A DNA stretch of 64,000 bases from Candidatus Manganitrophus noduliformans (GTDB lineage: Bacteria; Nitrospirota; Nitrospiria; SBBL01; Manganitrophaceae): positions 682,001 to 746,000 of the forward strand of contig NZ_VTOW01000001.1 of assembly GCF_012184425.1 (NCBI RefSeq), read 5' to 3'. The notes beneath the pieces are model-generated. The model made no database searches. It worked only from the letters and a program-made list of their open reading frames with translations, and was not told the origin of the DNA. Made by a program: the position numbers and the translations under genes. Positions 1 through 64,000 of the stretch are shown here, in pieces (positions within the stretch are counted from its first letter, which is position 1; each line of letters starts with the position of its first letter).

Positions 1-237
1 CCCGTTGATCTGTGCGATCGGCCCAGCTTGAGACGCGGGCTGATCTCTACCTCCAGCATACCCAAGTTGGGGAGTGATTGGAAGCCTCTTGATGGGCCTC
101 CATATTCCCCTGCGCCGAGTCGGTGGTGAGAGGTAACCGCTTGAAAAACAATTCCCTTGACGAGGGCGGGGCGGGCCGGTATTCTGCTTAAAGTTGGAAT
201 GGAATCGCTCATTCCGGAGGGTCCAAGGAGCGCTGCC

Positions 238-675
238 GTGGCAGGAAAAAAGAAGAAATCGGCTTCAAGAGATTTGACGCCGAACGTCGGCGCCGCGACC
301 GATGTGGCGCCGATGGGACGGGGAAAAACCAAACCGCCGCACGAACGGACGGCGGATGAGGATGTCGATGTCGTCGATTGGGAAAAGGTGGCCGCGATGG
401 CGGAGTTCAAAGCGCTGCTGGCCGCCAAGCGGAAGTTTATTCTTCCCACCACGATTTTCTTCGTTGTTTACTACTTTGCCCTCCCGATCCTGGTCGGCTA
501 TGCGCCGGAATTGATGAAGACCAAAGTGATCGGCTCGGTCAACCTCGCCTACCTTTTCGCCCTCTCCCAGTTTTTCATGGCCTGGATCGTCGCCGCGCTT
601 TACATGCGGGCGGCGGGGCGGTTCGACGGGATGATCGGGATGGTCCTGGCCAAATTGAAGAAGCGGCGGAGGTAG
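238..675 (+). CDS. DUF485-family small membrane protein
   Basis: A 145-residue protein with a charged, lysine-rich N-terminus and two hydrophobic segments in its C-terminal half (about residues 70-90 and 105-125). This is the layout of DUF485 proteins, which are encoded directly before acetate/monocarboxylate-type sodium:solute symporters. I chose the GTG at 238 because AAGGAG lies 7 bases before it; an upstream TTG at 157 is open in the same frame but lacks such a site. The symporter starts 3 bases after the stop, so the two are almost certainly co-transcribed. The role is inferred from pairing: accessory subunit or stabiliser of the transporter. The 237 bases before it contain no gene that I recognise. 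Confidence 0.8.
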   Translation: MAGKKKKSASRDLTPNVGAATDVAPMGRGKTKPPHERTADEDVDVVDWEKVAAMAEFKALLAAKRKFILPTTIFFVVYYFALPILVGYAPELMKTKVIGSVNLAYLFALSQFFMAWIVAALYMRAAGRFDGMIGMVLAKLKKRRR

Positions 676-678
676 ACC

Positions 679-2241
679 ATGTCGACGGCGCTTCTTCTCT
701 TTTTGATCTTCATCGCAGTTACGCTGGCGATTACTTATTGGGCGGCCAAGCGGTCGAGCGGGGCGTCGGCGTTCTTTACGGCGAATCGGCAGATCACCGG
801 CTGGCAGAACGGGCTCGCCGTCGCCGGCGATTACATGAGCGCCGCTTCCTTCCTCGGAATCGCCGGGATGATTGCGTTTCAGGGATACGACGGCTTCATG
901 TATTCGGTCGGATTTCTGGTTGCCTACCTCACCGTCCTGTTGATTGTGGCGGAGCCGCTCCGGAACGCGGGGAAATATACGATGGCCGACGTCCTCGCCT
1001 ATCGCCTCAGCCCGCGCCCGGTCCGGGCGATGGCGTCGCTCTCCACCCTGACCGTCAGCACTTTTTATATGATCGCGCAGATGGTCGGCGCGGGGGCGCT
1101 GGTGAGCCTCTTGTTGAAAGACTCCGGGCTCAGCTATCAGACCGCCGTCATCGGGGTCGGGGTGTTGATGATTATTTATGTCGTTTTCGGCGGGATGCTG
1201 GCGACAACCTGGGTGCAGATCATCAAGGCGGTGCTGCTGATGGGGGGGACCCTTCTCTTGAGCTTTTTCGTCCTCGCCCATTTCGATTTCAGCTTCGGGA
1301 ATTTCTTCGAGGCGATCTCTCGCGTCACTTATCATGACAAAAACGGGGTGGCGGTGACGCAAGACTTTCTCCAGCCGGGGCTGAAATTCAAGCCGCCCTA
1401 TGGGGCGCTCGACCTGATCTCGCTCGGGATGGCGCTTCTTTTCGGCACCGCCGGGCTGCCGCACATCCTGGTCCGTTTTTATACCGTCCCTGACGCCAAG
1501 ACGGCCCGGGTCAGCGTCGTCTGGGCGATGGTGATCATCGGCGCTTTTTACATCTTGACGACCTTTCTCGGGTTCGGCGCGGCGACGATCGTCGGGCGGG
1601 ATCAAATTGCGGTCAACGGCGGCACCAACATGAGCGCGCCGATTCTGGCACAGGTGCTCGGCGGCGAGATCTTCTTCGCCTTTATCTCGGCGATCGCCTT
1701 TGCGACGATCCTGGCCGTCGTCGCCGGTCTGACGATCAGCGCGTCGACCTCGTTCGCCCACGATTTTTATACCAACGTCCTGCACCACGGGAAGGAGCGT
1801 CGCCCCGGCGAAGAGGTCCGTGTCGCGCGGATCACCACCTTTGTGGTTGGGGCGGTCTCGATTGCGATTGCGATTGTGCTCGGCCCGACCGCCAACGTCG
1901 CCTTCTTGGTCGGGCTTGCTTTTGCAGTGGCCGCTTCCGCGAACCTGCCGGTGATCGTCCTGTCGCTCTTCTGGAAGCGGTTCAACACGTCGGGCGCGGT
2001 GATGGGGCTTGCGACGGGTCTGGTCGCTTCCATCGGTCTGATCCTGATCTCCCCCAGCGTGATGAAAACCGATCCGATCTTCCCGCTGGACAATCCCGGC
2101 ATTCTGAGCATCCCGCTTGGTTTTCTCGGCGCGGTGGTTGGAACGTTGATGAGTCGGGAGCCGCAGGCGGAGGCGAAGTTTGCGGAGCTGATCGTGAGGG
2201 CGAACACCGGCATTGGGGCGGAGAAGGCGGGAGGGCATTGA
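679..2241 (+). CDS. actP: Sodium:solute symporter, acetate permease (ActP)-like
   Basis: A 520-residue polytopic inner-membrane protein of the solute:sodium symporter family. The N-terminal part contains the family stretch around [20 protein letters not shown] followed by SFLGIAG, typical of ActP/MctC carriers, and about 13 hydrophobic segments follow. The family imports acetate, glycolate or other short monocarboxylates with Na+ or H+. Its position 3 bases after a DUF485 gene is the arrangement of the E. coli yjcH-actP pair. No acetyl-CoA synthetase gene lies in the window, so the substrate (acetate, pyruvate, propionate) is not fixed. The gene is full length. Confidence 0.85.
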
Positions 2242-2242
2242 A

Positions 2243-2458
2243 GTGAGACTCGATCCAGGACAGATTGAAGTGATGGATGATGCGATGGTAGAGGTCCTGC
2301 GCCGGAAGGAGCCGTGGGAGCGGATTGCCATTGGGTTTGGTATGTGGCGTAGCGCACGCCGGATGCTTACCTCCATTTTAAGTGCGCGTCATCCAGAGTG
2401 GAGCGAAGAGCAAGTTCGGCGCGAAGTTGTGAGAAGAATGTCGCATGGAACCATTTAA
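2243..2458 (+). CDS. Small hypothetical protein, antitoxin-like partner of a nucleotidyltransferase
   Basis: A 71-residue acidic/basic helical protein beginning 1 base after the symporter stop. GTG at 2243 is preferred: AGGG is 7 bases upstream and the residues before it only read through the symporter end. The sequence (RLDPGQIEVMDDAMVEVLRR, then a WRSARRML core and a SHGTI end) resembles short proteins that I remember being encoded immediately before nucleotidyltransferase-like genes. Its stop overlaps by 14 bases the start of such a reading frame, which is broken here. Function is unknown; an antitoxin or adaptor role is only inferred from that pairing. Confidence 0.6.
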   Translation: MRLDPGQIEVMDDAMVEVLRRKEPWERIAIGFGMWRSARRMLTSILSARHPEWSEEQVRREVVRRMSHGTI

Positions 2459-2546
2459 TCTTCTTCTCCAGACCCTTGTAGAGAGCTTAGAGCGACTCCA
2501 CATACCTTATTTTGATAACAGGCTTGGTTGCTGGCTGAAAGGCTAG
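2445..2546 (+). pseudogene. Truncated remnant of a nucleotidyltransferase-like gene
   Basis: A 33-codon frame overlaps the preceding small gene by 14 bases. It starts MEPFNLLLQTLVESLERLHI and continues with PYF, like the opening of AbiEii-type/minimal nucleotidyltransferase proteins that accompany the upstream family. It then runs into unrelated residues and a stop, with no nucleotide-binding GS motif. I infer a deletion that removed the catalytic body. The remaining 76 bases before ettA carry no trace that I can recognise. Confidence 0.5.
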
Positions 2547-2622
2547 GCGTCATTGAGATTTGGGAGGCGATTCTGAAGCGCCTGAATTGAGGGAGCACTC
2601 TTTAAGGAGAAAGGAAGGTTTA

Positions 2623-4302
2623 ATGCCATCATACCAATACATCTACACAATGCATAAAGTCACAAAGATCGTTCCGCCGAAACGGAAGATCCTCGAAGAT
2701 ATTTCGCTCTCGTTTTATCCCGGGGCGAAGATCGGGGTGTTGGGGCTCAACGGCTCCGGTAAATCGAGCCTGCTCCGGATCATGGCGGGGGTCGATCCCG
2801 ATTTTTTGGGGGAGGCGAAGCCGGCGAAGGGGGTGAAAATCGGGTTCCTTCCGCAGGAGCCGAAGCTCGATCCGACCAAGAACGTCCGCGGCAATGTGGA
2901 AGAGGGGGTCGCCGAAACGAAGGCGCTGCTCGATGAGTTCAACGCGGTCAGCGCGAAGTTTGCCGAGCCGATGTCGGACGATGAGATGACGGCGCTGATC
3001 GACAAACAAGGAAAGCTTCAAGAGCGGATCGACGCCGTCAATGCCTGGGAGCTCGATCGGCAGCTGGAGGTCGCCGCCGACGCCCTGCGTCTTCCGCCGT
3101 GGGAGGCCGATGTCACCAAACTCTCCGGCGGTGAGAAGCGGCGGGTGGCCCTCTGCCGTCTTCTGTTGTCCGCGCCCGATATGCTTCTCCTCGATGAGCC
3201 GACAAACCACCTCGATGCCGAATCGGTGGCCTGGCTGGAGCAATTTCTTACGAAGTTTCCGGGGACGGTGGTGGCGGTGACGCACGATCGGTATTTTCTC
3301 GACAACGCCGCCGGTTGGATTCTGGAGCTCGACCGGGGCCGCGGCATTCCCTGGGAGGGGAATTACTCCTCTTGGCTCGATCAGAAATCGCAGCGGCTCG
3401 CGGTGGAGGAAAAACAGGAGAGCGCCCGCCAGCGGGCGTTGAAGCATGAGTTGGAATGGGTTCGGACCGCGCCGAAGGGGCGTCACGCCAAGAGCAAGGC
3501 GCGCCTCAAAGCCTATGAAGAATTGGCGTCGGTTGAAACGCAGGCACGAAACGAGACGAAAGATATTATGATTCCGCCCGGCCCGCGCCTCGGAGATCTC
3601 GTCGTCGAAGCGGTCGATCTGAAGAAGGGGTTCGGCGATCGGCTTTTGATCGACGGCTTGAGCTTCAACCTCCCGCGCGGCGGGATCGTCGGGATCATCG
3701 GGCCGAACGGCGCGGGGAAGACGACCCTCTTCAACATGATCGCCGGATTGGACAAACCGGACGGCGGCACCCTTCGGGTCGGCGAGACCGTTAAGATTGC
3801 CTATGTCAATCAGTCGCGCGATACCCTGGATGATAACAAAAACGTCTGGGAAGAGATCTCCGGCGGGAATGACGTGATCCAAGTCGGAAAACGGGAACTT
3901 CCCTCCCGCGCGTACGTCGGCGGATTTAATTTCAAGAACACCGATCAACAGAAGCTGATTAAAGAGCTTTCGGGCGGGGAGCGCAATCGGGTCCATCTTG
4001 CGAAGCTGCTCAAAAGCGGCGGGAACGTCTTGATGCTCGACGAGCCGAGCAACGATCTCGACGTGGAGACGCTCCGCGCTGTGGAAGAAGCGCTCCTTGA
4101 TTTTGCCGGCTGCGTCCTGGTGATCAGCCACGACCGCTGGTTTCTCGATCGGATCGCGACGCACATTCTCGCATTCGAGGGAGACAGCAAAGTGGTCTGG
4201 TTCGAGGGGAATTACCAGGAGTATGAGGCCGACCGCCACAAACGCCTCGGCGCGGAGGCCGACCAGCCCCATCGGATCAAGTACAAGCCGCTGACACGCT
4301 AG
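2623..4302 (+). CDS. ettA: Energy-dependent translational throttle protein EttA (ABC-F)
   Basis: A 559-residue soluble ABC-F ATPase with two nucleotide-binding domains. Domain 1 has Walker [10 protein letters not shown] and signature LSGGEKRR; domain 2 has GPNGAGKTT and LSGGERNR, each followed by a Walker B ending in DEP. The opening [12 protein letters not shown] is diagnostic of EttA. Known role: binds the ribosomal E site and gates entry into elongation according to ADP/ATP ratio. I start at the ATG at 2623, preceded by AAGGAGAAAGGAAGG; a longer in-frame frame from 2560 adds residues with no family counterpart. It stands alone, ending before a hairpin-forming repeat. Confidence 0.95.
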
Positions 4303-4320
4303 AGAAAACTGCACTTATTT

Positions 4321-4380
4321 TTTGTCATCCTGAGCGAAGCGAAGGATCTCAGCGCTCCGGCTTCGCATCAGGATGACAAA
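4321..4380. repeat. Dispersed hairpin repeat (TCATCCTGAGCGAAG type), likely bidirectional terminator
   Basis: The left arm TTTGTCATCCTGA-GCGAAG (4321-4339) pairs with CTTCGC-ATCAGGATGACAAA (4361-4380), apart from one bulged base. The motif TCATCCTGAGCGAAGCGAAG is a repeat I recognise from many GC-rich genomes. It lies between two convergent genes, ettA and the DUF6496 gene, whose stop is 8 bases away, so it probably ends transcription from both sides. Confidence 0.65.
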
Positions 4381-4387
4381 TCGTTGT

Positions 4388-4759
4388 CTAAGCGGTCTTC
4401 CTTCTCCGCGCCGCTTGCCTCCCCTGACGAGAGAGCGCCCGATGAGAAGCGGCCTGCCGTCCTTCGCGTTTCAGCGCCCGTGTTGTCGCTTGAGAGCGTT
4501 TTGCGGAGGGCTTCCGCTTCCGGCTGCTTTGACTGCTTGTTGATTTCTTCGCGGCCTTTCCCTTCTTCGGAACATTCACTCCGGCGCGCCGCGCCTTCGA
4601 GAGGCCGATGGCGATCGCCTGCTTGGTCGATCGCGCGCCATGTTTTCCCTTTCGGACATGTTCGATTTCTTCTTTGACAAACGGGCCTGCCTGGGTGCTC
4701 GGTTTCTTTCCTTGTCGTTTCGCCTTGCGGGCTTCTTGAACGGTTTTCTTCTCAGGCAT
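4388..4759 (-). CDS. DUF6496 domain protein, lysine/arginine-rich
   Basis: A 123-residue, strongly basic protein (MPEKKTVQEARKAKRQGKKP...). It has a central conserved block (EEIEHVRKGKHGARSTKQAI followed by AIGLSKARRAGV) that I associate with DUF6496, and a C-terminal tail with ALKREGRQAA/ALSRQGRQAA repeats. The ATG at 4759 has AAGGA 8 bases upstream; the ATG at 4768 is too close to it. Function is unknown. The composition suggests nucleic-acid binding, and the tail resembles histone-like or plasmid-stabilisation-type basic tails. Confidence 0.7.
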   Translation of the reverse strand: MPEKKTVQEARKAKRQGKKPSTQAGPFVKEEIEHVRKGKHGARSTKQAIAIGLSKARRAGVNVPKKGKAAKKSTSSQSSRKRKPSAKRSQATTRALKREGRQAASHRALSRQGRQAARRRKTA

Positions 4760-4924
4760 TGTTCTCATCCTTTCATGAAGATGTTTTCCCCCTTGCAAGA
4801 AGGATAACATGAGCGGCGGCTCCTTTTGAAGGGGGGCGCCTCGCGAGGCGGACTCCGATCCATTCAGGATAGTCTTGTTAAGAATAGGCCGATCCGTTAT
4901 GATGCGGTTTAGGAGGACGCGGAC

Positions 4925-5758
4925 ATGCCCGAAATCCCCGATCTGGACGCCATCGTATCGTATCTTCGCACTCAGATCATCGAGGCGACGATCACCTCGT
5001 TTTCCATCGAGCGTCCCTGGATGCTTCGCTCCGCCCCCGCCGTCACGCCGGAGTCGGTCTTGCCGGGGGAGAAGATCGAGGCGATCGACCGCCGCGGAAA
5101 ACATGTTCTCTTCAGTCTGAAAGAAGCGAGCCTCGTCATCCACCCGATGCTGGTCGGCCGATTTTATTATGTCGCCCCCGAGGAGAAACCGCCGCGGGAA
5201 ATGGTCTTTGAGTTTGTCCTCTCGACCGGCAAGGTGCTTCGTTATGCCGATGAGAAGCAGATGGGGCGGCTCTATCTGGTGCCGGGGCGGGATTATTCGT
5301 CTATTCCCGGATTTCTCGAGCAGGGCCCCGACCCGCTGGCTGCTGATTTTACCTTCGAGCGATTTCTGGAGCAGTTAAAAGGGCGGCGGGGAGAAATGAA
5401 GGGATTGCTGACGAATGCCAAAGTGATCTCGGGCATCGGGAATGCCTACGTCGATGAAATCCTTTTTGAAGCGGGGATCTATCCGTTTCGGAAGAAGACC
5501 GATCTTTCGGAGGAAGAGCTGAAAAAGGTCTACGACGCCATTCCGACCGTGTTGAATCGGGCCAAGCAGATCGTCGCGGAGCGGATGGGCGCTCGGACCG
5601 ATCTGAAGATCCGCGATTTTCTCCTGGTCCATGGCAAAGGGGGGAAGCCCTGTCCGAAATGCGAGCAGAAGATCGCCACCGTTGGAACCTGGCAGCGCGC
5701 GACCAATTTCTGCCGGCGCTGCCAGCCGGGATTAATGACCGATCCTTCGAAGAAATAG
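4925..5758 (+). CDS. Fpg/Nei family DNA glycosylase
   Basis: A 277-residue base-excision repair enzyme. It begins MPEIPDLD, so the catalytic N-terminal proline and Glu3 are present, and Lys59 in the RRGKH motif matches the conserved beta-lobe lysine. An H2TH segment (KGLLTNAKVISGIGNAYVDE) lies near residue 160. The C-terminal zinc finger has four cysteines in CPKC...CRRC with a preceding TNF as in MutM. Family activity: removal of oxidised purines or pyrimidines with AP-lyase cleavage. The variant opening (PEIPDLD rather than PELPEVE) makes it uncertain whether this is MutM or a Nei-like paralogue. It is flanked by convergent genes on both sides. Confidence 0.87.
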   Translation: MPEIPDLDAIVSYLRTQIIEATITSFSIERPWMLRSAPAVTPESVLPGEKIEAIDRRGKHVLFSLKEASLVIHPMLVGRFYYVAPEEKPPREMVFEFVLSTGKVLRYADEKQMGRLYLVPGRDYSSIPGFLEQGPDPLAADFTFERFLEQLKGRRGEMKGLLTNAKVISGIGNAYVDEILFEAGIYPFRKKTDLSEEELKKVYDAIPTVLNRAKQIVAERMGARTDLKIRDFLLVHGKGGKPCPKCEQKIATVGTWQRATNFCRRCQPGLMTDPSKK

Positions 5759-5781
5759 ACTAGTTGTGAACGCCGATTCCC

Positions 5782-6537
5782 CTACGGCGCTTCCTCTCCT
5801 ACGAAATCACCGTTTCGCACCGTGTTGATGCAGAGGGAGTGAGAGAGGAGATGAGGAGGATCGGCGCCGATGTATTTGATATCATCGACCAAAGGGCCGC
5901 CCGTTGGATTCAGCTGCGCCAGATCCCGGACGCGCTTTGCAATTTCATGGTCGGCGCAGGCGGTATCGCCGCTCACGCCGAGCCCGCCGATAATCCGGCC
6001 CTCCGCGCTGTAAAGCGGGACCCCTCCTCCGAAGCTGATAATCCCACCCGCGACTTTCCCCCGTCCTCCTCCTTGTCCTCCGGGGGGCGCCAGGAATTGG
6101 GGATCAAACGGATTCGATTGATTGAGACCATAAAGAGAATGGCCCGGCTGCGTCAGAAGGTAGAGGTTTGCGGTGGAGAGGGGGAGAATGTCGTTGCTGA
6201 AGGCATTGGCGGTAAACGCTTTTGCTTTTGAAATCTGCTGGCTGCCCGGCCATGTCTGCGCGGGGTCTGCCGTGGAGGTGGTGTAAGCGCAGATTTCTCC
6301 GTCCCGATTGACCACCGCGCCCCACATCCGCGCCCCGTTGAAGAGCCCCCCGACCCCTTCGCCGGGGCCCAATTCGGGGCTGATCCCGGCCCCCGCGGCG
6401 GCGTTTTGCAAGAAGCCCTTCAACTGCGCGGCGGTGGGAAGTCCGCCACACGGTCCCGCCGCTCCCGCCGGGACGGTTAGGATGATCATTGAGAGAATCG
6501 CCAATAAAGCGAGCAACGCTTGTCTTCTCCGGTTCAT
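5782..6537 (-). CDS. Exported GlcG/HbpS-family (DUF336) protein
   Basis: A 251-residue protein with a clear Sec signal peptide (RRR followed by a leucine/isoleucine-rich core, cleavage near AGA-AG, residues 25-28). The mature part contains GlcG/HbpS-type features: AKAFTANAFS, a glycine-rich loop GGIISFGGGVPLY, and GGLGVSGDTACADHEIAKR near residue 190. HbpS relatives bind haem or small ligands in the periplasm. The ligand here is unknown. It has its own predicted promoter upstream and no operon partner. Confidence 0.78.
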   Translation of the reverse strand: MNRRRQALLALLAILSMIILTVPAGAAGPCGGLPTAAQLKGFLQNAAAGAGISPELGPGEGVGGLFNGARMWGAVVNRDGEICAYTTSTADPAQTWPGSQQISKAKAFTANAFSNDILPLSTANLYLLTQPGHSLYGLNQSNPFDPQFLAPPGGQGGGRGKVAGGIISFGGGVPLYSAEGRIIGGLGVSGDTACADHEIAKRVRDLAQLNPTGGPLVDDIKYIGADPPHLLSHSLCINTVRNGDFVGEEAP

Positions 6538-6629
6538 TTTGCTCCTCCTCTGTGATATCGGTTTAATTCATCGGCCTCTTCCTGAATCGACGAAATCTGA
6601 TTATTGGATTGACTTAATGGAGCCACCGT

Positions 6630-6659
6630 AGGATATCAAGGGGGCGTGTGAGGAGTCAA
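6630..6659 (-). promoter_or_regulatory. Predicted sigma-70 promoter for the GlcG/HbpS-like gene
   Basis: On the minus strand TTGACT (6659-6654) is separated by 18 bases from TATCCT (6635-6630). It lies about 95 bases before the start codon at 6537. The match is moderate. Confidence 0.4.
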
Positions 6660-6763
6660 CAAATCGAAGCGTTACTTACCTCCGCTTCGTTCCTGTCTTA
6701 AAACAGGCGGATCGCTCGGTTCATGCAGGGGAATGAATGACGACTAAGAAGAGAGGGGCGTTA

Positions 6764-7507
6764 TCACCGGATGCTGTTTTTGCCGTGCCGGGCGGCCATC
6801 TTGAGGAAAGCTTTAAAGAGGGTCGTGCTCTGATCGTCCGGATTTAAAAACTCCGGATGCCACTGCACGCCGAGGACGAACGGATAGCCGACCGCCTCGA
6901 TCCCTTCGATCACGCCATCGTCGGCTTCCGCATTCACAACATATCCCGGCGCGACCTGCTTGACCCCCTGGTGATGGGCGCTGTTGACGCGGAGCCGGTC
7001 TCCCTTCAGGATCTTGGAAAGAAGGGTCCCTTGTTTCACCTCGATCAGGTGGGCCGGCTTCCCGCCGCGCTGGTGCTGCATCGCTTTCGGGATTTGCCCC
7101 TTAATATCTTGATAGAGGCTCCCGCCCGCCGCCACGTTCATCAACTGCATCCCGCCGCAGATGCCCAAAATCGGCATCCCTTTTTTCTTCGCTTGTCGAA
7201 CGAGCTCCCGCTCCAGTAAGAACCGCTTCGGGTGGACCGTCTTGAAAGGGAATCGCCGGAACTCGCCGTAGATCTCCGGGTCGATGTCGGGTCCGCTTCC
7301 GGTCAGGAGAAGGCCGTCGATCCGCTCCAAGATCGACCGCGCCGAATTGGAAGGAGACGCGAGCGGCGGGAGGATCATGGGGATGCCGCCGGTGGCCTCG
7401 ATGGCGTGCACATACCGGTCGCGCAGAAAACAGGTCGGAATTTTGCCGCCGAATTCGGGCCGGTCGCCGTCGTTGTAATCGCTGGTGATGCCGATGATCG
7501 GTCTCAT
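6764..7507 (-). CDS. Class I glutamine amidotransferase-like gamma-glutamyl hydrolase (PuuD/peptidase C26 type)
   Basis: A 247-residue cytoplasmic enzyme of the peptidase C26 family. It opens with PIIGITSDYND and has the nucleophile Cys117 in ILGICGGMQLMN and the His217/Glu219 pair in VQWHPEF, giving a complete catalytic triad. Relatives hydrolyse gamma-glutamyl-GABA or other gamma-glutamyl amides. It is the last gene of the minus-strand run after the binding lipoprotein, separated from it by 1 base, so the two probably share a transcript and perhaps a peptide-like substrate. No puu genes are nearby, so GABA specificity is unsupported. Confidence 0.85.
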   Translation of the reverse strand: MRPIIGITSDYNDGDRPEFGGKIPTCFLRDRYVHAIEATGGIPMILPPLASPSNSARSILERIDGLLLTGSGPDIDPEIYGEFRRFPFKTVHPKRFLLERELVRQAKKKGMPILGICGGMQLMNVAAGGSLYQDIKGQIPKAMQHQRGGKPAHLIEVKQGTLLSKILKGDRLRVNSAHHQGVKQVAPGYVVNAEADDGVIEGIEAVGYPFVLGVQWHPEFLNPDDQSTTLFKAFLKMAARHGKNSIR

Positions 7508-7508
7508 T

Positions 7509-9035
7509 CTATCTTCGTCGCGCCTCCTTCAGTCCATAAAAATCGCCGTCCGGATAAAGATAAAATCCTTCCACCTCTTTTTTCATCACCGCCACGTTCA
7601 TCGTGTGCCAGAGGCTGACATAGGGGAGCTCTTCGGCGATGATTTGCTGTATTTCATTATAAACGGCCTTTCGTTTTTCGGGGTCGAGCGTGATTCTTCC
7701 CGCCTCGAGCAGTCGGTCGATCCGGGGATTTCGATACTGGACGCGATTTGCCCCGTTCGGCGGGACGCTCTCCGAGTGAAAGAGGTTGTGGTAAATGTCG
7801 GGATCGTCCACACCGACCCAGGAGAGGGTGAAGATCTGGAAGTTCCCCGATTTGATATCGCCGTAGAAGGTTCCCCACTCGTAGTTTCGAATTGTCACGG
7901 CGATGCCGATTTCCGAGAGCTGGCGTTGGATCACTTCGACCACCCTTCGGGCCAGGTCGTTTTGCGAGGTCTTATGGACCAGATGAAAGCGCGGCGCCGG
8001 TCCGGGAGGATCGGGAAAGCCGGCCTCGTCGAGCCGTTCCTTCGCCTCCTCCGGATCGTATCGATACACTTTGACCGAATCGGCATAAGCCCAGTGGGAG
8101 GGGGAGAGGAGGCCGGCGGCGGGGCGGGCGAGCCCCTTGAAGAGGTGCTCGGTGATCGCATCGCGGTCGATCGCCAGGGCGATCGCCTCCCGAACCGGTT
8201 TTTTTTGTAGGATCGGATCGTTGAGATTAAATCCGAGGTAGCTGTAAGTGGTGCTCGGGGCCTGAATGATCTTCAGCCGCGGGTTCTGCTGAAGGCGAGG
8301 CAGGGCGTCGGGAGGAAAGGCGTTTTGAAGAAGATCGATGTTTCCCTTCTCCAATTCGAGCAGGCGGACCGAATCTTCCGGGATGATTCGAAAGAGAAGC
8401 CGTGGGATCGCCGGCGCCCCGTCGAAATAATCGGAGAAGGCGGCCAGCTCGACGGCCTCATCCGGATCATACCGGACGAATCGAAAGGGTCCCGATCCGA
8501 TCGGGTGAGAGGCGAGCGTGCCGAGGCCCCCTTTTTCCGCCAGATGTTTCGGGACGATTCCTTTGGTCATCTCGGTGAGAAAAGGGGCATGGGGTTTCTT
8601 TAAGATGAAACGGACCGTCGCTGCATCGGGGGTCTCGATTCGGGAGACCATCTCAAAGCTTTTTCGATGGGGCGATGCCAGCGCCGGATCGAGGATGCTC
8701 TCGAAGGTGTAGCGGACATCTTCGGAAGTGAGCGGGCGGCCGTCGTGAAACCGGACATTCTTCCTCAGATGAAAAGTGTAAATGGTTTCTCCCTCCACCT
8801 CCCAGCGCTCCGCGAGATCGGGGACCTTCCTGCCGGCGGCGTCGGATCGAAGGAGACGGCTGAAGAGGAGCTGGCCGATCCGCTCGGAATAAGCGTCGGT
8901 CGCAAGGCGCGGATCGAATTGCGTCGGGGCCGCCTCGATGGCGACGACGAAGGGGGGATCGGCCGGGGGGGAGGAAGTGCATCCGATGGAAAATAAAAGG
9001 AAAAAAATGAGGGGTAAAAAATGCAGTAGGGGCAC
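7509..9035 (-). CDS. Peptide/oligopeptide-type ABC transporter substrate-binding lipoprotein (SBP_bac_5)
   Basis: About 508 residues. It has a hydrophobic leader ending in the lipobox LFSIGC, followed by a periplasmic binding domain with the SBP_bac_5 pattern (LAERWEVEGETIYTFHLRKN then VRFHDGRPLTSEDV near residue 80). No permease or ATPase genes are adjacent. The start is difficult. The only plausible initiators near the leader are GTG at 9035 or a CTG 9 bases later. The GTG lies inside a 28-base palindrome and would give a leader without the usual lysine/arginine. A frame open further upstream only reads into clpX. Confidence 0.82.
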   Translation of the reverse strand: MPLLHFLPLIFFLLFSIGCTSSPPADPPFVVAIEAAPTQFDPRLATDAYSERIGQLLFSRLLRSDAAGRKVPDLAERWEVEGETIYTFHLRKNVRFHDGRPLTSEDVRYTFESILDPALASPHRKSFEMVSRIETPDAATVRFILKKPHAPFLTEMTKGIVPKHLAEKGGLGTLASHPIGSGPFRFVRYDPDEAVELAAFSDYFDGAPAIPRLLFRIIPEDSVRLLELEKGNIDLLQNAFPPDALPRLQQNPRLKIIQAPSTTYSYLGFNLNDPILQKKPVREAIALAIDRDAITEHLFKGLARPAAGLLSPSHWAYADSVKVYRYDPEEAKERLDEAGFPDPPGPAPRFHLVHKTSQNDLARRVVEVIQRQLSEIGIAVTIRNYEWGTFYGDIKSGNFQIFTLSWVGVDDPDIYHNLFHSESVPPNGANRVQYRNPRIDRLLEAGRITLDPEKRKAVYNEIQQIIAEELPYVSLWHTMNVAVMKKEVEGFYLYPDGDFYGLKEARRR

Positions 9036-9053
9036 AGCATGCTGTGCCCCTAC
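9026..9053. repeat. GTAGGGG-family perfect 28-bp palindrome
   Basis: The arm GTAGGGGCACAGCA (9026-9039) is followed directly by its exact reverse complement (9040-9053). It shares the GTAGGGG/CCCCTAC ends with copies at 15951, 34357, 37905 and a decayed one at 12821. It lies between the clpX stop and the binding-lipoprotein leader and overlaps the probable GTG start of the latter. Confidence 0.9.
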
Positions 9054-9082
9054 CTTAGAAACGAATGGTCTCTGTCGATCGA

Positions 9083-10336
9083 TTACGCCGATTTGATTCC
9101 CTTCTCGCGCTCGTAGAGGAGGACCGGCTGTCCGGTTCCGTTGATCACCTCTTCGGTAATGACGCACTCCTTCACGTTCTTGAGCGAGGGGAGCTCGTAC
9201 ATCAATTCGAGCATCACCTCTTCCAGGATCGATCGAAGTCCGCGGGCGCCGGTCTTCTGCGCGAACGATTTCTTCGCGACGGCGGCCAGGGCGCTGTCGG
9301 TAAATTTCAATTTGACCTTCTCCAGAGAGAAGAGCTTCTCATACTGTTTGATGAGCGCGCTCTTCGGCTCGGTGAGGATACGCATCAACGCGGTCTCTTC
9401 CAAATCTTCCAGGGTGGCGGTGACCGGAAGCCGCCCGACGAATTCGGGAATCAATCCGAATTTGATCAGGTCTTCCGACTGGGACATCATCAGGAGCTCG
9501 CCGAGCCGGCGGTCGGCCTTTCCCTTCACATCGGCGCCGAACCCCATCGACTTTTTGTGGATCCGCTGCTCGATGAGTTGTTCGAGGCCGACAAACGCTC
9601 CCCCGCAGATGAAGAGGATGTTGGTCGTATCGACCTGGATGAATTCCTGATGCGGATGTTTTCTTCCCCCTTGCGGCGGAACGTTCGCAACCGTTCCCTC
9701 GATCAATTTCAGAAGGGCCTGCTGGACCCCTTCGCCCGAAACGTCGCGGGTGATGGAAGGAGACTCGCTTTTGCGGGAAATCTTATCGATCTCGTCGATG
9801 TAGACGATTCCCTTTTCGGCCTTCTCGACATCATAATCGGCGGCCTGCAATAATTTGAGGATGATATTCTCGACATCTTCGCCGACATAGCCGGCCTCGG
9901 TCAATGTCGTGGCATCGGCGATCGTGAAGGGAACGTCCAGAATGCGGGCCAACGTCTGTGCCAGGAGGGTCTTTCCGGTCCCGGTGGGACCGATCATCAG
10001 AATATTCCCCTTTTGCAGCTCGATCTCGTCGCTCTGCGCGTTGGTGGCGACCCGCTTGTAGTGGTTGTGGACCGCCACGGAGAGGATTTTCTTGGCGCGT
10101 TCCTGGCCGATCACGAATTGGTCGAGAATTTTCTTGATCTCAACAGGTTTGGGGAGGGTCGATGAAGTCTCTTCCTTCTCTTCTTCCCACTCTTCGGCAA
10201 TAATGTCGTTGCAAAGGTCAACACACTCGTCGCAAATGTAGACCGTCGGTCCTGCGATCAGCTTCTTGACCTCATCCCGGCTCTTTCCACAAAAAGAGCA
10301 GCGAAGAAGCGAATCGGTTTTTTCCTGTTTTGCCAT
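9083..10336 (-). CDS. clpX: ATP-dependent protease ATP-binding subunit ClpX
   Basis: A 417-residue AAA+ unfoldase of the ClpXP protease. The N-terminal zinc-binding domain has the cysteines CSFC...CDECVDLC (about residues 14-43). Walker A is GPTGTGKT, the pore loop GYVGED follows, and Walker B lies in IDEIDK. The C-terminal substrate/ClpP-contact region is full length. It follows clpP by 57 bases in the conserved order tig-clpP-clpX. Substrates are tagged or regulatory proteins delivered to ClpP. Confidence 0.97.
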
Positions 10337-10393
10337 GCGTTCCTCCCCATATCTAATGGAGTTAAGATTAAAGATGATGCGTGGTGGTGATGG

Positions 10394-10984
10394 TTACTTC
10401 CGTATCGGCGCGCGTTCAATCACCTCATCGATGAGGCCGTACGTTTTCGCTTCCTCGCCCGACATGAAATAATCCCGCTCCGTGTCGGTGCGAATCTTTT
10501 CGATCGGCTGTCCTGTGTGTTTGGCCATGATTTCATTCAGGCGTTCCCGCATTTTTAAGATCTCTCGGGCATGGATATCGATGTCGGTCGCCTGTCCCTG
10601 AAAGCCGCCCATCGGCTGATGAATCATGATCCGCGCGTTGGGAAGGGCATACCGTTTTCCCTTTGTTCCGGCGGTGAGAAGGAGGGCGCCCATGCTTGCC
10701 GCTTGTCCGATGCAAATGGTCGAGACGGATGATTTGATATATTGTATTGTATCATAAATCGCAAGACCCGCCGTGACCAGGCCCCCCGGAGAGTTGACGT
10801 AAAGATTGATATCTTTCTCCGGGTCCTCCGCCTCCAGGAAGAGCAACTGCGCAATGATCAGGTTCGAGATGTTGTCGTCCACTCCCGTCCCTAAGAAGAT
10901 GATCCTGTCTTTGAGAAGGCGGGAGTAGATATCGTAGGCACGCTCGCCGCGGTTCGTCTGTTCGATGACCATGGGTACCAGCAT
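10394..10984 (-). CDS. clpP: ATP-dependent Clp protease proteolytic subunit ClpP
   Basis: A 196-residue serine peptidase. The nucleophile is Ser98 in GQAASMGA and the catalytic histidine is His122 in [11 protein letters not shown], with the expected aspartate further on. It has the usual length, without a long propeptide. It forms the tetradecameric chamber partnered by ClpX (next gene) and lies 101 bases downstream of trigger factor, in the classic tig-clpP-clpX order. Confidence 0.97.
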
Positions 10985-11085
10985 TACGCCATTTCTCCTT
11001 TGTCTTCGGCCAAGAGTAGTGTGACCGGAGGGTCTCTATTGGGTTTGCGTCTTGTTTGACGAAAGGGACGGCGGTCTGACGGCCG

Positions 11086-12357
11086 CTATTCAGTTTCCCC
11101 TTTGTCTTCGAATTGGGCGAGAGAATAAACCCGGTTGAGGGCCTTTTCCTCTCTGATCCTTGCTTTCAACCCTTCCAACGATCCTTGTTGCTGGTGGATG
11201 GCGCGCTTTGCTTCTTGCGGCGACACCTTGGCGCGTTGCGCGAGGCGGTTGATCTCCTCATCGATTTCTTGCTCGGTCACTTCCATTTTTTCCGCGTCGG
11301 CAATTTCGTTCAAGAGGAGTGTCCCCTTCACCCGTTCTTTGGCGGTCGACTCGTATTCTTTGTGAAGCGATTCATGATCGAGCGGTTGCTGCACGCGCTC
11401 CTGAAGCCGGTCGATCATCGTGTGCAGTTCTCGGTCCACCATCGACTCGGGAACGTCGAACGAATGCATTTCGACCAGCTTCTTCATGAGCAGGTTCTTC
11501 TGGTCATGCTCCTGTTGAGCGGTCCGTTGTTCCAGCAGCGTATTTTTGATTTTCCCTCTTAATTCTTCGAGAGAGGAGAGACCGATATCCTTTGCAAGCT
11601 CGTCGTCCAATGGAGGAAGGACCTTGTTCTTAATCTCCTTCACGTGGACTTTGAAGCGGACGCTCTTTCCCGCAATTTCCTTGTTCGGATAGTCCGCCGG
11701 GTAGGGAACATCGGCTTCGATCCGATCTCCCTTCTTCTTGCCGAGGAGGGAAGATTCAAATTCGGAAGGAAAAGTATTTGAACCGATCTGTAAGGTGTAC
11801 CCCTCTGCCTTGCCCTGATCAACCGGTTTCCCGTCGATCGACCCTTCGAAATCGATTATAGCATAATCGTTTGATTGGACGGCATGGTCCTCGGGAGAAG
11901 CCTCCAATCGCCCTTGATCATCCTGAAGCCGTTTCAGCGTCTGTTCGACCTCTTCATCGGTCACCTTGATCTCTTTGCGCGGGACCGGAATTCCCGAATA
12001 GTTCGCAAGCTGAATCGTCGGTTTGATCTCGACCGTGGCCGTAAAAAGAAGCGGCGCTCCTTTCTTTAGCTCGATCTTCTCGATCGACGGAAACTCGACG
12101 GGAGAGAGACCGGCCTCTTTAATCGCCCTTTGGTAATACTCCGGGACCAACTTCCGGACGATATCTTCTTCGACGGAAGGGCCGAACTTCTTTTCTAGAA
12201 GGGAGAGCGGCGCCTTCCCCGGACGGAAGCCGGGGAGCTTCGCCTTTTTCTTCAAATCGGAGTAAGCGATTTCGAATTCGCCGGAGACGACTTCTTGCGG
12301 GATTTCGATCTTAAGGGATTTCTTAACAGGTGTGATCTCTTCAACCTGGACTTTCAT
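11086..12357 (-). CDS. tig: Trigger factor (ribosome-associated chaperone/PPIase)
   Basis: A 423-residue protein. The N-terminal ribosome-binding domain carries the signature GFRPGKAP near residue 45. A central FKBP-like PPIase domain follows (VQSNDYAIIDFEGSIDGKPV near residue 155), then a helical C-terminal chaperone domain. It acts on nascent chains at the ribosome exit. It is the first protein gene of the tig-clpP-clpX group, with a near-consensus promoter 25-53 bases upstream. Confidence 0.96.
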   Translation of the reverse strand: MKVQVEEITPVKKSLKIEIPQEVVSGEFEIAYSDLKKKAKLPGFRPGKAPLSLLEKKFGPSVEEDIVRKLVPEYYQRAIKEAGLSPVEFPSIEKIELKKGAPLLFTATVEIKPTIQLANYSGIPVPRKEIKVTDEEVEQTLKRLQDDQGRLEASPEDHAVQSNDYAIIDFEGSIDGKPVDQGKAEGYTLQIGSNTFPSEFESSLLGKKKGDRIEADVPYPADYPNKEIAGKSVRFKVHVKEIKNKVLPPLDDELAKDIGLSSLEELRGKIKNTLLEQRTAQQEHDQKNLLMKKLVEMHSFDVPESMVDRELHTMIDRLQERVQQPLDHESLHKEYESTAKERVKGTLLLNEIADAEKMEVTEQEIDEEINRLAQRAKVSPQEAKRAIHQQQGSLEGLKARIREEKALNRVYSLAQFEDKGETE

Positions 12358-12381
12358 ACGCTCCTTCCGAAAAACGTTTCC

Positions 12382-12410
12382 ATTTTATCTCTGCTCAGTG
12401 TGATTGTCAA
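12382..12410 (-). promoter_or_regulatory. Predicted sigma-70 promoter of tig-clpP-clpX
   Basis: On the minus strand TTGACA (12410-12405), a 17-base spacer and TAAAAT (12387-12382) form a near-consensus promoter. The tig start codon is 25 bases downstream of the -10 element. Confidence 0.75.
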
Positions 12411-12600
12411 TTGTTTACCCTGACGTCGCTTCGACTTACGCGTTCAACTGATTCTCATCCGGGCTGCTTTATGATCCTGTTTCTTGGGATCGCCGTGGTG
12501 TTGCCCCATCCCCGCACGCGCCTTATGGATAGGCGGCCTCCGACACGGAAGATCGGTGGAGCGTTTCATCTATCGATCGTGCATTGTGGATCGAGAGAGT

Positions 12601-12684
12601 TGGTGCGAGAGGGGGGACTTGAACCCCCACGGGGTGACCCACCAGATCCTAAGTCTGGCGCGTCTGCCATTCCGCCACTCTCGC
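12601..12684 (-). tRNA. tRNA-Leu (anticodon UAG)
   Basis: Read on the minus strand, the acceptor arm GCGAGAG (5', ending at 12684) pairs with CTCTCGC, followed by A and an encoded CCA at 12603-12601. The anticodon arm CCAGA-CTTAGGA-TCTGG gives anticodon UAG. A variable arm typical of class II tRNAs and the T-arm GGGGGTTCAAGTCCCCC are present. It precedes tig on the same strand. Confidence 0.95.
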
Positions 12685-12736
12685 ATATATTGTTAGTTAA
12701 GGAAGGTCCCTTTATTGAATCGGAAAAGAGGAACGG

Positions 12737-12765
12737 ATTATATCATGGAAGAAGCCAATCTGCAA
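12737..12765 (-). promoter_or_regulatory. Predicted sigma-70 promoter of tRNA-Leu
   Basis: On the minus strand TTGCAG (12765-12760), a 17-base spacer and a perfect TATAAT (12742-12737) lie about 50 bases before the mature tRNA 5' end. Confidence 0.7.
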
Positions 12766-12820
12766 TCATTCCAGAGGCTCGGTCGATTCAGGGAGGCGCC
12801 GGGTCAGACCATCCGCTCCT

Positions 12821-12846
12821 GTAGGGGTTCAACAGGGTTGAACCCC
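12821..12846. repeat. Decayed copy of the GTAGGGG palindrome family
   Basis: The arm GTAGGGGTTCAAC (12821-12833), a 3-base loop AGG and GTTGAACCCC (12837-12846) match the inner arms of the perfect copy at 37905. The right outer end reads ATC instead of TAC, and the centre has been altered. It lies in the 5' region of ilvA. Confidence 0.7.
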
Positions 12847-12921
12847 ATCTTTTATGAATTAAATATCTGTGATACATTGGGCGTCAGTTTTTCAGCCTTG
12901 ATACTGCGCGAAAGGAGTGGG

Positions 12922-14067
12922 ATGTCCGTCGGACTAAAAGAGATCCGGTCGGCCCGGGAGGCGATCGCCTCCTCCATCGATCGAACGCCGCTGGTGACAT
13001 CCCGCTCGCTCACTCTCCGGGCCGGGCTTCCCGTTTGCCTGAAGCTGGAAAATCTTCAGAAGACCGGATCGTTTAAAATTCGGGGGGCGGCCAATCGCCT
13101 CTCTCGCCTGACGGCGGCGGAAAGGCGACGGGGGGTGATCGCCGCCTCGGCCGGAAATCATGCCCAGGGGGTCGCCCTCGCCGCGCGGACACTGCATGTC
13201 GCGTCCACGATTATCATGCCGGAAGGGGCTTCCCTCGCCAAACAGGAGGCGACCCGTTCCTATGGCGCGCGGGTTGTGATCCACGGAAAGAGTTTTGATG
13301 AGGCGATGAAGGAGGCGCGGCGGATCGCGGAAGCGGAAGGGAAGGTTTTGATCCATGCGTTCGACGATGACGCCATCATCGCGGGACAGGGGACCCTGGG
13401 GCTGGAGATCCTGGAAGAACATCCGGAAGTCGCGACAATCCTTGTCCCGATCGGCGGCGGGGGACTTGCCGGCGGGGTGGGGGCGGCGGTGAAGGGGATC
13501 GATCCGAAGATCCGGGTGATCGGGGTGACGGCGCCGGCCCGGCCGACCCTCGCCGACGGCATTGCGGTGAAACATCCGGGGCGCCGGACCCGGCCGCTCC
13601 TGGAGCGTCATCTCGATCAGATCATTTCGGTCCGCGAAGAAGAAATCGCCGAGGCGGTCCTCCTTCTCATGGAGCACAAGCGGATCATCGCCGAGGGGGC
13701 CGGAGCGGTTCCCCTGGCAGCTCTCTTGAACCACGGCCGCAGTATCCGCGGCCCGGTCTGCCTGATCATCAGCGGCGGGAACATCGATGTCACCCTTCTG
13801 GAGCGGATCATCGAGCGCGGCTTAGTCCGCACCGGCCGGCTGCTGCGGCTCTCCGTCGTGATCCCCGACCGCCCGGGGGCCTTGGCCGGGCTGACCGATG
13901 CGGTCGGCCATCTCGGCGCCAACATCGTCCACATCGTTCACGATCGCCTTTCACTGAACCTTCCCCTGTCGGAGACCCGCGTGGAGCTCTCGCTCGAGAC
14001 GCGCGGTCCGGACCATAATCGGGAGATTCTCGCCGGTCTGGAGCGCCTCGGTTATCTCCTCTTTTGA
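12922..14067 (+). CDS. ilvA: Threonine ammonia-lyase (threonine dehydratase), ACT-domain type
   Basis: 381 residues. The N-terminal fold-type II PLP domain has the Schiff-base Lys52 in TGSFKIRGA and an ASAGNHAQG phosphate-binding loop. The C-terminal segment from about residue 310 (LRLSVVIPDRPGALAGLTDAV) is a single ACT-like domain. It converts threonine to 2-oxobutanoate, the first step towards isoleucine. The ATG at 12922 follows AAAGGAG; the longer open frame from 12715 runs through the tRNA promoter and a palindrome and is not coding. The short form with one ACT domain is the IlvA/TdcB-like bacterial type; biosynthetic and catabolic roles cannot be separated here. Confidence 0.9.
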   Translation: MSVGLKEIRSAREAIASSIDRTPLVTSRSLTLRAGLPVCLKLENLQKTGSFKIRGAANRLSRLTAAERRRGVIAASAGNHAQGVALAARTLHVASTIIMPEGASLAKQEATRSYGARVVIHGKSFDEAMKEARRIAEAEGKVLIHAFDDDAIIAGQGTLGLEILEEHPEVATILVPIGGGGLAGGVGAAVKGIDPKIRVIGVTAPARPTLADGIAVKHPGRRTRPLLERHLDQIISVREEEIAEAVLLLMEHKRIIAEGAGAVPLAALLNHGRSIRGPVCLIISGGNIDVTLLERIIERGLVRTGRLLRLSVVIPDRPGALAGLTDAVGHLGANIVHIVHDRLSLNLPLSETRVELSLETRGPDHNREILAGLERLGYLLF

Positions 14068-14087
14068 AAGATTCGTCTCATCGACGA

Positions 14088-15296
14088 TCAGGATGTTTTT
14101 GTGGGGGGGCCTCCGATCCATCTTCGGACCTGCCGATTTAGAAACCGCCGGGTGGCGGTCAGCGCCGGGCCGGGATCGCGCGCGCTCCAGATCCGGAACA
14201 TCTTGGGGCCGTTAAACGACTGCGCCCATCGGGAGAGGGTCCACTCTTCGGTTTCCCGGTAGCATTGCAGGGCTTTCAGATCGCTCTTGGTATCGATCCA
14301 TTTGATTCCGGCATGGTAATCCTCTTTGAAATGAAGCGATCGTCCAAGCTGCGCCAGATAGGCCCGCATCGGAAGATTGACCCCGGCCCGCGCGCCAAGG
14401 TCGATCGCCAGACCGAACCGGGGGTTGATTTCAAGGAGCCGGGGGGAGCCGTCGCGGCTGTCCCGTTTGAAGTCGAGGTGAGCGGCCCCGCGGTATTCGA
14501 TCGACTGGAGGACCCGCAGCGCGGCCTTCGCGATGGCCGGATCGTGCACTGTGACGGCGAGGGTGCTGATTCCGCAATGAATCGGATAGGTCCGGATCCG
14601 GCGGGCGATAAAGTAGCCGAGCGGCTCCGAGCGGGCATTGAAGTAGGTATCGAAAAAATAGAGCTGATCGTCTCCGCCGGGAATATATTCCTGGATCAAC
14701 ACCCCCGGATGATGCGACCAGATATCACGGTAAAGGGTACGGAGGGCCTCCGCATCTTTTGCCTGAATCGCTTTGATCCCCACGCCGTATTGCTTCTGGA
14801 ACGCGGCGCTCTTCCAGAAGACCTGCTGCATCGGTTTGAGGATGCAAGGAAAGGGGATCTCGGAAATCATCTTTTCGAGATCGCCCGGATCGTTTGGCTG
14901 CCAGGTCCTCGGAATCGGAAAGCCGTATTCGGCCCCCATCTTGTAAAAGAGCCCCTTATCTACCAAGAGATCGGCCTGCTTTTCCGGGGGGAGATCGATC
15001 AGAAAATAGCGCGAGAGGAGGTCGCGGTTCTTGGAGACGAAGAGAAAATCAGGCTCTCCGTTGCAGAAGAGAACCGACTTTCCCAGTCTTCTCCCGATCA
15101 TCAGAAGGAGGTCCAGGGTCTCGCGGCAGTCCGGGTCGAAACTCGGCGCCACCACCGATTCGATGCAATAGCGTGATGCAAAGGCCAGGTGGTCTTTGTT
15201 GCAGGCGACCACCACGCAAGGAACCCCCCATTCCCCGAGACAACGTACCAGGCCTATCTCACCCAGCACCACGGCCGGCATCGGCTTGGGTGACAA
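14088..15296 (-). CDS. ATP-grasp enzyme (carboxylate-amine ligase-like)
   Basis: A 402-residue protein. The N-terminal pre-ATP-grasp region begins PMPAVVLGEIGLVRCLGEWG. The ATP-grasp body includes FPCILKPMQQ, a QEYIPGGDDQLY segment and the metal-binding RLLEINPRFG near residue 320. Similar enzymes ligate amino acids or activate carboxylates in cell-surface or natural-product pathways. I chose TTG at 15296 because GGGAGG lies 6 bases upstream; an ATG at 15281 is an alternative. It is convergent with ilvA and has no operon partner, so the substrate cannot be predicted. Confidence 0.78.
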   Translation of the reverse strand: MSPKPMPAVVLGEIGLVRCLGEWGVPCVVVACNKDHLAFASRYCIESVVAPSFDPDCRETLDLLLMIGRRLGKSVLFCNGEPDFLFVSKNRDLLSRYFLIDLPPEKQADLLVDKGLFYKMGAEYGFPIPRTWQPNDPGDLEKMISEIPFPCILKPMQQVFWKSAAFQKQYGVGIKAIQAKDAEALRTLYRDIWSHHPGVLIQEYIPGGDDQLYFFDTYFNARSEPLGYFIARRIRTYPIHCGISTLAVTVHDPAIAKAALRVLQSIEYRGAAHLDFKRDSRDGSPRLLEINPRFGLAIDLGARAGVNLPMRAYLAQLGRSLHFKEDYHAGIKWIDTKSDLKALQCYRETEEWTLSRWAQSFNGPKMFRIWSARDPGPALTATRRFLNRQVRRWIGGPPTKTS

Positions 15297-15559
15297 ATGT
15301 TTCCTCCCTACAGAAAGTTGGACTGACGTATCAGGAAAAATGTAAGGTAAATTTCCATAACCAACTATGGAGAGATGCAAAGAGCGCACCATCCGCCGGT
15401 ATCATTATGGTTGCGATGGTAGCGTGCATTACCTGGTAAGGGATTAATTCTTTGCGAAGGAGACGCATTTTCTTTCTGGGATGTGAATTCTTTTTCATGA
15501 AAAGAGAAAGGTCTTCCTCAGCCATTTTTTGTTAAGGGCATTTCGGGCCCGAAAAACCG

Positions 15560-15588
15560 TTGACTCGACGATTTGAAAAGGATACGAT
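15560..15588 (+). promoter_or_regulatory. Predicted sigma-70 promoter in the 15297-15611 intergenic region
   Basis: TTGACT (15560-15565), a 17-base spacer and TACGAT (15583-15588) precede the small exported protein by 24 bases, with AAAGGAGGTGAGAG as its ribosome-binding site. Apart from this I see no gene or structured element in the 315-base gap between the divergent genes. Confidence 0.6.
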
Positions 15589-15611
15589 TTAAAAAACAAA
15601 GGAGGTGAGAG

Positions 15612-15914
15612 ATGCGTCAAAAAGGTTGGATGTTGGGAGCGCTGGCATTGAGCGTTGCGATTTCGGTGGGGGCGGCCGGATCAAGTTGGGCCTGCTCTTC
15701 GATGGGGCCCGATAAACACATGGGGGTCGTGAAGGCGATCGGCGCCCCGGAGGGGGCCTTTACCATCGTTGATGCCGAAACGGGAAAACCGATCCAATTT
15801 GTTGCGTCATCCAAACTGCTGGAAGGGGTGAAGGTCGACGATAAGGCGGTGGTGACGTTCAAAATGGACGGGGAGCGGCTTCTGGCAGAAAAGATTGAAG
15901 TCAGAAAATCATAG
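15612..15914 (+). CDS. Small exported protein of unknown function
   Basis: A 100-residue protein with a Sec signal peptide (MRQKGW followed by a hydrophobic core, cleavage near SWA-CS around residue 28). The mature domain of about 70 residues reads like a compact beta-barrel (GVVKAIGAPEGAFTIVDAE, VKVDDKAVVTFKMDGERLL), in the style of DUF1344/CusF-like periplasmic OB folds. I do not recognise a specific family. Strong promoter and ribosome-binding site suggest good expression. Its TAG stop lies inside an inverted repeat. Confidence 0.75.
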   Translation: MRQKGWMLGALALSVAISVGAAGSSWACSSMGPDKHMGVVKAIGAPEGAFTIVDAETGKPIQFVASSKLLEGVKVDDKAVVTFKMDGERLLAEKIEVRKS

Positions 15915-15939
15915 GTCTTATAAGTCGTATAAGACCTAT
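15911..15939. terminator. Hairpin, likely terminator of the small exported protein gene
   Basis: The arms ATAGGTCTTATA (15911-15922) and TATAAGACCTAT (15928-15939) pair perfectly around a 5-base loop. The left arm contains the TAG stop of the upstream gene. There is no long T-run, so it may be a dispersed repeat rather than a canonical intrinsic terminator. Confidence 0.6.
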
Positions 15940-15950
15940 TAAGCCCGATG

Positions 15951-15985
15951 CGAAAGTAGGGGCAGAGACCCTGCCCCTACTTTCG
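15951..15985. repeat. GTAGGGG-family inverted repeat with 15-bp stem
   Basis: The arms CGAAAGTAGGGGCAG (15951-15965) and its exact complement (15971-15985) flank loop AGACC. The right arm, read on the minus strand, provides the TAG stop and last codons of the response regulator gene. Positioned between convergent genes, it may act as a bidirectional terminator. Confidence 0.85.
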
Positions 15986-16648
15986 CTGCTCTAAATCAAT
16001 AATTCCTTCCTGAACCCCTTTCATCGCCGCCTCGGTCCGGTCGTAAACGCCCATCTTGTGAAAGATGTTCCGGACGTGGTTTTTGATGGTCTTCTCGCTG
16101 AGTTGCAGCTCGCTGGCGATTTCTTTGTTGGTTTTCCCTTTGGCGACCCGCCGCAAGACGTCTACTTCTCTCCCGCTTAGATTGTACATTTGGCGGTCGG
16201 CTTTCTTGATCTGCTCGGGTCCGAGTTGTGAAAATTCGCCCAGAATCTTCCGGGCGATCGAAGGGTGAATGATCGACTCCCCCTTGTAGATCGATTGGAT
16301 CGCCTTGACGATCTCGGAAGAGTCGGCATCCTTCAGAAGATAGCCGTGAACCCCGGTCCGAACCAGCTCGAAGATCGTTGCATCGTCATCGTGCATCGTT
16401 AGGACGATGATTCCGATCTCGGGAGAGATTTTCCGGACGGCCCGGGTCGCTTCCACGCCGTTCATCTGCGGCATGGAGATATCCATCAAGATCACATCGG
16501 GTTTCAGCGCTTTGGTTTTCTCGATCACCTCGAAGCCGTTGATCGCTTCGCCCACCACATCCATATCGCTTCGACTCTTGAGGATCGCGGCGAGCCCTTC
16601 CCGAACCACCCGGTGATCATCGGCAATTAAAATCCGGATCTTGGTCAT
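15977..16648 (-). CDS. NarL/LuxR-family response regulator
   Basis: 223 residues. A receiver domain has the phosphoacceptor Asp56 in VILMDISMP and acidic pocket residues ADDH near position 10. A C-terminal GerE/LuxR helix-turn-helix follows (LSGREVDVLRRVAKGKTNKE near residue 155). It overlaps by 4 bases the histidine kinase gene upstream, so the two form a cognate pair. It is a DNA-binding transcription factor with unknown targets. The stop codon is contributed by a palindromic repeat. Confidence 0.93.
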   Translation of the reverse strand: MTKIRILIADDHRVVREGLAAILKSRSDMDVVGEAINGFEVIEKTKALKPDVILMDISMPQMNGVEATRAVRKISPEIGIIVLTMHDDDATIFELVRTGVHGYLLKDADSSEIVKAIQSIYKGESIIHPSIARKILGEFSQLGPEQIKKADRQMYNLSGREVDVLRRVAKGKTNKEIASELQLSEKTIKNHVRNIFHKMGVYDRTEAAMKGVQEGIIDLEQRK

Positions 16649-17682
16649 CCCCTTTTCTCCTTCGAAAGGGGAACCTCGATCCGGACCTGCGTCCCTTGGC
16701 CCTTGCGGCTGACGATCTCCGCTTTTCCCCCCAAGAGGCGCGCCCGCTCCATAATCGACTTGAGGCCGAAGGAGTTTGAGTCGGTCCGATCGACTTCGTT
16801 GGGGCTGAAATCGAACCCAACCCCGTCATCGATAATGGCGGCGGTCAACCGCTTCGGCCGAATGTCGAGCTTGATCCAGACCTGCTTTGCCCGCGCGTGC
16901 CGTTGAACGTTGGCCAGCGCCTCTTGAACGATCCGGAAAATAAAAATCTTCGCCTGCAAGGGGACCGCCCCTTCATTTCCGGCGTTTTCCAGGTGGGTCT
17001 CGATCTGGTATTGCCGTTCATACGTTTTGAGATATTTTTTCACCGAGGGGAGAAGCCCGGCGCGGTCGAGGTAAATCGGACGGAGATTGAAGATGACCTC
17101 CCTTGCTTCGGAGATCGCCTCTTTGAGAAGGACCTTTGTCTCCTGGATCGATTGAAGGGTTAGGGCGGGGTTTTTATTGAGCTGGTCGGCGCAATAATCG
17201 AGGCGGTAGTTCAGACCGACGAGGGTCTGAACGAGACCGTCGTGGATATCGCACGCGATCCGCGTCCGCTCTTCGGCGATGGCGAGCTCCACCTCTTTGA
17301 CATAAAGCCGATAAAGCGATTGGTACTCCAGCAGGTGCCGTTCGATCTCTTCTTTGCTTTTGATCCGCTCCTCGATCAGCTGCCACATGAACATCGCCGA
17401 GGGCCCGCCGATGACCGCCACCCCCGGCCGGCGCGAGGTGAGAAGGATCTCCTCGACGGCTTTATCTCCGGTGACATCGATGACCAGGTCGACCTTTTTT
17501 GACTTGAGGAGTTTTTGATAATCGAGCGTGACAGGGATTTTCAACTTCCGGGCGAGGCGAATCCCGGGGGCGTTTTTGTCAATATCGGCCACCCCGACGA
17601 TTCGAACCAGCGGATCGTTGTAGAAGATTTCAATCAGAGAGGTCCCGCCGCGTCCTCCGCCGATGATCGCCACATTCGTCAC
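16645..17682 (-). CDS. Histidine kinase with N-terminal Rossmann-like (NAD(P)-binding type) domain
   Basis: 345 residues. Residues 1-95 look like a dehydrogenase-type Rossmann fold: beta-strand VAIIGGGRGG, an acidic VGVADID after strand 2, and VDLVIDVTGD, as in homoserine/Gfo-Idh-like NAD-binding domains. A coiled linker is followed by a HisKA_3 box (EERTRIACDIHDGL, His near residue 148) and a HATPase with NVQRHA and DDGVGFD. No membrane segment is present, so this is a cytoplasmic sensor. I infer that it reads an intracellular nucleotide, NAD(H) redox state or a metabolite. It overlaps its LuxR-type regulator by 4 bases. Confidence 0.88.
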   Translation of the reverse strand: MTNVAIIGGGRGGTSLIEIFYNDPLVRIVGVADIDKNAPGIRLARKLKIPVTLDYQKLLKSKKVDLVIDVTGDKAVEEILLTSRRPGVAVIGGPSAMFMWQLIEERIKSKEEIERHLLEYQSLYRLYVKEVELAIAEERTRIACDIHDGLVQTLVGLNYRLDYCADQLNKNPALTLQSIQETKVLLKEAISEAREVIFNLRPIYLDRAGLLPSVKKYLKTYERQYQIETHLENAGNEGAVPLQAKIFIFRIVQEALANVQRHARAKQVWIKLDIRPKRLTAAIIDDGVGFDFSPNEVDRTDSNSFGLKSIMERARLLGGKAEIVSRKGQGTQVRIEVPLSKEKRG

Positions 17683-17799
17683 GCTTCTCTCCCAAGGGGT
17701 TGAACAAGATCGATCTCAATCCCCGATTGGATCTCGATCCCGGAACGGCCTCATTCTATCCGAATTCGTTTTGACTGACAAGGTAAAGGAGAATATGCC

Positions 17800-17829
17800 T
17801 TGACAAACAATGAGATCTCTCCGTAAAAT
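17800..17829 (+). promoter_or_regulatory. Predicted sigma-70 promoter of hppA
   Basis: TTGACA (17800-17805) is separated by 18 bases from TAAAAT (17824-17829). The hppA start is 47 bases further, after ATAGGAGAACCA. Confidence 0.7.
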
Positions 17830-17876
17830 GTGGGGTTTTGATGTCCGGAATCTCATTATTATAGATAGGAGAACCA

Positions 17877-19922
17877 ATGGAGAACACATCGTTCGTCATA
17901 CTCTTCTCGCTTATCTGCGCCGGCGTGGGGATTGCCTACGCCCTCTACCTTTCCTTCTGGGTGATGAGACTCGATGCGGGAACCCCTGAGATGAGAAAGA
18001 TTCAGGCCGCGATCCACGAAGGGGCTCAGGCGTATATGATCCGGCAATTTAAAACGATCTCCATTGTCGCGGCGGTCCTTTTTGTTCTTCTCTGGGTCTC
18101 CGGAATTTGGTCGGAGCATTTCGGCCTGCTGACCGCCACCGGTTTTCTGGTCGGGGGGGTCGCTTCCGGAATCTCCGGTTATGTCGGGATGATGGTCGCG
18201 GTGCGCGCCAACGCGCGGACGGCCCAGGCGGCCCATCAGGGGATGAATGCCGCGCTGCAGGTCGCCTTTCGCGGCGGGGCGGTCACCGGCCTTCTCCTGA
18301 TTAGTTTAGGGCTTCTGGCCGTGACCGGATTCTATGCCGTCGCCTCCGCGATCGCCGGGGAAGAGAAAACCATTCCGGCCCTTCTTTCGTTGGGGCTGGG
18401 GGGGAGCTTGATCTCCCTCTTCGCCCGGGTCGGCGGGGGAATCTACACGAAAGCGGCCGACGTCGGGGCCGATCTCGTCGGAAAAGTGGAGGCGGGGATT
18501 CCGGAAGACGATCCGCGCAACCCGGCGGTGATCGCCGATAACGTCGGCGACAATGTCGGCGACTGCGCCGGGATGGCGGCCGATCTCTTCGAGACCTATG
18601 CCGTGACGACGGTGGCGACGATGGCGCTGGCCCATCTCCTCTATCCCGATGCGAAGAATGCGATTCTTTTCCCGCTGATCCTCGGCGGAGTGGCCATTTT
18701 AATGACGATCGTCGGAAGCTGGTTTGTGAAGCTGGGGCCGGGGGGCGGAATCATGCCGGCCCTTTACAAAGGGTTCGCCGCGACCGGCATCCTCTCTGCG
18801 GTCGCCTTCTACCCGGTGACCGCTTGGCTCATGGATGGGGTCGGCGGCATCCCGGTGATCAACTACTACCTCACGGCATTGATCGGATTGGGGGTGACCC
18901 TCGCCCTGGTGGTGATCACCGACTACTACACCGCGAAGAAGTTCAGCCCGGTCCAAGAGATCGCGCGGGCCTCCGTGACCGGCCACGGAACCAACATCAT
19001 CGCGGGACTGGCGGTCTCTCTTCAAGCGACCGCGCTCCCGGTGCTCGTGATCGCCGGAGCGATTCTCGCCAGCCATTCGCTGGCCGGCCTCTTCGGCGTG
19101 GCGATCGCGGCGGAGGCGATGTTGACGATGGCGGGGATCGTCGTGGCGATCGACTCCTTCGGCCCGATCACCGACAACGCCGGGGGGATCGCCGAGATGG
19201 CGAACATGGGGAAAGAGGTTCGCGACGTCACCGATCCGCTCGACGCCGTCGGCAACACCACCAAGGCGGTGACGAAAGGGTACGCGATCGGATCGGCGGG
19301 GCTCGCCGCGATCGTCCTTTTTTCGGAATATACCCGCTCGGTTTCCAAGGCGGGGGCGGTAATGGTTTTTGATCTCTCCGACCCGCTGGTCCTGGTCGGC
19401 CTCTTCATCGGCGGGATGCTTCCTTTCCTCTTCGCCGCCTATTTGATGAAGGCGGTCGGAGAGGCGGCCGGTTCGATCGTCGAAGAGGTGCGGCGGCAGT
19501 TCAAGGAGATCAAGGGGATCATGGAGGGGACCGGCAAGCCCGATTACGGCCGGTGCGTCGATATCGTGACGATCGCCGCGCTTCAGAAGATGATGGTGCC
19601 GTCGCTGATTCCGGTCTTGGCGCCGTTGATCGTCGGGGTGATCCTCGGACCGAAGGCGCTCGGAGGGGTCTTGGTCGGGAGCATTGTGACCGGTCTTTTC
19701 GTCGCCGTCTCGATGACCTCCGGCGGGGCGGCGTGGGACAACGCGAAGAAATATATCGAAGAGGGCCATCACGGCGGGAAGAAGAGTCCGGCCCATCAGG
19801 CGGCGGTCACCGGCGATACGGTCGGCGATCCCTACAAAGACACGGCCGGACCGGGGATCAACCCGATGATCAAGGTGATCAACCTCGTGGCCGTTCTGAT
19901 CGGTGTGTTGCTGTTCGCCTAA
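17877..19922 (+). CDS. hppA: Membrane-bound proton-pumping pyrophosphatase, K+-independent type
   Basis: 681 residues with about 16 membrane segments. The substrate loops are complete: [20 protein letters not shown] followed by [27 protein letters not shown], and a C-terminal [18 protein letters not shown]. The family couples PPi hydrolysis to ion pumping. The switch region reads [15 protein letters not shown]: lysine at the K/A position and threonine three residues later are the pattern of K+-independent H+ pumps rather than K+-dependent (often Na+) pumps. It is monocistronic, with its own promoter and a bidirectional terminator after it. Confidence 0.96.
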
Positions 19923-19924
19923 AA

Positions 19925-20079
19925 GGCAGGGGTCGGGTGCTGGGGGCCAGGGGCCGGTAAAGCAAAAACAGAATAAAAAAGGGATGGAGAAAATCCATCC
20001 CTTTTTTATTTCGATTTTTCATTTTCTATTTTTTGTTTTTTATTTCCCCGACCCCCGATCCCTGGCCCCCGACCCCTTG
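19925..20079. repeat. Pair of inverted G/C-rich dispersed repeats flanking a terminator
   Basis: A G-rich stretch of about 33 bases (19925-19957, containing GGGGTCGGG and GGGGGCCAGGGG) and a complementary-style C-rich stretch (20046-20079, containing CCCTGGCCCCCGACCCC) lie on either side of the hairpin at 19975-20007. They look like oppositely oriented copies of one degenerate repeat. The second copy is read as the C-terminal tail of NrdR. Confidence 0.5.
19975..20007. terminator. Bidirectional intrinsic terminator between hppA and nrdR
   Basis: GGGATGGA (19981-19988) and TCCATCCC (19994-20001) pair around GAAAA. The stem is flanked by an A-run on the left (19975-19980) and a T-run on the right (20002-20007), so it works as an intrinsic terminator in both orientations between the two convergent genes. 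Confidence 0.85.
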
Positions 20080-20544
20080 TTTCTCCTGGCCCTGCTCTCC
20101 GAGAAGCGCCTTCAGCTCCGACATAAACTGATTGACATCTTTGAACTCCCGGTAAACCGAGGCAAAGCGGACATAGGCGACCTGGTCAATCGCGTGCAGC
20201 TGCCGCATGACCTCCTCGCCGACGACCCGGCTTTCGATTTCGGTCTCCCCCATCTCCTGGATTTTTTTTTCGATCCGGGTGACGACTGCTTCGAGGAGAT
20301 CGACGCTGACCGGCCGCTTCTCGCAGGCCTTCTTGAGTCCTGAAAAAATTTTATGGCGATCGAACGGCTCGCGCCGGCCGTCCTTTTTGATCACCATCGG
20401 AAAGATCTCCTCCACCCGTTCGTAGGTGGTGAAGCGCCGCTGGCAGTGGAGACACTCCCGGCGCCGGCGGATGACCTCCCCCTCTTTGCTGAGGCGGGAG
20501 TCGACCACCTTATCTTCCAGATGGCTACAGAATGGACATTGCAT
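20026..20544 (-). CDS. nrdR: Transcriptional repressor NrdR
   Basis: 172 residues. It starts with the zinc ribbon [17 protein letters not shown]...CLHCQRRF and continues with the ATP-cone domain ([16 protein letters not shown]). NrdR represses ribonucleotide reductase genes according to ATP/dATP. The last 20 or so residues ([20 protein letters not shown]) exceed the family norm and derive from the G/C-rich repeat at 20046-20079. It is 27 bases downstream of glyA, a neighbour it has in many genomes. Confidence 0.95.
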
Positions 20545-20571
20545 GTTTCAAATCGGGGGCGGGCCCCTGCC

Positions 20572-21816
20572 TTAGTGTGGGAATCGCTTACAGACGGCTT
20601 GAACTTGTCGTCGAACCTCTTCCAGAACCCGCTCATCCTTTTGATGGCGGACGACGGTATCGATGAAGGAGGCGATTTCATCCATTTCTTTCTCTTTCAT
20701 CCCGCGGTTGGTGACGTTCGGCGTTCCCAATCGGATGCCGCTCGTCTGGGCCGGAGGACGCTCATCAAAGGGGACGGCATTCTTGTTCACGGTGATCCCC
20801 GCCGCTTCCAGCGCATCTTCCGCCTCTTTCCCGGTAATTCCCTGCTTGGTCAAATCGACGAGCATCAGATGGTTGTCGGTTCCCCCCGAGACGATCTGAT
20901 AACCTCGCGAGACCAGCCCGTTTGCAAGGGCGGCCGCATTGGCGACGATCTGCTTTTGATAAGTGACGAACTCCGGGCGGAGCGCCTCTTTCAGAGCGAC
21001 CGCTTTGGCCGCGATGACATGCATCAGCGGGCCCCCCTGGATGCCGGGGAAAATCGTTTTGTCGATGATTTTGGCGTGCTTCTGAAGGGAGAGGATCATC
21101 CCGCCCCGCGGACCGCGCAGGGTCTTATGGGTGGTGGTCGTCACGAAATCGGCGTAGGGAACCGGCGAGGGGTGGACCTTCGCCGCCACCAGGCCGGCGA
21201 TGTGGGCCATGTCGACCATCAGGTAGGCCCCGATTCGGTCGGCGATCTCTTTGAATTTCGGAAAATCCAAGATGCGGGAATAGGCCGAGGCGCCGACGAC
21301 GATCATCTTGGGACGCTCCCGCTCGGCGGTCGCCGCAACTTCATCATAATCGATCCGGCCGGTCTCTTTCCGAACCCCATAGGAGACCACTTTATAGAGC
21401 ATCCCGGAGAAATTGACCGGGCTTCCGTGGGTGAGGTGCCCCCCGTGGGCCAGGTTCATTCCAAGGATCGTATCGCCCGGCTTGAGGACGGAGAAGTAAA
21501 CCGCCATGTTGGCCTGCGAGCCGGAGTGGGGCTGGACGTTGACATGTTCGGCCCCGAAGATCTGCTTGGCCCGCTCGATCGCGAGCGATTCGACCACATC
21601 GACATACTGGCAGCCGCCGTAATAGCGCCGTCCGGGGTAGCCCTCGGCATATTTGTTGGTCATGATCGATCCCTGCGCTTCCAGGACCGCGCGGCTGACG
21701 TAATTCTCGGAGGCGATGAGGATAAGCTTCTCCTCCTCGCGCTTTTCCTCCTGGCGGATCGCCTGTTCCACCTCCGGGTCGATCGCTTTTAAGCTGAAAT
21801 CTTTTTGATCACTCAT
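20572..21816 (-). CDS. glyA: Serine hydroxymethyltransferase
   Basis: A 414-residue PLP enzyme interconverting serine plus tetrahydrofolate with glycine plus methylene-tetrahydrofolate. The Schiff-base lysine is Lys231 in [15 protein letters not shown], and the substrate/PLP motifs [19 protein letters not shown] and HSGSQANM are intact. It is full length. It lies between rpiB (57 bases upstream) and nrdR on the minus strand, the common rpiB-glyA-nrdR order. Confidence 0.97.
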
Positions 21817-21873
21817 CTCGAAATCCTCAACGCTATTTTCTATTGTGGATGAACCGTTTCCTTCTCGGGCCGA

Positions 21874-22323
21874 TCAATCGGGATGGGCCTTTTCGATGGC
21901 GTGAATTTTATCAAGTCGTCGTTGATGGCGTCCCGCTTCGAAATCGGTTTCGAGCCAGATCCGGACGATTTGGACCGCCGTCTCCTCGTCGAGAACCCGC
22001 TCTCCCAGGACAAGGACGTTTGCATCGTTGTGACGCCGGCTCGCCTCGGCGGTGACGGCGTTATGGCAGAGTGCCGCGCGGACGCCGGGAAACTTGTTGG
22101 CCGTAATCGACATGCCGATGCCGGTTCCGCAGATGAGAATGCCGCGGTCGAGCGTCCCCTTCGAAACCGATTCGGCCACCTGGATGGCATAATCGGGGTA
22201 GTCGACCGAGTCGCGACCGTCGGCGCCGAAATCGACGGCGTCCACTTTTTTTTCGGACAGATACCGGAGGATCCGATTTTTCAGCCCGAAACCGGCATGA
22301 TCTGAGGCGATCGCAAGCTTCAT
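21874..22323 (-). CDS. rpiB: Ribose-5-phosphate isomerase B
   Basis: 149 residues. The RpiB/LacAB family is recognisable from ASDHAGFGLK at the N-terminus, the catalytic Cys65 in ILICGTGIGMSI and CHNAVTAEASRRHNDANVL further on. It interconverts ribose 5-phosphate and ribulose 5-phosphate in the pentose phosphate pathway. It is the first gene of the rpiB-glyA-nrdR run. Confidence 0.95.
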   Translation of the reverse strand: MKLAIASDHAGFGLKNRILRYLSEKKVDAVDFGADGRDSVDYPDYAIQVAESVSKGTLDRGILICGTGIGMSITANKFPGVRAALCHNAVTAEASRRHNDANVLVLGERVLDEETAVQIVRIWLETDFEAGRHQRRLDKIHAIEKAHPD

Positions 22324-22347
22324 TATCAGTCTCTATCAAGTCCTGGG

Positions 22348-22377
22348 ATGGTAGCGAATCCCTCCTCCCCCTGTCAA
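22348..22377 (-). promoter_or_regulatory. Predicted sigma-70 promoter of rpiB-glyA-nrdR
   Basis: On the minus strand TTGACA (22377-22372), an 18-base spacer and TACCAT (22353-22348) lie 25 bases before the rpiB start. The -35 is consensus; the -10 is weak. Confidence 0.4.
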
Positions 22378-22448
22378 GGAGAATCGGGTTTCGAAAAGCG
22401 GAAGAGAAAGAGAAGTTATGGAGGAGGAGCGGGCGGAGCCGAACGGCG

Positions 22449-23102
22449 TCAGAGCATCTCTCGGAGCGCCTGCTCCGCCTCTTTCCTGACGAGCGCGACC
22501 ACTTTATCGCCGGGAATCAGCTCGGTGTCTCCTTTCGGAATGACGACTTCATCCCCCCGGAGGATTGAGATGAAGATCGCCCCCTCGGGGAGTTGGATCT
22601 CTCGGATCTTCTTCCCCATCATTCCGGAGGAGCGGGAGAGATCGACCTCGATGATCTCGACATTCCCCGCCCGGAGGGTCACCAGTGGGATCACCATATC
22701 TTCCGCCTTCACCTGTTCTTCAATCAACGAATCGATCAGCCGGGTCGAGCTGACGGTGGCATCGATCCCCAACGTGGAAAAAAGCGATTCGTTCCGCGGG
22801 TCGTTCACGCGGGCGATGGTGCGCGGGCATTTGAAAACCGCTTTGGCGACCTGGCAGATGACGAGGTTATCCTCATCGGTCCCGGTGACCGCCACGAGAA
22901 CGTCGGCGCGATTGGCCCCCGCCTCTCGAAGAATGCTGACGCGGGAGCCGTTTCCCTCCATCAACGACTCCCCGAACTCCCTCGCCAGGCCGGCGGTTTT
23001 CGTCTTGTCTTTTTCGATCAGCAGGACCTCATGTTCTTCCGCCAGAAGCAGCTTCGTTAGGTTATATCCGACCTTTCCCCCGCCGACGATAATAATGTAC
23101 AC
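22449..23102 (-). CDS. TrkA-type protein with N and C domains (potassium uptake regulator)
   Basis: A 217-residue cytoplasmic protein. The RCK/TrkA-N Rossmann domain starts MYIIIVGGGKVGYNLTKLLL, with an acidic residue ending strand 2 (LLIEKD). A TrkA-C domain follows from about residue 140 (VEIIEVDLSRSSGMMGKKIR). Such proteins gate Trk/Ktr potassium channels in response to NAD(H), ATP or c-di-AMP. It lies 3 bases downstream of a second, single-domain TrkA-N gene. No TrkH/KtrB membrane partner is present in the window. Confidence 0.87.
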   Translation of the reverse strand: MYIIIVGGGKVGYNLTKLLLAEEHEVLLIEKDKTKTAGLAREFGESLMEGNGSRVSILREAGANRADVLVAVTGTDEDNLVICQVAKAVFKCPRTIARVNDPRNESLFSTLGIDATVSSTRLIDSLIEEQVKAEDMVIPLVTLRAGNVEIIEVDLSRSSGMMGKKIREIQLPEGAIFISILRGDEVVIPKGDTELIPGDKVVALVRKEAEQALREML

Positions 23103-23105
23103 CGG

Positions 23106-23510
23106 TTAGACCCCCTTCTCCAACATCTTCAACATCTCTTGTAGAGCGAAATTCGTGGGGCAGACCGTCTCAAGGCCGAGATCGCGATAGACCGAAGAAA
23201 GGGTCGGATCGAAGACCCGGATGAGGACCTTCGGAATCTTGTACTTCTTTTGCATCGCCTGAGAGACCATCAAATTGATATTATCACTTCCGGTCACGGC
23301 GATGAAAACGTCGACCGGTTCCGCGAAGACCAGGTCGGCCGTTTCTTCATTAAAAATATTCCCGCCGACCCGCTGAATGCTTTCATGTTCTTCGAGGTTT
23401 TTGAATTTTGTCTCTTCCGCATCGACAATGGTGATTTTATGCCCTTTCTGAACCAGGGCGTTCGCCAGACGCGATCCGAGCCTTCCGGAGCCAAGAATCA
23501 CAATATGCAT
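23106..23510 (-). CDS. Single-domain TrkA-N (RCK) protein
   Basis: A 134-residue Rossmann domain only, with GSGRLGSRLANAL as the dinucleotide loop and a VDAEE end of strand 2. The TrkA-C half is absent. I start at the ATG at 23510, preceded by TTGGGGAAACG; the open frame further upstream has no family residues. Together with the next gene it probably forms a heteromeric nucleotide-sensing ring on a potassium transporter, an inference from adjacency. Confidence 0.82.
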   Translation of the reverse strand: MHIVILGSGRLGSRLANALVQKGHKITIVDAEETKFKNLEEHESIQRVGGNIFNEETADLVFAEPVDVFIAVTGSDNINLMVSQAMQKKYKIPKVLIRVFDPTLSSVYRDLGLETVCPTNFALQEMLKMLEKGV

Positions 23511-23624
23511 CGTTTCCCCAAGGGTCAATTTGTCTACAGTATAATCGTTTGGCCCGGGAAGTTCAAAGGGGGAGCCCCGATCACGACCCGGCCTCATCAT
23601 GTGATCTGTGCGTTATACGCGCCG

Positions 23625-24203
23625 TTACTCTTGCGCCCCCTTCGGCAACTTATCGATGAGCACCTCGCAGGGAGAATGCCGAAGGATGATGTCCGATGTT
23701 CTCCCCAAGATGGCGTCCCGTAATCCCGGCTCGGACCGGATTCCCAGGATGATCATATCGACATCCCGATCCCGTGCAATCCGGGCGATCTCCTCCCCCG
23801 CCAGACGGGCCCGTTGAAGAATCTTCTGGAAGGGAAGCCCATGGAGCTTGACGATGGAGCAGGCCCGCTCCAACGCTTCGTTTCCCTCCTGCTCCGCGTC
23901 GGGGAGGGGGATCCCCAGCGGCATCGTGCGGGGGACTTCCACCACGTAGGTCAGGAGAATCTCCGCCCCCTGTTCGGAGCCGAGCCGGCAGGCCAATTCG
24001 ACCCCTCGCTCCGCATAGGGCAGACCGACGGTCGGGACCAGAATCTTTTTGACGGCAAAAACCGAGTGGCGCGCTTTTGCGGCGGCCGCCGGGATGTAAT
24101 CGGGGGGATGAAGCATCCACCAGAGGATCGAGATGAGCGAAACAACAAAGAAAAGGGCGATCACCCCTCCCAGGGGGTTGATCTGATCGATCAGATCGAT
24201 CAT
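23625..24203 (-). CDS. Membrane-anchored universal stress protein (UspA domain)
   Basis: 192 residues. A single transmembrane segment at about residues 10-31 (VIALFFVVSLISILWWM) is followed by a UspA fold starting VKKILVPTVGLPYAERGVEL. Usp domains bind ATP or act as regulatory subunits. Fusion to a membrane anchor after an amino-acid permease gene suggests that it modulates the permease, an inference. It overlaps the preceding small membrane-protein gene by 4 bases, so APC permease, small protein and Usp are one operon. Confidence 0.8.
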   Translation of the reverse strand: MIDLIDQINPLGGVIALFFVVSLISILWWMLHPPDYIPAAAAKARHSVFAVKKILVPTVGLPYAERGVELACRLGSEQGAEILLTYVVEVPRTMPLGIPLPDAEQEGNEALERACSIVKLHGLPFQKILQRARLAGEEIARIARDRDVDMIILGIRSEPGLRDAILGRTSDIILRHSPCEVLIDKLPKGAQE

Positions 24204-24451
24204 CTCTCCGCGACCTCCCCTCCCCCTCCCCCTTTCGACAATGCTTTATAGATGAGATAAAAACGATAACTCCCGATCAGCAGGAAAAGAGAGCCGATCA
24301 GATAGGCCGGCCAGGAGGCGTGACGGAAGAAGGCGCGGTAGAGGATCGCCCCGCCGACCGCGAAATAGAGGAACATATTAATCATCAGGACCTTGTCTCG
24401 AAGAGACAACGATCGAAGCGTCGCCATGATGCGCTCTTTATTGTGAAGCAT
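24200..24451 (-). CDS. Small two-helix membrane protein in the permease-Usp operon
   Basis: 83 residues starting MLHNKERIMATLRSLSLRDK, with two hydrophobic helices (about 30-47 and 52-70) and a GGGGGE tail. The ATG at 24451 overlaps the permease stop by 14 bases and has GAGG 6 bases upstream; an ATG at 24427 is an alternative. Its stop overlaps the Usp start by 4 bases. No family recognised. Context suggests a small accessory subunit of the APC permease. Confidence 0.65.
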   Translation of the reverse strand: MLHNKERIMATLRSLSLRDKVLMINMFLYFAVGGAILYRAFFRHASWPAYLIGSLFLLIGSYRFYLIYKALSKGGGGGEVAER

Positions 24452-26006
24452 GTTTGGCCTCTTTCTTATTCCGTTCCGCCAGGGCATGCTTGTATTGCTC
24501 CAGGAGATCGAATTCCTCCGCAGAGGTGAGAATGGCGATCTGCTCCTTCTCCCAGTCGCGTGGAAGGTTGGAAAAAAGGGGGTGCCTGTTCTTCCACCGA
24601 TACCAGAGATAAACCGCGAGCCAGAGGAGGACCCAACCGGGACCGGCGACCCGTCCGAGGGCATGCGTCCAGAGGACCACCCCCATCATCGCCAGGGTCG
24701 CAAAGGCGCCGACGATGCCGAGGATCGGAATATAGATTCCCTTGAACTGAATATTAAACGGCATCCGGTAGGGCCGCGGGGTATAGGGGTCTTTGATCCG
24801 CAGCGCGATCAGGGCGATGAAGCTCAAAAAATAGGCGAGCGTCGCGCCGAAGGCGTACATATTGACCATCGTATCCATGGCGTGGGGGCCGGTGAGAAAG
24901 CTGAAGATCACCTGAGCCGCCGCCACGACCGAGAAGAAGACGACCGCCCGCACGGGGGTCCGGAATTTCGGATGGACCGCGCTGAACCAAGGGCTCAAGA
25001 GGTGGCTCTCGCTCATGCTGTAGCTCAGTCGGGAGGCCCCCATCACCCCCGTGTTGGCCGAAATGAGGACGATCGTGGCGCCGAGGACCGCGGCGGCATG
25101 ACCGGCCAGAAAACCGATGTAGGGAATGGCGCTGGCCAAGACCGCGACCGGATCGGACTCCCGCTCGGCCAATGCCTGCCAGGGAAGGACCCCCAGGGCC
25201 AGGATCGGGAAGGCCATCGCGAAGAGGAGGACCACGCAGATCAATGAGACCGATGTTCTCGGAATAATCGTCGCGGGACGGCGGGTTTCCTGCGCCGCCT
25301 GCGAGACCGATTCCAATCCGACGTAAGAGATAATGGCGACCGAAACGGCGTAAAAGAATTGCTCCGTCGAGGGGAATTCAGTCTTGAATTGAAAGACGAC
25401 CATCTCCGGTTTCCAGGCAAAGAGAAAACCGAAGACGATAATGATCGTCTCTAAGACCATATCCAGGCCGCCGATGAGCGAATTGAAGAGAGAAGATTCT
25501 CGAATCCCCCGGATATTGAGGATCATCAGAAGGACGATCAGGAAGAGCGATTCGGCCGCCCAGATCAGATTGATTCCTTGGAAAGGGCCGATATCGATTG
25601 CGAATTCGCGGATGGCCGGGAAGAAGAAGTTGATATACCCGGCGGAAGCGGTCGCGAAGAGCGAAATGCAGATGGTGTAATCGAGCAGCAGCGCGGCGCC
25701 GGCGATCAACCCCCAGATATCGCCCAGCCCCCGCGTCGTGTAGTATTGGCCTCCCCCCGCCACCGGATAGGCGGAGGCGAGCTCGGTATAGGCGAAGCCG
25801 ATTAAGATGTAGACGAAACCGGCGGCGGCGAAGGCGAGCGGCGTCGCCCCATGGGCGGCGCCCATCACCAGGCCGAGCGCCACATAAACATCGGCGCCGA
25901 CGTCGGCGTAGCCCCAGGTAAAGGAGCCCCAGATGGAAACATCCCTTCGAAGCTCGACAGGAGCTCCGGGGAGCGCGGCGGACGGCGCTCGAACTTCAGA
26001 TGTCAT
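24438..26006 (-). CDS. APC superfamily amino acid/polyamine permease
   Basis: A 522-residue inner-membrane permease with 12 predicted segments. The first helix region (GSFTWGYADVGADVYVALGL) and the conserved ELASAYPVAGGGQYYTTRGL after helix 2 are APC hallmarks, as is GLESVSQAAQETRRPATIIP further on. Substrate unknown. It is the first gene of a minus-strand set with a small membrane protein and a Usp protein. A long acidic C-terminal tail (about 60 residues) may be the contact surface for those partners. Confidence 0.87.
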   Translation of the reverse strand: MTSEVRAPSAALPGAPVELRRDVSIWGSFTWGYADVGADVYVALGLVMGAAHGATPLAFAAAGFVYILIGFAYTELASAYPVAGGGQYYTTRGLGDIWGLIAGAALLLDYTICISLFATASAGYINFFFPAIREFAIDIGPFQGINLIWAAESLFLIVLLMILNIRGIRESSLFNSLIGGLDMVLETIIIVFGFLFAWKPEMVVFQFKTEFPSTEQFFYAVSVAIISYVGLESVSQAAQETRRPATIIPRTSVSLICVVLLFAMAFPILALGVLPWQALAERESDPVAVLASAIPYIGFLAGHAAAVLGATIVLISANTGVMGASRLSYSMSESHLLSPWFSAVHPKFRTPVRAVVFFSVVAAAQVIFSFLTGPHAMDTMVNMYAFGATLAYFLSFIALIALRIKDPYTPRPYRMPFNIQFKGIYIPILGIVGAFATLAMMGVVLWTHALGRVAGPGWVLLWLAVYLWYRWKNRHPLFSNLPRDWEKEQIAILTSAEEFDLLEQYKHALAERNKKEAKHASQ

Positions 26007-26394
26007 CGTCTATTCTCAAAGCGCCGGAGAGACGGCCGCCGCTTTCTCGATTGGGTCTGTCTGCTTTATTCATAAGGAAAACGTGACACTCTGCTTGTCT
26101 GATTCGATTCCCGCAATCCAAGAGCGACCCGGCTCTCCCCGCATGAAGGACGATAGTATAGGCCAGCATCCGGGGGAAGTCAACCAAAGCGCCCCTCCCC
26201 TTGCCCTCCCCGCTCGGTCAATTTAAAGTATACCCGAATTCAAAGACGACGCGTGAGCCCCCGACCCCCCTCTCCGAAAGGGGAATGAAGGTCCTCCAAA
26301 AAGGGGATTGTATCGACGGAAAGAGAGACGGTATGATGGAGTAAATTCTTTGAGATAACCCGGATTGTTGTAGCCCTTACCATGGAGGATCATC
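26007..26394. other. Intergenic region, 388 bases, no gene seen
   Basis: Divergent spacer between the APC permease and the DUF2892 gene. I see no convincing open frame, RNA gene or hairpin. It presumably holds both promoters, but no clear -35/-10 pair stood out. Confidence 0.5.
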
Positions 26395-26643
26395 ATGAAA
26401 GCGTATAAAGGTTATAAGGCGTATAACGTGGGTGGCTGGGATCGCGGTGTTCGGTACTCGATTGGTCTTCTTTTTCCTGTCCTCGCCCTCGTTTCGGGGA
26501 AGAGCCGTTGGGCGCGGACGGCGATGTGGGTGATCGGGCTCGATGGGCTTCTCACCGCTTTCTTCCGGTTCAGCCCGCTGAATCATCTGCTGGGAGTCTC
26601 GACCTACCCGAGGTGGAAAAGGCTCCTCCCGTTTGCGAGGTAG
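26395..26643 (+). CDS. DUF2892 (YgaP-like) small membrane protein
   Basis: 82 residues. The opening YNVGGWDRGVRYSIGL is the DUF2892 signature (N-V-G-x-x-D-R-x-x-R). Two hydrophobic helices follow, and the end FSPLNHLLGVSTY matches the family's C-terminal pattern. An AGGATCATC stretch precedes the ATG. The role is unknown; relatives are often linked with rhodanese or stress genes. The downstream SDR gene begins 42 bases later. Confidence 0.8.
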   Translation: MKAYKGYKAYNVGGWDRGVRYSIGLLFPVLALVSGKSRWARTAMWVIGLDGLLTAFFRFSPLNHLLGVSTYPRWKRLLPFAR

Positions 26644-26685
26644 CATCGATCGGAGCGGCTCGCGGAGCGGGCACGGAGAAACCGT

Positions 26686-27567
26686 ATGGTTTTAGTGACC
26701 GGCGGGACCGGGTTTGTCGGCCGGAGCATCGTCCGCCGCCTCCTTTCTCGGGGAGAGCGGGTCCGGGCGCTTTATCGAAGCGAGCGGCGACGTTTCATCC
26801 AGGATGAAAAAATCGAATGGATCCCCGGAGAGATCGGCTCGCGGGAGAGTCTGCTTCGCGGGGCGAAGGGGGCCGACGCGGTCATCCATCTCGTCGGCAT
26901 TCTGATCGAGCCGGGCGGAGAGACGTTCGAGCAGCTGCATGTCGAAGGAACGCGAAATGTGGTGGAGGCGATGAAGCAGGCCGGGGTGCGCCGCCTCCTC
27001 CACATGAGCGCCCTCGGGAGCGGCCCGAACGCGGCGAGCCGTTATCACCGAACCAAGTGGCAGGCGGAAGAACTCGTCCGCGCCGCATCGCTCGATGCGA
27101 CGATTTTCAGGCCTTCATTGATCTTCGGCCAAGAGGACCGGTCGATCAATCTCCTCGCGAAGATCGCCTCCTACTCGCCGGCGGTCCCGGTCGTCGGGCC
27201 CGGAGAGAATCGTTTTCAACCGGTCTGGGTGGAGGATGTGGCCGAGGCATTCGTCCAATCGCTCCAAAACCCGATTGCTTTCGGAAAGCGCTACGATCTC
27301 TGCGGTCCGCGTGTTTACAGCTTCAATGACCTTATCGATCTGATTCTCCGGACCAAGCGGATCTCCCGTCCGAGAGTCCACCTCCCGATCTGGATGCTCA
27401 AAGGTCCCGCCGCCCTGGCCGAGCGGCTCTTCCCCCGCCCCCCCCTCACCCGCGATCAATTGACGATGCTTCAAGAAGACAACGTTTGCAGTGAGAATGC
27501 CGCCGCGAAGGAGCTCGGCCTCTCGTTTCAGGGGCCGGAAGAGATCTTGCCGACCTACCTCAGATAA
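26686..27567 (+). CDS. NDUFA9-like NAD(P)-binding SDR protein
   Basis: A 293-residue atypical short-chain dehydrogenase. The nucleotide loop is TGGTGFVGRSIV at the N-terminus, with DAVIHLVGIL and HMSALGSG in strands 4-5 and YHRTKWQAEELV as the YxxxK motif region. This form groups with complex I NDUFA9-type and epimerase-like proteins acting on quinone or membrane-linked processes. The exact substrate is unknown. It is convergent with the phospholipase D gene 21 bases downstream. Confidence 0.82.
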   Translation: MVLVTGGTGFVGRSIVRRLLSRGERVRALYRSERRRFIQDEKIEWIPGEIGSRESLLRGAKGADAVIHLVGILIEPGGETFEQLHVEGTRNVVEAMKQAGVRRLLHMSALGSGPNAASRYHRTKWQAEELVRAASLDATIFRPSLIFGQEDRSINLLAKIASYSPAVPVVGPGENRFQPVWVEDVAEAFVQSLQNPIAFGKRYDLCGPRVYSFNDLIDLILRTKRISRPRVHLPIWMLKGPAALAERLFPRPPLTRDQLTMLQEDNVCSENAAAKELGLSFQGPEEILPTYLR

Positions 27568-27588
27568 CGTTTCTTCCGCGTCGATCGA

Positions 27589-29817
27589 TTAGGAAAGGGC
27601 TTCCTGCCGGCGCAGCCACCATTTTTTCATGATGGCGGAGCCGAGCCAGAGAAGGAGAACGAACGAGAGGCCCCAGAGGAGCTGGGAGCTTTTCGTTTTA
27701 AAGTCGACGGTCCCTTGCAGAATGGCGTCGGAGAAGTAGGAGATCAGAAAGGTCCCCGGAAGCATCCCCAGCGCCGTGGCGAGAAGATATTTGGAGAGGC
27801 GAATCTTGCTGGCGCCGGCGATAAAGTTGACGACGGTAAATGGAAAAACCCCGATGACCCGGAGGACCAAGATCGCCCAGAACCCCTTCTGTTTGATCCA
27901 GTCGGCCGCCGCGGGGGCCCGCTTCTGGCCGAAGCGAAAGAGCGGCCTCCCGAGGTAGAGGCCGAGGAAATAGGAGACGGTGGCGCCGGCGAGGGCCGCC
28001 GTCCAATTCAGCAGCGTCCCCCAATACGCCCCGAACAAGACCCCTCCCAGGATTAGAAAGAAAGTGATCGGAAAGGAGATCACGCTTGCGATCACCGTCC
28101 CGACCATAAAGAGGGGGATCGTCCAGTGAGAGGCCCGCGCTTCTTCGAGGGTGGTCATCCAGGAGCGGAGATCAATCCCTTTTCTTTCCAAAAAAAAGTA
28201 GAGCAGAACGCCGATCAGGGGAAGGAGAAACAGGGGGATCCCCTTTAGGAAAGTTCTCTTCTTCGGATGTTCCAGATGCGCATCCGCCTTTTGACGCTCC
28301 CCCCGCTCTTTTTCTTCTAGGGCTTCCTCTGCCTGAACGGATGAGATCGGGGGGAAAAAGAGTTTCTCGAAAAGATCTTCGGGGTTAAGCGGCGATTCCG
28401 GATCGAAGCAGATCCCCTCGGGAAGAACCTGGTCGATCCAGGTTTCAGGAAATTCACCGTTGAGCTTGTGGAGCCGCCCGCTCTGTCCTGAGACGGCATC
28501 CAGGGCGGCCACCCACCCCCGCTTTCGTTGAATCAATGATTCCATTGCCTCCGCCGGCTGTTCGAGATGCTCCCCCAACAAGGTATAGCAGACCATCGCG
28601 ATTTCCCGCCGCCGCTGATTCCCGTCGGCTTCAATGTTGAGGTTGCACTCGGTGTCGAGTCCCAAACTCCGGTTGCTGGTATTGGCCGATCCGATCGAGA
28701 GGATCCGGTCGTCGATCACCAGCACCTTGCTGTGAACGTAAATCGGCGTCGGCGGAAGGGGAGGCTTCCCTGTTTTAATCGGGGTATAGATTCCGAGCGG
28801 GCAATGATTGGCCTTTGCGGCCGTCTCCAGTCGCTGGAGCATGCGCCGTTGCTCGAATCCGATCGCCAGCTCTTCCTTCCAGTTTTGTGCGGCCTGGGGC
28901 AAGATCACAATGACCTCGATGCCGGGGCGGCTTGTATCGGAGATCCGCTTATGGAGGGCCTCGAAAACGCGGCGCGAAGTAAAGTATTGGTTTTCGATCA
29001 AGATCAATCGTTCGGCGGAAGCGATGGCGTCGTCATAGAAATGGGCGATCTCTTGCACAGGCGTTTCCCGCCCGCAGGTCCCGGCCGGAACGGTTCTTGA
29101 GATTGAAACCGGCCCGCCGGAGAGGCGCAGGGTATGGGGAAGATCGAGCCGGCGTGTGCGATCGGGCCGGACGGGAGCGAGGCGCTCTCCGGTGGCGGCC
29201 GCCCATCGGTCGAGAAAGATCTCTTCCAGGGCCGAGACCGCTTCTCCCTGAACGGCGATCTGAACGTCATGAAAGAGGCTGTACGGGGTGCCGTCCTCGT
29301 TTTTTCGAAGGGGATTTTGGCGGCGATGCTGCGGGGTGTCCCATCGATCGCCGCAGATATCGAGCCCGCCGCAGAAGCTGGCGATCCCGTCTACCAGAAC
29401 GATTTTTTGGTGGTGGCTTCCTCCCGCAGGATGGAAATGGTCGAAGACAAAATGGATCTGATCTCCCGTCCCTTGTTGAAACCGGTACGACTGAAACCAT
29501 TCCCGTTCGGGGGCGAAGACAATGGAGTGATCCCAGGCCAAGAGATAGACCTGGAGCTGCGGGCGTTCTTCGGTGATTTTTTGCAGAAGAGGAAGGAACT
29601 GAACCGGATCACGGGCCCGGTCGGCCTCCTCTCCGCGAAGGAGGGAGACGCGGCTGTCGAATTGCCATCCTAAGAAAACAAGGCGCTCTTGCGCCTGAAG
29701 AATCGCGTGGTAAAGGGCTCTGTAATAAGCGGCGGCGTCGACCAGGAGATCGACCCGGTCAGCTTGGGCGATGCGATAACAGTTCCGCCCCGGTCTGATG
29801 ATCTTCTCGGCGTTCAT
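27589..29817 (-). CDS. Phospholipase D-like enzyme fused to a VTT/DedA membrane domain
   Basis: 742 residues in two parts. Residues 1-460 form a phospholipase D domain with two HKD motifs: HHQKIVLVD (His136, Lys138, Asp143) and VHSKVLVIDD with GSANTSNRS near residue 370. After a charged linker, residues 535-735 hold a multi-helix VTT (SNARE-associated/DedA) domain. The PLD part may make or remodel phospholipids such as cardiolipin, with the VTT part moving or binding lipids; this is inferred. Its start overlaps the endonuclease-family gene by 59 bases. Confidence 0.87.
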   Translation of the reverse strand: MNAEKIIRPGRNCYRIAQADRVDLLVDAAAYYRALYHAILQAQERLVFLGWQFDSRVSLLRGEEADRARDPVQFLPLLQKITEERPQLQVYLLAWDHSIVFAPEREWFQSYRFQQGTGDQIHFVFDHFHPAGGSHHQKIVLVDGIASFCGGLDICGDRWDTPQHRRQNPLRKNEDGTPYSLFHDVQIAVQGEAVSALEEIFLDRWAAATGERLAPVRPDRTRRLDLPHTLRLSGGPVSISRTVPAGTCGRETPVQEIAHFYDDAIASAERLILIENQYFTSRRVFEALHKRISDTSRPGIEVIVILPQAAQNWKEELAIGFEQRRMLQRLETAAKANHCPLGIYTPIKTGKPPLPPTPIYVHSKVLVIDDRILSIGSANTSNRSLGLDTECNLNIEADGNQRRREIAMVCYTLLGEHLEQPAEAMESLIQRKRGWVAALDAVSGQSGRLHKLNGEFPETWIDQVLPEGICFDPESPLNPEDLFEKLFFPPISSVQAEEALEEKERGERQKADAHLEHPKKRTFLKGIPLFLLPLIGVLLYFFLERKGIDLRSWMTTLEEARASHWTIPLFMVGTVIASVISFPITFFLILGGVLFGAYWGTLLNWTAALAGATVSYFLGLYLGRPLFRFGQKRAPAAADWIKQKGFWAILVLRVIGVFPFTVVNFIAGASKIRLSKYLLATALGMLPGTFLISYFSDAILQGTVDFKTKSSQLLWGLSFVLLLWLGSAIMKKWWLRRQEALS

Positions 29818-30613
29818 CTCGATCCTTCCAGAGGAATTGCGCGATCAGCGGAAAGTGATCGGAAGCGGCCGAAGCGGTCTGCGTCCGGAGGACATGGGCC
29901 TTTACCGGAAGGAGGTGATCGGAGGCGTAGATGTAATCAAGCCGGAGGGGAATGCCGATTTTTCGAAAGGTTGATCGGGGTCCGACCCCCGCTTCTTCGA
30001 AGACATCGGTATACGAAGCGCGAAATCGGCGCGCAATCGACGAGAAAGAGAAAGTGTTGAAATCCCCCATGATCAAGATCGGTTCATCCGTGTAGAGCAT
30101 CTTCAATTGATCCAAGATCGTCAGGGACTGCCTTTTTCTCTCCGCCATTCCGAGGCCCAGGTGGAGGGATGCGACCAACAGCAGCGAGGCGCCGTGATGC
30201 ACTTCGGTTAAAAGACAGCCCCTCGGCTCCCGCCCCGGAACGCTCAAATCAAGGTTCCCTACAATGGTGACCGGCCATCGGGAGAGAAAGACATTGCCGT
30301 ACGCCCCTTCTCCTAGATACCAGTTGTGTCCGGCCACGTGATGCATTTCGAGCAGGTCGGCCAACTCCCGTCCCTGATCGAGCCGCTCGCTCCTTGTCAT
30401 CCCCAGATCGACCTCTTGGAGGGCGACGAGATCGGGTTTTCCCTCCTGAATGACGGTGCAGATCCGCTTCAGATCAACCCGGCCGTCCCGTCCTCTTCCG
30501 TGATGGATATTGTAGGTCATCACCGTCAAGAACCGATCGATTGAGGAGGGGACGGTCTCTTCCGAGCGATTTTCCTCAGTTGCTGATCTTATAACCATAT
30601 TAGCAGAGTCCAT
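29759..30613 (-). CDS. Endonuclease/exonuclease/phosphatase family protein
   Basis: 284 residues with a full EEP fold: MTYNIHHGRG at strand 1, VALQEVD for the metal ligand Glu, GDFNTFSF, and SDHFPLI at the end. The family includes nucleases and phosphodiesterases acting on lipids such as sphingomyelinase. The gene leads a two-gene unit with the PLD-VTT gene, overlapping it by 59 bases, which suggests that both act on membrane lipids. The first 30 residues precede the fold and may not all be translated; the ATG at 30598 is another possible start. Confidence 0.85.
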   Translation of the reverse strand: MDSANMVIRSATEENRSEETVPSSIDRFLTVMTYNIHHGRGRDGRVDLKRICTVIQEGKPDLVALQEVDLGMTRSERLDQGRELADLLEMHHVAGHNWYLGEGAYGNVFLSRWPVTIVGNLDLSVPGREPRGCLLTEVHHGASLLLVASLHLGLGMAERKRQSLTILDQLKMLYTDEPILIMGDFNTFSFSSIARRFRASYTDVFEEAGVGPRSTFRKIGIPLRLDYIYASDHLLPVKAHVLRTQTASAASDHFPLIAQFLWKDRDERREDHQTGAELLSHRPS

Positions 30614-30756
30614 TCGGCCGGGTCAAAAGAGGTCTTCGGGCGATCAAAAGGAAAACCGATGCGGGTCTGAACAGTTCATCCGACTTGAGAGAAATTCTAA
30701 CATAGTGGGGAAGGTGAAACAAGCAGAGGTCAAGCAGATGTCGGGGGGGAAGCCGG

Positions 30757-31545
30757 CTAGAAGTTGAACACCTGGCCGTCCCGCAAAAGATGGACCCCTT
30801 TGCTCCGGAGCCCTTTGACCTGCCGGCGGATCTCATCCAGGTAGGGCGGCTTCATATGGTAAATGTAGAGGGGGAGGTCGGGCCGGTGAATCTTGTTGAA
30901 TTCTTGCAAGGTCAACTGCGGCGTCAGATGCCCCGAGATCATCGCGAGCTGGGAGAGTTGATCGGGAAAGGACGACTCGACGAAGATCGCCTTGAGATGA
31001 TCGATCTGAGCGGCGACCTTCCAGAGCTCATCGGTCTTCCATGTGTCGCCGCTGTAAACGATCGCCGACCGGTCCTCCTCGACGATGAACCCGACCGCCG
31101 GGACGATGTGGCTGACCTGAATGGCGGTGATCTTGAGCCCCTCCACCTCGACCGGTTTTCCGACCGGGATCACCTGATAGGAAAGGATCCGGTTTTCCGG
31201 GGTCGGCAGACGGGTAAAGTCAGGCCAGAGGTGGCCGTTGAAGAAATGTTTCCGGAGGACCTCGATCACCTCGGCGATGCTCACGATCACGACCGGGTTT
31301 TGAATTTTTCCGAAGAGAATTTCAGCCATGAAGGGGAGGCTTTGGATATGGTCGAGGTGGGCGTGCGAGATGAAGACATACCGGACTTTGCTCAGATCCG
31401 AGAGGGTCAGCGCGCCGCAGAGGGTCCCTGCATCGAGGGCGACCGATTTGTTGATCAGAAAACCGGAGGGATTATAACGGATCGCCTTCCCATTTTTCTT
31501 TTCGTAGAAATCAGCCCCGTAGCAACCGAGCACCTTCACTCTCAT
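30757..31545 (-). CDS. Metallo-beta-lactamase fold, class II cAMP phosphodiesterase-like
   Basis: 262 residues. The metal motif is SHAHLDH near residue 62. The VSHIVPAVGFIVEEDRSAIV segment and YSGDT follow, a pattern that I associate with class II cyclic-nucleotide phosphodiesterases. GGGGAGGAG precedes the ATG. It lies 58 bases downstream of a cyclic-nucleotide-binding protein gene on the same strand, supporting a cAMP/cGMP-related role. Other MBL hydrolases cannot be excluded. Confidence 0.8.
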   Translation of the reverse strand: MRVKVLGCYGADFYEKKNGKAIRYNPSGFLINKSVALDAGTLCGALTLSDLSKVRYVFISHAHLDHIQSLPFMAEILFGKIQNPVVIVSIAEVIEVLRKHFFNGHLWPDFTRLPTPENRILSYQVIPVGKPVEVEGLKITAIQVSHIVPAVGFIVEEDRSAIVYSGDTWKTDELWKVAAQIDHLKAIFVESSFPDQLSQLAMISGHLTPQLTLQEFNKIHRPDLPLYIYHMKPPYLDEIRRQVKGLRSKGVHLLRDGQVFNF

Positions 31546-31603
31546 CGCGCGCTCCTCCCCGGCCGTCGCCGGGCGACGGTTCTGATGGAATGGAACGCCC
31601 TTT

Positions 31604-32557
31604 TCACAACGCCCCCTTCGCGCTTTTCATCGCATCGATCGTGATCTGCATCCGTTTGATGTACAAACGCTCGAGAACGGAGCGGATGTGGGGGTACTGC
31701 GCCAGAATGGCGCTGACCGATTCCCCCGGAAGCTCCAAGAGATCGGTCTCGTGCACCGTCACGACGTCGGCCGTCCTCGGCCGCCCGGTCAGGAAGGCGA
31801 CCTCTCCGAAAAAGTCGCTCTCATTGAGGAAGCCGAGGACGATTTCCTGACCGCCGACCTTGGTTGCCGCTTTGGCCCGCCCCTTGACAATAATATAGAT
31901 CGAATTCCCCGTCTCTCCTTCGCGAACGATGAAGGCGCCGGGGGGGTAGCTTCGCGGCGTCGTCCCCTCGATGACGCTTGCGAACTCTTCCGGGGTCAAA
32001 TTGGCAAAAAGCGGGATGGCATCGCCGGCGAATTTCTTCGCGACGGGGGACGGGGCCGCTTCCGGACTCGGCTCGGCCTCTTCCGACAGAGAGGTCCGCT
32101 CAATCTCGAACGGCGGCGCCTCCTTCGGTTGGGACGGAATCGACTCGGGCGGGGAGGCTTCGACGGCCGCCGAATCGGACGGCGCCGCGGGGGCGGTCTT
32201 CAGGATCATCATCGGATCGGTTTGTCCCCGCGCCTCTGAATGGACGGTTTGGAGCCGCTTCCGCGCCTCGGGATGGTCCGGCTCCAAATGGAGGATCATC
32301 TTATACGCCGCGATCGCCTTTACCAGAAAGCCGTTCTTCGAAAAGGTATCTCCGGCGCTCAGGTAGGCGGTCACCGCCTCTTTCTTCGCGCCGATTTTGG
32401 CGGAGTAGTCCCCGACCCGAAGAAGGTACATCGTGTTCGTCGGCTCCAGCTTCATCAGCTTCTTGAGGATCTCGATCGCCTCCGACCATTGGCTTTTTTT
32501 GATGCAAAGATGGAGGGCTTCGTTCAGGGCGTCTCGGGACTCTTTTTGAGCCGGCAT
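31604..32557 (-). CDS. TPR protein with C-terminal cyclic nucleotide-binding domain
   Basis: 317 residues. TPR-like helices occupy about residues 1-110 (SEAIEILKKLMKLEPTNTMY, NGFLVKAIAAYKMILHLEPD). A proline/serine-rich linker of about 60 residues follows, then a cNMP-binding domain with the phosphate-binding cassette FFGEVAFLTGRPRTADV near residue 265. No DNA-binding helix-turn-helix is present, so this is a cNMP-responsive adaptor rather than a CRP transcription factor. It precedes the phosphodiesterase-like gene. Confidence 0.85.
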   Translation of the reverse strand: MPAQKESRDALNEALHLCIKKSQWSEAIEILKKLMKLEPTNTMYLLRVGDYSAKIGAKKEAVTAYLSAGDTFSKNGFLVKAIAAYKMILHLEPDHPEARKRLQTVHSEARGQTDPMMILKTAPAAPSDSAAVEASPPESIPSQPKEAPPFEIERTSLSEEAEPSPEAAPSPVAKKFAGDAIPLFANLTPEEFASVIEGTTPRSYPPGAFIVREGETGNSIYIIVKGRAKAATKVGGQEIVLGFLNESDFFGEVAFLTGRPRTADVVTVHETDLLELPGESVSAILAQYPHIRSVLERLYIKRMQITIDAMKSAKGAL

Positions 32558-32832
32558 AATCCTTTAACCTTCATTCAAGGGGCGGGAAATCGCTTACAGC
32601 CTAACATATTCTTTACAAAATGCAATCGAGATATTCCTAGTTGGTACCCTTGAGGATAAAAGACGCTGGTGCCTGGGTTCCCCCATTTCTATGTAGGCGT
32701 GTCCCGTCGCATAATTTGCGCTATTTTAACCGATTTGTATCTTTCAAGGAAAGAGGTTAGATCAGATCGATCAATCTTTTGTAACATCACCCCTTCTTTG
32801 AATCGTTGCACTCATCGGGTGATTCCAATATA

Positions 32833-34347
32833 ATGCTCGAAATGCGCCCCCTACATCTCACCGGTCATGATTTAAAACCTTCCGATTTTTATGAGGTCGT
32901 CCTGGGGCGAAGAACGGTTCGCCTGGCCCGGGAGGCGGTCGCGAAGATGCGCCGCTCCCGCGGCGTGGTCGAGAAGATGCTCTCGGAGCATCGCGTCGTC
33001 TATGGGATCACCACCGGCTTCGGGAAACTCGCCGACCAGAAAATTTCGGAGGGGGAGATTCGCCAGCTTCAGGCCAACCTCGTCCGGAGCCACGCCTGCG
33101 GCGTCGGCCCCCCCCTTTCCGAGGCGCAGACCCGCGGCATCATCCTTCTGCGGGCCAACGTCCTGGCCGCCGGTCATTCGGGGGTCCGTCCGGTGGTGGT
33201 CGAGCGGCTGATCGAGATGCTCAACCGCGCGGTCCATCCGGTGATCCCGAGCCGGGGGTCGGTCGGGGCGAGCGGCGACCTGATCCCCCTCGCCCATCTG
33301 GCCCAGCTGCTGATCGGGGAGGGAGAGGCTCTCGTAAACGGGAAGCGCCTTCCGGGCCGCCGCGCGCTGCGGCAAGCCGGCATCGCGCCGATCATTCTGG
33401 AGGCGAAAGAAGGGCTGGCGCTGGTCAATGGGACCCAGGCGGCTCTATCGCTCGGACTTCTCTCGTTGCAGGGGGCGGAGCGGCTGGCGGAGAGCGCCGA
33501 TGTGGCCGGGGCGATGTCGCTCGAAGCGCTGATGGGAACGCCGACCGCCTTCGACGAGCGGATTCAGCGCCTGCGCCCCTACCCCGGTCAAAAAAATGTC
33601 GCCCGAAAGATCCGCGCGCTGCTCGCGCGAAGTGAAATCCGCGCCTCCCACATTGCTTGCAGCCGCGTCCAAGATCCCTACTCTCTTCGCTGCATGCCGC
33701 AGGTCCACGGCGCCGTCCGGGACGCGATCGATCATGTCCGGGGGGTGCTGACGATCGAGACCAACAGCATCACCGATAACCCGCTTGTCTTCCCGGAATC
33801 GGAATCGATCTTGGCGGGAGGGAATTTTCATGGTCACCCGATCGCCCTGGTCCTCGATCTGCTTGCCATCGCCCTGACCCATTTGGGGGTGATCTCGGAG
33901 CGGCGGATCGCGCAGCTGGTCGATCCCGATCTGATCGACCTTCCCCGTTTTCTCACCCGGCGCCCGGGCCTCCACTCCGGATTGATGATGCCGCAGGTCG
34001 CCGCCGCGGCATTGGCTTCGGAGTGCAAACTGCTGGCGCATCCCGCCTCGGTCGATTCCATTCCGACCTCGGCGAATCAAGAAGATTATGTCAGCATGGC
34101 GATGGGATCGGCGTTGAAGCTCGACCAGATCGTCTTGAACGTGGAAGCAATCCTCGCGATCGAATTGATTGCGGCGGCGCAGGGGATCGACTTTCATGCG
34201 CCGTTGAAGCCGGGGGAAGGGGTGGCAGAAGCGCTCAAACGGCTTCGGACAAAGGTTTCGCCGCTGGAGGAAGACCGCTCCCTTCAAAAAGAGATCGAAA
34301 CGGTGAGCCGGATGATCCGGGACGGGCTCTTCGTTTTTGATCGTTGA
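32833..34347 (+). CDS. hutH: Histidine ammonia-lyase
   Basis: 504 residues. The MIO-forming Ala-Ser-Gly is present in GSVGASGDLIPLAH near residue 130, with VYGITTGFGKLAD and SITDNPLVFPE as further family motifs. It converts histidine to urocanate and ammonia. No hutU, hutI or hutG is in the window, so the pathway is either elsewhere or the enzyme has a solitary role. I start at the ATG at 32833; an ATG at 32842 is possible and neither has a strong ribosome-binding site. A perfect palindrome follows 9 bases after the stop. Confidence 0.92.
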   Translation: MLEMRPLHLTGHDLKPSDFYEVVLGRRTVRLAREAVAKMRRSRGVVEKMLSEHRVVYGITTGFGKLADQKISEGEIRQLQANLVRSHACGVGPPLSEAQTRGIILLRANVLAAGHSGVRPVVVERLIEMLNRAVHPVIPSRGSVGASGDLIPLAHLAQLLIGEGEALVNGKRLPGRRALRQAGIAPIILEAKEGLALVNGTQAALSLGLLSLQGAERLAESADVAGAMSLEALMGTPTAFDERIQRLRPYPGQKNVARKIRALLARSEIRASHIACSRVQDPYSLRCMPQVHGAVRDAIDHVRGVLTIETNSITDNPLVFPESESILAGGNFHGHPIALVLDLLAIALTHLGVISERRIAQLVDPDLIDLPRFLTRRPGLHSGLMMPQVAAAALASECKLLAHPASVDSIPTSANQEDYVSMAMGSALKLDQIVLNVEAILAIELIAAAQGIDFHAPLKPGEGVAEALKRLRTKVSPLEEDRSLQKEIETVSRMIRDGLFVFDR

Positions 34348-34356
34348 ATCGGTATC

Positions 34357-34384
34357 GTAGGGGCGTATTGCAATACGCCCCTAC
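34357..34384. repeat. GTAGGGG-family perfect 28-bp palindrome
   Basis: The arm GTAGGGGCGTATTG (34357-34370) is followed directly by its exact reverse complement (34371-34384). It lies 9 bases after the hutH stop and before a convergent minus-strand gene, so it could end transcription both ways. Confidence 0.9.
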
Positions 34385-34413
34385 AGGTCTGGGGATGTGC
34401 GATTCGGATATTT

Positions 34414-34536
34414 TTATCCCGCCCCTGCAAAAAAACGGCGAAGAAAAAAGAAATTGACGAGGATCAGCGCGACAAAAAGGACGAGGGAAAAAACGAAGTA
34501 ATATTTCATCCGGTAGCGCCGCCAGAGCTTTTTCAC
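34414..34536 (-). CDS. 40-residue single-helix membrane protein
   Basis: A short frame starting at GTG 34536 reads VKKLWRRYRMKYYFVFSLVL and continues into a hydrophobic helix of about 22 residues, ending LRRFFAGAG. Its start overlaps the stop of the CbpM-like gene by 4 bases (GTGA), which argues for translational coupling. The basic N-terminus followed by one helix suggests an inner-membrane micropeptide. No family recognised; too short for ordinary gene finders. Confidence 0.6.
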   Translation of the reverse strand: MKKLWRRYRMKYYFVFSLVLFVALILVNFFFLRRFFAGAG

Positions 34537-34868
34537 CGCCGCGCCTCCCGCCGCAACGCGGCGATCTCCCGCTCCATCTCCTCCATCCGCTCCATCAGAC
34601 CGAGAATAATGTCGATGCCGCCGAGATCGATCTGAAGCTGGGCGCGAAGCCGCTCGATCTTGGCGATGCGGCGAAGGGTCTCCTGCGGAAACAACCGCTC
34701 CTCGCCCCGAATCGGCGCAATCAAACCTTCTTCCTGCATCCGTCGCACCGAGGTCACCGGAACATGGGCCAACCGGGCCAGCCCCTCCAGGGTCACGTAG
34801 CAGATCTCTTCTCCCGAATCATCCTTCCGGTAGGTGATCCATTTTTGGATCGATCCCATTCTTCGCAT
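34533..34868 (-). CDS. MerR-like chaperone modulator (CbpM type)
   Basis: A 111-residue protein with a MerR-type winged helix-turn-helix (YVTLEGLARLAHVPVTSVRR then MQEEGLI) and a C-terminal coiled coil (IDIILGLMERMEEMEREIAA). The ATG at 34868 shares one base with the stop of the DnaJ-like gene (TAATG). CbpM partners bind and inhibit the J-domain of CbpA; in other lineages the same position is held by HspR-type repressors of chaperone genes. Either is consistent. The 82 extra codons open upstream are out-of-frame shadow of dnaJ. Confidence 0.8.
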   Translation of the reverse strand: MRRMGSIQKWITYRKDDSGEEICYVTLEGLARLAHVPVTSVRRMQEEGLIAPIRGEERLFPQETLRRIAKIERLRAQLQIDLGGIDIILGLMERMEEMEREIAALRREARR

Positions 34869-35899
34869 TACGACCGCCGCTCCTTTGCCAGACGCGCGAG
34901 TTCCTCGTACAGGCGTCTCTCTTCCGACGTCACCTGCGGGGGGACATTGATTTCGAGCGGAACATAGAGATCCCCCCGTCCCTTCCCCCGAATGGGGAGC
35001 CCTTTCCCGCGGAGCCGGAACCGCTTCCCCCTGCGACTTCCCGCCGGGATCTTCAGGGTTCCTTCGCCGTCGAGGGTCTGAATCCGAACCTCGGTTCCCA
35101 AAACGGCTTCCCACGGCATCACTTCGATTTCCGTCTCAAGATCGTTTTCATTCACGATTTTAAAACGAGGATGGGGGAGAAGCCGGATGCGGATGAAGAG
35201 GTCGCCCGGAGGACCGCCGCTCTCTCCCGGCTCCCCTTGCCCGGCGAGACGGACCCGATCCCCCTCCCGCGCCCCCGGAGGGATGTTGACCGTCAGCTCC
35301 CGCGCTTCGATCACCCGGCCGGTCCCGCCGCAGCGGGGGCAGGTCTGCTGCCCGACCGTCCCGCGGCCGTTGCAGACGGGACAGAGGGCCTGTCCCTGAA
35401 GCCGGACCCGCCGCTTCGCCCCGTGGACCACCTCTTCCAGGGTGAGCTCCATCTCCGATTCGACGTCGCTGCCGCGCCTCGGGCGGGGGACGCCGCCGCG
35501 GCCGAACCCACTCCCTCTCCGGCGACCTCCCATCGTGTCGCCGAAGAGCGATTCGAAGAAATCGGAAAAACCGCCGAACTCCTCAAAGCCCTCGAATCCC
35601 CCCTCGTACCGGAAGGTCCCCTCCCGGGGGCCCGCGCCGGGCGGCGGGGTAAAGTCCATCCCCTCCTGCCACTGCGGTCCGAGGCGGTCGTATTTCTCCC
35701 GCTTCTTCGGATCGCCGAGCACCTCGTTGGCCTCATTGAGCTCTTTGAATTTCCGCTCGGCCTCTTCCTTGCCTGGACCGGTCTGGAGGTCGGGATGGTA
35801 CTTCCGCGCGAGCTTTCGATAGGCCTTCTTGATCTCCTCCGCGGAAGCGGTCCGGGGAACGCCCAGGACCTCATAGTAGTCTCGATATTTCACCGCCAT
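34868..35899 (-). CDS. DnaJ/CbpA-type co-chaperone with a half zinc finger
   Basis: 343 residues. The N-terminal J-domain starts [20 protein letters not shown] and should carry HPD, which I read as KYHPDLQ near residue 35. A Gly/Phe-rich linker with [20 protein letters not shown] follows. Only two CxxCxGxG-type motifs are present ([16 protein letters not shown]) where full DnaJ has four. Two beta-barrel substrate domains follow. It stimulates DnaK ATPase. It is followed by a CbpM-like gene. Confidence 0.9.
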
Positions 35900-35965
35900 C
35901 GCAATACCCGATGTTCATTTCCTTCTTTAAGGAGATTTTAACATCATCGCGAGGCGGAAAAAAGG

Positions 35966-36430
35966 CTATTTTTCTGCGGAATCTTTCGAGAGGGCGCCGG
36001 TCAGGGGGATCGGAGCGGGAGAGGGGACCTGCGCCGCCTTCTTCCGAAGGGCGCGGCTGGTCCTCAATCCGAAGAGCATGACCAGGGCGCCCATCACCAT
36101 ATAGATGAAGGCCAGGTAGAAATGGGCCTTCAGATCGAGCGGAGAGCGGACGGTCTTGAGGACCAGATAGAGACGGTAACTCCAGATCATCAGCAGGATC
36201 GACCCGGATCGGATCAACGACAAGGCGCCGCGCGGGGTGATCTCCGTTTTCCGCAAGCCGACCCGGAGGATCGACGTGGCGATCCAAAGGGAGAGAAGGG
36301 TCACCAAAAGGTGGGGGGCGAAGAAAGGGTCTGCGGAACGGGCGGCGAAGAGGGTATAGATCCGGCCAAGCCCCACCGCCAATAGGATGAGACCCGATCC
36401 GATCAAGAATTGTTGCACGCGGTTTGACAT
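35966..36430 (-). CDS. Four-helix membrane protein of unknown function
   Basis: 154 residues with four hydrophobic helices (about 8-30, 40-58, 68-88, 98-122) and a polar, proline-containing tail (PSPAPIPLTGALSKDSAEK). AGAGGTTGATCG precedes the ATG. I do not recognise a family. It shares only a general SYRFYLIYK/SYRLYLVLK-like helix end with the small membrane protein at 24200. It stands 66 bases before the DnaJ-like gene on the same strand. Confidence 0.7.
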   Translation of the reverse strand: MSNRVQQFLIGSGLILLAVGLGRIYTLFAARSADPFFAPHLLVTLLSLWIATSILRVGLRKTEITPRGALSLIRSGSILLMIWSYRLYLVLKTVRSPLDLKAHFYLAFIYMVMGALVMLFGLRTSRALRKKAAQVPSPAPIPLTGALSKDSAEK

Positions 36431-36572
36431 CGATCAACCTCTGATAGGAGGCCGATCATAACATGACTCCCTCCCCGCAGGCAAGCAGATCTGTCCTAAA
36501 ATGTCGTATGGAGGGCAATGCACGCGTCACCCGAACGGGCGAGCCGGTGAGAGACGCCCCGGCGGGTCGTCT

Positions 36573-37250
36573 CTACCGAAACCGGTAACTGATCAAGAGT
36601 GAAAAGATCGACTGTCTGACTTTAAAGAGGTCCTCCCGAGTCGTCCGGGTGGCCGTTACACCGAGCTCCGGCGTCTCGCTGACGATTCGTTCGATGGGCT
36701 CCGCTCTTCGATAAGTATAATGAAGACCGACCCCGAAACCCGATCGGAAGACCTTTTCGATCCCGGCGCCGAGCCGATAAGCGACCGAACTCTCCTTGAT
36801 CGTTGTTTTCCGGCAGGGGGTGGGGCCGATCCCGGGTTCGACAATACAGATATCGTTCTCACCGGTATTTACGGAGGGATCGAGTTCATAGTGAAGGCCG
36901 AAGAGCCGATCGGCCCCGATTTCGAAAAAGGTCACGAACGATTCGAGGAGGGGCGGGGAGAGCCGGAGGGTGAAGCCGACCGGGGTCATCTCCAGATCGC
37001 TTCCGATCGCCAGATTCCGATGATTCGCCGGGGCGTTGATCTGTCCAACCCCGATTCCGGCGACGAGATAGAGGGAGGGGAAGTGGAGGAGGTAGCGCAG
37101 ATCGACGGCGGGACCTCCGTCCGACGCCGAATCGGGCGCCGTGTACCCCGGCAGAAGTTCAATCGACTGGGGGGGGAAAGCATAAGCGGTTGCAGTGCAT
37201 GTAAAGAAAAGGCTAAAAAAAAGGAGAGCGGCCGTTTTTTTGAAGTCCAT
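36573..37250 (-). CDS. Exported outer-membrane beta-barrel protein
   Basis: 225 residues. A signal peptide (DFKKTAALLFFSLFFTCTAT, cleavage near AYA-FP) is followed by alternating amphipathic strands typical of OmpW/Opa-like small barrels. The C-terminus ends LISYRFR, with aromatic residues in the last strand as barrels require for Bam recognition. A loop holds two cysteines (CIVEPGIGPTPC) that may form a disulfide. The ATG at 37250 is chosen over a TTG 3 bases upstream. Function unknown. Confidence 0.75.
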   Translation of the reverse strand: MDFKKTAALLFFSLFFTCTATAYAFPPQSIELLPGYTAPDSASDGGPAVDLRYLLHFPSLYLVAGIGVGQINAPANHRNLAIGSDLEMTPVGFTLRLSPPLLESFVTFFEIGADRLFGLHYELDPSVNTGENDICIVEPGIGPTPCRKTTIKESSVAYRLGAGIEKVFRSGFGVGLHYTYRRAEPIERIVSETPELGVTATRTTREDLFKVRQSIFSLLISYRFR

Positions 37251-37265
37251 CAAGAACCCCTACAC

Positions 37266-37294
37266 TTGCAAAAAATGCTGATCATCAATACGAT
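37266..37294 (+). promoter_or_regulatory. Predicted sigma-70 promoter for the adenosine-specific kinase gene
   Basis: TTGCAA (37266-37271), a 17-base spacer and TACGAT (37289-37294) lie about 110 bases before the start codon in the divergent gap. Moderate match. Confidence 0.35.
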
Positions 37295-37403
37295 GAAGTC
37301 GATCCAAAATATACCATACGAGGTGCGAATCCGCCACGGAACCGGCGGGTGACGGCCGATCGTTGATATTCCGAAACAGGTGGCTGCAACGGAGGAGGAG
37401 AGG

Positions 37404-37886
37404 ATGGAATTTAAATCGATCAAGATCGACAAACCGGAAGAGATTAATCTGATTCTCGGACAGGCGCACTTCATTAAAACGGTGGACGACCTTCACGAGG
37501 CGTTGGCGACGGCGGTGCCGGGGATCCAGTTCGGCCTCGCGTTCTGCGAGGCTTCCGGCCCCTGCCTGATTCGGACGAGCGGGACCGACGCCTCCCTGAT
37601 CGATCTGGCGACGAAGAATGCCTTTACCCTTTCCGCGGGACATGTTTTCCTCATCCTGCTGCGCGGGGTCTATCCGATCAATGTCTTGAATGCGGTCAAG
37701 TCGGTTCAAGAGGTCTGCACGATTTACTGCGCCAGCGCCAACCCGGTGGAGGTGATCGTGGCCGAAACCGAGCAAGGGAGGGGGGTGATGGGGGTGATCG
37801 ACGGATTTAGACCGAGAGGGGTCGAGACCGATGCCGATCTGCGGTCCCGTAAAGAATTGCTCCGCCGTGTCGGATACAAGGTGTGA
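37404..37886 (+). CDS. Adenosine-specific kinase family protein (DUF355 type)
   Basis: 160 residues. The sequence EFKSIKIDKPEEINLILGQA, HFIKTVDDLHEAL, CEASGPCLIR and ANPVEVIVAETEQGRGVMGV matches the archaeal/bacterial family named after the Pyrobaculum adenosine-specific kinase. Start at 37404 follows GGAGGAGGAGAGG. The reaction in bacteria is uncertain. It is followed by a palindrome and nicotinate phosphoribosyltransferase, suggesting a shared nucleotide salvage theme. Confidence 0.85.
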   Translation: MEFKSIKIDKPEEINLILGQAHFIKTVDDLHEALATAVPGIQFGLAFCEASGPCLIRTSGTDASLIDLATKNAFTLSAGHVFLILLRGVYPINVLNAVKSVQEVCTIYCASANPVEVIVAETEQGRGVMGVIDGFRPRGVETDADLRSRKELLRRVGYKV

Positions 37887-37904
37887 GGCATTCTCGCTGT
37901 TGTT

Positions 37905-37932
37905 GTAGGGGTTCAACATGTTGAACCCCTAC
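37905..37932. repeat. GTAGGGG-family perfect 28-bp palindrome
   Basis: The arm GTAGGGGTTCAACA (37905-37918) is followed by its exact reverse complement (37919-37932). It lies between two same-strand genes, 18 bases after one stop and 31 before the next start. Its inner arms match the decayed copy at 12821. Confidence 0.9.
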
Positions 37933-37963
37933 GGTCACCGTCTTCAAGCAGGAGTGATATCCA

Positions 37964-39295
37964 ATGTCGTCGAGCGTTCTCTTAACCGATCTTTATCAGC
38001 TCACCATGCTCCAAGGGTATTTCGAGGAGGGGATGGCGGAGACGGCGGTCTTCGAATTCTTTGTTCGAAAAAAACCGCCGGAGCGCAACTTTTTCATCGC
38101 CGCCGGTCTGGAGCCGCTGCTCGCCTACCTGGAGTCGCTTCAATTCAGCCCGGAAGAATTGGCGTGGCTCGCAGAGACCGGCCGGTTCAGCAGGGGGTTC
38201 ATCGATGATTTGTCCCGGCTTCGGTTCGCCGGTGATGTCGATGCGATGCCGGAGGGGACGGTCTTCTTTCCGAACGAGCCGATCGTCCGGGTGACCGCGC
38301 CGCTCCCGCAAGCGCAGCTGATCGAGACCCGCCTGATCAACCTGCTTCACTTACAAATCCTGATCGCTTCGAAGGCGGCCCGGTCGGTCCTGGTCGCGCC
38401 GGGAAAGTTGTTGATCGACTTCGGACTGCGCCGGGCGCACGGGGCGGAGGCCGGTCTGACGGCGGCGCGCGCCTCTTATCTGGCCGGCTTCGCCGGCTCG
38501 TCCAACGTCTTGGCCGAATTTGACTATGGGATCCCCTCCTATGGAACGATGGCGCACTCTTTCATTCAAGCCCACGAGGAGGAGACGGAAGCCTTCCTCC
38601 GATTCGCCCATGCGCAACCGGACAATGTCGTCCTCCTGATCGACACCTACGACACGGAGGAGGGGGCGGCGAAGGTGGTCTCGATCGCGCCGCGACTGAA
38701 ATCGGAGGGGATCGAGATCAAAGGGGTCCGTCTCGACAGCGGCGATCTCGCCGATCATGCGAAAAAGGTGCGGCGGATCTTGGACGAGGGGGGATTGCCG
38801 GGGGTGAAGATCTGGGCGAGCGGCAGTCTGGATGAACAGGTCGTGCGCGATCTGCTGGGGTCGGGAGCCCCGATCGACGGCTTCGGCATCGGCTCCCGCC
38901 TCGACACCTCGGCCGACGTCCCCTACCTCGACTGCGCCTACAAGCTTCAGGAGTATGCGGGGCGGGCGCGCCGGAAGCGGTCGGAGGGAAAAGCCACCTG
39001 GCCGGGACGGAAACAGGTTTATCGCCGGAGCGGCCCGGACGGACGAATCGCCGAGGATCTCCTCACGCTGGAGAGCGATCCGCAGGAGGGGGAAGCGCTT
39101 CTGCAGCCGGTGATGCGCGCAGGCCGGCGTCTCGCCCCGTCTCCCTCCCTCACCGAATCGCGCCGGCGCGCCGCCGCCGAACTGGCCCGCCTTCCGGAGC
39201 CGCTGCGTCGGCTGGAAGAAGCGCCCCCGTATCGGGTGAAGATTTCCGAGGGGCTCCAGCGGCTGGCCGCCGAAGTCGATGCCCGAAGCGGATAA
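37964..39295 (+). CDS. pncB: Nicotinate phosphoribosyltransferase
   Basis: 443 residues. Family motifs are LLTDLYQLTMLQGYF at the N-terminus, DFGLRRAHG, SYGTMAHSFIQAH with the histidine region, and GVRLDSGDL with FGIGSRLDTS for PRPP/phosphate binding. It makes nicotinate mononucleotide from nicotinate and PRPP in NAD salvage. Full length. The C-terminal 60 residues are arginine-rich and variable. The next gene encodes another phosphoribosyltransferase-like protein. Confidence 0.93.
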   Translation: MSSSVLLTDLYQLTMLQGYFEEGMAETAVFEFFVRKKPPERNFFIAAGLEPLLAYLESLQFSPEELAWLAETGRFSRGFIDDLSRLRFAGDVDAMPEGTVFFPNEPIVRVTAPLPQAQLIETRLINLLHLQILIASKAARSVLVAPGKLLIDFGLRRAHGAEAGLTAARASYLAGFAGSSNVLAEFDYGIPSYGTMAHSFIQAHEEETEAFLRFAHAQPDNVVLLIDTYDTEEGAAKVVSIAPRLKSEGIEIKGVRLDSGDLADHAKKVRRILDEGGLPGVKIWASGSLDEQVVRDLLGSGAPIDGFGIGSRLDTSADVPYLDCAYKLQEYAGRARRKRSEGKATWPGRKQVYRRSGPDGRIAEDLLTLESDPQEGEALLQPVMRAGRRLAPSPSLTESRRRAAAELARLPEPLRRLEEAPPYRVKISEGLQRLAAEVDARSG

Positions 39296-39369
39296 GGGGG
39301 GCCGGTGTCCGCTCTGTCAAGCGGCTTTGCAACGGGAACCGTTCCATCGTCCGCCGAGATCATTGTAGA

Positions 39370-41148
39370 ATGATCCCCAAGGGAGGCGTGGGGATCGAGA
39401 TGATCGTCTACGGCGGACAAGAAGAGGTGGTGGATGCCTCCGAACAACTTGCTCAACTTCAAGCGCTTTTCTTCTCTTTGGAAAAAGAAGGCTTCCGCGA
39501 TCATGATCGGATCGTGGAGCTTTTGATCGAGTGGGGGGTCTTCGAGTCGGCCGTCGCCGACGCCCTCTCTCCCGATTTCGATTCGGACGGTCCCCTCTTA
39601 CGGCGGCTTCGGCAGGCGAGCCTTCTGATCGGACATCTCTTCTATCGAAGCGCGCGGAGCGCGCAATTTCAGACCGATGACATACCGTCCCGGCTCGGCC
39701 GCGCGCTTAAAGACCCGCTTTTCTCCAATCTTCCTCCAAAAATCGCCCTGCGTGTTCCGGAAGGATATGCCTATTACGGCCTCTATCCAGAAACCTATCT
39801 GGAGTCGGCGCTTCGATTGGTTCGGGAAGTCGGTCCGCAGCCGGCGGTCTGCATCGGCATCCGGAGCATCGGCACCAGCCTCTCCGCGGTGGTGGCCGCC
39901 CCCCTCGAAGCCAATGGTTCTTCGATCTGCTCCTATACGGTCCGGCCGCGCGGCCATCCGTTCGACCGATTCCTCCGCCTCTCTTCCTCCCTTGAAAAAG
40001 AGCTTGCCGGGAAAAAGGGCGCTTACTTCCTCATCATCGATGAAGGGCCCGGCCTGAGCGGTTCCTCGATGACCTCCGTCGCGGAAAAGCTCTCCGAGAT
40101 CGGGATTGCCGATGATCGGATTCTCCTCTTTCCAAGCTGGGAGCCGGACGGAACCCGCTTCCGCTCCGAGGCGGCGCGGGGGTGCTGGCCGAGACACCGG
40201 AAGATCGCCACCTCCTTCGAGGAGATTTTTCTGAATCGAGAGAAATATTTCTCCTCCCTGCCGCAAGGCCCGTTTGTTGATTTTTCCGGCGGCCGATGGC
40301 GCTCTCACGTTTATCAGAGTGAATTGAGCTATCCTCCGGTTCAGCCTCAACATGAGCGGCGGAAGTATCTGTCGCTCGAATCAAAAGAGAAACCGCGCCT
40401 GCTCAAGTTCGCCGGCCTCGGACGTTACGGCCGGTCGAAACGCGAACGCGCGGAGCGATTGGCCGGCGCCGGGTGGGGCCCGCCGGTGGTCGGTCTCGTG
40501 CGCGGCTTTCTCGTGACGGAGTATGTAGAAGGCGCTCCGGTTTCCGGAGGGGAAGCCGATTCCTCGTTGATCGAGACGATGGCGCGTTATCTCGCGTTTC
40601 TTAGGGAGACGTTCCCGGTCTCCCGCCGCCGGTCCTTCGATGAGATGATCGAAATGATGCGGATCAATCTCAGCGAAGGGCTGGGAAAAGGATGGGAGGG
40701 GCCGCTGGATCGGCTCGGGCGATTTCGATCCCTCTTTGAAAAGGAGCGGCCGGCGGCGATCGACGGAAGGATGTTCCCGCACGAGTGGCTTCAAACTTCC
40801 GCGGGATATCTGAAAACCGACGGCGTGGATCACCACGACGATCATTTTTTCCCCGGCGGTCAGGAGATCGCCTGGGACCTCGCCGGCTGTTGTGTCGAGT
40901 TCGGCTTCAGTGTCCGCGACGAGGAACGATTTCTCGGCCGGTATCAGGCGCTCGCAAACGACCCGCGTCTCCTCGACCGGCTGCGCTTTTATAAAGTGGC
41001 CTACCTGGCCTACCGCCTCGGGTACGCGACCCTGGCCGCGGAGGCGCTCGGTCCCGCCCCGGATGCAGGGCGGTTCAAATCTCTTTCTCTGCGTTACCGG
41101 GCCGCGCTTCTCGGCGAACTCGACGCCATCTCCTTGCAACCGATGTGA
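39370..41148 (+). CDS. Phosphoribosyltransferase-like domain fused to a kinase-like C-terminal domain
   Basis: 592 residues. The middle (about 155-245) has a PRTase-like core: GIRSIGTSLSAVVAAPLE, then FLIIDEGPGLSGSSMTSV at 220-237, in the place of a PRPP-binding loop. The C-terminal third (DGVDHHDDHFFPGGQEIAWD and LAGCCVEFG) looks like a degenerate choline/aminoglycoside-kinase catalytic segment. Residues 1-120 are helical and unassigned. It follows pncB by 74 bases. The start is uncertain: ATG 39370 or ATG 39400. I know of no named family with this order; function unknown. Confidence 0.65.
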   Translation: MIPKGGVGIEMIVYGGQEEVVDASEQLAQLQALFFSLEKEGFRDHDRIVELLIEWGVFESAVADALSPDFDSDGPLLRRLRQASLLIGHLFYRSARSAQFQTDDIPSRLGRALKDPLFSNLPPKIALRVPEGYAYYGLYPETYLESALRLVREVGPQPAVCIGIRSIGTSLSAVVAAPLEANGSSICSYTVRPRGHPFDRFLRLSSSLEKELAGKKGAYFLIIDEGPGLSGSSMTSVAEKLSEIGIADDRILLFPSWEPDGTRFRSEAARGCWPRHRKIATSFEEIFLNREKYFSSLPQGPFVDFSGGRWRSHVYQSELSYPPVQPQHERRKYLSLESKEKPRLLKFAGLGRYGRSKRERAERLAGAGWGPPVVGLVRGFLVTEYVEGAPVSGGEADSSLIETMARYLAFLRETFPVSRRRSFDEMIEMMRINLSEGLGKGWEGPLDRLGRFRSLFEKERPAAIDGRMFPHEWLQTSAGYLKTDGVDHHDDHFFPGGQEIAWDLAGCCVEFGFSVRDEERFLGRYQALANDPRLLDRLRFYKVAYLAYRLGYATLAAEALGPAPDAGRFKSLSLRYRAALLGELDAISLQPM

Positions 41149-41402
41149 CGGGGAATACCTTTCGTGGCGGCCTCTTTCTGATCGGCACTTCTTTTGCTTC
41201 TTTAGTGCCTGCATGATCGTCGCCTTGAGCGGAGGCGACTCAAAAGGGGGTCCTACCCATATCAATTTTAAAAAAACAGGCGCTCATGAAAGGGTGGCAG
41301 TGTTTATACAGTTGCAACCGATCGATCCTGATGGAAAGGGGCTGCACTTTTTCTGCACTGCCGTGATGAAGAACCGGATGAGAACGAGTAGAGGAGAGTC
41401 GT

Positions 41403-42452
41403 ATGCATTCAAGCTTTGATCCAGAGCGAAAGAAAATTTTGGTCACGGGCGGCGCCGGTTTTCTCGGCTCGCATCTTTGCGGGCGGCTCCTTGCGCAGGG
41501 ACATCAGATCCTCTGCCTGGACAATTACTTCACAGGGTCAAAGGAGAACATCCGTTCTTTCCTCGATCATCCCCGGTTTGAAGCGATCCGGCACGACATC
41601 GTTCATCCGATCGATCTGGAGGTCGATCGGATTTACAATCTTGCCTGCCCCGCCTCGCCGGTCCATTATCAGTTCGACCCGGTCCGCACCGTTCAGGCGA
41701 ACGTGCTCGGCGTCACCCATATGCTGGAATTGGCGCGACGGACCAAAGCCCGCATCCTCCAAGCCTCCACCTCGGAGGTTTATGGAGACCCCGAAGTCCA
41801 CCCCCAGCCGGAGTCTTATTGGGGAAACGTCAACCCGATCGGCCCTCGAAGCTGTTATGACGAGGGAAAGCGGGTGGCAGAGACCCTGATGATGGATTAC
41901 CACCGGCAGTACCGGATCGATATCCGGATCGTCCGGATCTTCAACACCTACGGACCCGCCATGGCCCCCAATGACGGACGGGTGGTGAGCAACTTCATCC
42001 TTCAAGCGCTTCAAGGAAATGAGATCACGGTCTACGGCGACGGCAGCCAGACCCGCTCCTTCTGCTACGTCGATGATCTGATCGAAGGGATCATCCGGAT
42101 GATGGAGGCGCCCGGTTTGACCGGGCCGGTGAATCTGGGGAATCCGGAGGAGTTTACCGTGCTGGAGCTGGCCGAGAAGGTCATCTCCCTCACCGGGTCC
42201 CGCTCCAAGATCGTTCATAAGCCCCTCCCTCAGGACGATCCGACACAGCGCCGTCCCGATATTACCTCGGCGAGAGAATCGCTTTCCTGGGAGCCGAAGA
42301 TCCGGCTCGAAGAGGGGCTCAAAAAGACAATCGCTTATTTTGAACAATATGGTCTTGCAACGAAGGCCCTTCCCGTCCGAGCGGCCCGAACGAAACAAAA
42401 CGGCAACGCGGCCTCACGCCTGCCGACCGGCGCGCTGCGCCGGGCCGGCTAA
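41403..42452 (+). CDS. UDP-glucuronate decarboxylase (UDP-xylose synthase), extended SDR
   Basis: 349 residues. The nucleotide loop is [12 protein letters not shown]. The [20 protein letters not shown] segment is characteristic of UXS enzymes, as are [20 protein letters not shown] and the catalytic YDEGK. It converts UDP-glucuronate to UDP-xylose. The C-terminal 30 residues are extra and basic. A strong terminator follows, so it is a separate transcript. UDP-xylose is a plausible donor for the nearby glycosyltransferases and fits the beta-xylosidase-like gene. Confidence 0.92.
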
Positions 42453-42505
42453 GCGCCTCCTGATTTCCTCCCTCGTCAAAGACATCTAACCCCTCACATC
42501 CGGTG

Positions 42506-42543
42506 ACCTTTGCATCGCCCTTCGGGTGCAAAGGTCCCTTTTT
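42506..42543 (+). terminator. Intrinsic terminator after the UXS gene
   Basis: ACCTTTGCA (42506-42514) pairs with TGCAAAGGT (42527-42535), with an inner CCC-TTC-GGG stem-loop, followed by CCC and five T residues. Confidence 0.85.
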
Positions 42544-42665
42544 ATCTCCTTTTCCCCGCCGAAACTAAGGCCGATTCCCAATTGCAGCCGCCGGTCGATC
42601 TGGTAGCCTATTCCCTTTGAACTTCCGGGAGACGGATGATTTTAAGGGAGTAGAGGATCGATTTC

Positions 42666-44468
42666 ATGATAGATCAAACAACAAATCCGGAGTGGCTTTC
42701 GCAAGGACGGCGGGCGCTGGTCTTTATCCGCCCTTTCCGCGGCGTTGTATTCGTGATCCTCGGATTGACGCTGGGGGGGGCGGCGCTGAGCGCGGTGGAG
42801 CCGCTTGTTCTCAAATATCTCTTTGACGAACTCGGCGGCGGGGGGACCCTCCAGACGGTGGGGCTCGCCGTCGGCGGGCTGCTGGCGCTGGGGCTCGGCC
42901 GTGAGGCGATCCTCGCCCTCTCCAGCTGGCTCACCTGGCGGGTCCGGCTCGGGGTCCACTACGGGCTGCTAGAAGCGACGGTCGACCGCCTCCATTCGCT
43001 CCCCCTGACCTTCCACAAAGAAGAAAGCGTCGGCGGGATCATGACCAAGCTCGATCGGGGAATTCAGGGGTTTCTCCAAGCGCTCAGCGAAATCGCTTTT
43101 AATGTCCTGCCGGCGCTGGTCTACCTCGCCCTCTCTTTTGTTCTGATGCTCCGGCTCGACGGGCGGCTTTCGTGGGTCGTGCTCGCCTTCACCCCGCTCC
43201 CGGCGTTGATCGGCGCCTGGGCGGCCGAGCCGCAGACCCGGCGGGAGCGGACGCTGCTCGACCGCTGGGCCAAGATCTACTCGCGCTTCAATGAAGTCCT
43301 CTCCGGCATCATGACCGTGAAGAGCTTTGCGATGGAAGATGAGGAGAAGCGCCGTTTCCTGAGCGGCGTCCATGAAGCGAACGAGGTGGTGGTGCGCGGG
43401 GTCGGTTTTGATTCCGGCGTCGGCGCGGCGAAGAACGGGATCGTCATGCTGGCCCGGATCGCGGCGATCGCCTTCGGCGGCGTTTTGATTCTCCGAGGCG
43501 AGATGACCGTCGGTACACTCGTCGCCTTTCTCGGCTACGTCGGCGGCCTCTTCGGACCGGTCCAGGGTCTCACCGGGATTTACCAAACCCTCCGGCGCGC
43601 TTCGGTCTCTCTCCAGACAATCTACGCGATTCTCGACGCGCAGGACCGGCTGGCCGATCCGCCGAACGCGCGGGAAGTCGAATCGCTCCGCGGGGAGGTC
43701 CTCTTCGCCGGCGTCGGCTTTGCCTACCATGAAAAAAAACCGATCGTTCGGCGGATCGACCTCTATGTCCGGCCGGGGGAGATGATCGCCCTCGTCGGCC
43801 CGAGCGGCGCCGGCAAGACGACCCTCATGGCGCTGCTCCAGCGGCTCTACGACCCGACCGCCGGCGCGATCCTCGTCGACGGGGCCGATCTGCGGACCCT
43901 CAAGCAGCGATCGCTCCGGCGGCAGATCGGCGTGGTCCTTCAGGAGGCGCTGCTCTTCAACGATTCGGTCCGAAACAACATCGCCTACGGCAAACCGGGC
44001 GCCTCACAGCGTGAGATCATCGAAGCGGCCCAGGCGGCCCATGCGCACGAATTCATCGAGCGTCTTCCGGAAGGATATGAGACCCTGGTGGGGGAGCGGG
44101 GAGGCCGGTTCTCGGCGGGAGAGCGGCAGCGGATCGCGATCGCGCGCGCGCTGCTGAAGAATCCGCCGATCCTCATTTTGGATGAAGCGACCTCGGCGCT
44201 CGACGCGGAGTCGGAGGCGCTGGTTCAAGAAGCGCTGGCGCGGCTGGTCAAAGGACGGACCACCTTCGTCATTGCCCACCGCCTCTCTACCGTTGTCGGC
44301 GCCGATCGAATCTTGGTCCTCAAGGGGGGGGAGATCATCGAGAGCGGCGATCACGAAGCCCTGATGAAGGCCGACGGCTATTACGCCTCTCTCGTCCGGC
44401 GGCAGACGCAGGGGCTTCTCGCAAGCGCCTCTTCCACCCCGCTGGCCTCCCTCAACGATCCGATCTGA
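42666..44468 (+). CDS. MsbA-like ABC exporter, fused permease-ATPase
   Basis: 600 residues: a six-helix exporter domain (about 20-310) and an ATPase domain with Walker A GPSGAGKTT, Walker B ILILDEATSALDAES and H-loop IAHRLSTV. The signature loop reads FSAGERQR rather than LSGGQ. Such half-transporters dimerise and move lipids, glycolipids or peptides. Its location between UDP-xylose synthase and the glycan cluster makes it a candidate exporter of the cluster product, an inference. The 3' end overlaps the convergent hydrolase gene by 17 bases. Confidence 0.88.
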   Translation: MIDQTTNPEWLSQGRRALVFIRPFRGVVFVILGLTLGGAALSAVEPLVLKYLFDELGGGGTLQTVGLAVGGLLALGLGREAILALSSWLTWRVRLGVHYGLLEATVDRLHSLPLTFHKEESVGGIMTKLDRGIQGFLQALSEIAFNVLPALVYLALSFVLMLRLDGRLSWVVLAFTPLPALIGAWAAEPQTRRERTLLDRWAKIYSRFNEVLSGIMTVKSFAMEDEEKRRFLSGVHEANEVVVRGVGFDSGVGAAKNGIVMLARIAAIAFGGVLILRGEMTVGTLVAFLGYVGGLFGPVQGLTGIYQTLRRASVSLQTIYAILDAQDRLADPPNAREVESLRGEVLFAGVGFAYHEKKPIVRRIDLYVRPGEMIALVGPSGAGKTTLMALLQRLYDPTAGAILVDGADLRTLKQRSLRRQIGVVLQEALLFNDSVRNNIAYGKPGASQREIIEAAQAAHAHEFIERLPEGYETLVGERGGRFSAGERQRIAIARALLKNPPILILDEATSALDAESEALVQEALARLVKGRTTFVIAHRLSTVVGADRILVLKGGEIIESGDHEALMKADGYYASLVRRQTQGLLASASSTPLASLNDPI

Positions 44469-45420
44469 CCGGCGCGACGCCGTCCCCTTCGGGTCGCATC
44501 GGCTCGAGAATCCGCCGAGGCATGTCGGTCTCCTTTTTCTCACCGAGGACATACCGCCGGACCACCCACTCGGCGAATTCGGCAAACTCCTCCGGCACCA
44601 AGGGAGGGCTTGTGTGATGCGGGAGGCGCCCCCGCGAGGGGGGGGTGAAGCAGAGAGTGATCGTCAGCTCGAATTCGGCGAGTTGCGCCATTTGATGATC
44701 GAACCATGCGATGGCGCCGGGCCGGTGCCAATCGGCCCAGCTCAACCCGGTCCGGAGTTTTTTCACCCCCATCCGCCGCAGCCAGGCGACCGCCGATTCA
44801 AGGCGGTGATCCTGAAAGTGAAACCACTGGCAGATCCCCATCTCGGGGTTGAAACAATCGAGCGCCGGTTTCGGCGTGCCGTTGTCCCGAACCAATCCCA
44901 TATAGAAATGCCGATAATATGAACTTCCCTCGCTCTCTTTGTGGCGGGTCGTCGCCTCCCAGGCCGGGGGGAGATCGAGAAGGCTGTACCAGAAGAGCCG
45001 CTCGACTCGACCTAATAAAAGCGCCGCCGTCCGCTGCAATCCAAAGCGTTGAACTTCATCCGCCCCGAAGGTGGAGACCCCCACCTCGGTGACCCAAACC
45101 GGAAGGTCGGTCACCTTCTCGATCGCTTCGATCTTCTTCGGCCACTCTTCGAGTTGCCAGTGATTCCAGTCGAGCGGAAAGCCGTGGACCGCCACGACAT
45201 CGACCGACGCCAGCAAGCCGTGACGGCCGAGAAGGGCGATGAAACTCGGATCGATCGGCGAGATCCCTCCCAACACCCGGCGCAAGGAAGGGCAGAGGGC
45301 GCGCACCCGCTCCGCCGCCGACCGGGTCATCCGCACATACTCCTTCCACTCCGGGTCGATCGTAAAATCCCAATGAGAAAGATTGTTCGGCTCGTTCCAG
45401 AACTTGATCGCTTCGATCAT
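44452..45420 (-). CDS. Beta-xylosidase-like glycoside hydrolase, apparently circularly permuted TIM barrel
   Basis: 322 residues, no signal peptide, so cytoplasmic. The general acid motif FWNEPN is at residues 8-12 (Glu10) and the nucleophile motif WVTEVGVS at 109-116 (Glu112). These are strand 4 and strand 7 elements of clan A hydrolases. The stretch that usually comes first (GVKKLRTGLSWADWHRPGAI, then LTITLCFTPPSRG and FAEFAEWVVRRY) is at 218-290, after the catalytic half. ATG 45420 is chosen; the frame is open to 45483. It may trim xylose from a cluster intermediate. Confidence 0.72.
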   Translation of the reverse strand: MIEAIKFWNEPNNLSHWDFTIDPEWKEYVRMTRSAAERVRALCPSLRRVLGGISPIDPSFIALLGRHGLLASVDVVAVHGFPLDWNHWQLEEWPKKIEAIEKVTDLPVWVTEVGVSTFGADEVQRFGLQRTAALLLGRVERLFWYSLLDLPPAWEATTRHKESEGSSYYRHFYMGLVRDNGTPKPALDCFNPEMGICQWFHFQDHRLESAVAWLRRMGVKKLRTGLSWADWHRPGAIAWFDHQMAQLAEFELTITLCFTPPSRGRLPHHTSPPLVPEEFAEFAEWVVRRYVLGEKKETDMPRRILEPMRPEGDGVAPVRSDR

Positions 45421-45923
45421 CGTTTCGCTCACGCTTGCCCTGCTGCGGGGGAGAATGCAAATCCGACGCCGCTCCTCTTCCATACGGAAGGAGCGCTATT
45501 TTTCCGCTGAAAGAATTTTCCGAGGTGAATGGTTTGTTGAACTCTCTGCAAATCTTTTTCGAATATTGCGGCGATGTAAGCGGGATTGCAGAGACGGTGG
45601 AAGCGGGGAGGCGATACATGACCTCGCGCCATGACAAAATAAATTGTGAGGAGACCCGTTCGATTCTCGGTAGAGGAAGAGGCGTTTTGAACTTCATCTT
45701 TGATTACGGAGGGATCGATTTCGCGTTGCGGCGCTTCTTCGTGTAGTGGGGCTCACATCCTTCTTGTGGACATCCTGTTCATCTTTCTGTTGATAACCTT
45801 TTCGGTCTTTCTCTGTCCCATGCCGTGGTGTCGACATGAAGGTTCGGGGCATGTCTCTTGCTTTTATTTTCGAGCAACTCACAATTTGGATGAACCCATT
45901 TTTAAGAAGGTAAGGAGTCCTAC
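45421..45923. other. Divergent intergenic region, 503 bases
   Basis: Spacer between the minus-strand hydrolase and the plus-strand twelve-gene run. It is visibly more AT-rich than its surroundings. I see no convincing gene. It contains the sigma-54-type element listed separately at 45847-45862. Confidence 0.5.
45847..45862 (+). promoter_or_regulatory. Candidate sigma-54 (-24/-12) promoter of the twelve-gene cluster
   Basis: GGGCATG-TCTC-TTGCT (45847-45862) has the invariant GG and GC separated by exactly 10 bases and otherwise matches TGGCACG-N4-TTGCT at most positions. Transcription would start near 45873, 50 bases before the first gene. An RpoN activator site was not identified. Confidence 0.5.
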
Positions 45924-47042
45924 ATGAAGAAGCAGATCCTCATCAGCGGCGGCGCGGGTTTCATCGGCTCTCATCTGGCCGATGAACTCCTCGCGCACGG
46001 CTATCGCGTCCGCGCCCTCGACAATCTTTCGGAGCAGGTCCACGGCCCCCGCGCGGGGCGGCCCGATTATCTACATCCCGATGTGGAATTGATCGTGGGA
46101 GACGTTCGCGATCGGGCGGCGGTCCGGCGCGCCTTGGAAGGGGTCGATGCGGTCTACCATTTTGCGGCGGCGGTCGGCGTCGGCCAAAGCATGTACGAGA
46201 TCGCGCGTTACACCGAGGTGAACAACCTCGGCACCGCCGTCCTCCTGGAAGCGTTGATCGAGCGGCCGGTGGAGCGGCTGATCGTGGCGTCGAGCATGAG
46301 CTTGTACGGCGAGGGGCTCTACCGGGCGGCCGACGGCCGCCTGATCTCCGAGTCGGAGCGGAGTCTCCCGCAGCTCAAGGCCTCCGAATGGGAGGTCCGG
46401 GATGCCGAAGGTAAAATCCTCGAGCCGATCGCCACGCCGGAGACGAAGCCGCCTTGTCTCTCTTCGGTTTATGCCCTCTCCAAATACGATCAAGAGCGGA
46501 TCTGTCTGATGATCGGGCGCGCCTATCGTTTCCCGGCCGTCGCGCTGCGCTTCTTCAATGTCTTCGGGACCCGGCAGGCCCTCTCCAATCCTTATACCGG
46601 CGTTCTGGCGATTTTCGCCAGCCGATTGTTGAACGGCAATCGGCCGCTGATCTTTGAAGACGGCCTTCAGCGGCGCGATTTCGTCAGCGTCTATGATGTG
46701 GCGCGCGCCTGCCGGCTGGCGTTGGAAGTGCCGGAGGCGGCCGGGGAGGCGTTGAACATCGGAAGCGGCCGCTCTTATACGATTCGGGAGGTGGCCGACC
46801 GGATGGCGGCGGCGCTCGGAAAAGAGGGGATTCAGCCTGAAATCACCGGACAATACCGGGCCGGGGACATCCGGCACTGCTTCGCCGATATCACCCGTGC
46901 CCGAAAGGTCCTCGGGTACGAGCCTCGCGTCACATTGGAGGAAGGGTTGGTCGAGTTGGCGTCATGGTTGAAGGGGCAGGTGGCGATCGATCGTGTTTCG
47001 GATGCCCGCGCGGAACTCGCTGCCCGGGGATTGACGCGATGA
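45924..47042 (+). CDS. NAD-dependent nucleotide-sugar epimerase/dehydratase (extended SDR)
   Basis: 372 residues. GGAGFIGSHLADELL is the NAD loop, ASSMSLYGEG carries the serine region, and YALSKYDQERI gives the catalytic YxxxK. An insert near 150-175 (ESERSLPQLKASEWEVRDAE) is longer than in GalE. The family epimerises or dehydrates nucleotide sugars. It is the first gene of the twelve-gene run; AAGGTAAGGAG precedes the ATG. It overlaps the next epimerase by 4 bases. Exact sugar unknown. Confidence 0.87.
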   Translation: MKKQILISGGAGFIGSHLADELLAHGYRVRALDNLSEQVHGPRAGRPDYLHPDVELIVGDVRDRAAVRRALEGVDAVYHFAAAVGVGQSMYEIARYTEVNNLGTAVLLEALIERPVERLIVASSMSLYGEGLYRAADGRLISESERSLPQLKASEWEVRDAEGKILEPIATPETKPPCLSSVYALSKYDQERICLMIGRAYRFPAVALRFFNVFGTRQALSNPYTGVLAIFASRLLNGNRPLIFEDGLQRRDFVSVYDVARACRLALEVPEAAGEALNIGSGRSYTIREVADRMAAALGKEGIQPEITGQYRAGDIRHCFADITRARKVLGYEPRVTLEEGLVELASWLKGQVAIDRVSDARAELAARGLTR

Positions 47043-48157
47043 TCAACGGAAAAAAGGAACGACCCGTATTGATTACGGGAGGGGCCGGCTTCATCGGGAC
47101 GAACCTTGCGCACCGCCTTCTTCAGGCGGGACACCCGGTGTTGATTTTCGACAATCTCTCTCGGGCCGGGGTGGAGCAGAATCTTCGCTGGCTGCGCGAG
47201 CGGCACGGAAGCCGCCTGCAGGTGACGGTGGCCGACGTGCGCAACGCATTTGCGCTGCAGCGGGCCGTCCGGCAGGCCGCCTCCGTTTTTCATTTCGCCG
47301 CGCAGGTGGCGGTCACGACGAGCCTTGCCGAGCCGATCGACGATTTCGAGGTCAACGCGCGCGGGACGCTGAATCTGCTCGAAGCGATCCGCGTTTTGGA
47401 GAGCCCTCCCCCCCTCCTCTTCACATCGACAAATAAAGTCTACGGCGAGCTGGAGGAGCTCCCCCTCCGGCAGGGGATCAAGCGTTACGAGCCGGAAGCG
47501 CCGGAGATCCGGACCTACGGCATCGGCGAATCCCGGCCGCTCGAATTTCACAGCCCTTACGGCTGTTCGAAAGGGGCGGCCGATCAATACGTCCTCGACT
47601 ACGCGCGCACGTACGGCATCCCCGCGGCCGTCTTCCGGATGAGCTGCATCTACGGCCCGCATCAGTTCGGGACCGAAGATCAGGGATGGGTCGCCCATTT
47701 CATGATCCGCGCGATGGAGAGCCGGCCGATCACCCTCTTCGGCGACGGCCGGCAGGTTCGGGACGTTCTTTATGTCGAAGATCTGATCGACGCATTCCTC
47801 CTCGCTCAGGAGCGGATCGACTTCCTCTCGGGGAAGGCGTTCAACATCGGCGGCGGGCCGTCGAACACGACCAGTCTCTTGGAGTTGATCCATCTGATCG
47901 AAGCCATCGGAGAGAGGCCGCTGACGACGCATTTCGAGCCGTGGCGGCTCGCCGATCAGCGCTACTATGTCTCGGACACCCGCCGATTCCAATCGGCGAC
48001 CGGCTGGTCGCCCCGGGTCGGCGTTGAAAAAGGGGTCCGGTCGCTCTATGCGTGGCTGCGGGAGGCCCGCTCCGAAAAGCCTTCGCTTCGCGGGGCCCGC
48101 GCGCGCAGCGCGTCGCAAATACGAAGCGGACGCGCCGCCGGAAAGGGGGCGGCATGA
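47039..48157 (+). CDS. Nucleotide-sugar epimerase, CDP-paratose 2-epimerase-like
   Basis: 372 residues. The NAD loop is TGGAGFIGTNLA, and TSTNKVYGELEELPL and YGCSKGAADQYV hold the catalytic residues. The stretch CIYGPHQFGTEDQGWVAHF resembles CDP-tyvelose/paratose 2-epimerases. The true start is ATG 47039 (ATGA overlap with the preceding stop); the longer frame upstream is a shadow. Its product would be an unusual hexose, probably an activated donor for one of the five glycosyltransferases. Confidence 0.87.
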   Translation: MINGKKERPVLITGGAGFIGTNLAHRLLQAGHPVLIFDNLSRAGVEQNLRWLRERHGSRLQVTVADVRNAFALQRAVRQAASVFHFAAQVAVTTSLAEPIDDFEVNARGTLNLLEAIRVLESPPPLLFTSTNKVYGELEELPLRQGIKRYEPEAPEIRTYGIGESRPLEFHSPYGCSKGAADQYVLDYARTYGIPAAVFRMSCIYGPHQFGTEDQGWVAHFMIRAMESRPITLFGDGRQVRDVLYVEDLIDAFLLAQERIDFLSGKAFNIGGGPSNTTSLLELIHLIEAIGERPLTTHFEPWRLADQRYYVSDTRRFQSATGWSPRVGVEKGVRSLYAWLREARSEKPSLRGARARSASQIRSGRAAGKGAA

Positions 48158-49467
48158 AGGTCGCGCTGGTCAATCCCCATTGGACCTTCGACGGAAGCAT
48201 CTACTTCGGCTGCCGCGAGGTCCATCTCCCGTTGGAATACGGCTACGCCAAGGCCTTGCTGGAGCGAGAGGGGGCGGAGGTCCTCATCATCGACGGCTTG
48301 GCGGAGGGGCTTTCGCGGGAAGAGATCCGCGCCCGCGCGGCAGCCTTCGCCCCCGATGTGACCGTGATCACCACCGCGCCGAGCTATCTCTTCTGGCGCT
48401 GCGCGCCGCCGGAGCTGCGGGTTCCGATCGAAACAGTTTCCGATCTGCGGCCGGTCGGCGGAGCGTTGATCGCCATCGGCCCGCACGGCTCGACGACCCC
48501 GACGATCACCTTGAAGAAGCTCGGGGTCGACGCCGTGATCCTCGGCGAAGCGGAGGAGATCTTGTCGATTCTCATCCGGAAACCGATCGGGGAGTGGGGC
48601 GAGGTCCCGTCGGTCTGCTACCGCGCGGGAGACCAGATCCGCGTCCAGGGGGGGCCGCATGCCTGCGACATGGCGGCCCTGCCGCCGCTCCGCTGGTCGC
48701 GCGAGAGCCTCGCCCGTCATCCGCACCATCACCACCGGTTCGAGGCCCCTCCCGACGGCCCCGGCGCCGAGATGGAGACCTCGCGCGGCTGCCCCTATCA
48801 TTGCACCTTCTGCGCGAAGGAGAACTTCCGGGACGACTATCGCAAGCGCCCCCTGCCGGTCATCTTGGAAGAGCTCGACGGCCTCATCGAAGCGGGGGCG
48901 ACCTATCTCTACTTCATCGATGAGATCTTCCTCCCGAGCAAGCCGCTCCTGGAAGGGATCGCGGAGCGGGGGATTCGCTTCGGCGTCCAGACCCGGATCG
49001 ATCTCTGGAGCCCGCCGATGCTGGCGCTCCTGGGCCGGGCCGGCTGCGTGTCGATCGAAGCGGGGGTCGAGAGCATCAGCCCGGAGGGGAGGAAGTGGCT
49101 CGATAAGCCGAGCCGGCTCTCCACCGACGAAATCGTCGCGCGTCTGATCGATGCCAAGCGGCAGGTCCCCTTCGTTCAGGCGAACCTCCTCGAAGCCCAC
49201 ATGGACGATCCGGCGGCGATCGAAGCGTGGCGGGAGCGCCTGGCGAAAGAGGGGATCTGGGCAAACAAGCCGGTTCCGCTCTTTCCCTACCCCGGTTCCC
49301 CCGACTATGTCCGCAAATGGGGCCTACCCGACGAGCAGGCGTGGGAGCGGGCGCACGCGCACTATCTTCGAGAGTACGAAGCATTCAGCGATATTCAGGA
49401 CCAACGGCCCATTCCGTTACAGATGCTGGAATCGAATACCGGAGAACACGAAAGGCGGTCGGCTTGA
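48154..49467 (+). CDS. B12-binding domain radical SAM protein of the saccharide cluster
   Basis: 437 residues. Residues 1-145 form a cobalamin-binding-like Rossmann domain (MKVALVNPHWTFDG, IAIGPHGSTTPT near 110). The radical SAM cluster motif CPYHCTFC is at 213-220, followed by IDEIFLPSKPLLEGI and a GVESISPEGR motif near 310. Relatives methylate unactivated carbons or rearrange substrates. It overlaps the preceding gene by 4 bases. I remember this family in TIGRFAMs as B12-binding/radical SAM 'rhizo-twelve system' (TIGR04295, from memory). Substrate unknown; a sugar or cyclitol is inferred. Confidence 0.87.
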   Translation: MKVALVNPHWTFDGSIYFGCREVHLPLEYGYAKALLEREGAEVLIIDGLAEGLSREEIRARAAAFAPDVTVITTAPSYLFWRCAPPELRVPIETVSDLRPVGGALIAIGPHGSTTPTITLKKLGVDAVILGEAEEILSILIRKPIGEWGEVPSVCYRAGDQIRVQGGPHACDMAALPPLRWSRESLARHPHHHHRFEAPPDGPGAEMETSRGCPYHCTFCAKENFRDDYRKRPLPVILEELDGLIEAGATYLYFIDEIFLPSKPLLEGIAERGIRFGVQTRIDLWSPPMLALLGRAGCVSIEAGVESISPEGRKWLDKPSRLSTDEIVARLIDAKRQVPFVQANLLEAHMDDPAAIEAWRERLAKEGIWANKPVPLFPYPGSPDYVRKWGLPDEQAWERAHAHYLREYEAFSDIQDQRPIPLQMLESNTGEHERRSA

Positions 49468-49494
49468 CTCCCCGCCTTCCGTCTTTTGATCTTT

Positions 49495-50631
49495 ATGGCG
49501 ATTCATCATGAAAAAGCGCCCCGCCGCATTTTGATGACGGCCGACACCGTCGGCGGGGTCTGGACCTATGCGCTGGAGCTGGCTCGCGCCCTCGGCCGGC
49601 ACGGCGTGGCGGTATCCCTTGCGACAATGGGGGCGCCGATTCGACCGGAGCAACGGGCCGAAGCCGAAGCGATGCCGAATCTCACCCTTTATCCGAGCGC
49701 GTTCAAGCTGGAGTGGATGGAGTCGCCGTGGGAGGAGGTCGCCCGGGCGGGCGAATGGCTGCTCGATTTGGAGGGGCAAATTCAACCCGATCTGATCCAT
49801 CTCAACGGCTACGCGCACGGGGCGCTCCCTTGGAAAGCGCCGGTCCTGGTCACCGGGCATTCCTGTGTCCTCTCCTGGTGGCGGAGTGTGAAGGGAGAGG
49901 AGGCGCCCGCCGCCTGGGACCGCTACCGTGAAGCGGTTTCGCGAGGGCTGCAGAAGGCCGATTGTGTCGTGGCGCCGACCGGGGCGATGCTCGCAGAGCT
50001 CCGGAAATATTACGGTCCGCTGCGGAGAGACCGCGTGATCCCCAACGGACGAGAGGCCTCGTTCTTTACGGCGCATCCGAAGGAGCCTTTGATCTTCACC
50101 GCGGGGCGGCTCTGGGACGAGGCGAAGAATGTCGCCCTGCTCGACCGGATCGCACACGATCTCCCGTGGCCGGTTTTTGTCGCGGGAGAGTCGCGTCATC
50201 CCGACGGGAAGGAAGTTGCGTTCAACGCCCTCCGGCCGCTCGGCCGGCTCTCCGCGGCCGCGCTCGCCGGCTGGCTTTCGCGGGCGGCGATTTATGTTCT
50301 CCCGGCCCGGTATGAACCGTTCGGTCTCGCCCCTCTCGAAGCGGCGTTATCGGGCTGCGCGCTCGTTCTCGGCGATCCGCCGAGTCTTCGGGAGGTATGG
50401 GGAGAGGCGGCGCTGTTCGTCCCTCCCGATGATCCGGAAGCGCTCCGGGCCGTCCTCCGGCGATTGATCGACGATCCTCTTCTGCGGGAGTCGATCGCCT
50501 GCCGGGCCCGCGCTCAGGCCGACCGTTATACGTCCGACCGGATGGCGGCGGGGTATCTCATGCTGTATCAAAAGATGATCAACGAACAGGAGGCATTTAC
50601 GTGCGGATCGTCCTCTTCTATCACTCATTGA
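49495..50631 (+). CDS. GT4-family glycosyltransferase
   Basis: 378 residues, GT-B fold. The N-terminal domain has RRILMTADTVGGVWTYALEL, typical of GT4 acceptor-side loops. The donor domain has FTAGRLWDEAKN and the PARYEPFGLAPLEAALSGCA motif with the EPFGLxxLEA glutamates near 270. It transfers a sugar from a nucleotide-sugar donor and would act at the inner membrane face or in the cytosol. Its 3' end overlaps the next gene by 31 bases, the largest overlap in the run. Confidence 0.87.
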   Translation: MAIHHEKAPRRILMTADTVGGVWTYALELARALGRHGVAVSLATMGAPIRPEQRAEAEAMPNLTLYPSAFKLEWMESPWEEVARAGEWLLDLEGQIQPDLIHLNGYAHGALPWKAPVLVTGHSCVLSWWRSVKGEEAPAAWDRYREAVSRGLQKADCVVAPTGAMLAELRKYYGPLRRDRVIPNGREASFFTAHPKEPLIFTAGRLWDEAKNVALLDRIAHDLPWPVFVAGESRHPDGKEVAFNALRPLGRLSAAALAGWLSRAAIYVLPARYEPFGLAPLEAALSGCALVLGDPPSLREVWGEAALFVPPDDPEALRAVLRRLIDDPLLRESIACRARAQADRYTSDRMAAGYLMLYQKMINEQEAFTCGSSSSITH

Positions 50632-51713
50632 TCTCGGATTGGAACCACGGGAACGCCCATTTCTTGCGCGGTGTGGCGGGCGAGCTCATCGCGCGCGGCC
50701 ACGAACTTCGCATCTTCGAGCCGCGCGACGGGTGGAGCCTCCGCAGCCTCCTCGCGGAGCAGGGGCCCGCGGCGATTGACCGCTTTCAGCGGGCCTACCC
50801 GGGGCTGCGAAGCGCTTTTTACGATCCGGCCGCGATCGATCTCGATGAAGCGCTCGACGGGGCCGACCTCGTCGTGGTCCACGAATGGAATCCCCCCGAA
50901 CTGGTCGGGCGGATCGGACAACATCGCGCCCGCAGCAGGGGCTACCGGCTTCTCTTCCACGACACCCATCATCGAAGCGTCACCGCGCCGGAAGAGGTGG
51001 CCCGGTACGATCTCGCCCATTACGACGGCGTCCTCGCCTACGGGCGGGTGATCCGCGATCTCTATCTTTCCCGCGGTTGGGCGGCCGCCGCCTGGACCTG
51101 GCATGAAGCGGCCGACACCCGCCTCTTTCGCCCGATTAAGGGGAAGCGGGAGGGGGATCTTGTCTGGATCGGCAACTGGGGGGACAACGAGCGGACCGAG
51201 GAGCTGCACACCTTCCTTTTGGAGCCGGTCAAAGCGCTCGGTCTCAATGCCCGTGTTCACGGGGTCCGCTACCCCGAAGAAGGCCGCCGCGCCCTCACCG
51301 AGGCCGGGATCGGCTATGCCGGATGGCTTCCGAACGATGAAGTGCCGGAGGTCTTCGCCCGCTTCCGGGTGACGGTCCATATCCCGCGGCGGCCGTATGT
51401 TCGGGCTCTTCCCGGCATCCCGACCATCCGCCCCTTCGAGGCGCTCGCCTGCGGTATCCCGCTGATCTCGACCCCCTGGGACGACAGTGAGGCGCTGTTT
51501 ACCCCCGGCGCCGACTTCCTCGTCGCCCGGACAGGGGAGGAGATGAAGCGGCATTTGAAAATGCTCCTCAACGATCGCTCCTCTGCGGAAGCGCTGGCCG
51601 CCCACGGCCGGGTGACGATCCTGGCGCGGCATACCTGCGCCCACCGGGTCGATCAGCTCCTTACGATTTTTGCGGGTCTGAATCTACCAGAAGAAAAGGA
51701 GGTTTCCGCATGA
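50601..51713 (+). CDS. CgeB-like glycosyltransferase (copy 1)
   Basis: 370 residues. GTG 50601 follows ACAGGAGG. The opening RIVLFYHSLISDWNHGNAHF, the central IGNWGDNERTEELHTFL and the donor-site PTIRPFEALACGIPLIS with a DFLVA motif match the CgeB/DUF3880-like GT-B proteins of spore and surface glycan clusters. It is one of four related copies in the cluster. The specific linkage is unknown. It overlaps the next copy by 4 bases. Confidence 0.82.
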   Translation: MRIVLFYHSLISDWNHGNAHFLRGVAGELIARGHELRIFEPRDGWSLRSLLAEQGPAAIDRFQRAYPGLRSAFYDPAAIDLDEALDGADLVVVHEWNPPELVGRIGQHRARSRGYRLLFHDTHHRSVTAPEEVARYDLAHYDGVLAYGRVIRDLYLSRGWAAAAWTWHEAADTRLFRPIKGKREGDLVWIGNWGDNERTEELHTFLLEPVKALGLNARVHGVRYPEEGRRALTEAGIGYAGWLPNDEVPEVFARFRVTVHIPRRPYVRALPGIPTIRPFEALACGIPLISTPWDDSEALFTPGADFLVARTGEEMKRHLKMLLNDRSSAEALAAHGRVTILARHTCAHRVDQLLTIFAGLNLPEEKEVSA

Positions 51714-52813
51714 ACCGGCGGCCCCGGATCGCCTTTTTCGGATCGAGCCTCGTCTCCGCGTATTGGAACGGGGCGGCGACCTACTATCGCGGCATCATCC
51801 GCGCCCTGCACCGGCGGGGCTACCAGATCGCTTTTTATGAGCCGGACGCCTACGGCCGGCAGGCGCATCGGGATATCCCCGATCCGCCGTGGGCCGAGGT
51901 GGTCGTCTATCCCAACCAGGAGGCGGCCGTGGCGAAGGCGCTGGCGCAGGCGCGCGGCGCCGATCTGATCGTCAAGGCGAGCGGCGTCGGGGTCTTCGAT
52001 GAACTTCTGGAGTCGGCCGTGCTTGAAATGCGCGGGCCCGATACGGAGGTGATCTTCTGGGACGTCGATGCCGCCGCCACCCTCGATCGGGTCGGGAAAG
52101 ATCCCGCCGATCCGTTCCGATCGCTCATCCCCCGTTATGATCTGATCTTGACCTACGGCGGCGGCGATCCGGTGGTGCGGGCCTATCGGTCGCTCGGGGC
52201 GCGGGCCTGTGTGCCGATCTACAATGCGCTCGATCCGCAGACGCATCATCCGGTCCCCCCCGATCCGAGGTTCGAAGGGGAGCTCGCCTTTCTCGGAAAC
52301 CGCCTTCCCGACCGGGAGGCGCGGGTTGAAGCGTTTTTCTTCAAAGCGGCCGAAGCCCTTCCGGCCGCCCGGTTTCTCCTGGCGGGGAGCGGGTGGGGGG
52401 ACAAAGGAATGCCGCCGAACGTTTACGCCGTCGGCCATCTCTACACGCGGGATCACAACGCTTTTAACTGCACCCCGCGGGCGGTCCTGAACATCACCCG
52501 GGAGAGCATGGCGCGCAACGGTTTCTCTCCGGCGACCCGGGTCTTCGAGGCGGCGGGGGCGGCGGCCTGTCTGATCACCGATGCCTGGGAAGGGATTGAA
52601 CTCTTCCTCAATCCGGGAGAGGAAGTTCTCGTCGCGCGGGACGGGGCCGATGTCGCCGAGCAGCTTCGGTCGCTGACGCCCGAGCGCGCCCGCGCCATCG
52701 GAGAAGCGGCGCGGCGGCGAATTTTGGCGGAGCATACCTACGCCCATCGGGCGGCGCAGCTGGAGGCGCTGCTCGAAGGGAGAGAAACGGTCCAGACGGG
52801 GGGGATGCCATGA
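51710..52813 (+). CDS. CgeB-like glycosyltransferase (copy 2)
   Basis: 367 residues. It has the opening IAFFGSSLVSAYWNGAATYY, a central LAFLGNRLPDREARVEAFFF, the NITRESMARNGFSPATRVFE donor-site stretch and AAGAAACLITDAWEGIELFL. Same domain plan as the flanking copies. It overlaps both neighbours by 4 bases, so expression should be tightly coupled. Probably adds one residue of the oligosaccharide. Confidence 0.82.
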   Translation: MNRRPRIAFFGSSLVSAYWNGAATYYRGIIRALHRRGYQIAFYEPDAYGRQAHRDIPDPPWAEVVVYPNQEAAVAKALAQARGADLIVKASGVGVFDELLESAVLEMRGPDTEVIFWDVDAAATLDRVGKDPADPFRSLIPRYDLILTYGGGDPVVRAYRSLGARACVPIYNALDPQTHHPVPPDPRFEGELAFLGNRLPDREARVEAFFFKAAEALPAARFLLAGSGWGDKGMPPNVYAVGHLYTRDHNAFNCTPRAVLNITRESMARNGFSPATRVFEAAGAAACLITDAWEGIELFLNPGEEVLVARDGADVAEQLRSLTPERARAIGEAARRRILAEHTYAHRAAQLEALLEGRETVQTGGMP

Positions 52814-53934
52814 GCGGATCAAGGATGTCGATCGTGATCTTCGGCCTGTCGATTACCTCCTCCTGGGGGAACGGACATGCCACCACTTACCGAAGTCTGG
52901 TCCGGGGACTCCGCGCGCGGGGCCATGATTTCACTTTCTTCGAACGAAATGTTCCCTGGTATGCCGAAAACCGCGATCTCCCGCGTCCGCGCCATGGGAG
53001 GTTCGAACTGTATGAGAATCTGGAGGAGCTGAAAGAGCGTTTCACCGAACAGGTCGAAGAGGCCGATCTGGTGATCGTCGGATCGTACGTTCCGCAGGGG
53101 ATTGCGATCGGGGAGTGGGTGACCTCCACCGCGCGGGGGGTGACGGCGTTTTACGATATCGACACCCCGGTGACCCTCGCGAAGCTCGATCGCGGCGAAA
53201 TCGACTACCTCTCCAAGGCGCTGATCCCCCGGTATCACCTCTATCTTTCCTTCACCGGCGGTCCGATTTTAAAACGTCTGGAGCGGGAGTACCGATCGCC
53301 GATGGCCCGGCCGTTGTACTGCTCGGTTGATCCCGATCTTTACTACCCGGAGGAGGCCGAGCCGACCTGGTCGCTCGGCTACATGGGGACCTACAGCCTC
53401 GACCGGCAGGAGACGCTCGATCGTCTATTGATCGAGCCGGCGCGGCGATGGGGCGAGGGATCGTTCGTCGTCGCCGGCTCCAAATATCCCGAAAGCCTCT
53501 CCTGGCCTGCTAATGTCGACCGGATCGAGCATCTGCCGCCGTCAAGGCACCGCGCCTTCTACAACGCGCAGCGGTTTACGCTGAATGTGACCCGGGCCGA
53601 TATGATCCGGGCCGGTTATTCGCCGAGCGTCCGTCTCTTCGAGGCGGCCGCCTGCGCGACCCCGATCATCAGCGATCTCTGGCCGGGGCTGGAGACATTT
53701 TTCAAGCCGGGGGAGGAGATCCTTCTCTCCCGCTCCCCCGAAGAGACCCTCCGCACTCTGCGCGAGATTCCCGAAGAGACGCGGCGCGCCATCGGATTGC
53801 GGGCCTGCGACCGGGTGCTGGCGGAGCATACCGCCGTTCAGCGGGCGGCGGAATTGGAACGGTATGCCTGCGAGATTTTAAATCGCCGCCGGCCGGAGCC
53901 GGAGCCGACCACTTTGGGTAGGGTTGCATCATGA
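52810..53934 (+). CDS. CgeB-like glycosyltransferase (copy 3)
   Basis: 374 residues. The opening MSIVIFGLSITSSWGNGHAT closely matches that of copy 4 at 55890 (LVIFGLTISSSWGNGHAT), so these two are the most alike. The shared core includes ERNVPWYAENRDL, YDIDTPVTLAKLDRGEIDYL, LGYMGTYSLDRQETL and NVTRADMIRAGYSPSVRLFE. 4-base overlaps with both neighbours. Donor and acceptor unknown. Confidence 0.84.
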   Translation: MSGSRMSIVIFGLSITSSWGNGHATTYRSLVRGLRARGHDFTFFERNVPWYAENRDLPRPRHGRFELYENLEELKERFTEQVEEADLVIVGSYVPQGIAIGEWVTSTARGVTAFYDIDTPVTLAKLDRGEIDYLSKALIPRYHLYLSFTGGPILKRLEREYRSPMARPLYCSVDPDLYYPEEAEPTWSLGYMGTYSLDRQETLDRLLIEPARRWGEGSFVVAGSKYPESLSWPANVDRIEHLPPSRHRAFYNAQRFTLNVTRADMIRAGYSPSVRLFEAAACATPIISDLWPGLETFFKPGEEILLSRSPEETLRTLREIPEETRRAIGLRACDRVLAEHTAVQRAAELERYACEILNRRRPEPEPTTLGRVAS

Positions 53935-55280
53935 AGCGTGTGAAACGGGAAGAAAAAGGAGGGGGTCGCGCCATCGCCCCCGCCTCCGGAAAACTCGGTG
54001 TTTTGATTCCGGGGGTCGGCGGCGCGGTCTCGACGACGCTGATCGCGGGGGTTCACCTGATCAACAAAGGGCTGGCGAAACCGGTCGGCTCGCTGACGCA
54101 GATGGAGCGGGTCCGGCTGGGGAAGCGCTCCCGGCCCCGCTGGAAAGGGATCAAGGAGCTCGTCCCGCTCGCCCCCCTGACCGATCTGGTCTTCGGCGGA
54201 TGGGATATCTTCCCCGACGACGGCCATGAAGCGGCGATCAAGGCGGGGGTCCTCCCTGCGGAGCAGTTAAAGGAGGTGCGGGAAGAACTCCGGTCGGTCC
54301 GGCCCCTTCCCGCCGTCTTCGATCCGAAGTTCCTCCGGAATTTGCGCGGCCCTCATGTCAAACAGGGGCGGCGGAAAATCGATCTCGCCGAGGCGTTGAT
54401 GAAAGAGATGGAGGAGTTCAAGACGGCGAACGACCTCTCCCGTCTCGTCATGGTCTGGTGCGGATCGACCGAGGTTTATCAGGAACAGAAAGAAGTCCAC
54501 CGGACGATCGAAGCGTTCGAGAAGGGATTGAAAGAGAACGATCCCGACATTTCCCCCTCGATGATCTACGCCTATGCGGCGATCCGGCTCGGCATCCCTT
54601 ATGTGAACGGGGCGCCGAACACGTCTGTTGAGATTCCGGCGCTCGCCGAGACGGCCAGGGCGCGGATGGTCCCGATCGCGGGGAAAGATTTCAAGACCGG
54701 CCAGACCTTGATGAAGACGATTCTGGCGCCGGGCCTGCGGGCGCGGATGCTCGGGGTGCGCGGGTGGTTTTCGACGAACATCCTCGGCAACCGGGACGGC
54801 GAGGTCCTCGACGATCCCGGCTCTTTCCATGCCAAGGAGGTGACGAAATCGTCGGTTCTCAGCTCGATCCTCGATTCCGGCCTCTACCCCGAGCTCTACA
54901 ACGCGCTCTACCACAAGGTGCGGATCGAATATTATCCCCCGCGCGGCGACGCCAAGGAGGGATGGGACAACATCGACATCTTCGGCTGGATGGGGCAACC
55001 GATGCAGATCAAGATCAACTTCCTCTGCCGCGATTCGATCCTGGCGGCGCCGGTGGTCCTCGATCTGATTCTTTTCATGGATCTCGCCCGGCGGGCGAAG
55101 CTCAAAGGGACGCAGGAGTGGCTCTCGTTTTATTTCAAAGCGCCGATGGCGCGGCCCGATCTCGCCCCGATGCATGACCTCTTCGTCCAACATCTCAAGC
55201 TGACCAACACGCTGCGGATTCTGGCCGGCGAAGAGGTGCTGCATCATTCGGGGCTCGATTATTATGAGGAAGCGGCTTGA
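53931..55280 (+). CDS. Inositol-3-phosphate synthase
   Basis: 449 residues, NAD-dependent. It converts glucose 6-phosphate to inositol 3-phosphate. The Rossmann loop is LIPGVGGAVSTTLIAG (25-40). Core motifs are VNGAPNTSVEIPAL, GKDFKTGQTLMKT and the STNILGNRDG...FHAKEVTKSSVL catalytic stretch near 285-315. The N-terminal 20 residues are basic and extra. Placed within a glycosyltransferase run, it must supply inositol for the cluster product. An unusual 49-base spacer follows it. Confidence 0.92.
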   Translation: MKRVKREEKGGGRAIAPASGKLGVLIPGVGGAVSTTLIAGVHLINKGLAKPVGSLTQMERVRLGKRSRPRWKGIKELVPLAPLTDLVFGGWDIFPDDGHEAAIKAGVLPAEQLKEVREELRSVRPLPAVFDPKFLRNLRGPHVKQGRRKIDLAEALMKEMEEFKTANDLSRLVMVWCGSTEVYQEQKEVHRTIEAFEKGLKENDPDISPSMIYAYAAIRLGIPYVNGAPNTSVEIPALAETARARMVPIAGKDFKTGQTLMKTILAPGLRARMLGVRGWFSTNILGNRDGEVLDDPGSFHAKEVTKSSVLSSILDSGLYPELYNALYHKVRIEYYPPRGDAKEGWDNIDIFGWMGQPMQIKINFLCRDSILAAPVVLDLILFMDLARRAKLKGTQEWLSFYFKAPMARPDLAPMHDLFVQHLKLTNTLRILAGEEVLHHSGLDYYEEAA

Positions 55281-55284
55281 GGGC

Positions 55285-55316
55285 AATTAGGAATGAGGGA
55301 TTACGAATTAGGAATG
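55285..55316. repeat. Short direct repeat AATTAGGAATG in the only repeat-filled spacer of the cluster
   Basis: AATTAGGAATG occurs at 55285-55295 and 55306-55316, with GAGGGATTACG between. It resembles the degenerate AATTAGGAATTACG-type repeats found dispersed in some genomes. It separates inositol-3-phosphate synthase from the phosphatase gene. Confidence 0.5.
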
Positions 55317-55329
55317 GAAGGCAAGAAGA

Positions 55330-55893
55330 ATGGAATTTCACTTCTGTTGGGTCGATGATGAGAAGACGTTGGCGCTGGGGTGTTATCCGACCGATGCCGA
55401 TCTTCGGGTGTTGTTCCGGGAGGGGATCAATGCCGTCCTCAGCCTTCAGGAACACCTGATTGAGGGGGAGCCGGCCATGATGTGTCTTCACGGGGTGCGC
55501 CGCCTCGCCTGGGCCAACGTGCCGATTCAGGACGGCGGGGATGGGGGGTGGGACGGGGTTCCGACCGTCGAGGCATTGGCGGCGGCGGTGGCACAGATCC
55601 GAGCCTGGCACCAGGAGGGACGCCGCGTCTACCTTCACTGCCGCCAGGGGATCGGCCGGGCGCCGACGGTCGCGATCGCCTATCTGATCCTGGCGCGGGG
55701 ATTCCACATTGCCCACGCGATTGCGCGGGTGGTCGAGCGACATCCGGGAAGCGATCCGAGCGTCTACCAGCTCGGGGTCCTGATCGATTATGTCCGGCAG
55801 CGGTATGAGACGGTCCATCAGCGGAGCGCCCTCCGGCCGACGGCTTTTGCGGGCAAAGGGAACGGGATGCAATCGACGGGGAAAACGAAATGA
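55330..55893 (+). CDS. Dual-specificity/tyrosine phosphatase-like protein
   Basis: 187 residues. The PTP loop HCRQGIGRAPT is at 103-113, with nucleophile Cys104 and Arg110. An acidic residue in IQDGGDGGW near 68 may act as general acid. Dual-specificity-type phosphatases can hydrolyse phosphoprotein or phospho-inositide/sugar substrates. Directly after inositol-3-phosphate synthase and without an IMPase gene in the cluster, it may release free inositol or dephosphorylate the glycan intermediate; this is inferred. It overlaps the next gene by 4 bases. Confidence 0.83.
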   Translation: MEFHFCWVDDEKTLALGCYPTDADLRVLFREGINAVLSLQEHLIEGEPAMMCLHGVRRLAWANVPIQDGGDGGWDGVPTVEALAAAVAQIRAWHQEGRRVYLHCRQGIGRAPTVAIAYLILARGFHIAHAIARVVERHPGSDPSVYQLGVLIDYVRQRYETVHQRSALRPTAFAGKGNGMQSTGKTK

Positions 55894-56981
55894 TGCTGGT
55901 GATCTTCGGTCTGACGATCAGCTCTTCCTGGGGAAACGGGCACGCCACCTTCTGGCGCGCCCTCGGCGGCGCCATGGCGCGGCGCGGGGACCGGATTCTC
56001 TTCTTCGAACGGGATGTTCCTTACTACGCCGCGCATCGCGATTTTACCGGCTCGCCCGGCATCGATCTAGTTCTCTATTCCCATTGGGAAGAAGCCTGGC
56101 GGCGGGCGCAGACGGCGTTGAGCGACGCCGATGTGGCGATGGTGACCTCCTACTGTCCCGATGCGGTCGCCGCGTCGGACCTGGTTCTCTCCTCGCCGGC
56201 GCGGCTCCGCGTCTTTTACGATCTCGACACCCCGGTGACGCTGGAGCGGATCCGGGCGGGCGAGCGGGTCGTCTACATCCCCTCCCAAGGGCTCGGCGAT
56301 TTCGATCTGGTTTTAAGTTACGCCGGAGGGGCCGCCCTCACCGAGCTTCAGAAGCGGCTGGGGGCGCGGCAGGTGGCGCCGCTTTACGGCTGCGTCGATC
56401 CATCGGCGCACCGTCCGGTTCCGCCGGTCGAATTTTATCGGGCCGATCTCTCGTACCTCGGCACCTATGCCGCCGACCGGCAGGAGGCGCTCGAGCAGCT
56501 GTTTATCGCGCCGGCGCGGCGGCTCCCGCGCCGGCGATTTGTTTTGGGGGGGTCGCAATATCCGAACGATTTTCCCTGGACCCCCAATCTTTTCTATGTT
56601 CGGCATATCCCCCCGCCCGATCATCCGGTTTTTTACTGCTCGTCGCGGTTGACGCTCAACGTGACCCGCCGGCCGATGGTGGAGAGCGGCTATTGCCCTT
56701 CGGGACGCCTCTTTGAAGCGGCCGCCTGCGGCGTCCCGCTCTTAAGCGACCTCTGGGAAGGGCTCGACCAGTTTTTCGAGCCGGGCACGGAGATCCTGAT
56801 CGCCCGAAGCGCCGAGGAGGCGATCGCGGCGATCGAATCGCCGGAGGAGTGCCTCTCGAAGATCGCCCGATCGGCCCGCGAGCGGGCGCTGTCGGCGCAT
56901 ACCGGGGAGCGCCGCGCCGACGATCTGCATCAGGCGCTGGAAGGGGCGTGCCGTCCCTCGGTCCAAGATGTGACGTTATAG
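55890..56981 (+). CDS. CgeB-like glycosyltransferase (copy 4)
   Basis: 363 residues. LVIFGLTISSSWGNGHATFW at the start, FFERDVPYYAAHRDF, FYDLDTPVTLERIRAGERVV, LSYLGTYAADRQEALEQL and NVTRRPMVESGYCPSGRLFE align one-to-one with copy 3 at 52810, indicating duplication followed by divergence. It is separated from copy 3 by the inositol synthase and phosphatase genes. 4-base overlap with the phosphatase. Confidence 0.84.
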   Translation: MMLVIFGLTISSSWGNGHATFWRALGGAMARRGDRILFFERDVPYYAAHRDFTGSPGIDLVLYSHWEEAWRRAQTALSDADVAMVTSYCPDAVAASDLVLSSPARLRVFYDLDTPVTLERIRAGERVVYIPSQGLGDFDLVLSYAGGAALTELQKRLGARQVAPLYGCVDPSAHRPVPPVEFYRADLSYLGTYAADRQEALEQLFIAPARRLPRRRFVLGGSQYPNDFPWTPNLFYVRHIPPPDHPVFYCSSRLTLNVTRRPMVESGYCPSGRLFEAAACGVPLLSDLWEGLDQFFEPGTEILIARSAEEAIAAIESPEECLSKIARSARERALSAHTGERRADDLHQALEGACRPSVQDVTL

Positions 56982-56998
56982 TGAAGGAGAGGAGACCG

Positions 56999-57802
56999 AT
57001 GTGGGGAATTATCCCGGCGGCGGGGGTCGGAAGCCGCATTCAACCGCTCGCCTTTTCCAAAGAGCTGTTACCGGTCGGGAGCCGGCTCGACGGCGAGGTC
57101 GAGCGGCCCCGCGCGGTGAGCGAGTATCTGATCGAGCGGATGATCCTGGCCGGGGCCGACAAGATTTGTCTGATCATCTCCCCCGGCAAGTCGGACATTC
57201 TGGAATATTACGGCGGCCGTGTCTCCTCGGCGCACCTCTGCTACACCGTTCAGCCCCGGCCCGCCGGTCTCTGCGACGCGATCTTCTCCGCGCTGCCGCT
57301 GATCCACCCGGAGGAGCCGGTGCTCGTCGGGCTTCCCGATACCATCTGGTTTCCGGAGACGGGGCTGGCGCGGCTGCCGGCGGAGGGGCTCTCGTTTCTC
57401 CTCTTCCCGGTGGCGCGGCCCGAGTTCTTCGACGCGGTGGTGACCGACGGGGCGGGAGCGGTTTTGAAGATCGAGGTCAAGCAGCCGAAGCCGTCGACCC
57501 ACTGGATCTGGGGGGCGTTCCGGCTTCCCGGCGGGGTGCTGCGCGATCTCTTCGAGCTTTGGTGCGCGCGGGACCGCCGGGACGAGTATATCGGAACCCT
57601 CGTGAACGCCTACATCGAGCGCGGCGGGGCGGTCCGTGGGGTCCCGGCGGGCGAAGCGTATGTCGACGTCGGAACGATCCACGGCTACCGCGAGGCGATC
57701 AAGCTCCTCAGCGCGCGGGGCGCGGAGCGGATGCGGCCCGGTCTTCGGCAGCGGCCGCAAAAGAGCGATCCGACGGAGACCGATTCGCGGCGGGTCGCTT
57801 GA
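56999..57802 (+). CDS. Sugar-1-phosphate nucleotidyltransferase-like protein
   Basis: 267 residues. The opening MWGIIPAAGVGSRIQPLAFS-KELLPVG is the nucleotidyltransferase G-loop and lysine motif, though GVGSRIQPL replaces the usual GxGTRLxPL. VLVGLPDTIWF holds the metal-site aspartate. Start at 56999 follows GGAGAGGAG. Relatives activate hexose 1-phosphates (NDP-sugars) or inositol 1-phosphate (CDP-inositol). Given the inositol synthase in the cluster, either a hexose or an inositol phosphate may be the substrate. Confidence 0.83.
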   Translation: MWGIIPAAGVGSRIQPLAFSKELLPVGSRLDGEVERPRAVSEYLIERMILAGADKICLIISPGKSDILEYYGGRVSSAHLCYTVQPRPAGLCDAIFSALPLIHPEEPVLVGLPDTIWFPETGLARLPAEGLSFLLFPVARPEFFDAVVTDGAGAVLKIEVKQPKPSTHWIWGAFRLPGGVLRDLFELWCARDRRDEYIGTLVNAYIERGGAVRGVPAGEAYVDVGTIHGYREAIKLLSARGAERMRPGLRQRPQKSDPTETDSRRVA

Positions 57803-57833
57803 AGGTTTCTCTTTGTTGAGGTGAGAAAGCGCA

Positions 57834-58589
57834 ATGAGTCATTCCCGTTTGACGCTCGACGGAAGGTTCACCCCCGATCAGATCCGGCAGCGGGTCCGCG
57901 ATCTCGGTGAGTGGTTTCATAATCTCAATTTGCAGGGGGTCCAGACCGCCCCCGGTCATTTCCTCGGCGATTATCCGATGATCAAGTGGCGCCGGTTCGC
58001 CCATGCGATCCCCGCCGATCTTACCGGACGGTCGGTCCTCGACATCGGCTGCAACGCCGGTTTTTACGCCATCGAGATGAAGCGGCGGGGGGCCGACCTC
58101 GTCGTGGGGATCGACAGCGATGAGGCTTATCTGTCGCAGGCGCGCTTCGCGGCCGAGGTCTGCGGCGTTGATATTGATTTCAGACGGCTCTCGATTTATG
58201 ATGTCCCGACGCTCGGGAGGCGGTTCGATCTGGTCCTCTTCATGGGGGTGCTCTATCATCTCCGGCATCCGCTCCTGGCGCTCGATCTTCTTTACGAACA
58301 TGTCGTCGGGGATCTCCTCGTCTTCCAGACAATGTGCCGCGGCAGCGCGGAGAATGGGCTGCTTGAAGAAGATTACCCCTTCAGCGAGGAGGGGATCTTC
58401 GACGATCCGGCTTTCCCGCGGATGTATTTTATCGAAAAACGATACGCGAACGATCCGACGAATTGGTGGATTCCGAACCGCGCCTGCGCGGAGGCGATGC
58501 TTCGGAGCGCCGGGTTTCAGATCATCGATCATCCCGAGGCGGAGGTCTTCATTTGCCGTCGAGGGACGCCGCCGACAATCAGTGGATAA
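57834..58589 (+). CDS. SAM-dependent methyltransferase of the saccharide cluster
   Basis: 251 residues, class I fold. SAM motif DIGCNAGFYAIEMKRRGA at 70-87 and FDLVLFMGVLYHLRHPLLAL as motif II/III region. The N-terminal LGEWFHNLNLQGVQTAPGHF is a distinctive family feature, also seen in tRNA CmoB-like enzymes. I recall a TIGRFAM for this family (TIGR04290, from memory) linked to the same gene neighbourhood as the radical SAM enzyme. It probably methylates the saccharide or its inositol. It closes the twelve-gene run. Confidence 0.85.
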   Translation: MSHSRLTLDGRFTPDQIRQRVRDLGEWFHNLNLQGVQTAPGHFLGDYPMIKWRRFAHAIPADLTGRSVLDIGCNAGFYAIEMKRRGADLVVGIDSDEAYLSQARFAAEVCGVDIDFRRLSIYDVPTLGRRFDLVLFMGVLYHLRHPLLALDLLYEHVVGDLLVFQTMCRGSAENGLLEEDYPFSEEGIFDDPAFPRMYFIEKRYANDPTNWWIPNRACAEAMLRSAGFQIIDHPEAEVFICRRGTPPTISG

Positions 58590-58634
58590 AAACCTTCTTG
58601 CCGGACAGGACGGCGGAGAAAATAGATAATTTTA

Positions 58635-58664
58635 TTGACAGATCGACCGGTGTAGGGGTATTTT
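58635..58664 (+). promoter_or_regulatory. Predicted sigma-70 promoter for the paralogous exported-protein pair
   Basis: TTGACA (58635-58640), an 18-base spacer and TATTTT (58659-58664) lie in the gap after the methyltransferase gene, about 140 bases before the probable start. Confidence 0.4.
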
Positions 58665-58801
58665 CTTTCATGCCCTGGTTCATCCGTCTTTCTCATCGGC
58701 TGAGGTGTGGAAAGATCGGTTGGGATTCTGATCGGTCGGCACCCCCTCTCCTCTCTTATCGCGTCTTATCGCAAACGTTGAATGTTAGAAGAAAGACCCT
58801 C

Positions 58802-59584
58802 TTGAAAATAAAAGATCAAATCGAAAAAAGAGAGAATGTTTTCAGCTGGGGCGCGCTCCTCCTCGGTCTCTTCCTCTTTTCAATGGCGCCTTCCGTTTCC
58901 GCCCAGCTGATCGATGTCGTGGCGCCGCGTCTTGATTACATCCCCCCCTTTCCCATTATGGCGCTTCAGGAAATTGAAATGTCGGCGGTCGTCGCCGATG
59001 AAGCGGGGGTCCGATCGGTGCGCCTCTTCTATCGGAAAAAAGGGGAGGAAGCGTATCAGAGCCTCTCCTTTGAAAAACTGAGGGGAGATGAAAAGAAGGG
59101 GGTCTATCGGCTTTCGATCCCCCGGTTGGAGGTCGGTCCGGAAGGGTTGGAATATTATCTGGTCGCCGAAAACGTGTCGGGGAACCGGACGGTGAAAGGA
59201 GAAGCGCTCCGTCCGCTTTTCATGCGGGCGATTCTTCCGAAGCCGACCCTGAAGGAAGCGCAGCGGCGCTTCGAATGGCTGAAGGAGGCGTGGGAGGAGA
59301 AAGATCTTGACGAGATGCGGGCGCTCTCCGAGATGCCGGCGCCGCGGGAGGAGTTCTTTCGGCTCCTGTTCGAAAACTACCGGAGCGTTCAGCTGGAAAT
59401 GACGTTGGAAGAGGCCGATCGGGACGGGGACGACCGGGTCGTGGCGGCCCGCTTCATGATCAAAAGCTTGGTCGATGCGCAGGGAAACCGCGTGGTTCCC
59501 GGCGCGGCCTGGGCGACGGCGCGGGTCCGTCTTCCCTTTCCGGGCAATGAGAATGAAACATGGGGAAAAATCATTTGGGAATAA
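58802..59584 (+). CDS. Exported protein with Ig/FN-like domain, paralogue 1
   Basis: About 260 residues. A signal peptide (VFSWGALLLGLFLFSMAPSV, cleavage near VSA-QL) is followed by a domain beginning IDVVAPRLDYIPPFP with AGVRSVRLFYRKKGEEAYQS and GLEYYLVAENVSGNRT, a bacterial Ig/fibronectin-like pattern. A helical C-terminal region (KEAQRRFEWLKEAWEEKDLD) resembles an NTF2-like segment. No ATG fits; TTG 58802 (after AGAAGAAAG) or TTG 58778 are candidates, while ATG 58670 would place about 50 residues before the leader. It overlaps paralogue 2 by 25 bases. Confidence 0.68.
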   Translation: MKIKDQIEKRENVFSWGALLLGLFLFSMAPSVSAQLIDVVAPRLDYIPPFPIMALQEIEMSAVVADEAGVRSVRLFYRKKGEEAYQSLSFEKLRGDEKKGVYRLSIPRLEVGPEGLEYYLVAENVSGNRTVKGEALRPLFMRAILPKPTLKEAQRRFEWLKEAWEEKDLDEMRALSEMPAPREEFFRLLFENYRSVQLEMTLEEADRDGDDRVVAARFMIKSLVDAQGNRVVPGAAWATARVRLPFPGNENETWGKIIWE

Positions 59585-60213
59585 TAAAGGAAAAAGATCT
59601 GCATCGTCGGAGCGTGGCTCCGCTCCTCCTCGTCTCGGCGGCGTTTTATGGGTTTTTGCTCCACCCCTTCCTTTTGCTCGCGCAGGAGGCGCCGGAAATC
59701 GATCTGGTCGCCCCGAAGATCCTGCATGCACGGCCCCTCGGCCTTTTCCGCGGCGGGGAGGAGATTGAAATTGTCGCGACGGTCACCGATCCGGAATCGG
59801 GGGTGGCCGACGTCCGCCTCTTTTTCCGATCGAAGGGGGAGCGGAGCTACCGGACGCTCGAAATGATCCCCGACGCGAATGATCATTATCGGGCGACGAT
59901 TCCGGGCGAGGCGGCGCAGGATCCCGGCATCGAATATTATTTGGAGGCGGCGGACCGGGCGGGGAATCGGGTCCAAACCCTCCGGCCGCCCGATCTCTCT
60001 CCCGCCTTCGTTGCGGTCCAGTCCCCCTCCATGTGGGAGCGGTTTCAAGGGGACGACCGGCCGTGGTACAAGAAACCGTGGGTCTGGACCGTCGCCGGCG
60101 CCGTGGTCCTCGGCGCCGCCGCTTCGATGGGCGGCGGCGGGGGGGGTGGCGGCGGAGGAGGAGCCGGGGGGCCGACCACCGGCACGATCACCGTGGACGG
60201 TCCGGTCCCTTAG
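59560..60213 (+). CDS. Exported protein with Ig/FN-like domain and C-terminal polyglycine tail, paralogue 2
   Basis: 217 residues. A leader (VAPLLLVSAAFYGFLLHPFL, cleavage near LAQ-EA) is followed by IDLVAPKILHARPLG, SGVADVRLFFRSKGERSYRT and GIEYYLEAADRAGNRVQTL, which align with paralogue 1. The C-terminus has a transmembrane segment (WVWTVAGAVVLGAAASM) followed by 11 glycines and a short acidic/proline end. So it is membrane-anchored at the C-terminus, domain outside. Function unknown. It is followed by a terminator. Confidence 0.75.
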   Translation: MGKNHLGIIKEKDLHRRSVAPLLLVSAAFYGFLLHPFLLLAQEAPEIDLVAPKILHARPLGLFRGGEEIEIVATVTDPESGVADVRLFFRSKGERSYRTLEMIPDANDHYRATIPGEAAQDPGIEYYLEAADRAGNRVQTLRPPDLSPAFVAVQSPSMWERFQGDDRPWYKKPWVWTVAGAVVLGAAASMGGGGGGGGGGGAGGPTTGTITVDGPVP

Positions 60214-60258
60214 TAATGATTTAAAGCCGATTATCAAGACGATTGTCTGCATCACACG

Positions 60259-60300
60259 AAAACCCCTTGAATCAGGTCCGGCCTGTTTACAAGGGGTTTT
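60259..60300 (+). terminator. Intrinsic terminator after the exported-protein pair
   Basis: AAAACCCCTTG (60259-60269) pairs with CAAGGGGTTTT (60290-60300), with an inner CAGG/CCTG stem. A-run and T-run ends allow use in both directions, towards the convergent gene at 60334. Confidence 0.8.
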
Positions 60301-60333
60301 CTGTTTGGATCGTCCGCGGTTTGGAAGCGGGTC

Positions 60334-60840
60334 TTAATAAAGAATCGTGAACATGAAGGCGATCGGGGCGGCGTCGACGCGGACTTCCCGGTCGAAGAGG
60401 CGCTCGTTTTCGTAGGCGACGATCTCTTCCTGGAAACGGACCGTGTCGAGAAGGGAGGAGGCAAACGGCTCCGGCAGATAAGAGGCGGCGAAGAGGGAGA
60501 GGGCGAAAACCAAAAAGTAGCTGTTGATCTTGGTTTGGGAGGGGCGGCGGCCGAGGAGCGGATTGTTTTCCTCAAACCCCCGCCGATCCAGTTGCAGCGT
60601 TTGGGATCGGTCTTTCAAAAGCGGCGGCAGAAGCGCGAGGTACTTTGCCAGCTTGACCTGATCCGAAGGGTCGGCCAGGTATTTCTCAAAAAGAGAAGGA
60701 TCTCTCAAGGAAGCGTCCGTTGAAAAGGAGAGGGGCGAAAAAGAGATCGGCTCTTCGGCGGCGACGGCCTGAGCCGGCGTCCAGACCGCCCCGGTCATCA
60801 ATGCCAGGATGATATAGATGTATGGGAGTTTGATGATCAT
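60334..60840 (-). CDS. Exported/membrane protein, DUF5658-like C-terminus
   Basis: 168 residues. A signal peptide (MIIKLPYIYIILALMTGAVW, cleavage near VAA-EE) is followed by a polar region and then LDRRGFEENNPLLGRRPSQT near 100, a pattern found in small membrane proteins of the DUF5658 kind, and two hydrophobic segments. ATG 60840 is used; the frame is open 39 bases further. A promoter whose -10 ends 12 bases before this ATG implies a very short or absent leader. Function unknown. Confidence 0.65.
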   Translation of the reverse strand: MIIKLPYIYIILALMTGAVWTPAQAVAAEEPISFSPLSFSTDASLRDPSLFEKYLADPSDQVKLAKYLALLPPLLKDRSQTLQLDRRGFEENNPLLGRRPSQTKINSYFLVFALSLFAASYLPEPFASSLLDTVRFQEEIVAYENERLFDREVRVDAAPIAFMFTILY

Positions 60841-61180
60841 CGACAATAGCCTGTATACCACAAATCTCCAGACCGTCAATCAGTGATCCGACGAGAATAG
60901 CCTCATCGAATTCCTCAATTCCTCGCTGTTTTATCTCAATCGAGTGAAGATTCGTTCGCTCCCCGGTTTTCAATGAAGCGGGCTTGATCTCTCTTTCCCG
61001 TTCATCCTCAAGGAAAATACGCCTGCATATTCCCATTGAATCTTTTTTCTGATTGTGGTAGGGTTTCCTCAGCAGAATACCCTAATATATGTTTGGGTAG
61101 GATGTGGAGGAAGCCGATCCGGTTCGATGGGTCGGTGGTCGAATATTTCGTATCGGATACTTATTCTTCGGAGAAGGAAA
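60841..61180. other. Divergent intergenic region, 340 bases
   Basis: Spacer between the exported protein (minus) and the hybrid kinase (plus). Apart from the minus-strand promoter at 60852-60879, I see no gene or structured RNA. No clear promoter for the kinase was found. Confidence 0.5.
60852..60879 (-). promoter_or_regulatory. Predicted sigma-70 promoter for the gene at 60334-60840
   Basis: On the minus strand TTGACG (60879-60874), a 16-base spacer and TATACA (60857-60852). The -10 is only 11 bases before the assigned ATG. Confidence 0.5.
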
Positions 61181-63715
61181 ATGCTCTCTGAGCGCGGGCC
61201 GTCCGAAGCCGGTCGGCTCGTTGACATCATCAAGAAGGTTCTTCCTAAAGGGCGCGCTCTCCCGGAGGAGGAGTGGAGGGTTCGACATAGAGCGATCCTG
61301 CTTTTGACATGGCTTCACGCGGCGGGGCTTCCCCTTTTCGGGGTTTATCAGGGGTTCGGGGTCGTTCAAAGTTTTGCCGAGGGGGGGGTGATCGCCGCCG
61401 TCGCGCTTGCAGCGACCTGGGGCAAGATCAGCCGCAGCGCCCGATCGGCGGCCGCCAGTCTGGCCCTCATCACCTCTTCCGCCATCCTCGTTCAGTTCTC
61501 GGGGGGCTACATCGAGGCCCACTTCCACTTCTTCGTCATGCTCGCCGTCATTTCACTCTATCAAGATTGGGTTCCCTACCTTCTTGCGATCCTCTTCGTG
61601 GTCGTGGAACATGGGCTCACCGGCCAGTTCGTCCCCACGATGGTATACAATCATCCCGACGCATTCGTTCATCCCTGGAAATGGGCCGTCATCCATGCCG
61701 GCTTTGTCTTGAGCGAAAGTGTCGTCCTCCTCGTCAACTGGCGGATCAGCGAGCAGGCGCGGGCCCGCGTCGATCTGGTGCTCAACTCCGCGGGCGAAGC
61801 GATCATCGGATTGGATCTGAAAGGGACGGTCACTTTTGCAAATCCGGCGGCGGCGAAGATGACCGGCTATTCTCTGGAGACGCTTGTCGGGCAGCCGGTC
61901 GAGCGCATTCTGCAGGATGCGCCGGACCTCCCTCCCGATCGCGGGGGGGCGGGTTCCGGCACGGATAAGGTGGTTTTGCGCCGGGACGGCGCACCTGTTT
62001 GGGTCGACTGCGCGAGCAACCCGATCCTGGAGCAGGATCAGGTCGTCGGCGCCGTCGTCACCCTCAAAGACGAAACCGACCGCAGACGCGCCGAGGAAAA
62101 GCTGAAGAAGACCTTCTCCCTGCTCAGCGCGACGTTGGAGTCGACCGCCGACGGCATTCTCGTCGTCGATCAAGAGGGAAAAATTGAACGATTCAACCAA
62201 AAGTTTATCCAGATGTGGAATGTTCCAGGCGACATCGTCGCCCTCCGAGAGGACGATCAGGCGCTGGCCCATCTGCTCGATCAGCTGAAGGACCCCGAAG
62301 GATTCTTGAAAAAAGTGCGGGAGCTCTCTCAGCAATCGGACAAGGAGAGCGATGACTTGTTGGAATTCAAAGATGGAAGGGTCTTCGAGCGTTATTCGAA
62401 ACCGCAGCGGATCGGAGGGGAGAATGTCGGGAGGGTCTGGAGCTTTCGAGACGTCACCGAGCGGAAGCAACTTGAAGCGCAGCTCCGACACGTCCACAAG
62501 CTGGAGGCGGTCGGCCAGCTCACCGGCGGGGTCGCCCATGAATTCAACAACCTGCTGACGGCGATCACCGTCAGCCTGGAGCTGGCGCGCGAGCAGATTC
62601 CTCCCGAGAGCGAAGCGTACAGCCTGCTTGACACGGCCCATGCGGCCGGCTGGCGGGCCGCCGGGCTGACGCAGCAGCTCCTCTCGTTCAGCCGGCGGAG
62701 CCCGATCGACCGGCAGCCGCGGCATGTGGGGGAGGAGGTGGAGAAGGTCGCCCGCCTTTTCCGGCAAGCGATCGATCGCCGGATTCGGATGGAGACGGGG
62801 GTGGACGACGATCTCTGGCCCGTATTGGCCGACGCGGGACAGATGAACCAGCTGATCATGAATCTCTGCGTCAACGCGCGCGACGCCCTGCTGGAGCGGA
62901 TGGAGAAAAACAGCGGCTCCCCGGCGCCGGCCGACTGGGAGCCGCGCATTTCGATCCATGTCGGGAACGTTCAGGTCGATGGGGCGCACCGCCAGGTCCA
63001 CCCGAACGCCCGGACGGGGAAACATGTCTGTCTCCGCATCGCCGACAACGGCGTCGGAATCGATGAGGAGATCCGCCACCGGATCTTCGAGCCCTTCTTC
63101 ACCACCAAGAAGGTCGGGCGGGGGACCGGGTTGGGGCTGTCGGCCGTCTACGGAATCGTCGCCGCGCATCAAGGCTGGATCGAGATGCAGAGCGTCAAGG
63201 GGGAAGGAACCACCTTCTCTGTTTATTTTCCCCGGACCGAAAAAGGGGTCCGTTCGATCCCCGCTTCCCCCCTTGCCGAGAAGCCTCCCGCGGACGAAGG
63301 GAAAACCATTCTTGTCGTCGACGATGAGGAGGCGATTCGAACACTCGGACGCGCCGTTCTGGAACACGAAGGGTATCGGGTTCTGACGGCGGAAGACGGC
63401 CGGGAAGCGGTCGAGCTGTTCGTTCGAAAAAAGCAAGAGATCGATCTGGTGATCCTCGACCTGACGATGCCCTACCTCTCGGGGGGAGAGGTGTTGCACC
63501 AACTTCGCCAAATCGAACCGAATCTGAAAGTCATTATCTCCAGCGGCCATCGCGCCGATCACTCCTTGGATTTCACCGATGTCTCCTTTCTTCAGAAACC
63601 CTACCGACCGGCCGATCTCCTCCAAAAGGTGATCGACGCTTTGCGGCAGGCCGTTCAGGAGAGGCCTCCCGCGGCCTCCTCCGATTTCCCATCCTCTTTT
63701 CGTTCCAACGGTTGA
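61181..63715 (+). CDS. Hybrid sensor histidine kinase with membrane sensor, PAS domains and receiver
   Basis: 844 residues. A membrane sensor of several helices (about 35-190, with [20 protein letters not shown]) is followed by a PAS domain ([20 protein letters not shown]) and a second PAS-like domain ([20 protein letters not shown]). A HisKA box [18 protein letters not shown], HATPase with DNGVGI and GTGLGLS, and a C-terminal receiver with VILDLTMP follow. ATG 61181 follows GGAGAAGGAAA. The signal is unknown; a phosphorelay through a separate Hpt or regulator is implied. Confidence 0.92.
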
Positions 63716-63792
63716 TATTCCGCCTCTGTGGTTTAACCGAAAATTGATCTGAATTTGATCCCGTTGTTGCCTGGAGATGGGATGCTGAGGGT

Positions 63793-63825
63793 GGCGAATC
63801 GATTCGCCCTCTCCCGGAGGGAGAG
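63793..63825. repeat. 16-bp palindrome followed by a 7-bp hairpin
   Basis: GGCGAATC (63793-63800) is followed by its complement GATTCGCC (63801-63808). CTCTCCC (63809-63815) and GGGAGAG (63819-63825) then pair around GGA. They lie between the kinase stop and the small gene that runs off the window. Either a repeat or regulatory structure. Confidence 0.6.
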
Positions 63826-63855
63826 ATCGGCCACTTTAAGAAAAGGGAGGAAAAG

Positions 63856-64000
63856 ATGAATCAGGGATTTCTGGAATATGGGCTTCCGACGTTGATTGCC
63901 CTGGTCTTTGTGAATTTCGTCTGGGCCTGGATTGTGGCGGCGGCGAAGCCGCCCGGGGGCTCGGAGGACGAACCTCTTTCGGGTGAGGGTCATCCGGATT
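63856..64000 (+). CDS. Start of a small membrane protein, cut by the window end
   Basis: ATG 63856 with AGGGAGG 5 bases upstream opens a frame of 48 codons that is still open at the window end. It reads MNQGFLEYGLPTLIALVFVN and a further hydrophobic stretch, then a polar acidic region (GGSEDEPLSGEGHPD). So it has one N-terminal transmembrane helix with a charged remainder. No family can be assigned from the fragment. Confidence 0.65.
   Translation, partial: MNQGFLEYGLPTLIALVFVNFVWAWIVAAAKPPGGSEDEPLSGEGHPD

Follow-up and report, generated by a model that had tools for sequence, protein, structure and literature searches.

Within the window, the whole 64,000-nucleotide stretch of Candidatus Manganitrophus noduliformans (Nitrospirota) DNA that was analysed, lies a gene encoding a protein with a phosphoribosyltransferase (PRTase)-like middle and a choline-kinase-like C-terminal half. 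This PRTase-kinase gene is inherited, and lost, together with the TIGR04290/TIGR04295 gene cluster, and its family is now tied to an unstudied glycan pathway. Slightly better than even, in our estimate, are the chances that the gene encodes a dedicated enzyme of a conserved uncharacterised pathway building an inositol-containing, methylated oligosaccharide.

A 592-aa open reading frame (ORF) is present at 39370-41148 (+). Judged from its sequence relatives, the ORF is a real gene, since those in the genus, in other Nitrospirota genera and in Alphaproteobacteria are open throughout. The sequence-only reading had quoted three strings from this ORF (GIRSIGTSL, LIIDEGPGLSGSSMTS and DGVDHHDDHFFPGG), all of which were located in it. 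The coordinates given there held for the ORF but not for the start at 39370. The first residues of all aligned relatives are M(L/I)VYG(D/G), which places the start at the ATG at 39400, 30 nt further in, and yields a protein of 582 aa (39400..41148, +) that is open in every intact relative with the shared start M(L/I)VYG. The gene is single-copy in its own genome. The N-terminal region (residues 1-115; 39400..39744, +) is probably helical and matches no known domain.

Inside the genus Manganitrophus, the identity of the protein to its relatives was 94%, 69%, and 57%. Family members were also found in four further sampled Nitrospirota genomes (G135, G152 with two copies, G162, and G259) and on 89 alphaproteobacterial plasmids, the latter with 31-36% identity across most of the length. 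The plasmid hosts were Sinorhizobium, Roseomonas, Azospirillum, Rhizobium, Ensifer, and Ciceribacter, and the plasmid relatives are annotated as hypothetical where annotation exists. Full-length relatives overall, from Nitrospirota and plasmids, showed 31-58% identity. No model of Pfam or NCBIfam matched the protein or 18 relatives, which bore out the initial impression that no named family has such a plan. PHROGs gave no meaningful match for the protein or its relatives, and relatives were absent from the phages and viral contigs searched. Two weak Nitrospirota matches were rejected, namely a Dyp peroxidase with a chance motif in G121 and, in G137, an AAA_33 protein that has a stretch resembling the end of the kinase domain and is not a relative. 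As far as models and open papers were searched, the family is undescribed, and its parts are of known kinds.

To characterize the C-terminal half, a profile of residues 300-582 was built from 22 sequences and searched against the PDB. The best match was the LicA choline kinase 4r77, with an E-value of 3.1e-4 over 217 of 281 positions, followed by the choline/ethanolamine kinase 3dxq (E 0.074); the third entry was a ribosomal protein (E 0.39). The Pfam model PF01633 reached E 0.11, below the Pfam threshold, in one family member. The choline-kinase-like domain spans residues about 319-545 (40354..41035, +). In the alignment with 4r77, the nucleotide-binding lysine K336 (in LLKFAGL; 40405..40407, +) stands opposite the K of YIVKFFG, and the same register places the catalytic Asp D455, E462, and the second metal Asp D474 in the catalytic segment (40762..40821, +). 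K336, D455, and D474 are invariant, and the metal-binding Asn position is occupied by E462, with Glu kept in at least 90%. Because the active-site positions are conserved and a single ligand is systematically altered (Asn to Glu), the kinase-like domain is not randomly decayed; the segment had been called degenerate and kinase-like, and only the second word stands. A choline-kinase (APH-type) fold is a well-supported prediction for the C-terminal domain. An APH alignment built from Nitrospirota gave no signal, and that alignment was probably too heterogeneous.

The PRTase-like core comprises residues 120-255 (39757..40164, +). Its first motif, the PPi-loop-like IGIRSIGTSLSA (residues 152-163; 39853..39888, +), falls on the PPi loops of PyrR and Apt in profile alignments, and G153, R155, I157, G158, L161, and A163 are invariant in 22 sequences. 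The second, the PRPP-loop-like DEGPGLSGSS (residues 214-223; 40039..40068, +), pairs with DDVLFTGRT in PyrR and with DDLLATGGT in Apt; DEGPGLSGS is invariant in the 22 sequences, and the final S is replaced by T in three. The two loops are the most conserved part of the whole protein. The PRPP-like loop, FLIIDEGPGLSGSS, has the acidic pair and S-G-S-S present and conserved and is one residue longer than the canonical loop. Within single hhalign alignments of ~90 and ~115 columns to PyrR and Apt, both loops were found in the order of type I PRTases, and the match extended to the loop spacing, to an Ala-rich helix behind the first loop and to a strand that ends in R(P/K). The hhalign score summed over five PRTase families was higher than in all 100 of 100 column shuffles, with each reversed profile lower, and an earlier four-family sum exceeded 200 of 200 shuffles. 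Taken individually, the family comparisons were weak (z 1.4-3.0), and one unrelated family also reached z 3.0 via a 13-column match. These results moderately support the middle domain as a divergent type I PRTase that putatively binds PRPP, and we regard a PRTase fold as probable. The pairing of PRTase and kinase in one chain, as first proposed, stands reasonably well, with a significant profile match for the kinase and with ordered loops and moderate profiles for the PRTase; structure prediction lent the latter no support.

The glycine-rich loops could instead come from another alpha/beta fold, in which case the protein would be a kinase with an unrelated N-terminal acceptor-binding part. This we consider doubtful. 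It is favored by the weakness of the individual profile scores and by the searches that retrieved no PRTase: none of the Pfam or NCBIfam PRTase models matched in 18 family members, and a PDB profile search with the PRTase part returned none. In hhalign comparisons of single sequences with about 400 local proteins, the known PRTases went unranked. Of the FGGY kinases, compared as another possible match for the GIRSIGTSL loop, a single sequence passed filtering. AlphaFold run without an alignment gave a pLDDT of 38.6 for the full length and 51.5 for residues 105-290, neither interpretable, and Foldseek with the model of residues 105-290 returned only RNase H-like noise. The fall of this low-confidence fragment on RNase H-like folds might be counted for a different fold, but the model was too poor to count, which makes the Foldseek result unusable in either direction. 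Against a chance resemblance stand the agreement of loops, order, spacing, helix, and strand end with PyrR and Apt, and a five-family sum above that of every shuffle and every reversed profile.

Somewhat less plausible to us is a middle domain that has the PRTase fold and senses PRPP or another phosphosugar, gating the kinase-like domain, so that the protein would do no chemistry other than to phosphorylate inositol or an intermediate of the oligosaccharide. Regulatory PRTase folds exist, as in PyrR and PurR, and PyrR would serve as a model; the loop DEGPGLSGSS differs from the canonical DDxxTGGT, and of the two halves of the protein the kinase one has the stronger support. However, the acidic pair and the entire loop stay unchanged among relatives of about 31-58% identity, a stricter constraint than sensors usually need, and the kinase might just as well have been inactivated by the Asn-to-Glu change.

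Upstream of the gene, the two neighbors noted in the sequence-only reading are in place: pncB lies at 37964-39295 and has Pfam NAPRTase domains, and the adenosine-specific kinase at 37380-37886 matches PF04008 (E 1e-75). A nucleotide or NAD salvage enzyme working with nicotinate phosphoribosyltransferase and the adenosine-specific kinase is very improbable: the gene and pncB are co-directional, the 104 bp that separate them contain no terminator-like site, and the order is the same in two related genomes (G002 and G004), but outside the genus pncB is no neighbor, elsewhere the neighbors of the family are glycan synthesis genes, and the strain Manganitrophus GAC4 has lost the PRTase-kinase gene and the cluster and kept both pncB and the adenosine-specific kinase at 95-98% identity, a deletion that already largely refutes salvage. 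The pncB and adenosine-specific kinase genes adjoin the PRTase-kinase gene within Manganitrophus only. Consequently, the nucleotide theme drawn from these neighbors did not hold, and the proposed check of neighborhood conservation led away from pncB to a conserved company of glycosyltransferase, epimerase, methyltransferase, and inositol-phosphate-synthase genes; the pncB neighborhood proved a misleading guide to the role of the gene. In other Nitrospirota (L042 16284-18520 and L047 6994-9127), the place of pncB immediately before the homolog is taken by a GT4 gene and a gene for a protein of ~345-370 aa, and by eye this protein resembles CelD/BioF (FemAB-like) acyltransferases. In G002 (L053 7433-8089, -), a genuine phosphoribosyltransferase (COG1926-like, LDDGIATGASM) lies between pncB and the PRTase-kinase homolog; it is absent from the window.

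The association with the cluster was examined across 296 Nitrospirota genomes. TIGR04295 scored above its cut-off in six, and strong matches to the PRTase-kinase family occurred in exactly those six. As the six genomes come from three families, the independent events are fewer than six; the agreement is nonetheless complete. Compared with the window, GAC4 (L002, CP114561.1) is missing ~39433-40981 (1.5 kb, most of the PRTase-kinase gene) and also ~42969-58419 (15.4 kb, reaching from the ABC transporter into the beginning of the methyltransferase), and retains the adenosine-specific kinase, pncB, and the UXS gene, which lies between both deletions, at 94-98% identity. A whole-genome search of G003, in which the remnant is identical to that of GAC4, found no other copy of the PRTase-kinase gene. 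We read the double deletion as co-loss of the gene and the cluster; the GAC4 deletions amount to a natural partial knock-out. The gene is likewise linked to the cluster in Sinorhizobium, Ensifer, Azospirillum, and Roseomonas. It is not part of the core, being absent beside the clusters of R. phaseoli, R. etli, A. fabrum, Paracoccus, and Tistrella. Where a cluster lacks the gene, its second epimerase measures about 660-680 aa (L251 7443-9485, L254 7644-9635, L253 7458-9491, and L257 7443-9482), with ~320 aa of no Pfam match preceding the epimerase part; this extension is possibly the otherwise separate 'beta-xylosidase' domain.

In the window, the cluster runs downstream of the PRTase-kinase gene. 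The gene is followed by a UDP-glucuronate decarboxylase-type sugar-nucleotide enzyme (UXS; 41403..42452, +), whose homologs in Roseomonas and rhizobial clusters carry this annotation, and by an ABC transporter with fused ATPase and permease (42666..44468, +), which was recognized by sequence and by synteny with G002 and G004 and occurs in clusters of the genus only. A 'beta-xylosidase' TIM-barrel protein follows on the opposite strand (44452..45483, -; PF11790 weak), with homologs in nearly all clusters and a true start further in than the listed ORF. On the plus strand come two NAD-dependent sugar-nucleotide epimerases/dehydratases (45924..48157), the TIGR04295 B12-binding radical SAM protein (B12_rSAM_oligo; 48052..49467; 691.7 bits against a cut-off of 400), four glycosyltransferases (49486..53934; one GT4 and three of the Glyco_trans_1_2 type), myo-inositol-phosphate synthase (Ino1; 53931..55280; PF07994 E 5e-95 and PF01658 E 5e-32), a dual-specificity-type phosphatase (55330..55893; PF00782 E 1e-12), a fifth glycosyltransferase (55890..56981), a nucleotidyltransferase (NTP_transferase; 56849..57802; PF00483 E 1e-9), and the TIGR04290 methyltransferase (57834..58589; 390 bits against a cut-off of 300). 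The relatives in Sinorhizobium, Ensifer, Azospirillum, Roseomonas, and other Nitrospirota lie amid much the same genes. The dual-specificity-type phosphatase of the Manganitrophus cluster contrasts with a histidine phosphatase in the alphaproteobacterial clusters, apparently a case of non-orthologous replacement in the step that acts on inositol phosphate.

On plasmids, the PRTase-kinase family tracks the sub-module of Ino1 (inositol-3-phosphate synthase) and phosphatase rather than the cluster core. Records of the methyltransferase, the PRTase-kinase family, and Ino1 numbered 66, 66, and 66 in Sinorhizobium, 5, 5, and 5 in Azospirillum, and 3, 3, and 3 in Ensifer. In Roseomonas, 9 records of one of these stood against 10 and 10 of the others. 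In Rhizobium, 35 plasmid records held the methyltransferase and 5 each the PRTase-kinase family and Ino1. In the stretches read of the R. phaseoli, R. etli, A. fabrum, Paracoccus, and Tistrella clusters there was no Ino1, no phosphatase, and no PRTase-kinase family member, and the strains of A. ramasamyi and A. lipoferum each carry the family member on one plasmid and Ino1 on another. The link to inositol is not universal, since the Sphingobium cluster has Ino1 and the phosphatase and no PRTase-kinase copy in the stretch read, and Ino1 is absent from the stretches read of the Nitrospirota genomes G135, G152, G162, and G259.

Ino1 converts glucose-6-phosphate to inositol phosphate, and a phosphatase can release inositol. 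The cluster as a whole probably builds an inositol-containing sugar chain. In the pathway we propose, Ino1 would form inositol phosphate and the phosphatase would yield inositol, the PRTase-kinase protein would attach the 5-phosphoribosyl group of PRPP to inositol or to a glycoside of it, and the kinase-like domain would phosphorylate or hold the same acceptor. Completion of the oligosaccharide would then fall to the glycosyltransferases, the sugar-nucleotide enzymes, the B12 radical SAM protein, and the methyltransferase. PRPP-dependent ribosylation of an inositol acceptor is the mechanism we favor, as a tentative proposal by analogy with butirosin biosynthesis. Beside several clusters lie genes for DUF1003, sigma factors, Mn catalase, Ku/LigD, treZ (malto-oligosyltrehalose trehalohydrolase), ferritin-like proteins, and peroxiredoxin. 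Because the TIGR04290 cluster recurs in such stress islands, its product is suggested to be a stress protectant, which we consider probable. The flanks of L252, L253, L254, and L255 are stress islands that also hold UdgX and cold-shock genes. If all these elements were combined, the family could represent an enzyme class of its own, in which a fusion of PRTase-like and choline-kinase-like parts ribosylates inositol or an inositol glycoside with PRPP within a widely distributed pathway, and the product an undescribed inositol-ribose-containing methylated oligosaccharide that involves a B12 radical SAM step and protects rhizobia, azospirilla, Roseomonas, and Mn-oxidising Nitrospirota from stress; in this full form the proposal is unlikely. 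The analysis provides a testable assignment for proteins that are encoded on many Sinorhizobium symbiotic megaplasmids and are so far labelled hypothetical. The homolog in S. meliloti 1021 lies at about 253.4-255.1 kb of pSymB, and as S. meliloti is genetically tractable, comparison of a deletion mutant with the wild type could reveal the product.

In the open literature, we found no paper on the TIGR04290/TIGR04295 cluster; a paper on inositol in Ensifer aridi was set aside, its subject being inositol catabolism. The window cluster resembles the cluster of these two NCBIfam hypothetical equivalogs in having both proteins above cut-off, whereas NCBIfam has no model for the PRTase-kinase protein. 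Like type I PRTases (PyrR, Apt, the COG1926 type, and PF15609), the middle domain has PPi-loop-like and PRPP-loop-like motifs in the same order; unlike them, it is matched by no PRTase family model, and its DEGPGLSGSS loop is one residue longer. Where PyrR reads LIGIRTGGVYLA, the PRTase-kinase family reads CIGIRSIGTSLSA. By eye, both motifs resemble stretches of the Ter-associated PRTase_2 proteins (PF15609), the first VVVIGFAETATGLG and the second VVLVDDEITTGNT, and the profile alignment with PF15609 covers the first motif only. With LicA (4r77), PF01633, and the APH superfamily, the C-terminal half shares the lysine, the catalytic Asp, and the second metal Asp, and the terminal D-x-x-W-D-(I/L)-A segment of 4r77 is retained. 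It differs from LicA and the choline/ethanolamine kinases in the Glu in place of the metal-binding Asn, in the extra WEWL and KTDxxDH motifs, and in the fusion to a PRTase-like region. A conceptual parallel is found in butirosin biosynthesis, in which BtrL carries out PRPP-dependent ribosylation of neamine and the BtrP step then removes the 5-phosphate. The ribosylation of a cyclitol glycoside followed by 5-phosphate removal parallels our proposal, and most TIGR04290/TIGR04295 clusters contain a phosphatase gene that would fit this logic; the parallel is one of pathway logic alone.

Follow-up and report, generated by a model that had tools for sequence, protein, structure and literature searches.

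The mycobacterial methylmannose and methylglucose polysaccharides are cytosolic, O-methylated molecules made by a compact set of glycosyltransferases and methyltransferases and served by a dedicated recycling hydrolase. These systems use glycosyltransferase, methyltransferase and glycoside hydrolase families other than those described below, and are not known to involve a radical SAM enzyme, epimerases or myo-inositol-1-phosphate synthase (MIPS). The mycothiol pathway starts with Ino1, MshA and a phosphatase, and the combination of MIPS, a phosphatase, glycosyltransferases, a B12/radical SAM enzyme and a methyltransferase resembles the enzyme repertoire of aminocyclitol, orthosomycin and mycofactocin-type pathways. 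The gene neighbourhood of the NCBIfam families TIGR04295 (B12_rSAM_oligo) and TIGR04290 (meth_Rta_06860) was previously known, as far as searched, only as a group of co-occurring families without a product. Neither TIGR04295 nor the name 'rhizo-twelve', which an initial annotation had used for this neighbourhood, was found in the open-licence literature searched.

In this work we analysed a stretch of 64,000 nucleotides (hereafter the window), which resembles this neighbourhood in carrying both markers above their cut-offs, the seven-gene core order and the associated families. It differs in its host, a Ca. Manganitrophaceae relative, in a divergent glycosidase gene upstream, and in its inositol genes, which pair a 7nwr-type MIPS with a dual-specificity-type phosphatase (DSP), whereas elsewhere the MIPS is mostly of the Mtb-Ino1 type (17 of 20 loci with MIPS) and the phosphatase a histidine phosphatase. 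We propose, as a reading with an even chance of being right, that this anciently conserved pathway makes a small, soluble, O-methylated oligosaccharide, which would remain in the cytosol, be made under stress and be trimmed or recycled by the pathway's own glycosidase.

Gene content and conservation of the locus

Twelve genes lie between positions 45924 and 58589, all on the plus strand, as the initial annotation had counted them for this stretch. Profile searches returned the families it had named, in the order (genes 1 to 12) of two SDR epimerases (EPI1 and EPI2), a B12/radical SAM enzyme, a GT4 glycosyltransferase, three PF13524 (CgeB-like) transferases (CgeB1 to CgeB3), MIPS, the DSP, a fourth PF13524 transferase (CgeB4), an RmlA-like nucleotidyltransferase and a methyltransferase. 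Both accessions that it had given were correct: TIGR04295 matches the radical SAM enzyme with 692 bits (cut-off 400) over positions 1-422 of its 422, and TIGR04290 the methyltransferase with 390 bits (cut-off 300) over 1-226 of 226. Exactly six junctions (1/2, 2/3, 5/6, 6/7, 7/8 and 9/10) are 4-base ATGA overlaps, and the gene layout supports the single expressed unit proposed earlier; the reading of a saccharide product is likewise supported. Left out at that stage was the gene that lies next to them on the upstream side in divergent orientation (44452-45420, minus strand, start at Met22 of the ORF 45483-44452) and encodes a GH-A-like glycosidase of the same system.

The conserved co-occurrence of these families in other genomes was borne out by a neighbourhood survey. 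Of 80 loci fetched, 55 extended for 9 kb or more in either direction, and in 47 of these EPI1, EPI2, the radical SAM enzyme, GT4 and CgeB1 to CgeB3 follow each other in exactly this order on one strand, as they do in the window. EPI1, CgeB1 and CgeB2 are each present in 55/55 loci and CgeB3 in 54/55. Chance falls far short of explaining this arrangement and gene content. Judged by their titles, the 80 best relatives belong to the Alphaproteobacteria, Acidobacteriota, Myxococcota, Cyanobacteriota and Nitrospirota, a distribution at odds with the earlier statement that the neighbourhood is known mainly from Rhizobiales and Betaproteobacteria.

Among 289 Alphaproteobacteria genomes, the methyltransferase was found in 13/13 that carry the radical SAM gene and in 1/276 that do not (Fisher 1e-21), and the glycosidase in 12/13 and 0/276, respectively (Fisher 2e-20). 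In the sole exceptional genome (G400), the contig starts inside CgeB1. Six of the 12 alphaproteobacterial glycosidase matches are partial and lie in long ORFs; five of these six were fetched, and all five are a form fused to EPI2. Over 24 core-bearing genomes, i.e. 6 Nitrospirota including the window's own and 18 others, the glycosidase was detected in 24 (for two cyanobacteria the match is only partial and sits within a long ORF; 5 of the 24 had contributed sequences to the glycosidase alignment, A1) and the methyltransferase in 23. The near-obligate set across phyla comprises nine genes, namely the two epimerases, the B12/radical SAM enzyme, GT4, the three CgeB-like transferases, the methyltransferase and the divergent glycosidase. 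A unit of 'exactly twelve' genes did not hold up, as MIPS with the phosphatase, and CgeB4 with the nucleotidyltransferase, are optional pairs.

The radical SAM family is carried by only 6/245 Nitrospirota genomes, and the G+C content of the window region is 62-66%, versus 58-63% in three 2-kb steps on either side. In a tree of 90 radical SAM sequences, the Pseudomonadota, Myxococcota and Cyanobacteriota each fall on one side of a supported branch, and the Acidobacteriota require two changes. The Nitrospirota occupy three places: the window with its sister, two Nitrospira-type sequences beside the Cyanobacteriota (92/75), and the loci L105-L107. Transfer of the cluster into the Nitrospirota is neither shown nor excluded by this tree and the 6/245 count.

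Core enzymes and the permuted glycosidase

EPI1 (45924-47042, plus strand) is a GalE/LegB-like SDR nucleotide-sugar epimerase or dehydratase (PF01370, 175 bits), and its best PDB match is the NAD-dependent epimerase 6wjb (160 bits). EPI2 (47039-48157, plus strand) is by sequence a member of the CDP-tyvelose 2-epimerase family and a predicted NDP-sugar C2 epimerase, matching TaTyvE (9rl0) with 303 bits over the whole chain and 1orr with 291 bits. TaTyvE is a CDP-tyvelose 2-epimerase (PMC13098431; see also PMC7851689), and the substitutions N125A and K126A in its TNK segment abolish activity (PMC13098431). EPI2 of the window shares with it the TNK segment and the Gln of DQGW and also keeps the SDR Tyr/Lys, whereas the VAM segment of TaTyvE reads VAV. 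Among orthologues, S[TS]NK was present in 80/80 and DQGW in 79/80, and the regular expression SPYG..K for the Tyr/Lys pair matched 49/70. In six loci EPI2, unlike TaTyvE, carries a fused glycosidase domain. Together, EPI1 and EPI2 would supply epimerised nucleotide sugars, EPI2 probably by inversion at C2 via a 2-keto intermediate, as in the conversion of CDP-glucose to CDP-mannose; its family and its kept catalytic residues point to this reaction.

The B12-binding radical SAM enzyme (48154-49467, plus strand) has orthologues in which CxxxCxxC and GPHxSxTP are kept in 90/90 and the classic cobalamin motif DxHxxG was matched by regular expression in only 22/90. Its AF2 model (pTM 0.88) was matched by Foldseek over the whole chain to TsrM, MgmA, OxsB and AprD4, the last in a structure with bound paromamine; these enzymes share its two-domain fold at 16-20% identity. 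In the proposed pathway it would introduce a radical-based change into a sugar, be it C-methylation, epimerisation or deoxygenation.

The GT4 enzyme (49486-50631, plus strand, start uncertain; PF13439 75 bits, PF13692 56 bits) gave weak PDB matches to 6kih (44 bits), PimA (39-40 bits) and MshA (35 bits). It is followed on the same strand by CgeB1 (50601-51713), CgeB2 (51710-52813) and CgeB3 (52810-53934), with PF13524 scores of 130, 145 and 132 bits; a CgeB protein profile found no informative relative among solved structures. These four enzymes could assemble a chain of about four sugars. The chain would then be O-methylated by the TIGR04290 enzyme (57834-58589, plus strand), which matches CmoB with 63 bits, EvdMO1 with 50 bits and, weakly, the mycofactocin methyltransferase MftM (NCBIfam) with 21 bits.

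In the barrels of clan GH-A one Glu sits in an NEP motif on strand beta4, and strand beta7 carries a second one. In the AF2 model of the divergent glycosidase (pTM 0.81) the barrel begins at the NEP strand, so that NEP stands on the first strand and E133 three strands later; seven strands of at least 3 residues are seen, plus a two-residue one near 217. The NEP Glu and the second Glu are invariant throughout alignment A1 (18 relatives, 56-65% identity). The protein scores 22-24 bits with PF11790 (cut-off 21) and 13 bits with the GH39 profile PF01229, below its gathering score of 26. Like PslG (5bx9), it has WNEPN, the Glu of a TEVG segment and a barrel fold; unlike PslG and clan GH-A, its strand order is beta4-8 followed by beta1-3, and a signal peptide was not seen. 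The fold and both Glu fit a clan GH-A-type glycosidase, which would be expected to cleave or remodel the chain.

Its sequence is that of a circularly permuted barrel, and the decisive evidence for this is a natural unpermuted fusion. In six of the 13 loci fetched (L098, L099, L100, L101, L105 and L110) a stretch found within profile positions 211-316 precedes one within 22-213 in one ORF, and this unpermuted glycosidase is fused to EPI2. When the window's protein was re-permuted in silico, PslG aligned across the artificial junction (27.7 bits); the Pfam score hardly improved (23.1 versus 22.4 bits for the native order). At E ≤ 0.001 Foldseek gave 8 matches to the model, unrelated barrels or folds among them, and its probability-1.0 matches (GH2 beta-glucuronidases, GH128, GH10) cover about half of the chain. 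VIA-align gave whole-chain Z scores of 11.7-14.3 to many unrelated TIM barrels, and these matches therefore speak for the fold and not for the family. The literature matches listed, as far as their available text goes, contained no permuted clan GH-A enzyme and one permuted GH13 enzyme. A permuted barrel and its unpermuted, fused relative within the same type of operon are a clean example of circular permutation in nature.

Inositol and the other optional modules

The MIPS gene (53931-55280, plus strand) encodes a protein scoring 319 bits with PF07994 and 111 bits with PF01658, both above gathering, and is followed by the DSP gene (55330-55893, plus strand; PF00782 48 bits, HCxxxxxR in the translation). 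MIPS lies near the core in 20/55 loci, and a DSP in 0/55, versus 27/55 for a histidine phosphatase. Where present, as in many hosts including the window's, MIPS and the phosphatase would provide an inositol or inositol phosphate residue. The window's genome also holds an unlinked inositol-monophosphatase-family gene, so this role is not forced upon the DSP.

The initial annotation had inferred a small oligosaccharide or glycolipid of which inositol would be the defining part. We regard this as rather doubtful as a general description. It is favoured by the 519-bit match of the window's MIPS to a solved bacterial MIPS (7nwr) and by its being the single PF07994 match in the genome, by the two MIPS subfamilies and two unrelated phosphatases that accompany the core in different lineages, and by the enrichment of MIPS in Alphaproteobacteria genomes with the radical SAM gene (6/13 versus 23/276 without). 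Against it, MIPS was not found in 7/13 TIGR04295-bearing Alphaproteobacteria genomes nor in either of the two cyanobacteria searched; no single starter therefore fits all hosts. The phosphatase is also missing from the five core regions that were fetched for MIPS-less genomes (L098-L101, L110), and inositol as a universal starter was rejected on this joint lack. In the Nitrospirota, MIPS was present in 6/6 genomes with the radical SAM gene, which fall in four genera, versus 72/239 without, which is weak evidence. Inositol is a frequent accessory of the pathway and not its defining feature; for the window's organism alone, an inositol-bearing product is likely.

Like the start of the mycothiol pathway, the window has MIPS, a GT4 enzyme and a phosphatase in one unit; it differs in that MshB/C/D-type families are missing from the twelve. 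Use of inositol phosphate by GT4 in the manner of MshA finds no support outside the common C-terminal half, to which the 35-bit similarity is confined.

The second optional pair consists of CgeB4 (55890-56981, plus strand; PF13524 130 bits) and the RmlA-like nucleotidyltransferase (56981-57802, plus strand, GTG start assumed; PF00483 39 bits). CgeB4 occurs in 17/55 loci, 13 of them also with the nucleotidyltransferase, which itself occurs in 14/55. This pair may supply and attach one more sugar.

Promoters, neighbours and the nature of the product

We searched the 300 nt ahead of the profile match to gene 1 for the EcfG general-stress promoter motif GGAAC-N15-18-GTT; distances were counted from this match and not from a proven start codon. 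Six of the 80 loci had less than 300 nt upstream and were dropped, leaving 36 alphaproteobacterial and 38 other loci. The motif was present in 25/36 of the former and 0/38 of the latter (background 166/8610 windows), at 52-67 nt in 16 of the 25. Of the 11 alphaproteobacterial loci without it before gene 1, L067 has one before an upstream lead gene. In nine loci the optional module has an EcfG motif of its own, in one case (G006, L103, at -66) on a contig apart from the core. L053, L059, L074 and L084 lack the motif ahead of the optional module, as do L098, L101 and L110 ahead of their lone methyltransferase gene. The motif suggests that the alphaproteobacterial cluster is under EcfG control, and transcription by EcfG would then provide a product for survival of stresses such as desiccation, heat or osmotic stress. 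In the open-licence literature searched nothing was found that joins EcfG and the general stress response with inositol-3-phosphate synthase, or CgeB with EcfG.

In the window, inspection by eye of the 300 nt ahead of gene 1 showed no GGAAC. The promoter there looks sigma54-like, with a -24/-12 site at 45848-45862 (plus strand), 61 nt before gene 1. The pattern, GGCAYGNNNNTTGCW, was chosen after the alignment had been inspected; this site is its sole match in the window (0.07 expected) and is identical in the sister locus L108. A similar pattern was found in 0/38 non-alphaproteobacterial loci and not in L105-L107, and the 0/38 count marks the site as special to the window's genus. For the window's organism itself, we infer the link to stress.

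The cytosolic stress oligosaccharide has as its main rival an exported envelope glycan or glycolipid, which we consider unlikely; this capsule-like oligosaccharide or lipid head group would be assembled in the cytosol and leave it through an ABC transporter. A candidate exporter (TMD-NBD; PF00664/PF00005) is encoded at 42666-44468 (plus strand), next to the glycosidase; a homologue likewise adjoins the glycosidase in L108 (79% identity) and follows it immediately in L050 (62%), and L015, L020, L025, L045 and L057 have other full-length ABC genes with 29-39% identity. EcfG-dependent genes can also include surface-glycan genes: in the list for Sphingomonas melonis, #3506-#3509 comprise three glycosyltransferases and one gene for exopolysaccharide (PMC6599016). 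However, few loci have a close ABC homologue nearby, and the core has no membrane anchor. Profile searches of the twelve proteins found no flippase or polymerase (Wzx/Wzy) and no priming undecaprenyl-phosphate transferase, as remarked in the initial annotation, which speaks against a Wzx/Wzy- or ABC-dependent O-antigen or capsule cluster. The glycosidase, moreover, accompanies the core and looks cytosolic by hydropathy: neither it nor any of the twelve proteins has a 19-residue stretch above 1.9.

A glycosylated cofactor or specialised metabolite, whether an aminocyclitol- or orthosomycin-like pseudo-oligosaccharide or a mycofactocin-like oligoglycosylated redox cofactor, is improbable, since the AprD4-like fold (among others) of the radical SAM enzyme and the EvdMO1 and weak MftM similarities of the methyltransferase are set against the lack of an aminotransferase in the twelve by profile searches, and against a gene order kept over five phyla with a stress promoter, unlike variable antibiotic clusters.

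The nine-gene definition, the separable inositol module, the EcfG motif and the glycosidase-epimerase fusion turn the neighbourhood into a testable pathway. In its widest form, which we offer only tentatively and consider somewhat unlikely, the product would be an undescribed general-stress metabolite common to five or more phyla, namely an O-methylated oligosaccharide of the cytosol that bears a sugar modified by radical chemistry and, in many hosts, an inositol cap. Its pool would be controlled by the permuted GH-A-like glycosidase, which some lineages retain in unpermuted form as a fusion with the C2 epimerase. If true, this would add a third kind to the known stress saccharides, next to trehalose-type solutes and exopolysaccharides.

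Further upstream, an SDR gene (41403-42452, plus strand), which matches PF16363 and PF01370 only and was labelled by eye as resembling UDP-glucuronate decarboxylase (UXS), is an optional partner present in 24/55 loci. Its product scores 570 bits against a profile of the cluster copies, own sequence included, and is 86% identical to that of the sister genome over the part present there. A 592-aa protein without Pfam match (39370-41148, plus strand) is a recurrent neighbour, with profile matches in 14 other loci of 93 at 36-43% identity. Some clusters of the Acidobacteriota and Nitrospirota contain or adjoin stress-type genes (Zn-ADH, DUF1003, BrkB, YflT, SRPBCC).

The conserved unit and its optional genes

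The seven genes encoding two SDR epimerases (EPI1 and EPI2), a B12-binding radical SAM enzyme, a GT4 glycosyltransferase and three CgeB-like glycosyltransferases (CgeB1 to CgeB3) form a conserved core, found in this exact order in 47 of 55 loci. The initial annotation had described twelve genes in the window on a single strand (45924-58589, plus), with six junctions of four-base overlap, and had expected the families to co-occur in other genomes. The core order bears out this expectation, the gene positions were correct, the six junctions read ATGA, and family scans agreed with all the labels; TIGR04295 scored 692 bits and TIGR04290 390 bits, in each case well clear of the cut-off. Relatives of the radical SAM enzyme were obtained from a protein scan of genome contigs, and the best 80 of 272 were kept as loci, on which the core was defined by ORF clustering and profile searches; neighbourhood counts use the 55 loci having at least 9 kb on each side.

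The window (positions 682001-746000 of its contig) comes from a genome close to a Candidatus Manganitrophaceae bacterium, to whose radical SAM gene its own is 86% identical. Its gene arrangement recurs in a sister genome of the same genus (locus L108, genome G202), with proteins 69-86% identical. L108 additionally encodes, at about 3660-4940 (minus), a transporter-like protein with multiple transmembrane segments (about 426 residues; Nramp-like by eye), which lies between the phosphatase and CgeB4 and is missing from the window. The G+C content is 62-66% across positions 46000-58000 and 58-63% in adjoining 2-kb steps.

Near the core, the 55 loci contain a methyltransferase (31), a glycosidase (30), a histidine phosphatase (27, in place of the dual-specificity-type phosphatase of the window, found near the core in 0/55), a UXS-like SDR (24), a myo-inositol-1-phosphate synthase (MIPS) of either subfamily (20), CgeB4 (17) and a nucleotidyltransferase (14). 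Genes merely not nearby were told from absent genes by whole-genome searches. Among 289 alphaproteobacterial genomes of unstated completeness, 13 carried the radical SAM family over the cut-off. The methyltransferase was present in 13/13 of these versus 1/276 of the others, the sole exception being G400, whose core is probably cut off since its contig starts inside CgeB1. The glycosidase was present in 12/13 versus 0/276; six of the 12 matches are partial, in long ORFs, and the five fetched were all of a fused form, while one copy, in G410, carries an in-frame stop. In G334, the only radical SAM-bearing genome without a glycosidase match, the core sits on a 10-kb contig that lacks CgeB1 too. 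Across phyla, 24 core-bearing genomes (6 Nitrospirota including the window's own, and 18 from other loci) contained the methyltransferase in 23 cases and the glycosidase in all 24, two cyanobacteria by partial match in a long ORF only and five genomes having contributed sequences to the glycosidase query (A1). MIPS behaved differently, with 6/13 radical SAM-bearing versus 23/276 other Alphaproteobacteria, and 17/19 genomes of a mixed set. On the basis of these searches, the near-obligate unit is nine genes, the core plus methyltransferase and glycosidase, and the options are MIPS with phosphatase, CgeB4 with nucleotidyltransferase, and the UXS-like gene. In Azospirillum G006 the optional genes, methyltransferase and glycosidase form a separate operon (L103) on a contig other than that of the core (L030). 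Like this genome, the Mesorhizobium of L081 carries both the full set and the EcfG motif.

With 519 bits to the solved enzyme 7nwr, the MIPS of the window belongs to a type that is rare here (tblastn matches in 7 of the 80 loci). The other subfamily accounts for 17 of 20 MIPS-bearing loci, and its tested member, from L074, belongs with Mycobacterium Ino1, having 451 bits to 1gr0 versus 207 bits to a five-membered cyclitol phosphate synthase. The phosphatase, CgeB4 and the nucleotidyltransferase were likewise missing from the five core regions that were fetched from genomes without MIPS; this supports a coupled inositol-phosphate and phosphatase step where these genes are present. Against a strict coupling, a histidine phosphatase occurs in 12/35 loci without nearby MIPS, and the window's genome has an additional inositol-monophosphatase-family gene, unlinked to the cluster.

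Since both marker families are already in NCBIfam, this is a known kind of neighbourhood, though no published paper naming it was found among the open-licence literature. What is new, as far as searched, is the delimitation of nine near-obligate genes, the glycosidase with its permutation and fusion, and the EcfG link.

A circularly permuted glycosidase and predicted enzyme chemistry

The divergent glycosidase gene (44452-45420, minus) is 56-65% identical to copies in 18 other loci (alignment A1). The NEP motif comes some ten residues into the chain, a second invariant Glu (E133, A1 numbering) is mid-chain, and the C-terminal third resembles the strands with which a GH-A barrel begins. In an AlphaFold2 model (pLDDT 81, pTM 0.81) seven strands of at least three residues and a two-residue one near 217 run in the order of a barrel, the first of them carrying NEP. 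At 27.7 bits (E 1.4e-5), a rearranged sequence aligned with PslG across its artificial junction, which is only suggestive of a permuted barrel. Clear proof of permutation comes from natural ORFs in 6 of 13 additionally fetched loci (L098, L099, L100, L101, L105 and L110), in which the C-terminal part of the profile (within 211-316) is followed by the N-terminal part (within 22-213) and then by EPI2. The unpermuted barrel thus exists naturally, fused to EPI2 in the same operon slot, and it keeps NEP and the second Glu. Two genomes match both forms: G149 (L105, 6972-8882 and 19390-19497), where the unpermuted one is fused to EPI2 and a permuted one is separate, and G017 (L012), which has an unpermuted match in a long ORF and a separate permuted gene. 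Hydropathy revealed no signal-peptide-like or membrane-like stretch in the window's glycosidase.

EPI2 scores 303 bits against TaTyvE and belongs to the CDP-tyvelose 2-epimerase family. TaTyvE converts CDP-glucose to CDP-mannose, and the substitutions N125A and K126A, both within the TNK segment, each abolish its activity (PMC13098431). EPI2 orthologues have [ST]NK in 80/80 and DQGW in 79/80; the SDR Tyr/Lys pair, present in the window, was matched by regex in only 49/70. The radical SAM protein (48154-49467) shares CxxxCxxC with 90/90 orthologues, and its model (pTM 0.88) gave whole-chain matches to cobalamin-dependent enzymes and AprD4; the classic cobalamin motif DxHxxG was matched by regex in just 22/90. 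HHHHRF, at residues 191-196, occurs in 87/90. The closest matches of the methyltransferase were CmoB and next EvdMO1, an everninomicin enzyme. The sequences do not reveal which sugars serve as donors and acceptors.

Promoter motifs and stress-type genes

The EcfG motif is given as GGAAC-N16-CGTT for Rhizobium etli (PMC3892343) and as GGAAC-N17-20-GTT for Sphingomonas melonis (PMC6599016). GGAAC-N15-18-GTT was found at most 300 nt from the profile match of gene 1 (EPI1) in 25/36 alphaproteobacterial loci versus 0/38 others, with a background of 166/8610 windows of alphaproteobacterial loci. Counted once per named genus or single MAG, sorted by hand, the proportion was 16/24, Methylobacterium being scored as a match though L080 and L088 are without the motif. 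It also precedes the optional module in L043, L062, L072, L079, L081, L082, L087, L103 and L109, as well as in L067 and L068, where this module heads the whole operon; it is absent there in L053, L059, L074 and L084. It is likewise missing in front of the L101 block with the fused glycosidase and of the isolated methyltransferase gene in L098, L101 and L110.

Outside the Alphaproteobacteria some clusters contain or adjoin stress-type genes, noted as single cases. BrkB/YihY, SRPBCC/YgaP-like and Zn-ADH genes are inserted between GT4 and CgeB1 in Acidobacteriota L022 and L026, the latter insert also holding DUF1003. In the window no EcfG motif is seen by eye in the 300 nt before gene 1. A sigma54-like site (45848-45862) is the sole match in 64 kb of a pattern that was chosen after seeing the site; it is identical in the sister genome, and a similar pattern was found in 0/38 other loci.

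Proposed pathway and neighbouring genes

A stress-induced oligosaccharide pathway with recycling by a cytosolic glycosidase is the most likely working model. EPI1 and EPI2 would epimerise nucleotide sugars, which GT4 and the three CgeB-like enzymes would join; the radical SAM enzyme may then modify the joined sugars before O-methylation, with an optional extension by inositol and one further sugar. The glycosidase would trim or recycle the product in the cytosol, and stress would switch synthesis on. The data themselves show the gene set and its co-inheritance, the families and predicted folds, the promoter motif, and the permutation and fusion; we infer the order of steps, the product, the location and the stress role, most of all for the window's organism. 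An exported glycan is the main rival reading, given that an ABC exporter adjoins the glycosidase in three loci. In the window it lies at 42666-44468, between the UXS-like gene (41403-42452, plus) and the glycosidase, and is 79% identical to the sister genome's copy and 62% to one that comes immediately after the glycosidase in L050 (Polyangiaceae).

A 592-aa protein (39370-41148), with no Pfam match and a phosphoribosyltransferase-like motif by eye, has counterparts of 36-43% identity close to the cluster in 14 other loci, the one in Mesorhizobium lying between the UXS and MIPS genes. The radical SAM family was found in only 6/245 Nitrospirota genomes, and in the radical SAM tree the copies from this phylum are split among three places.
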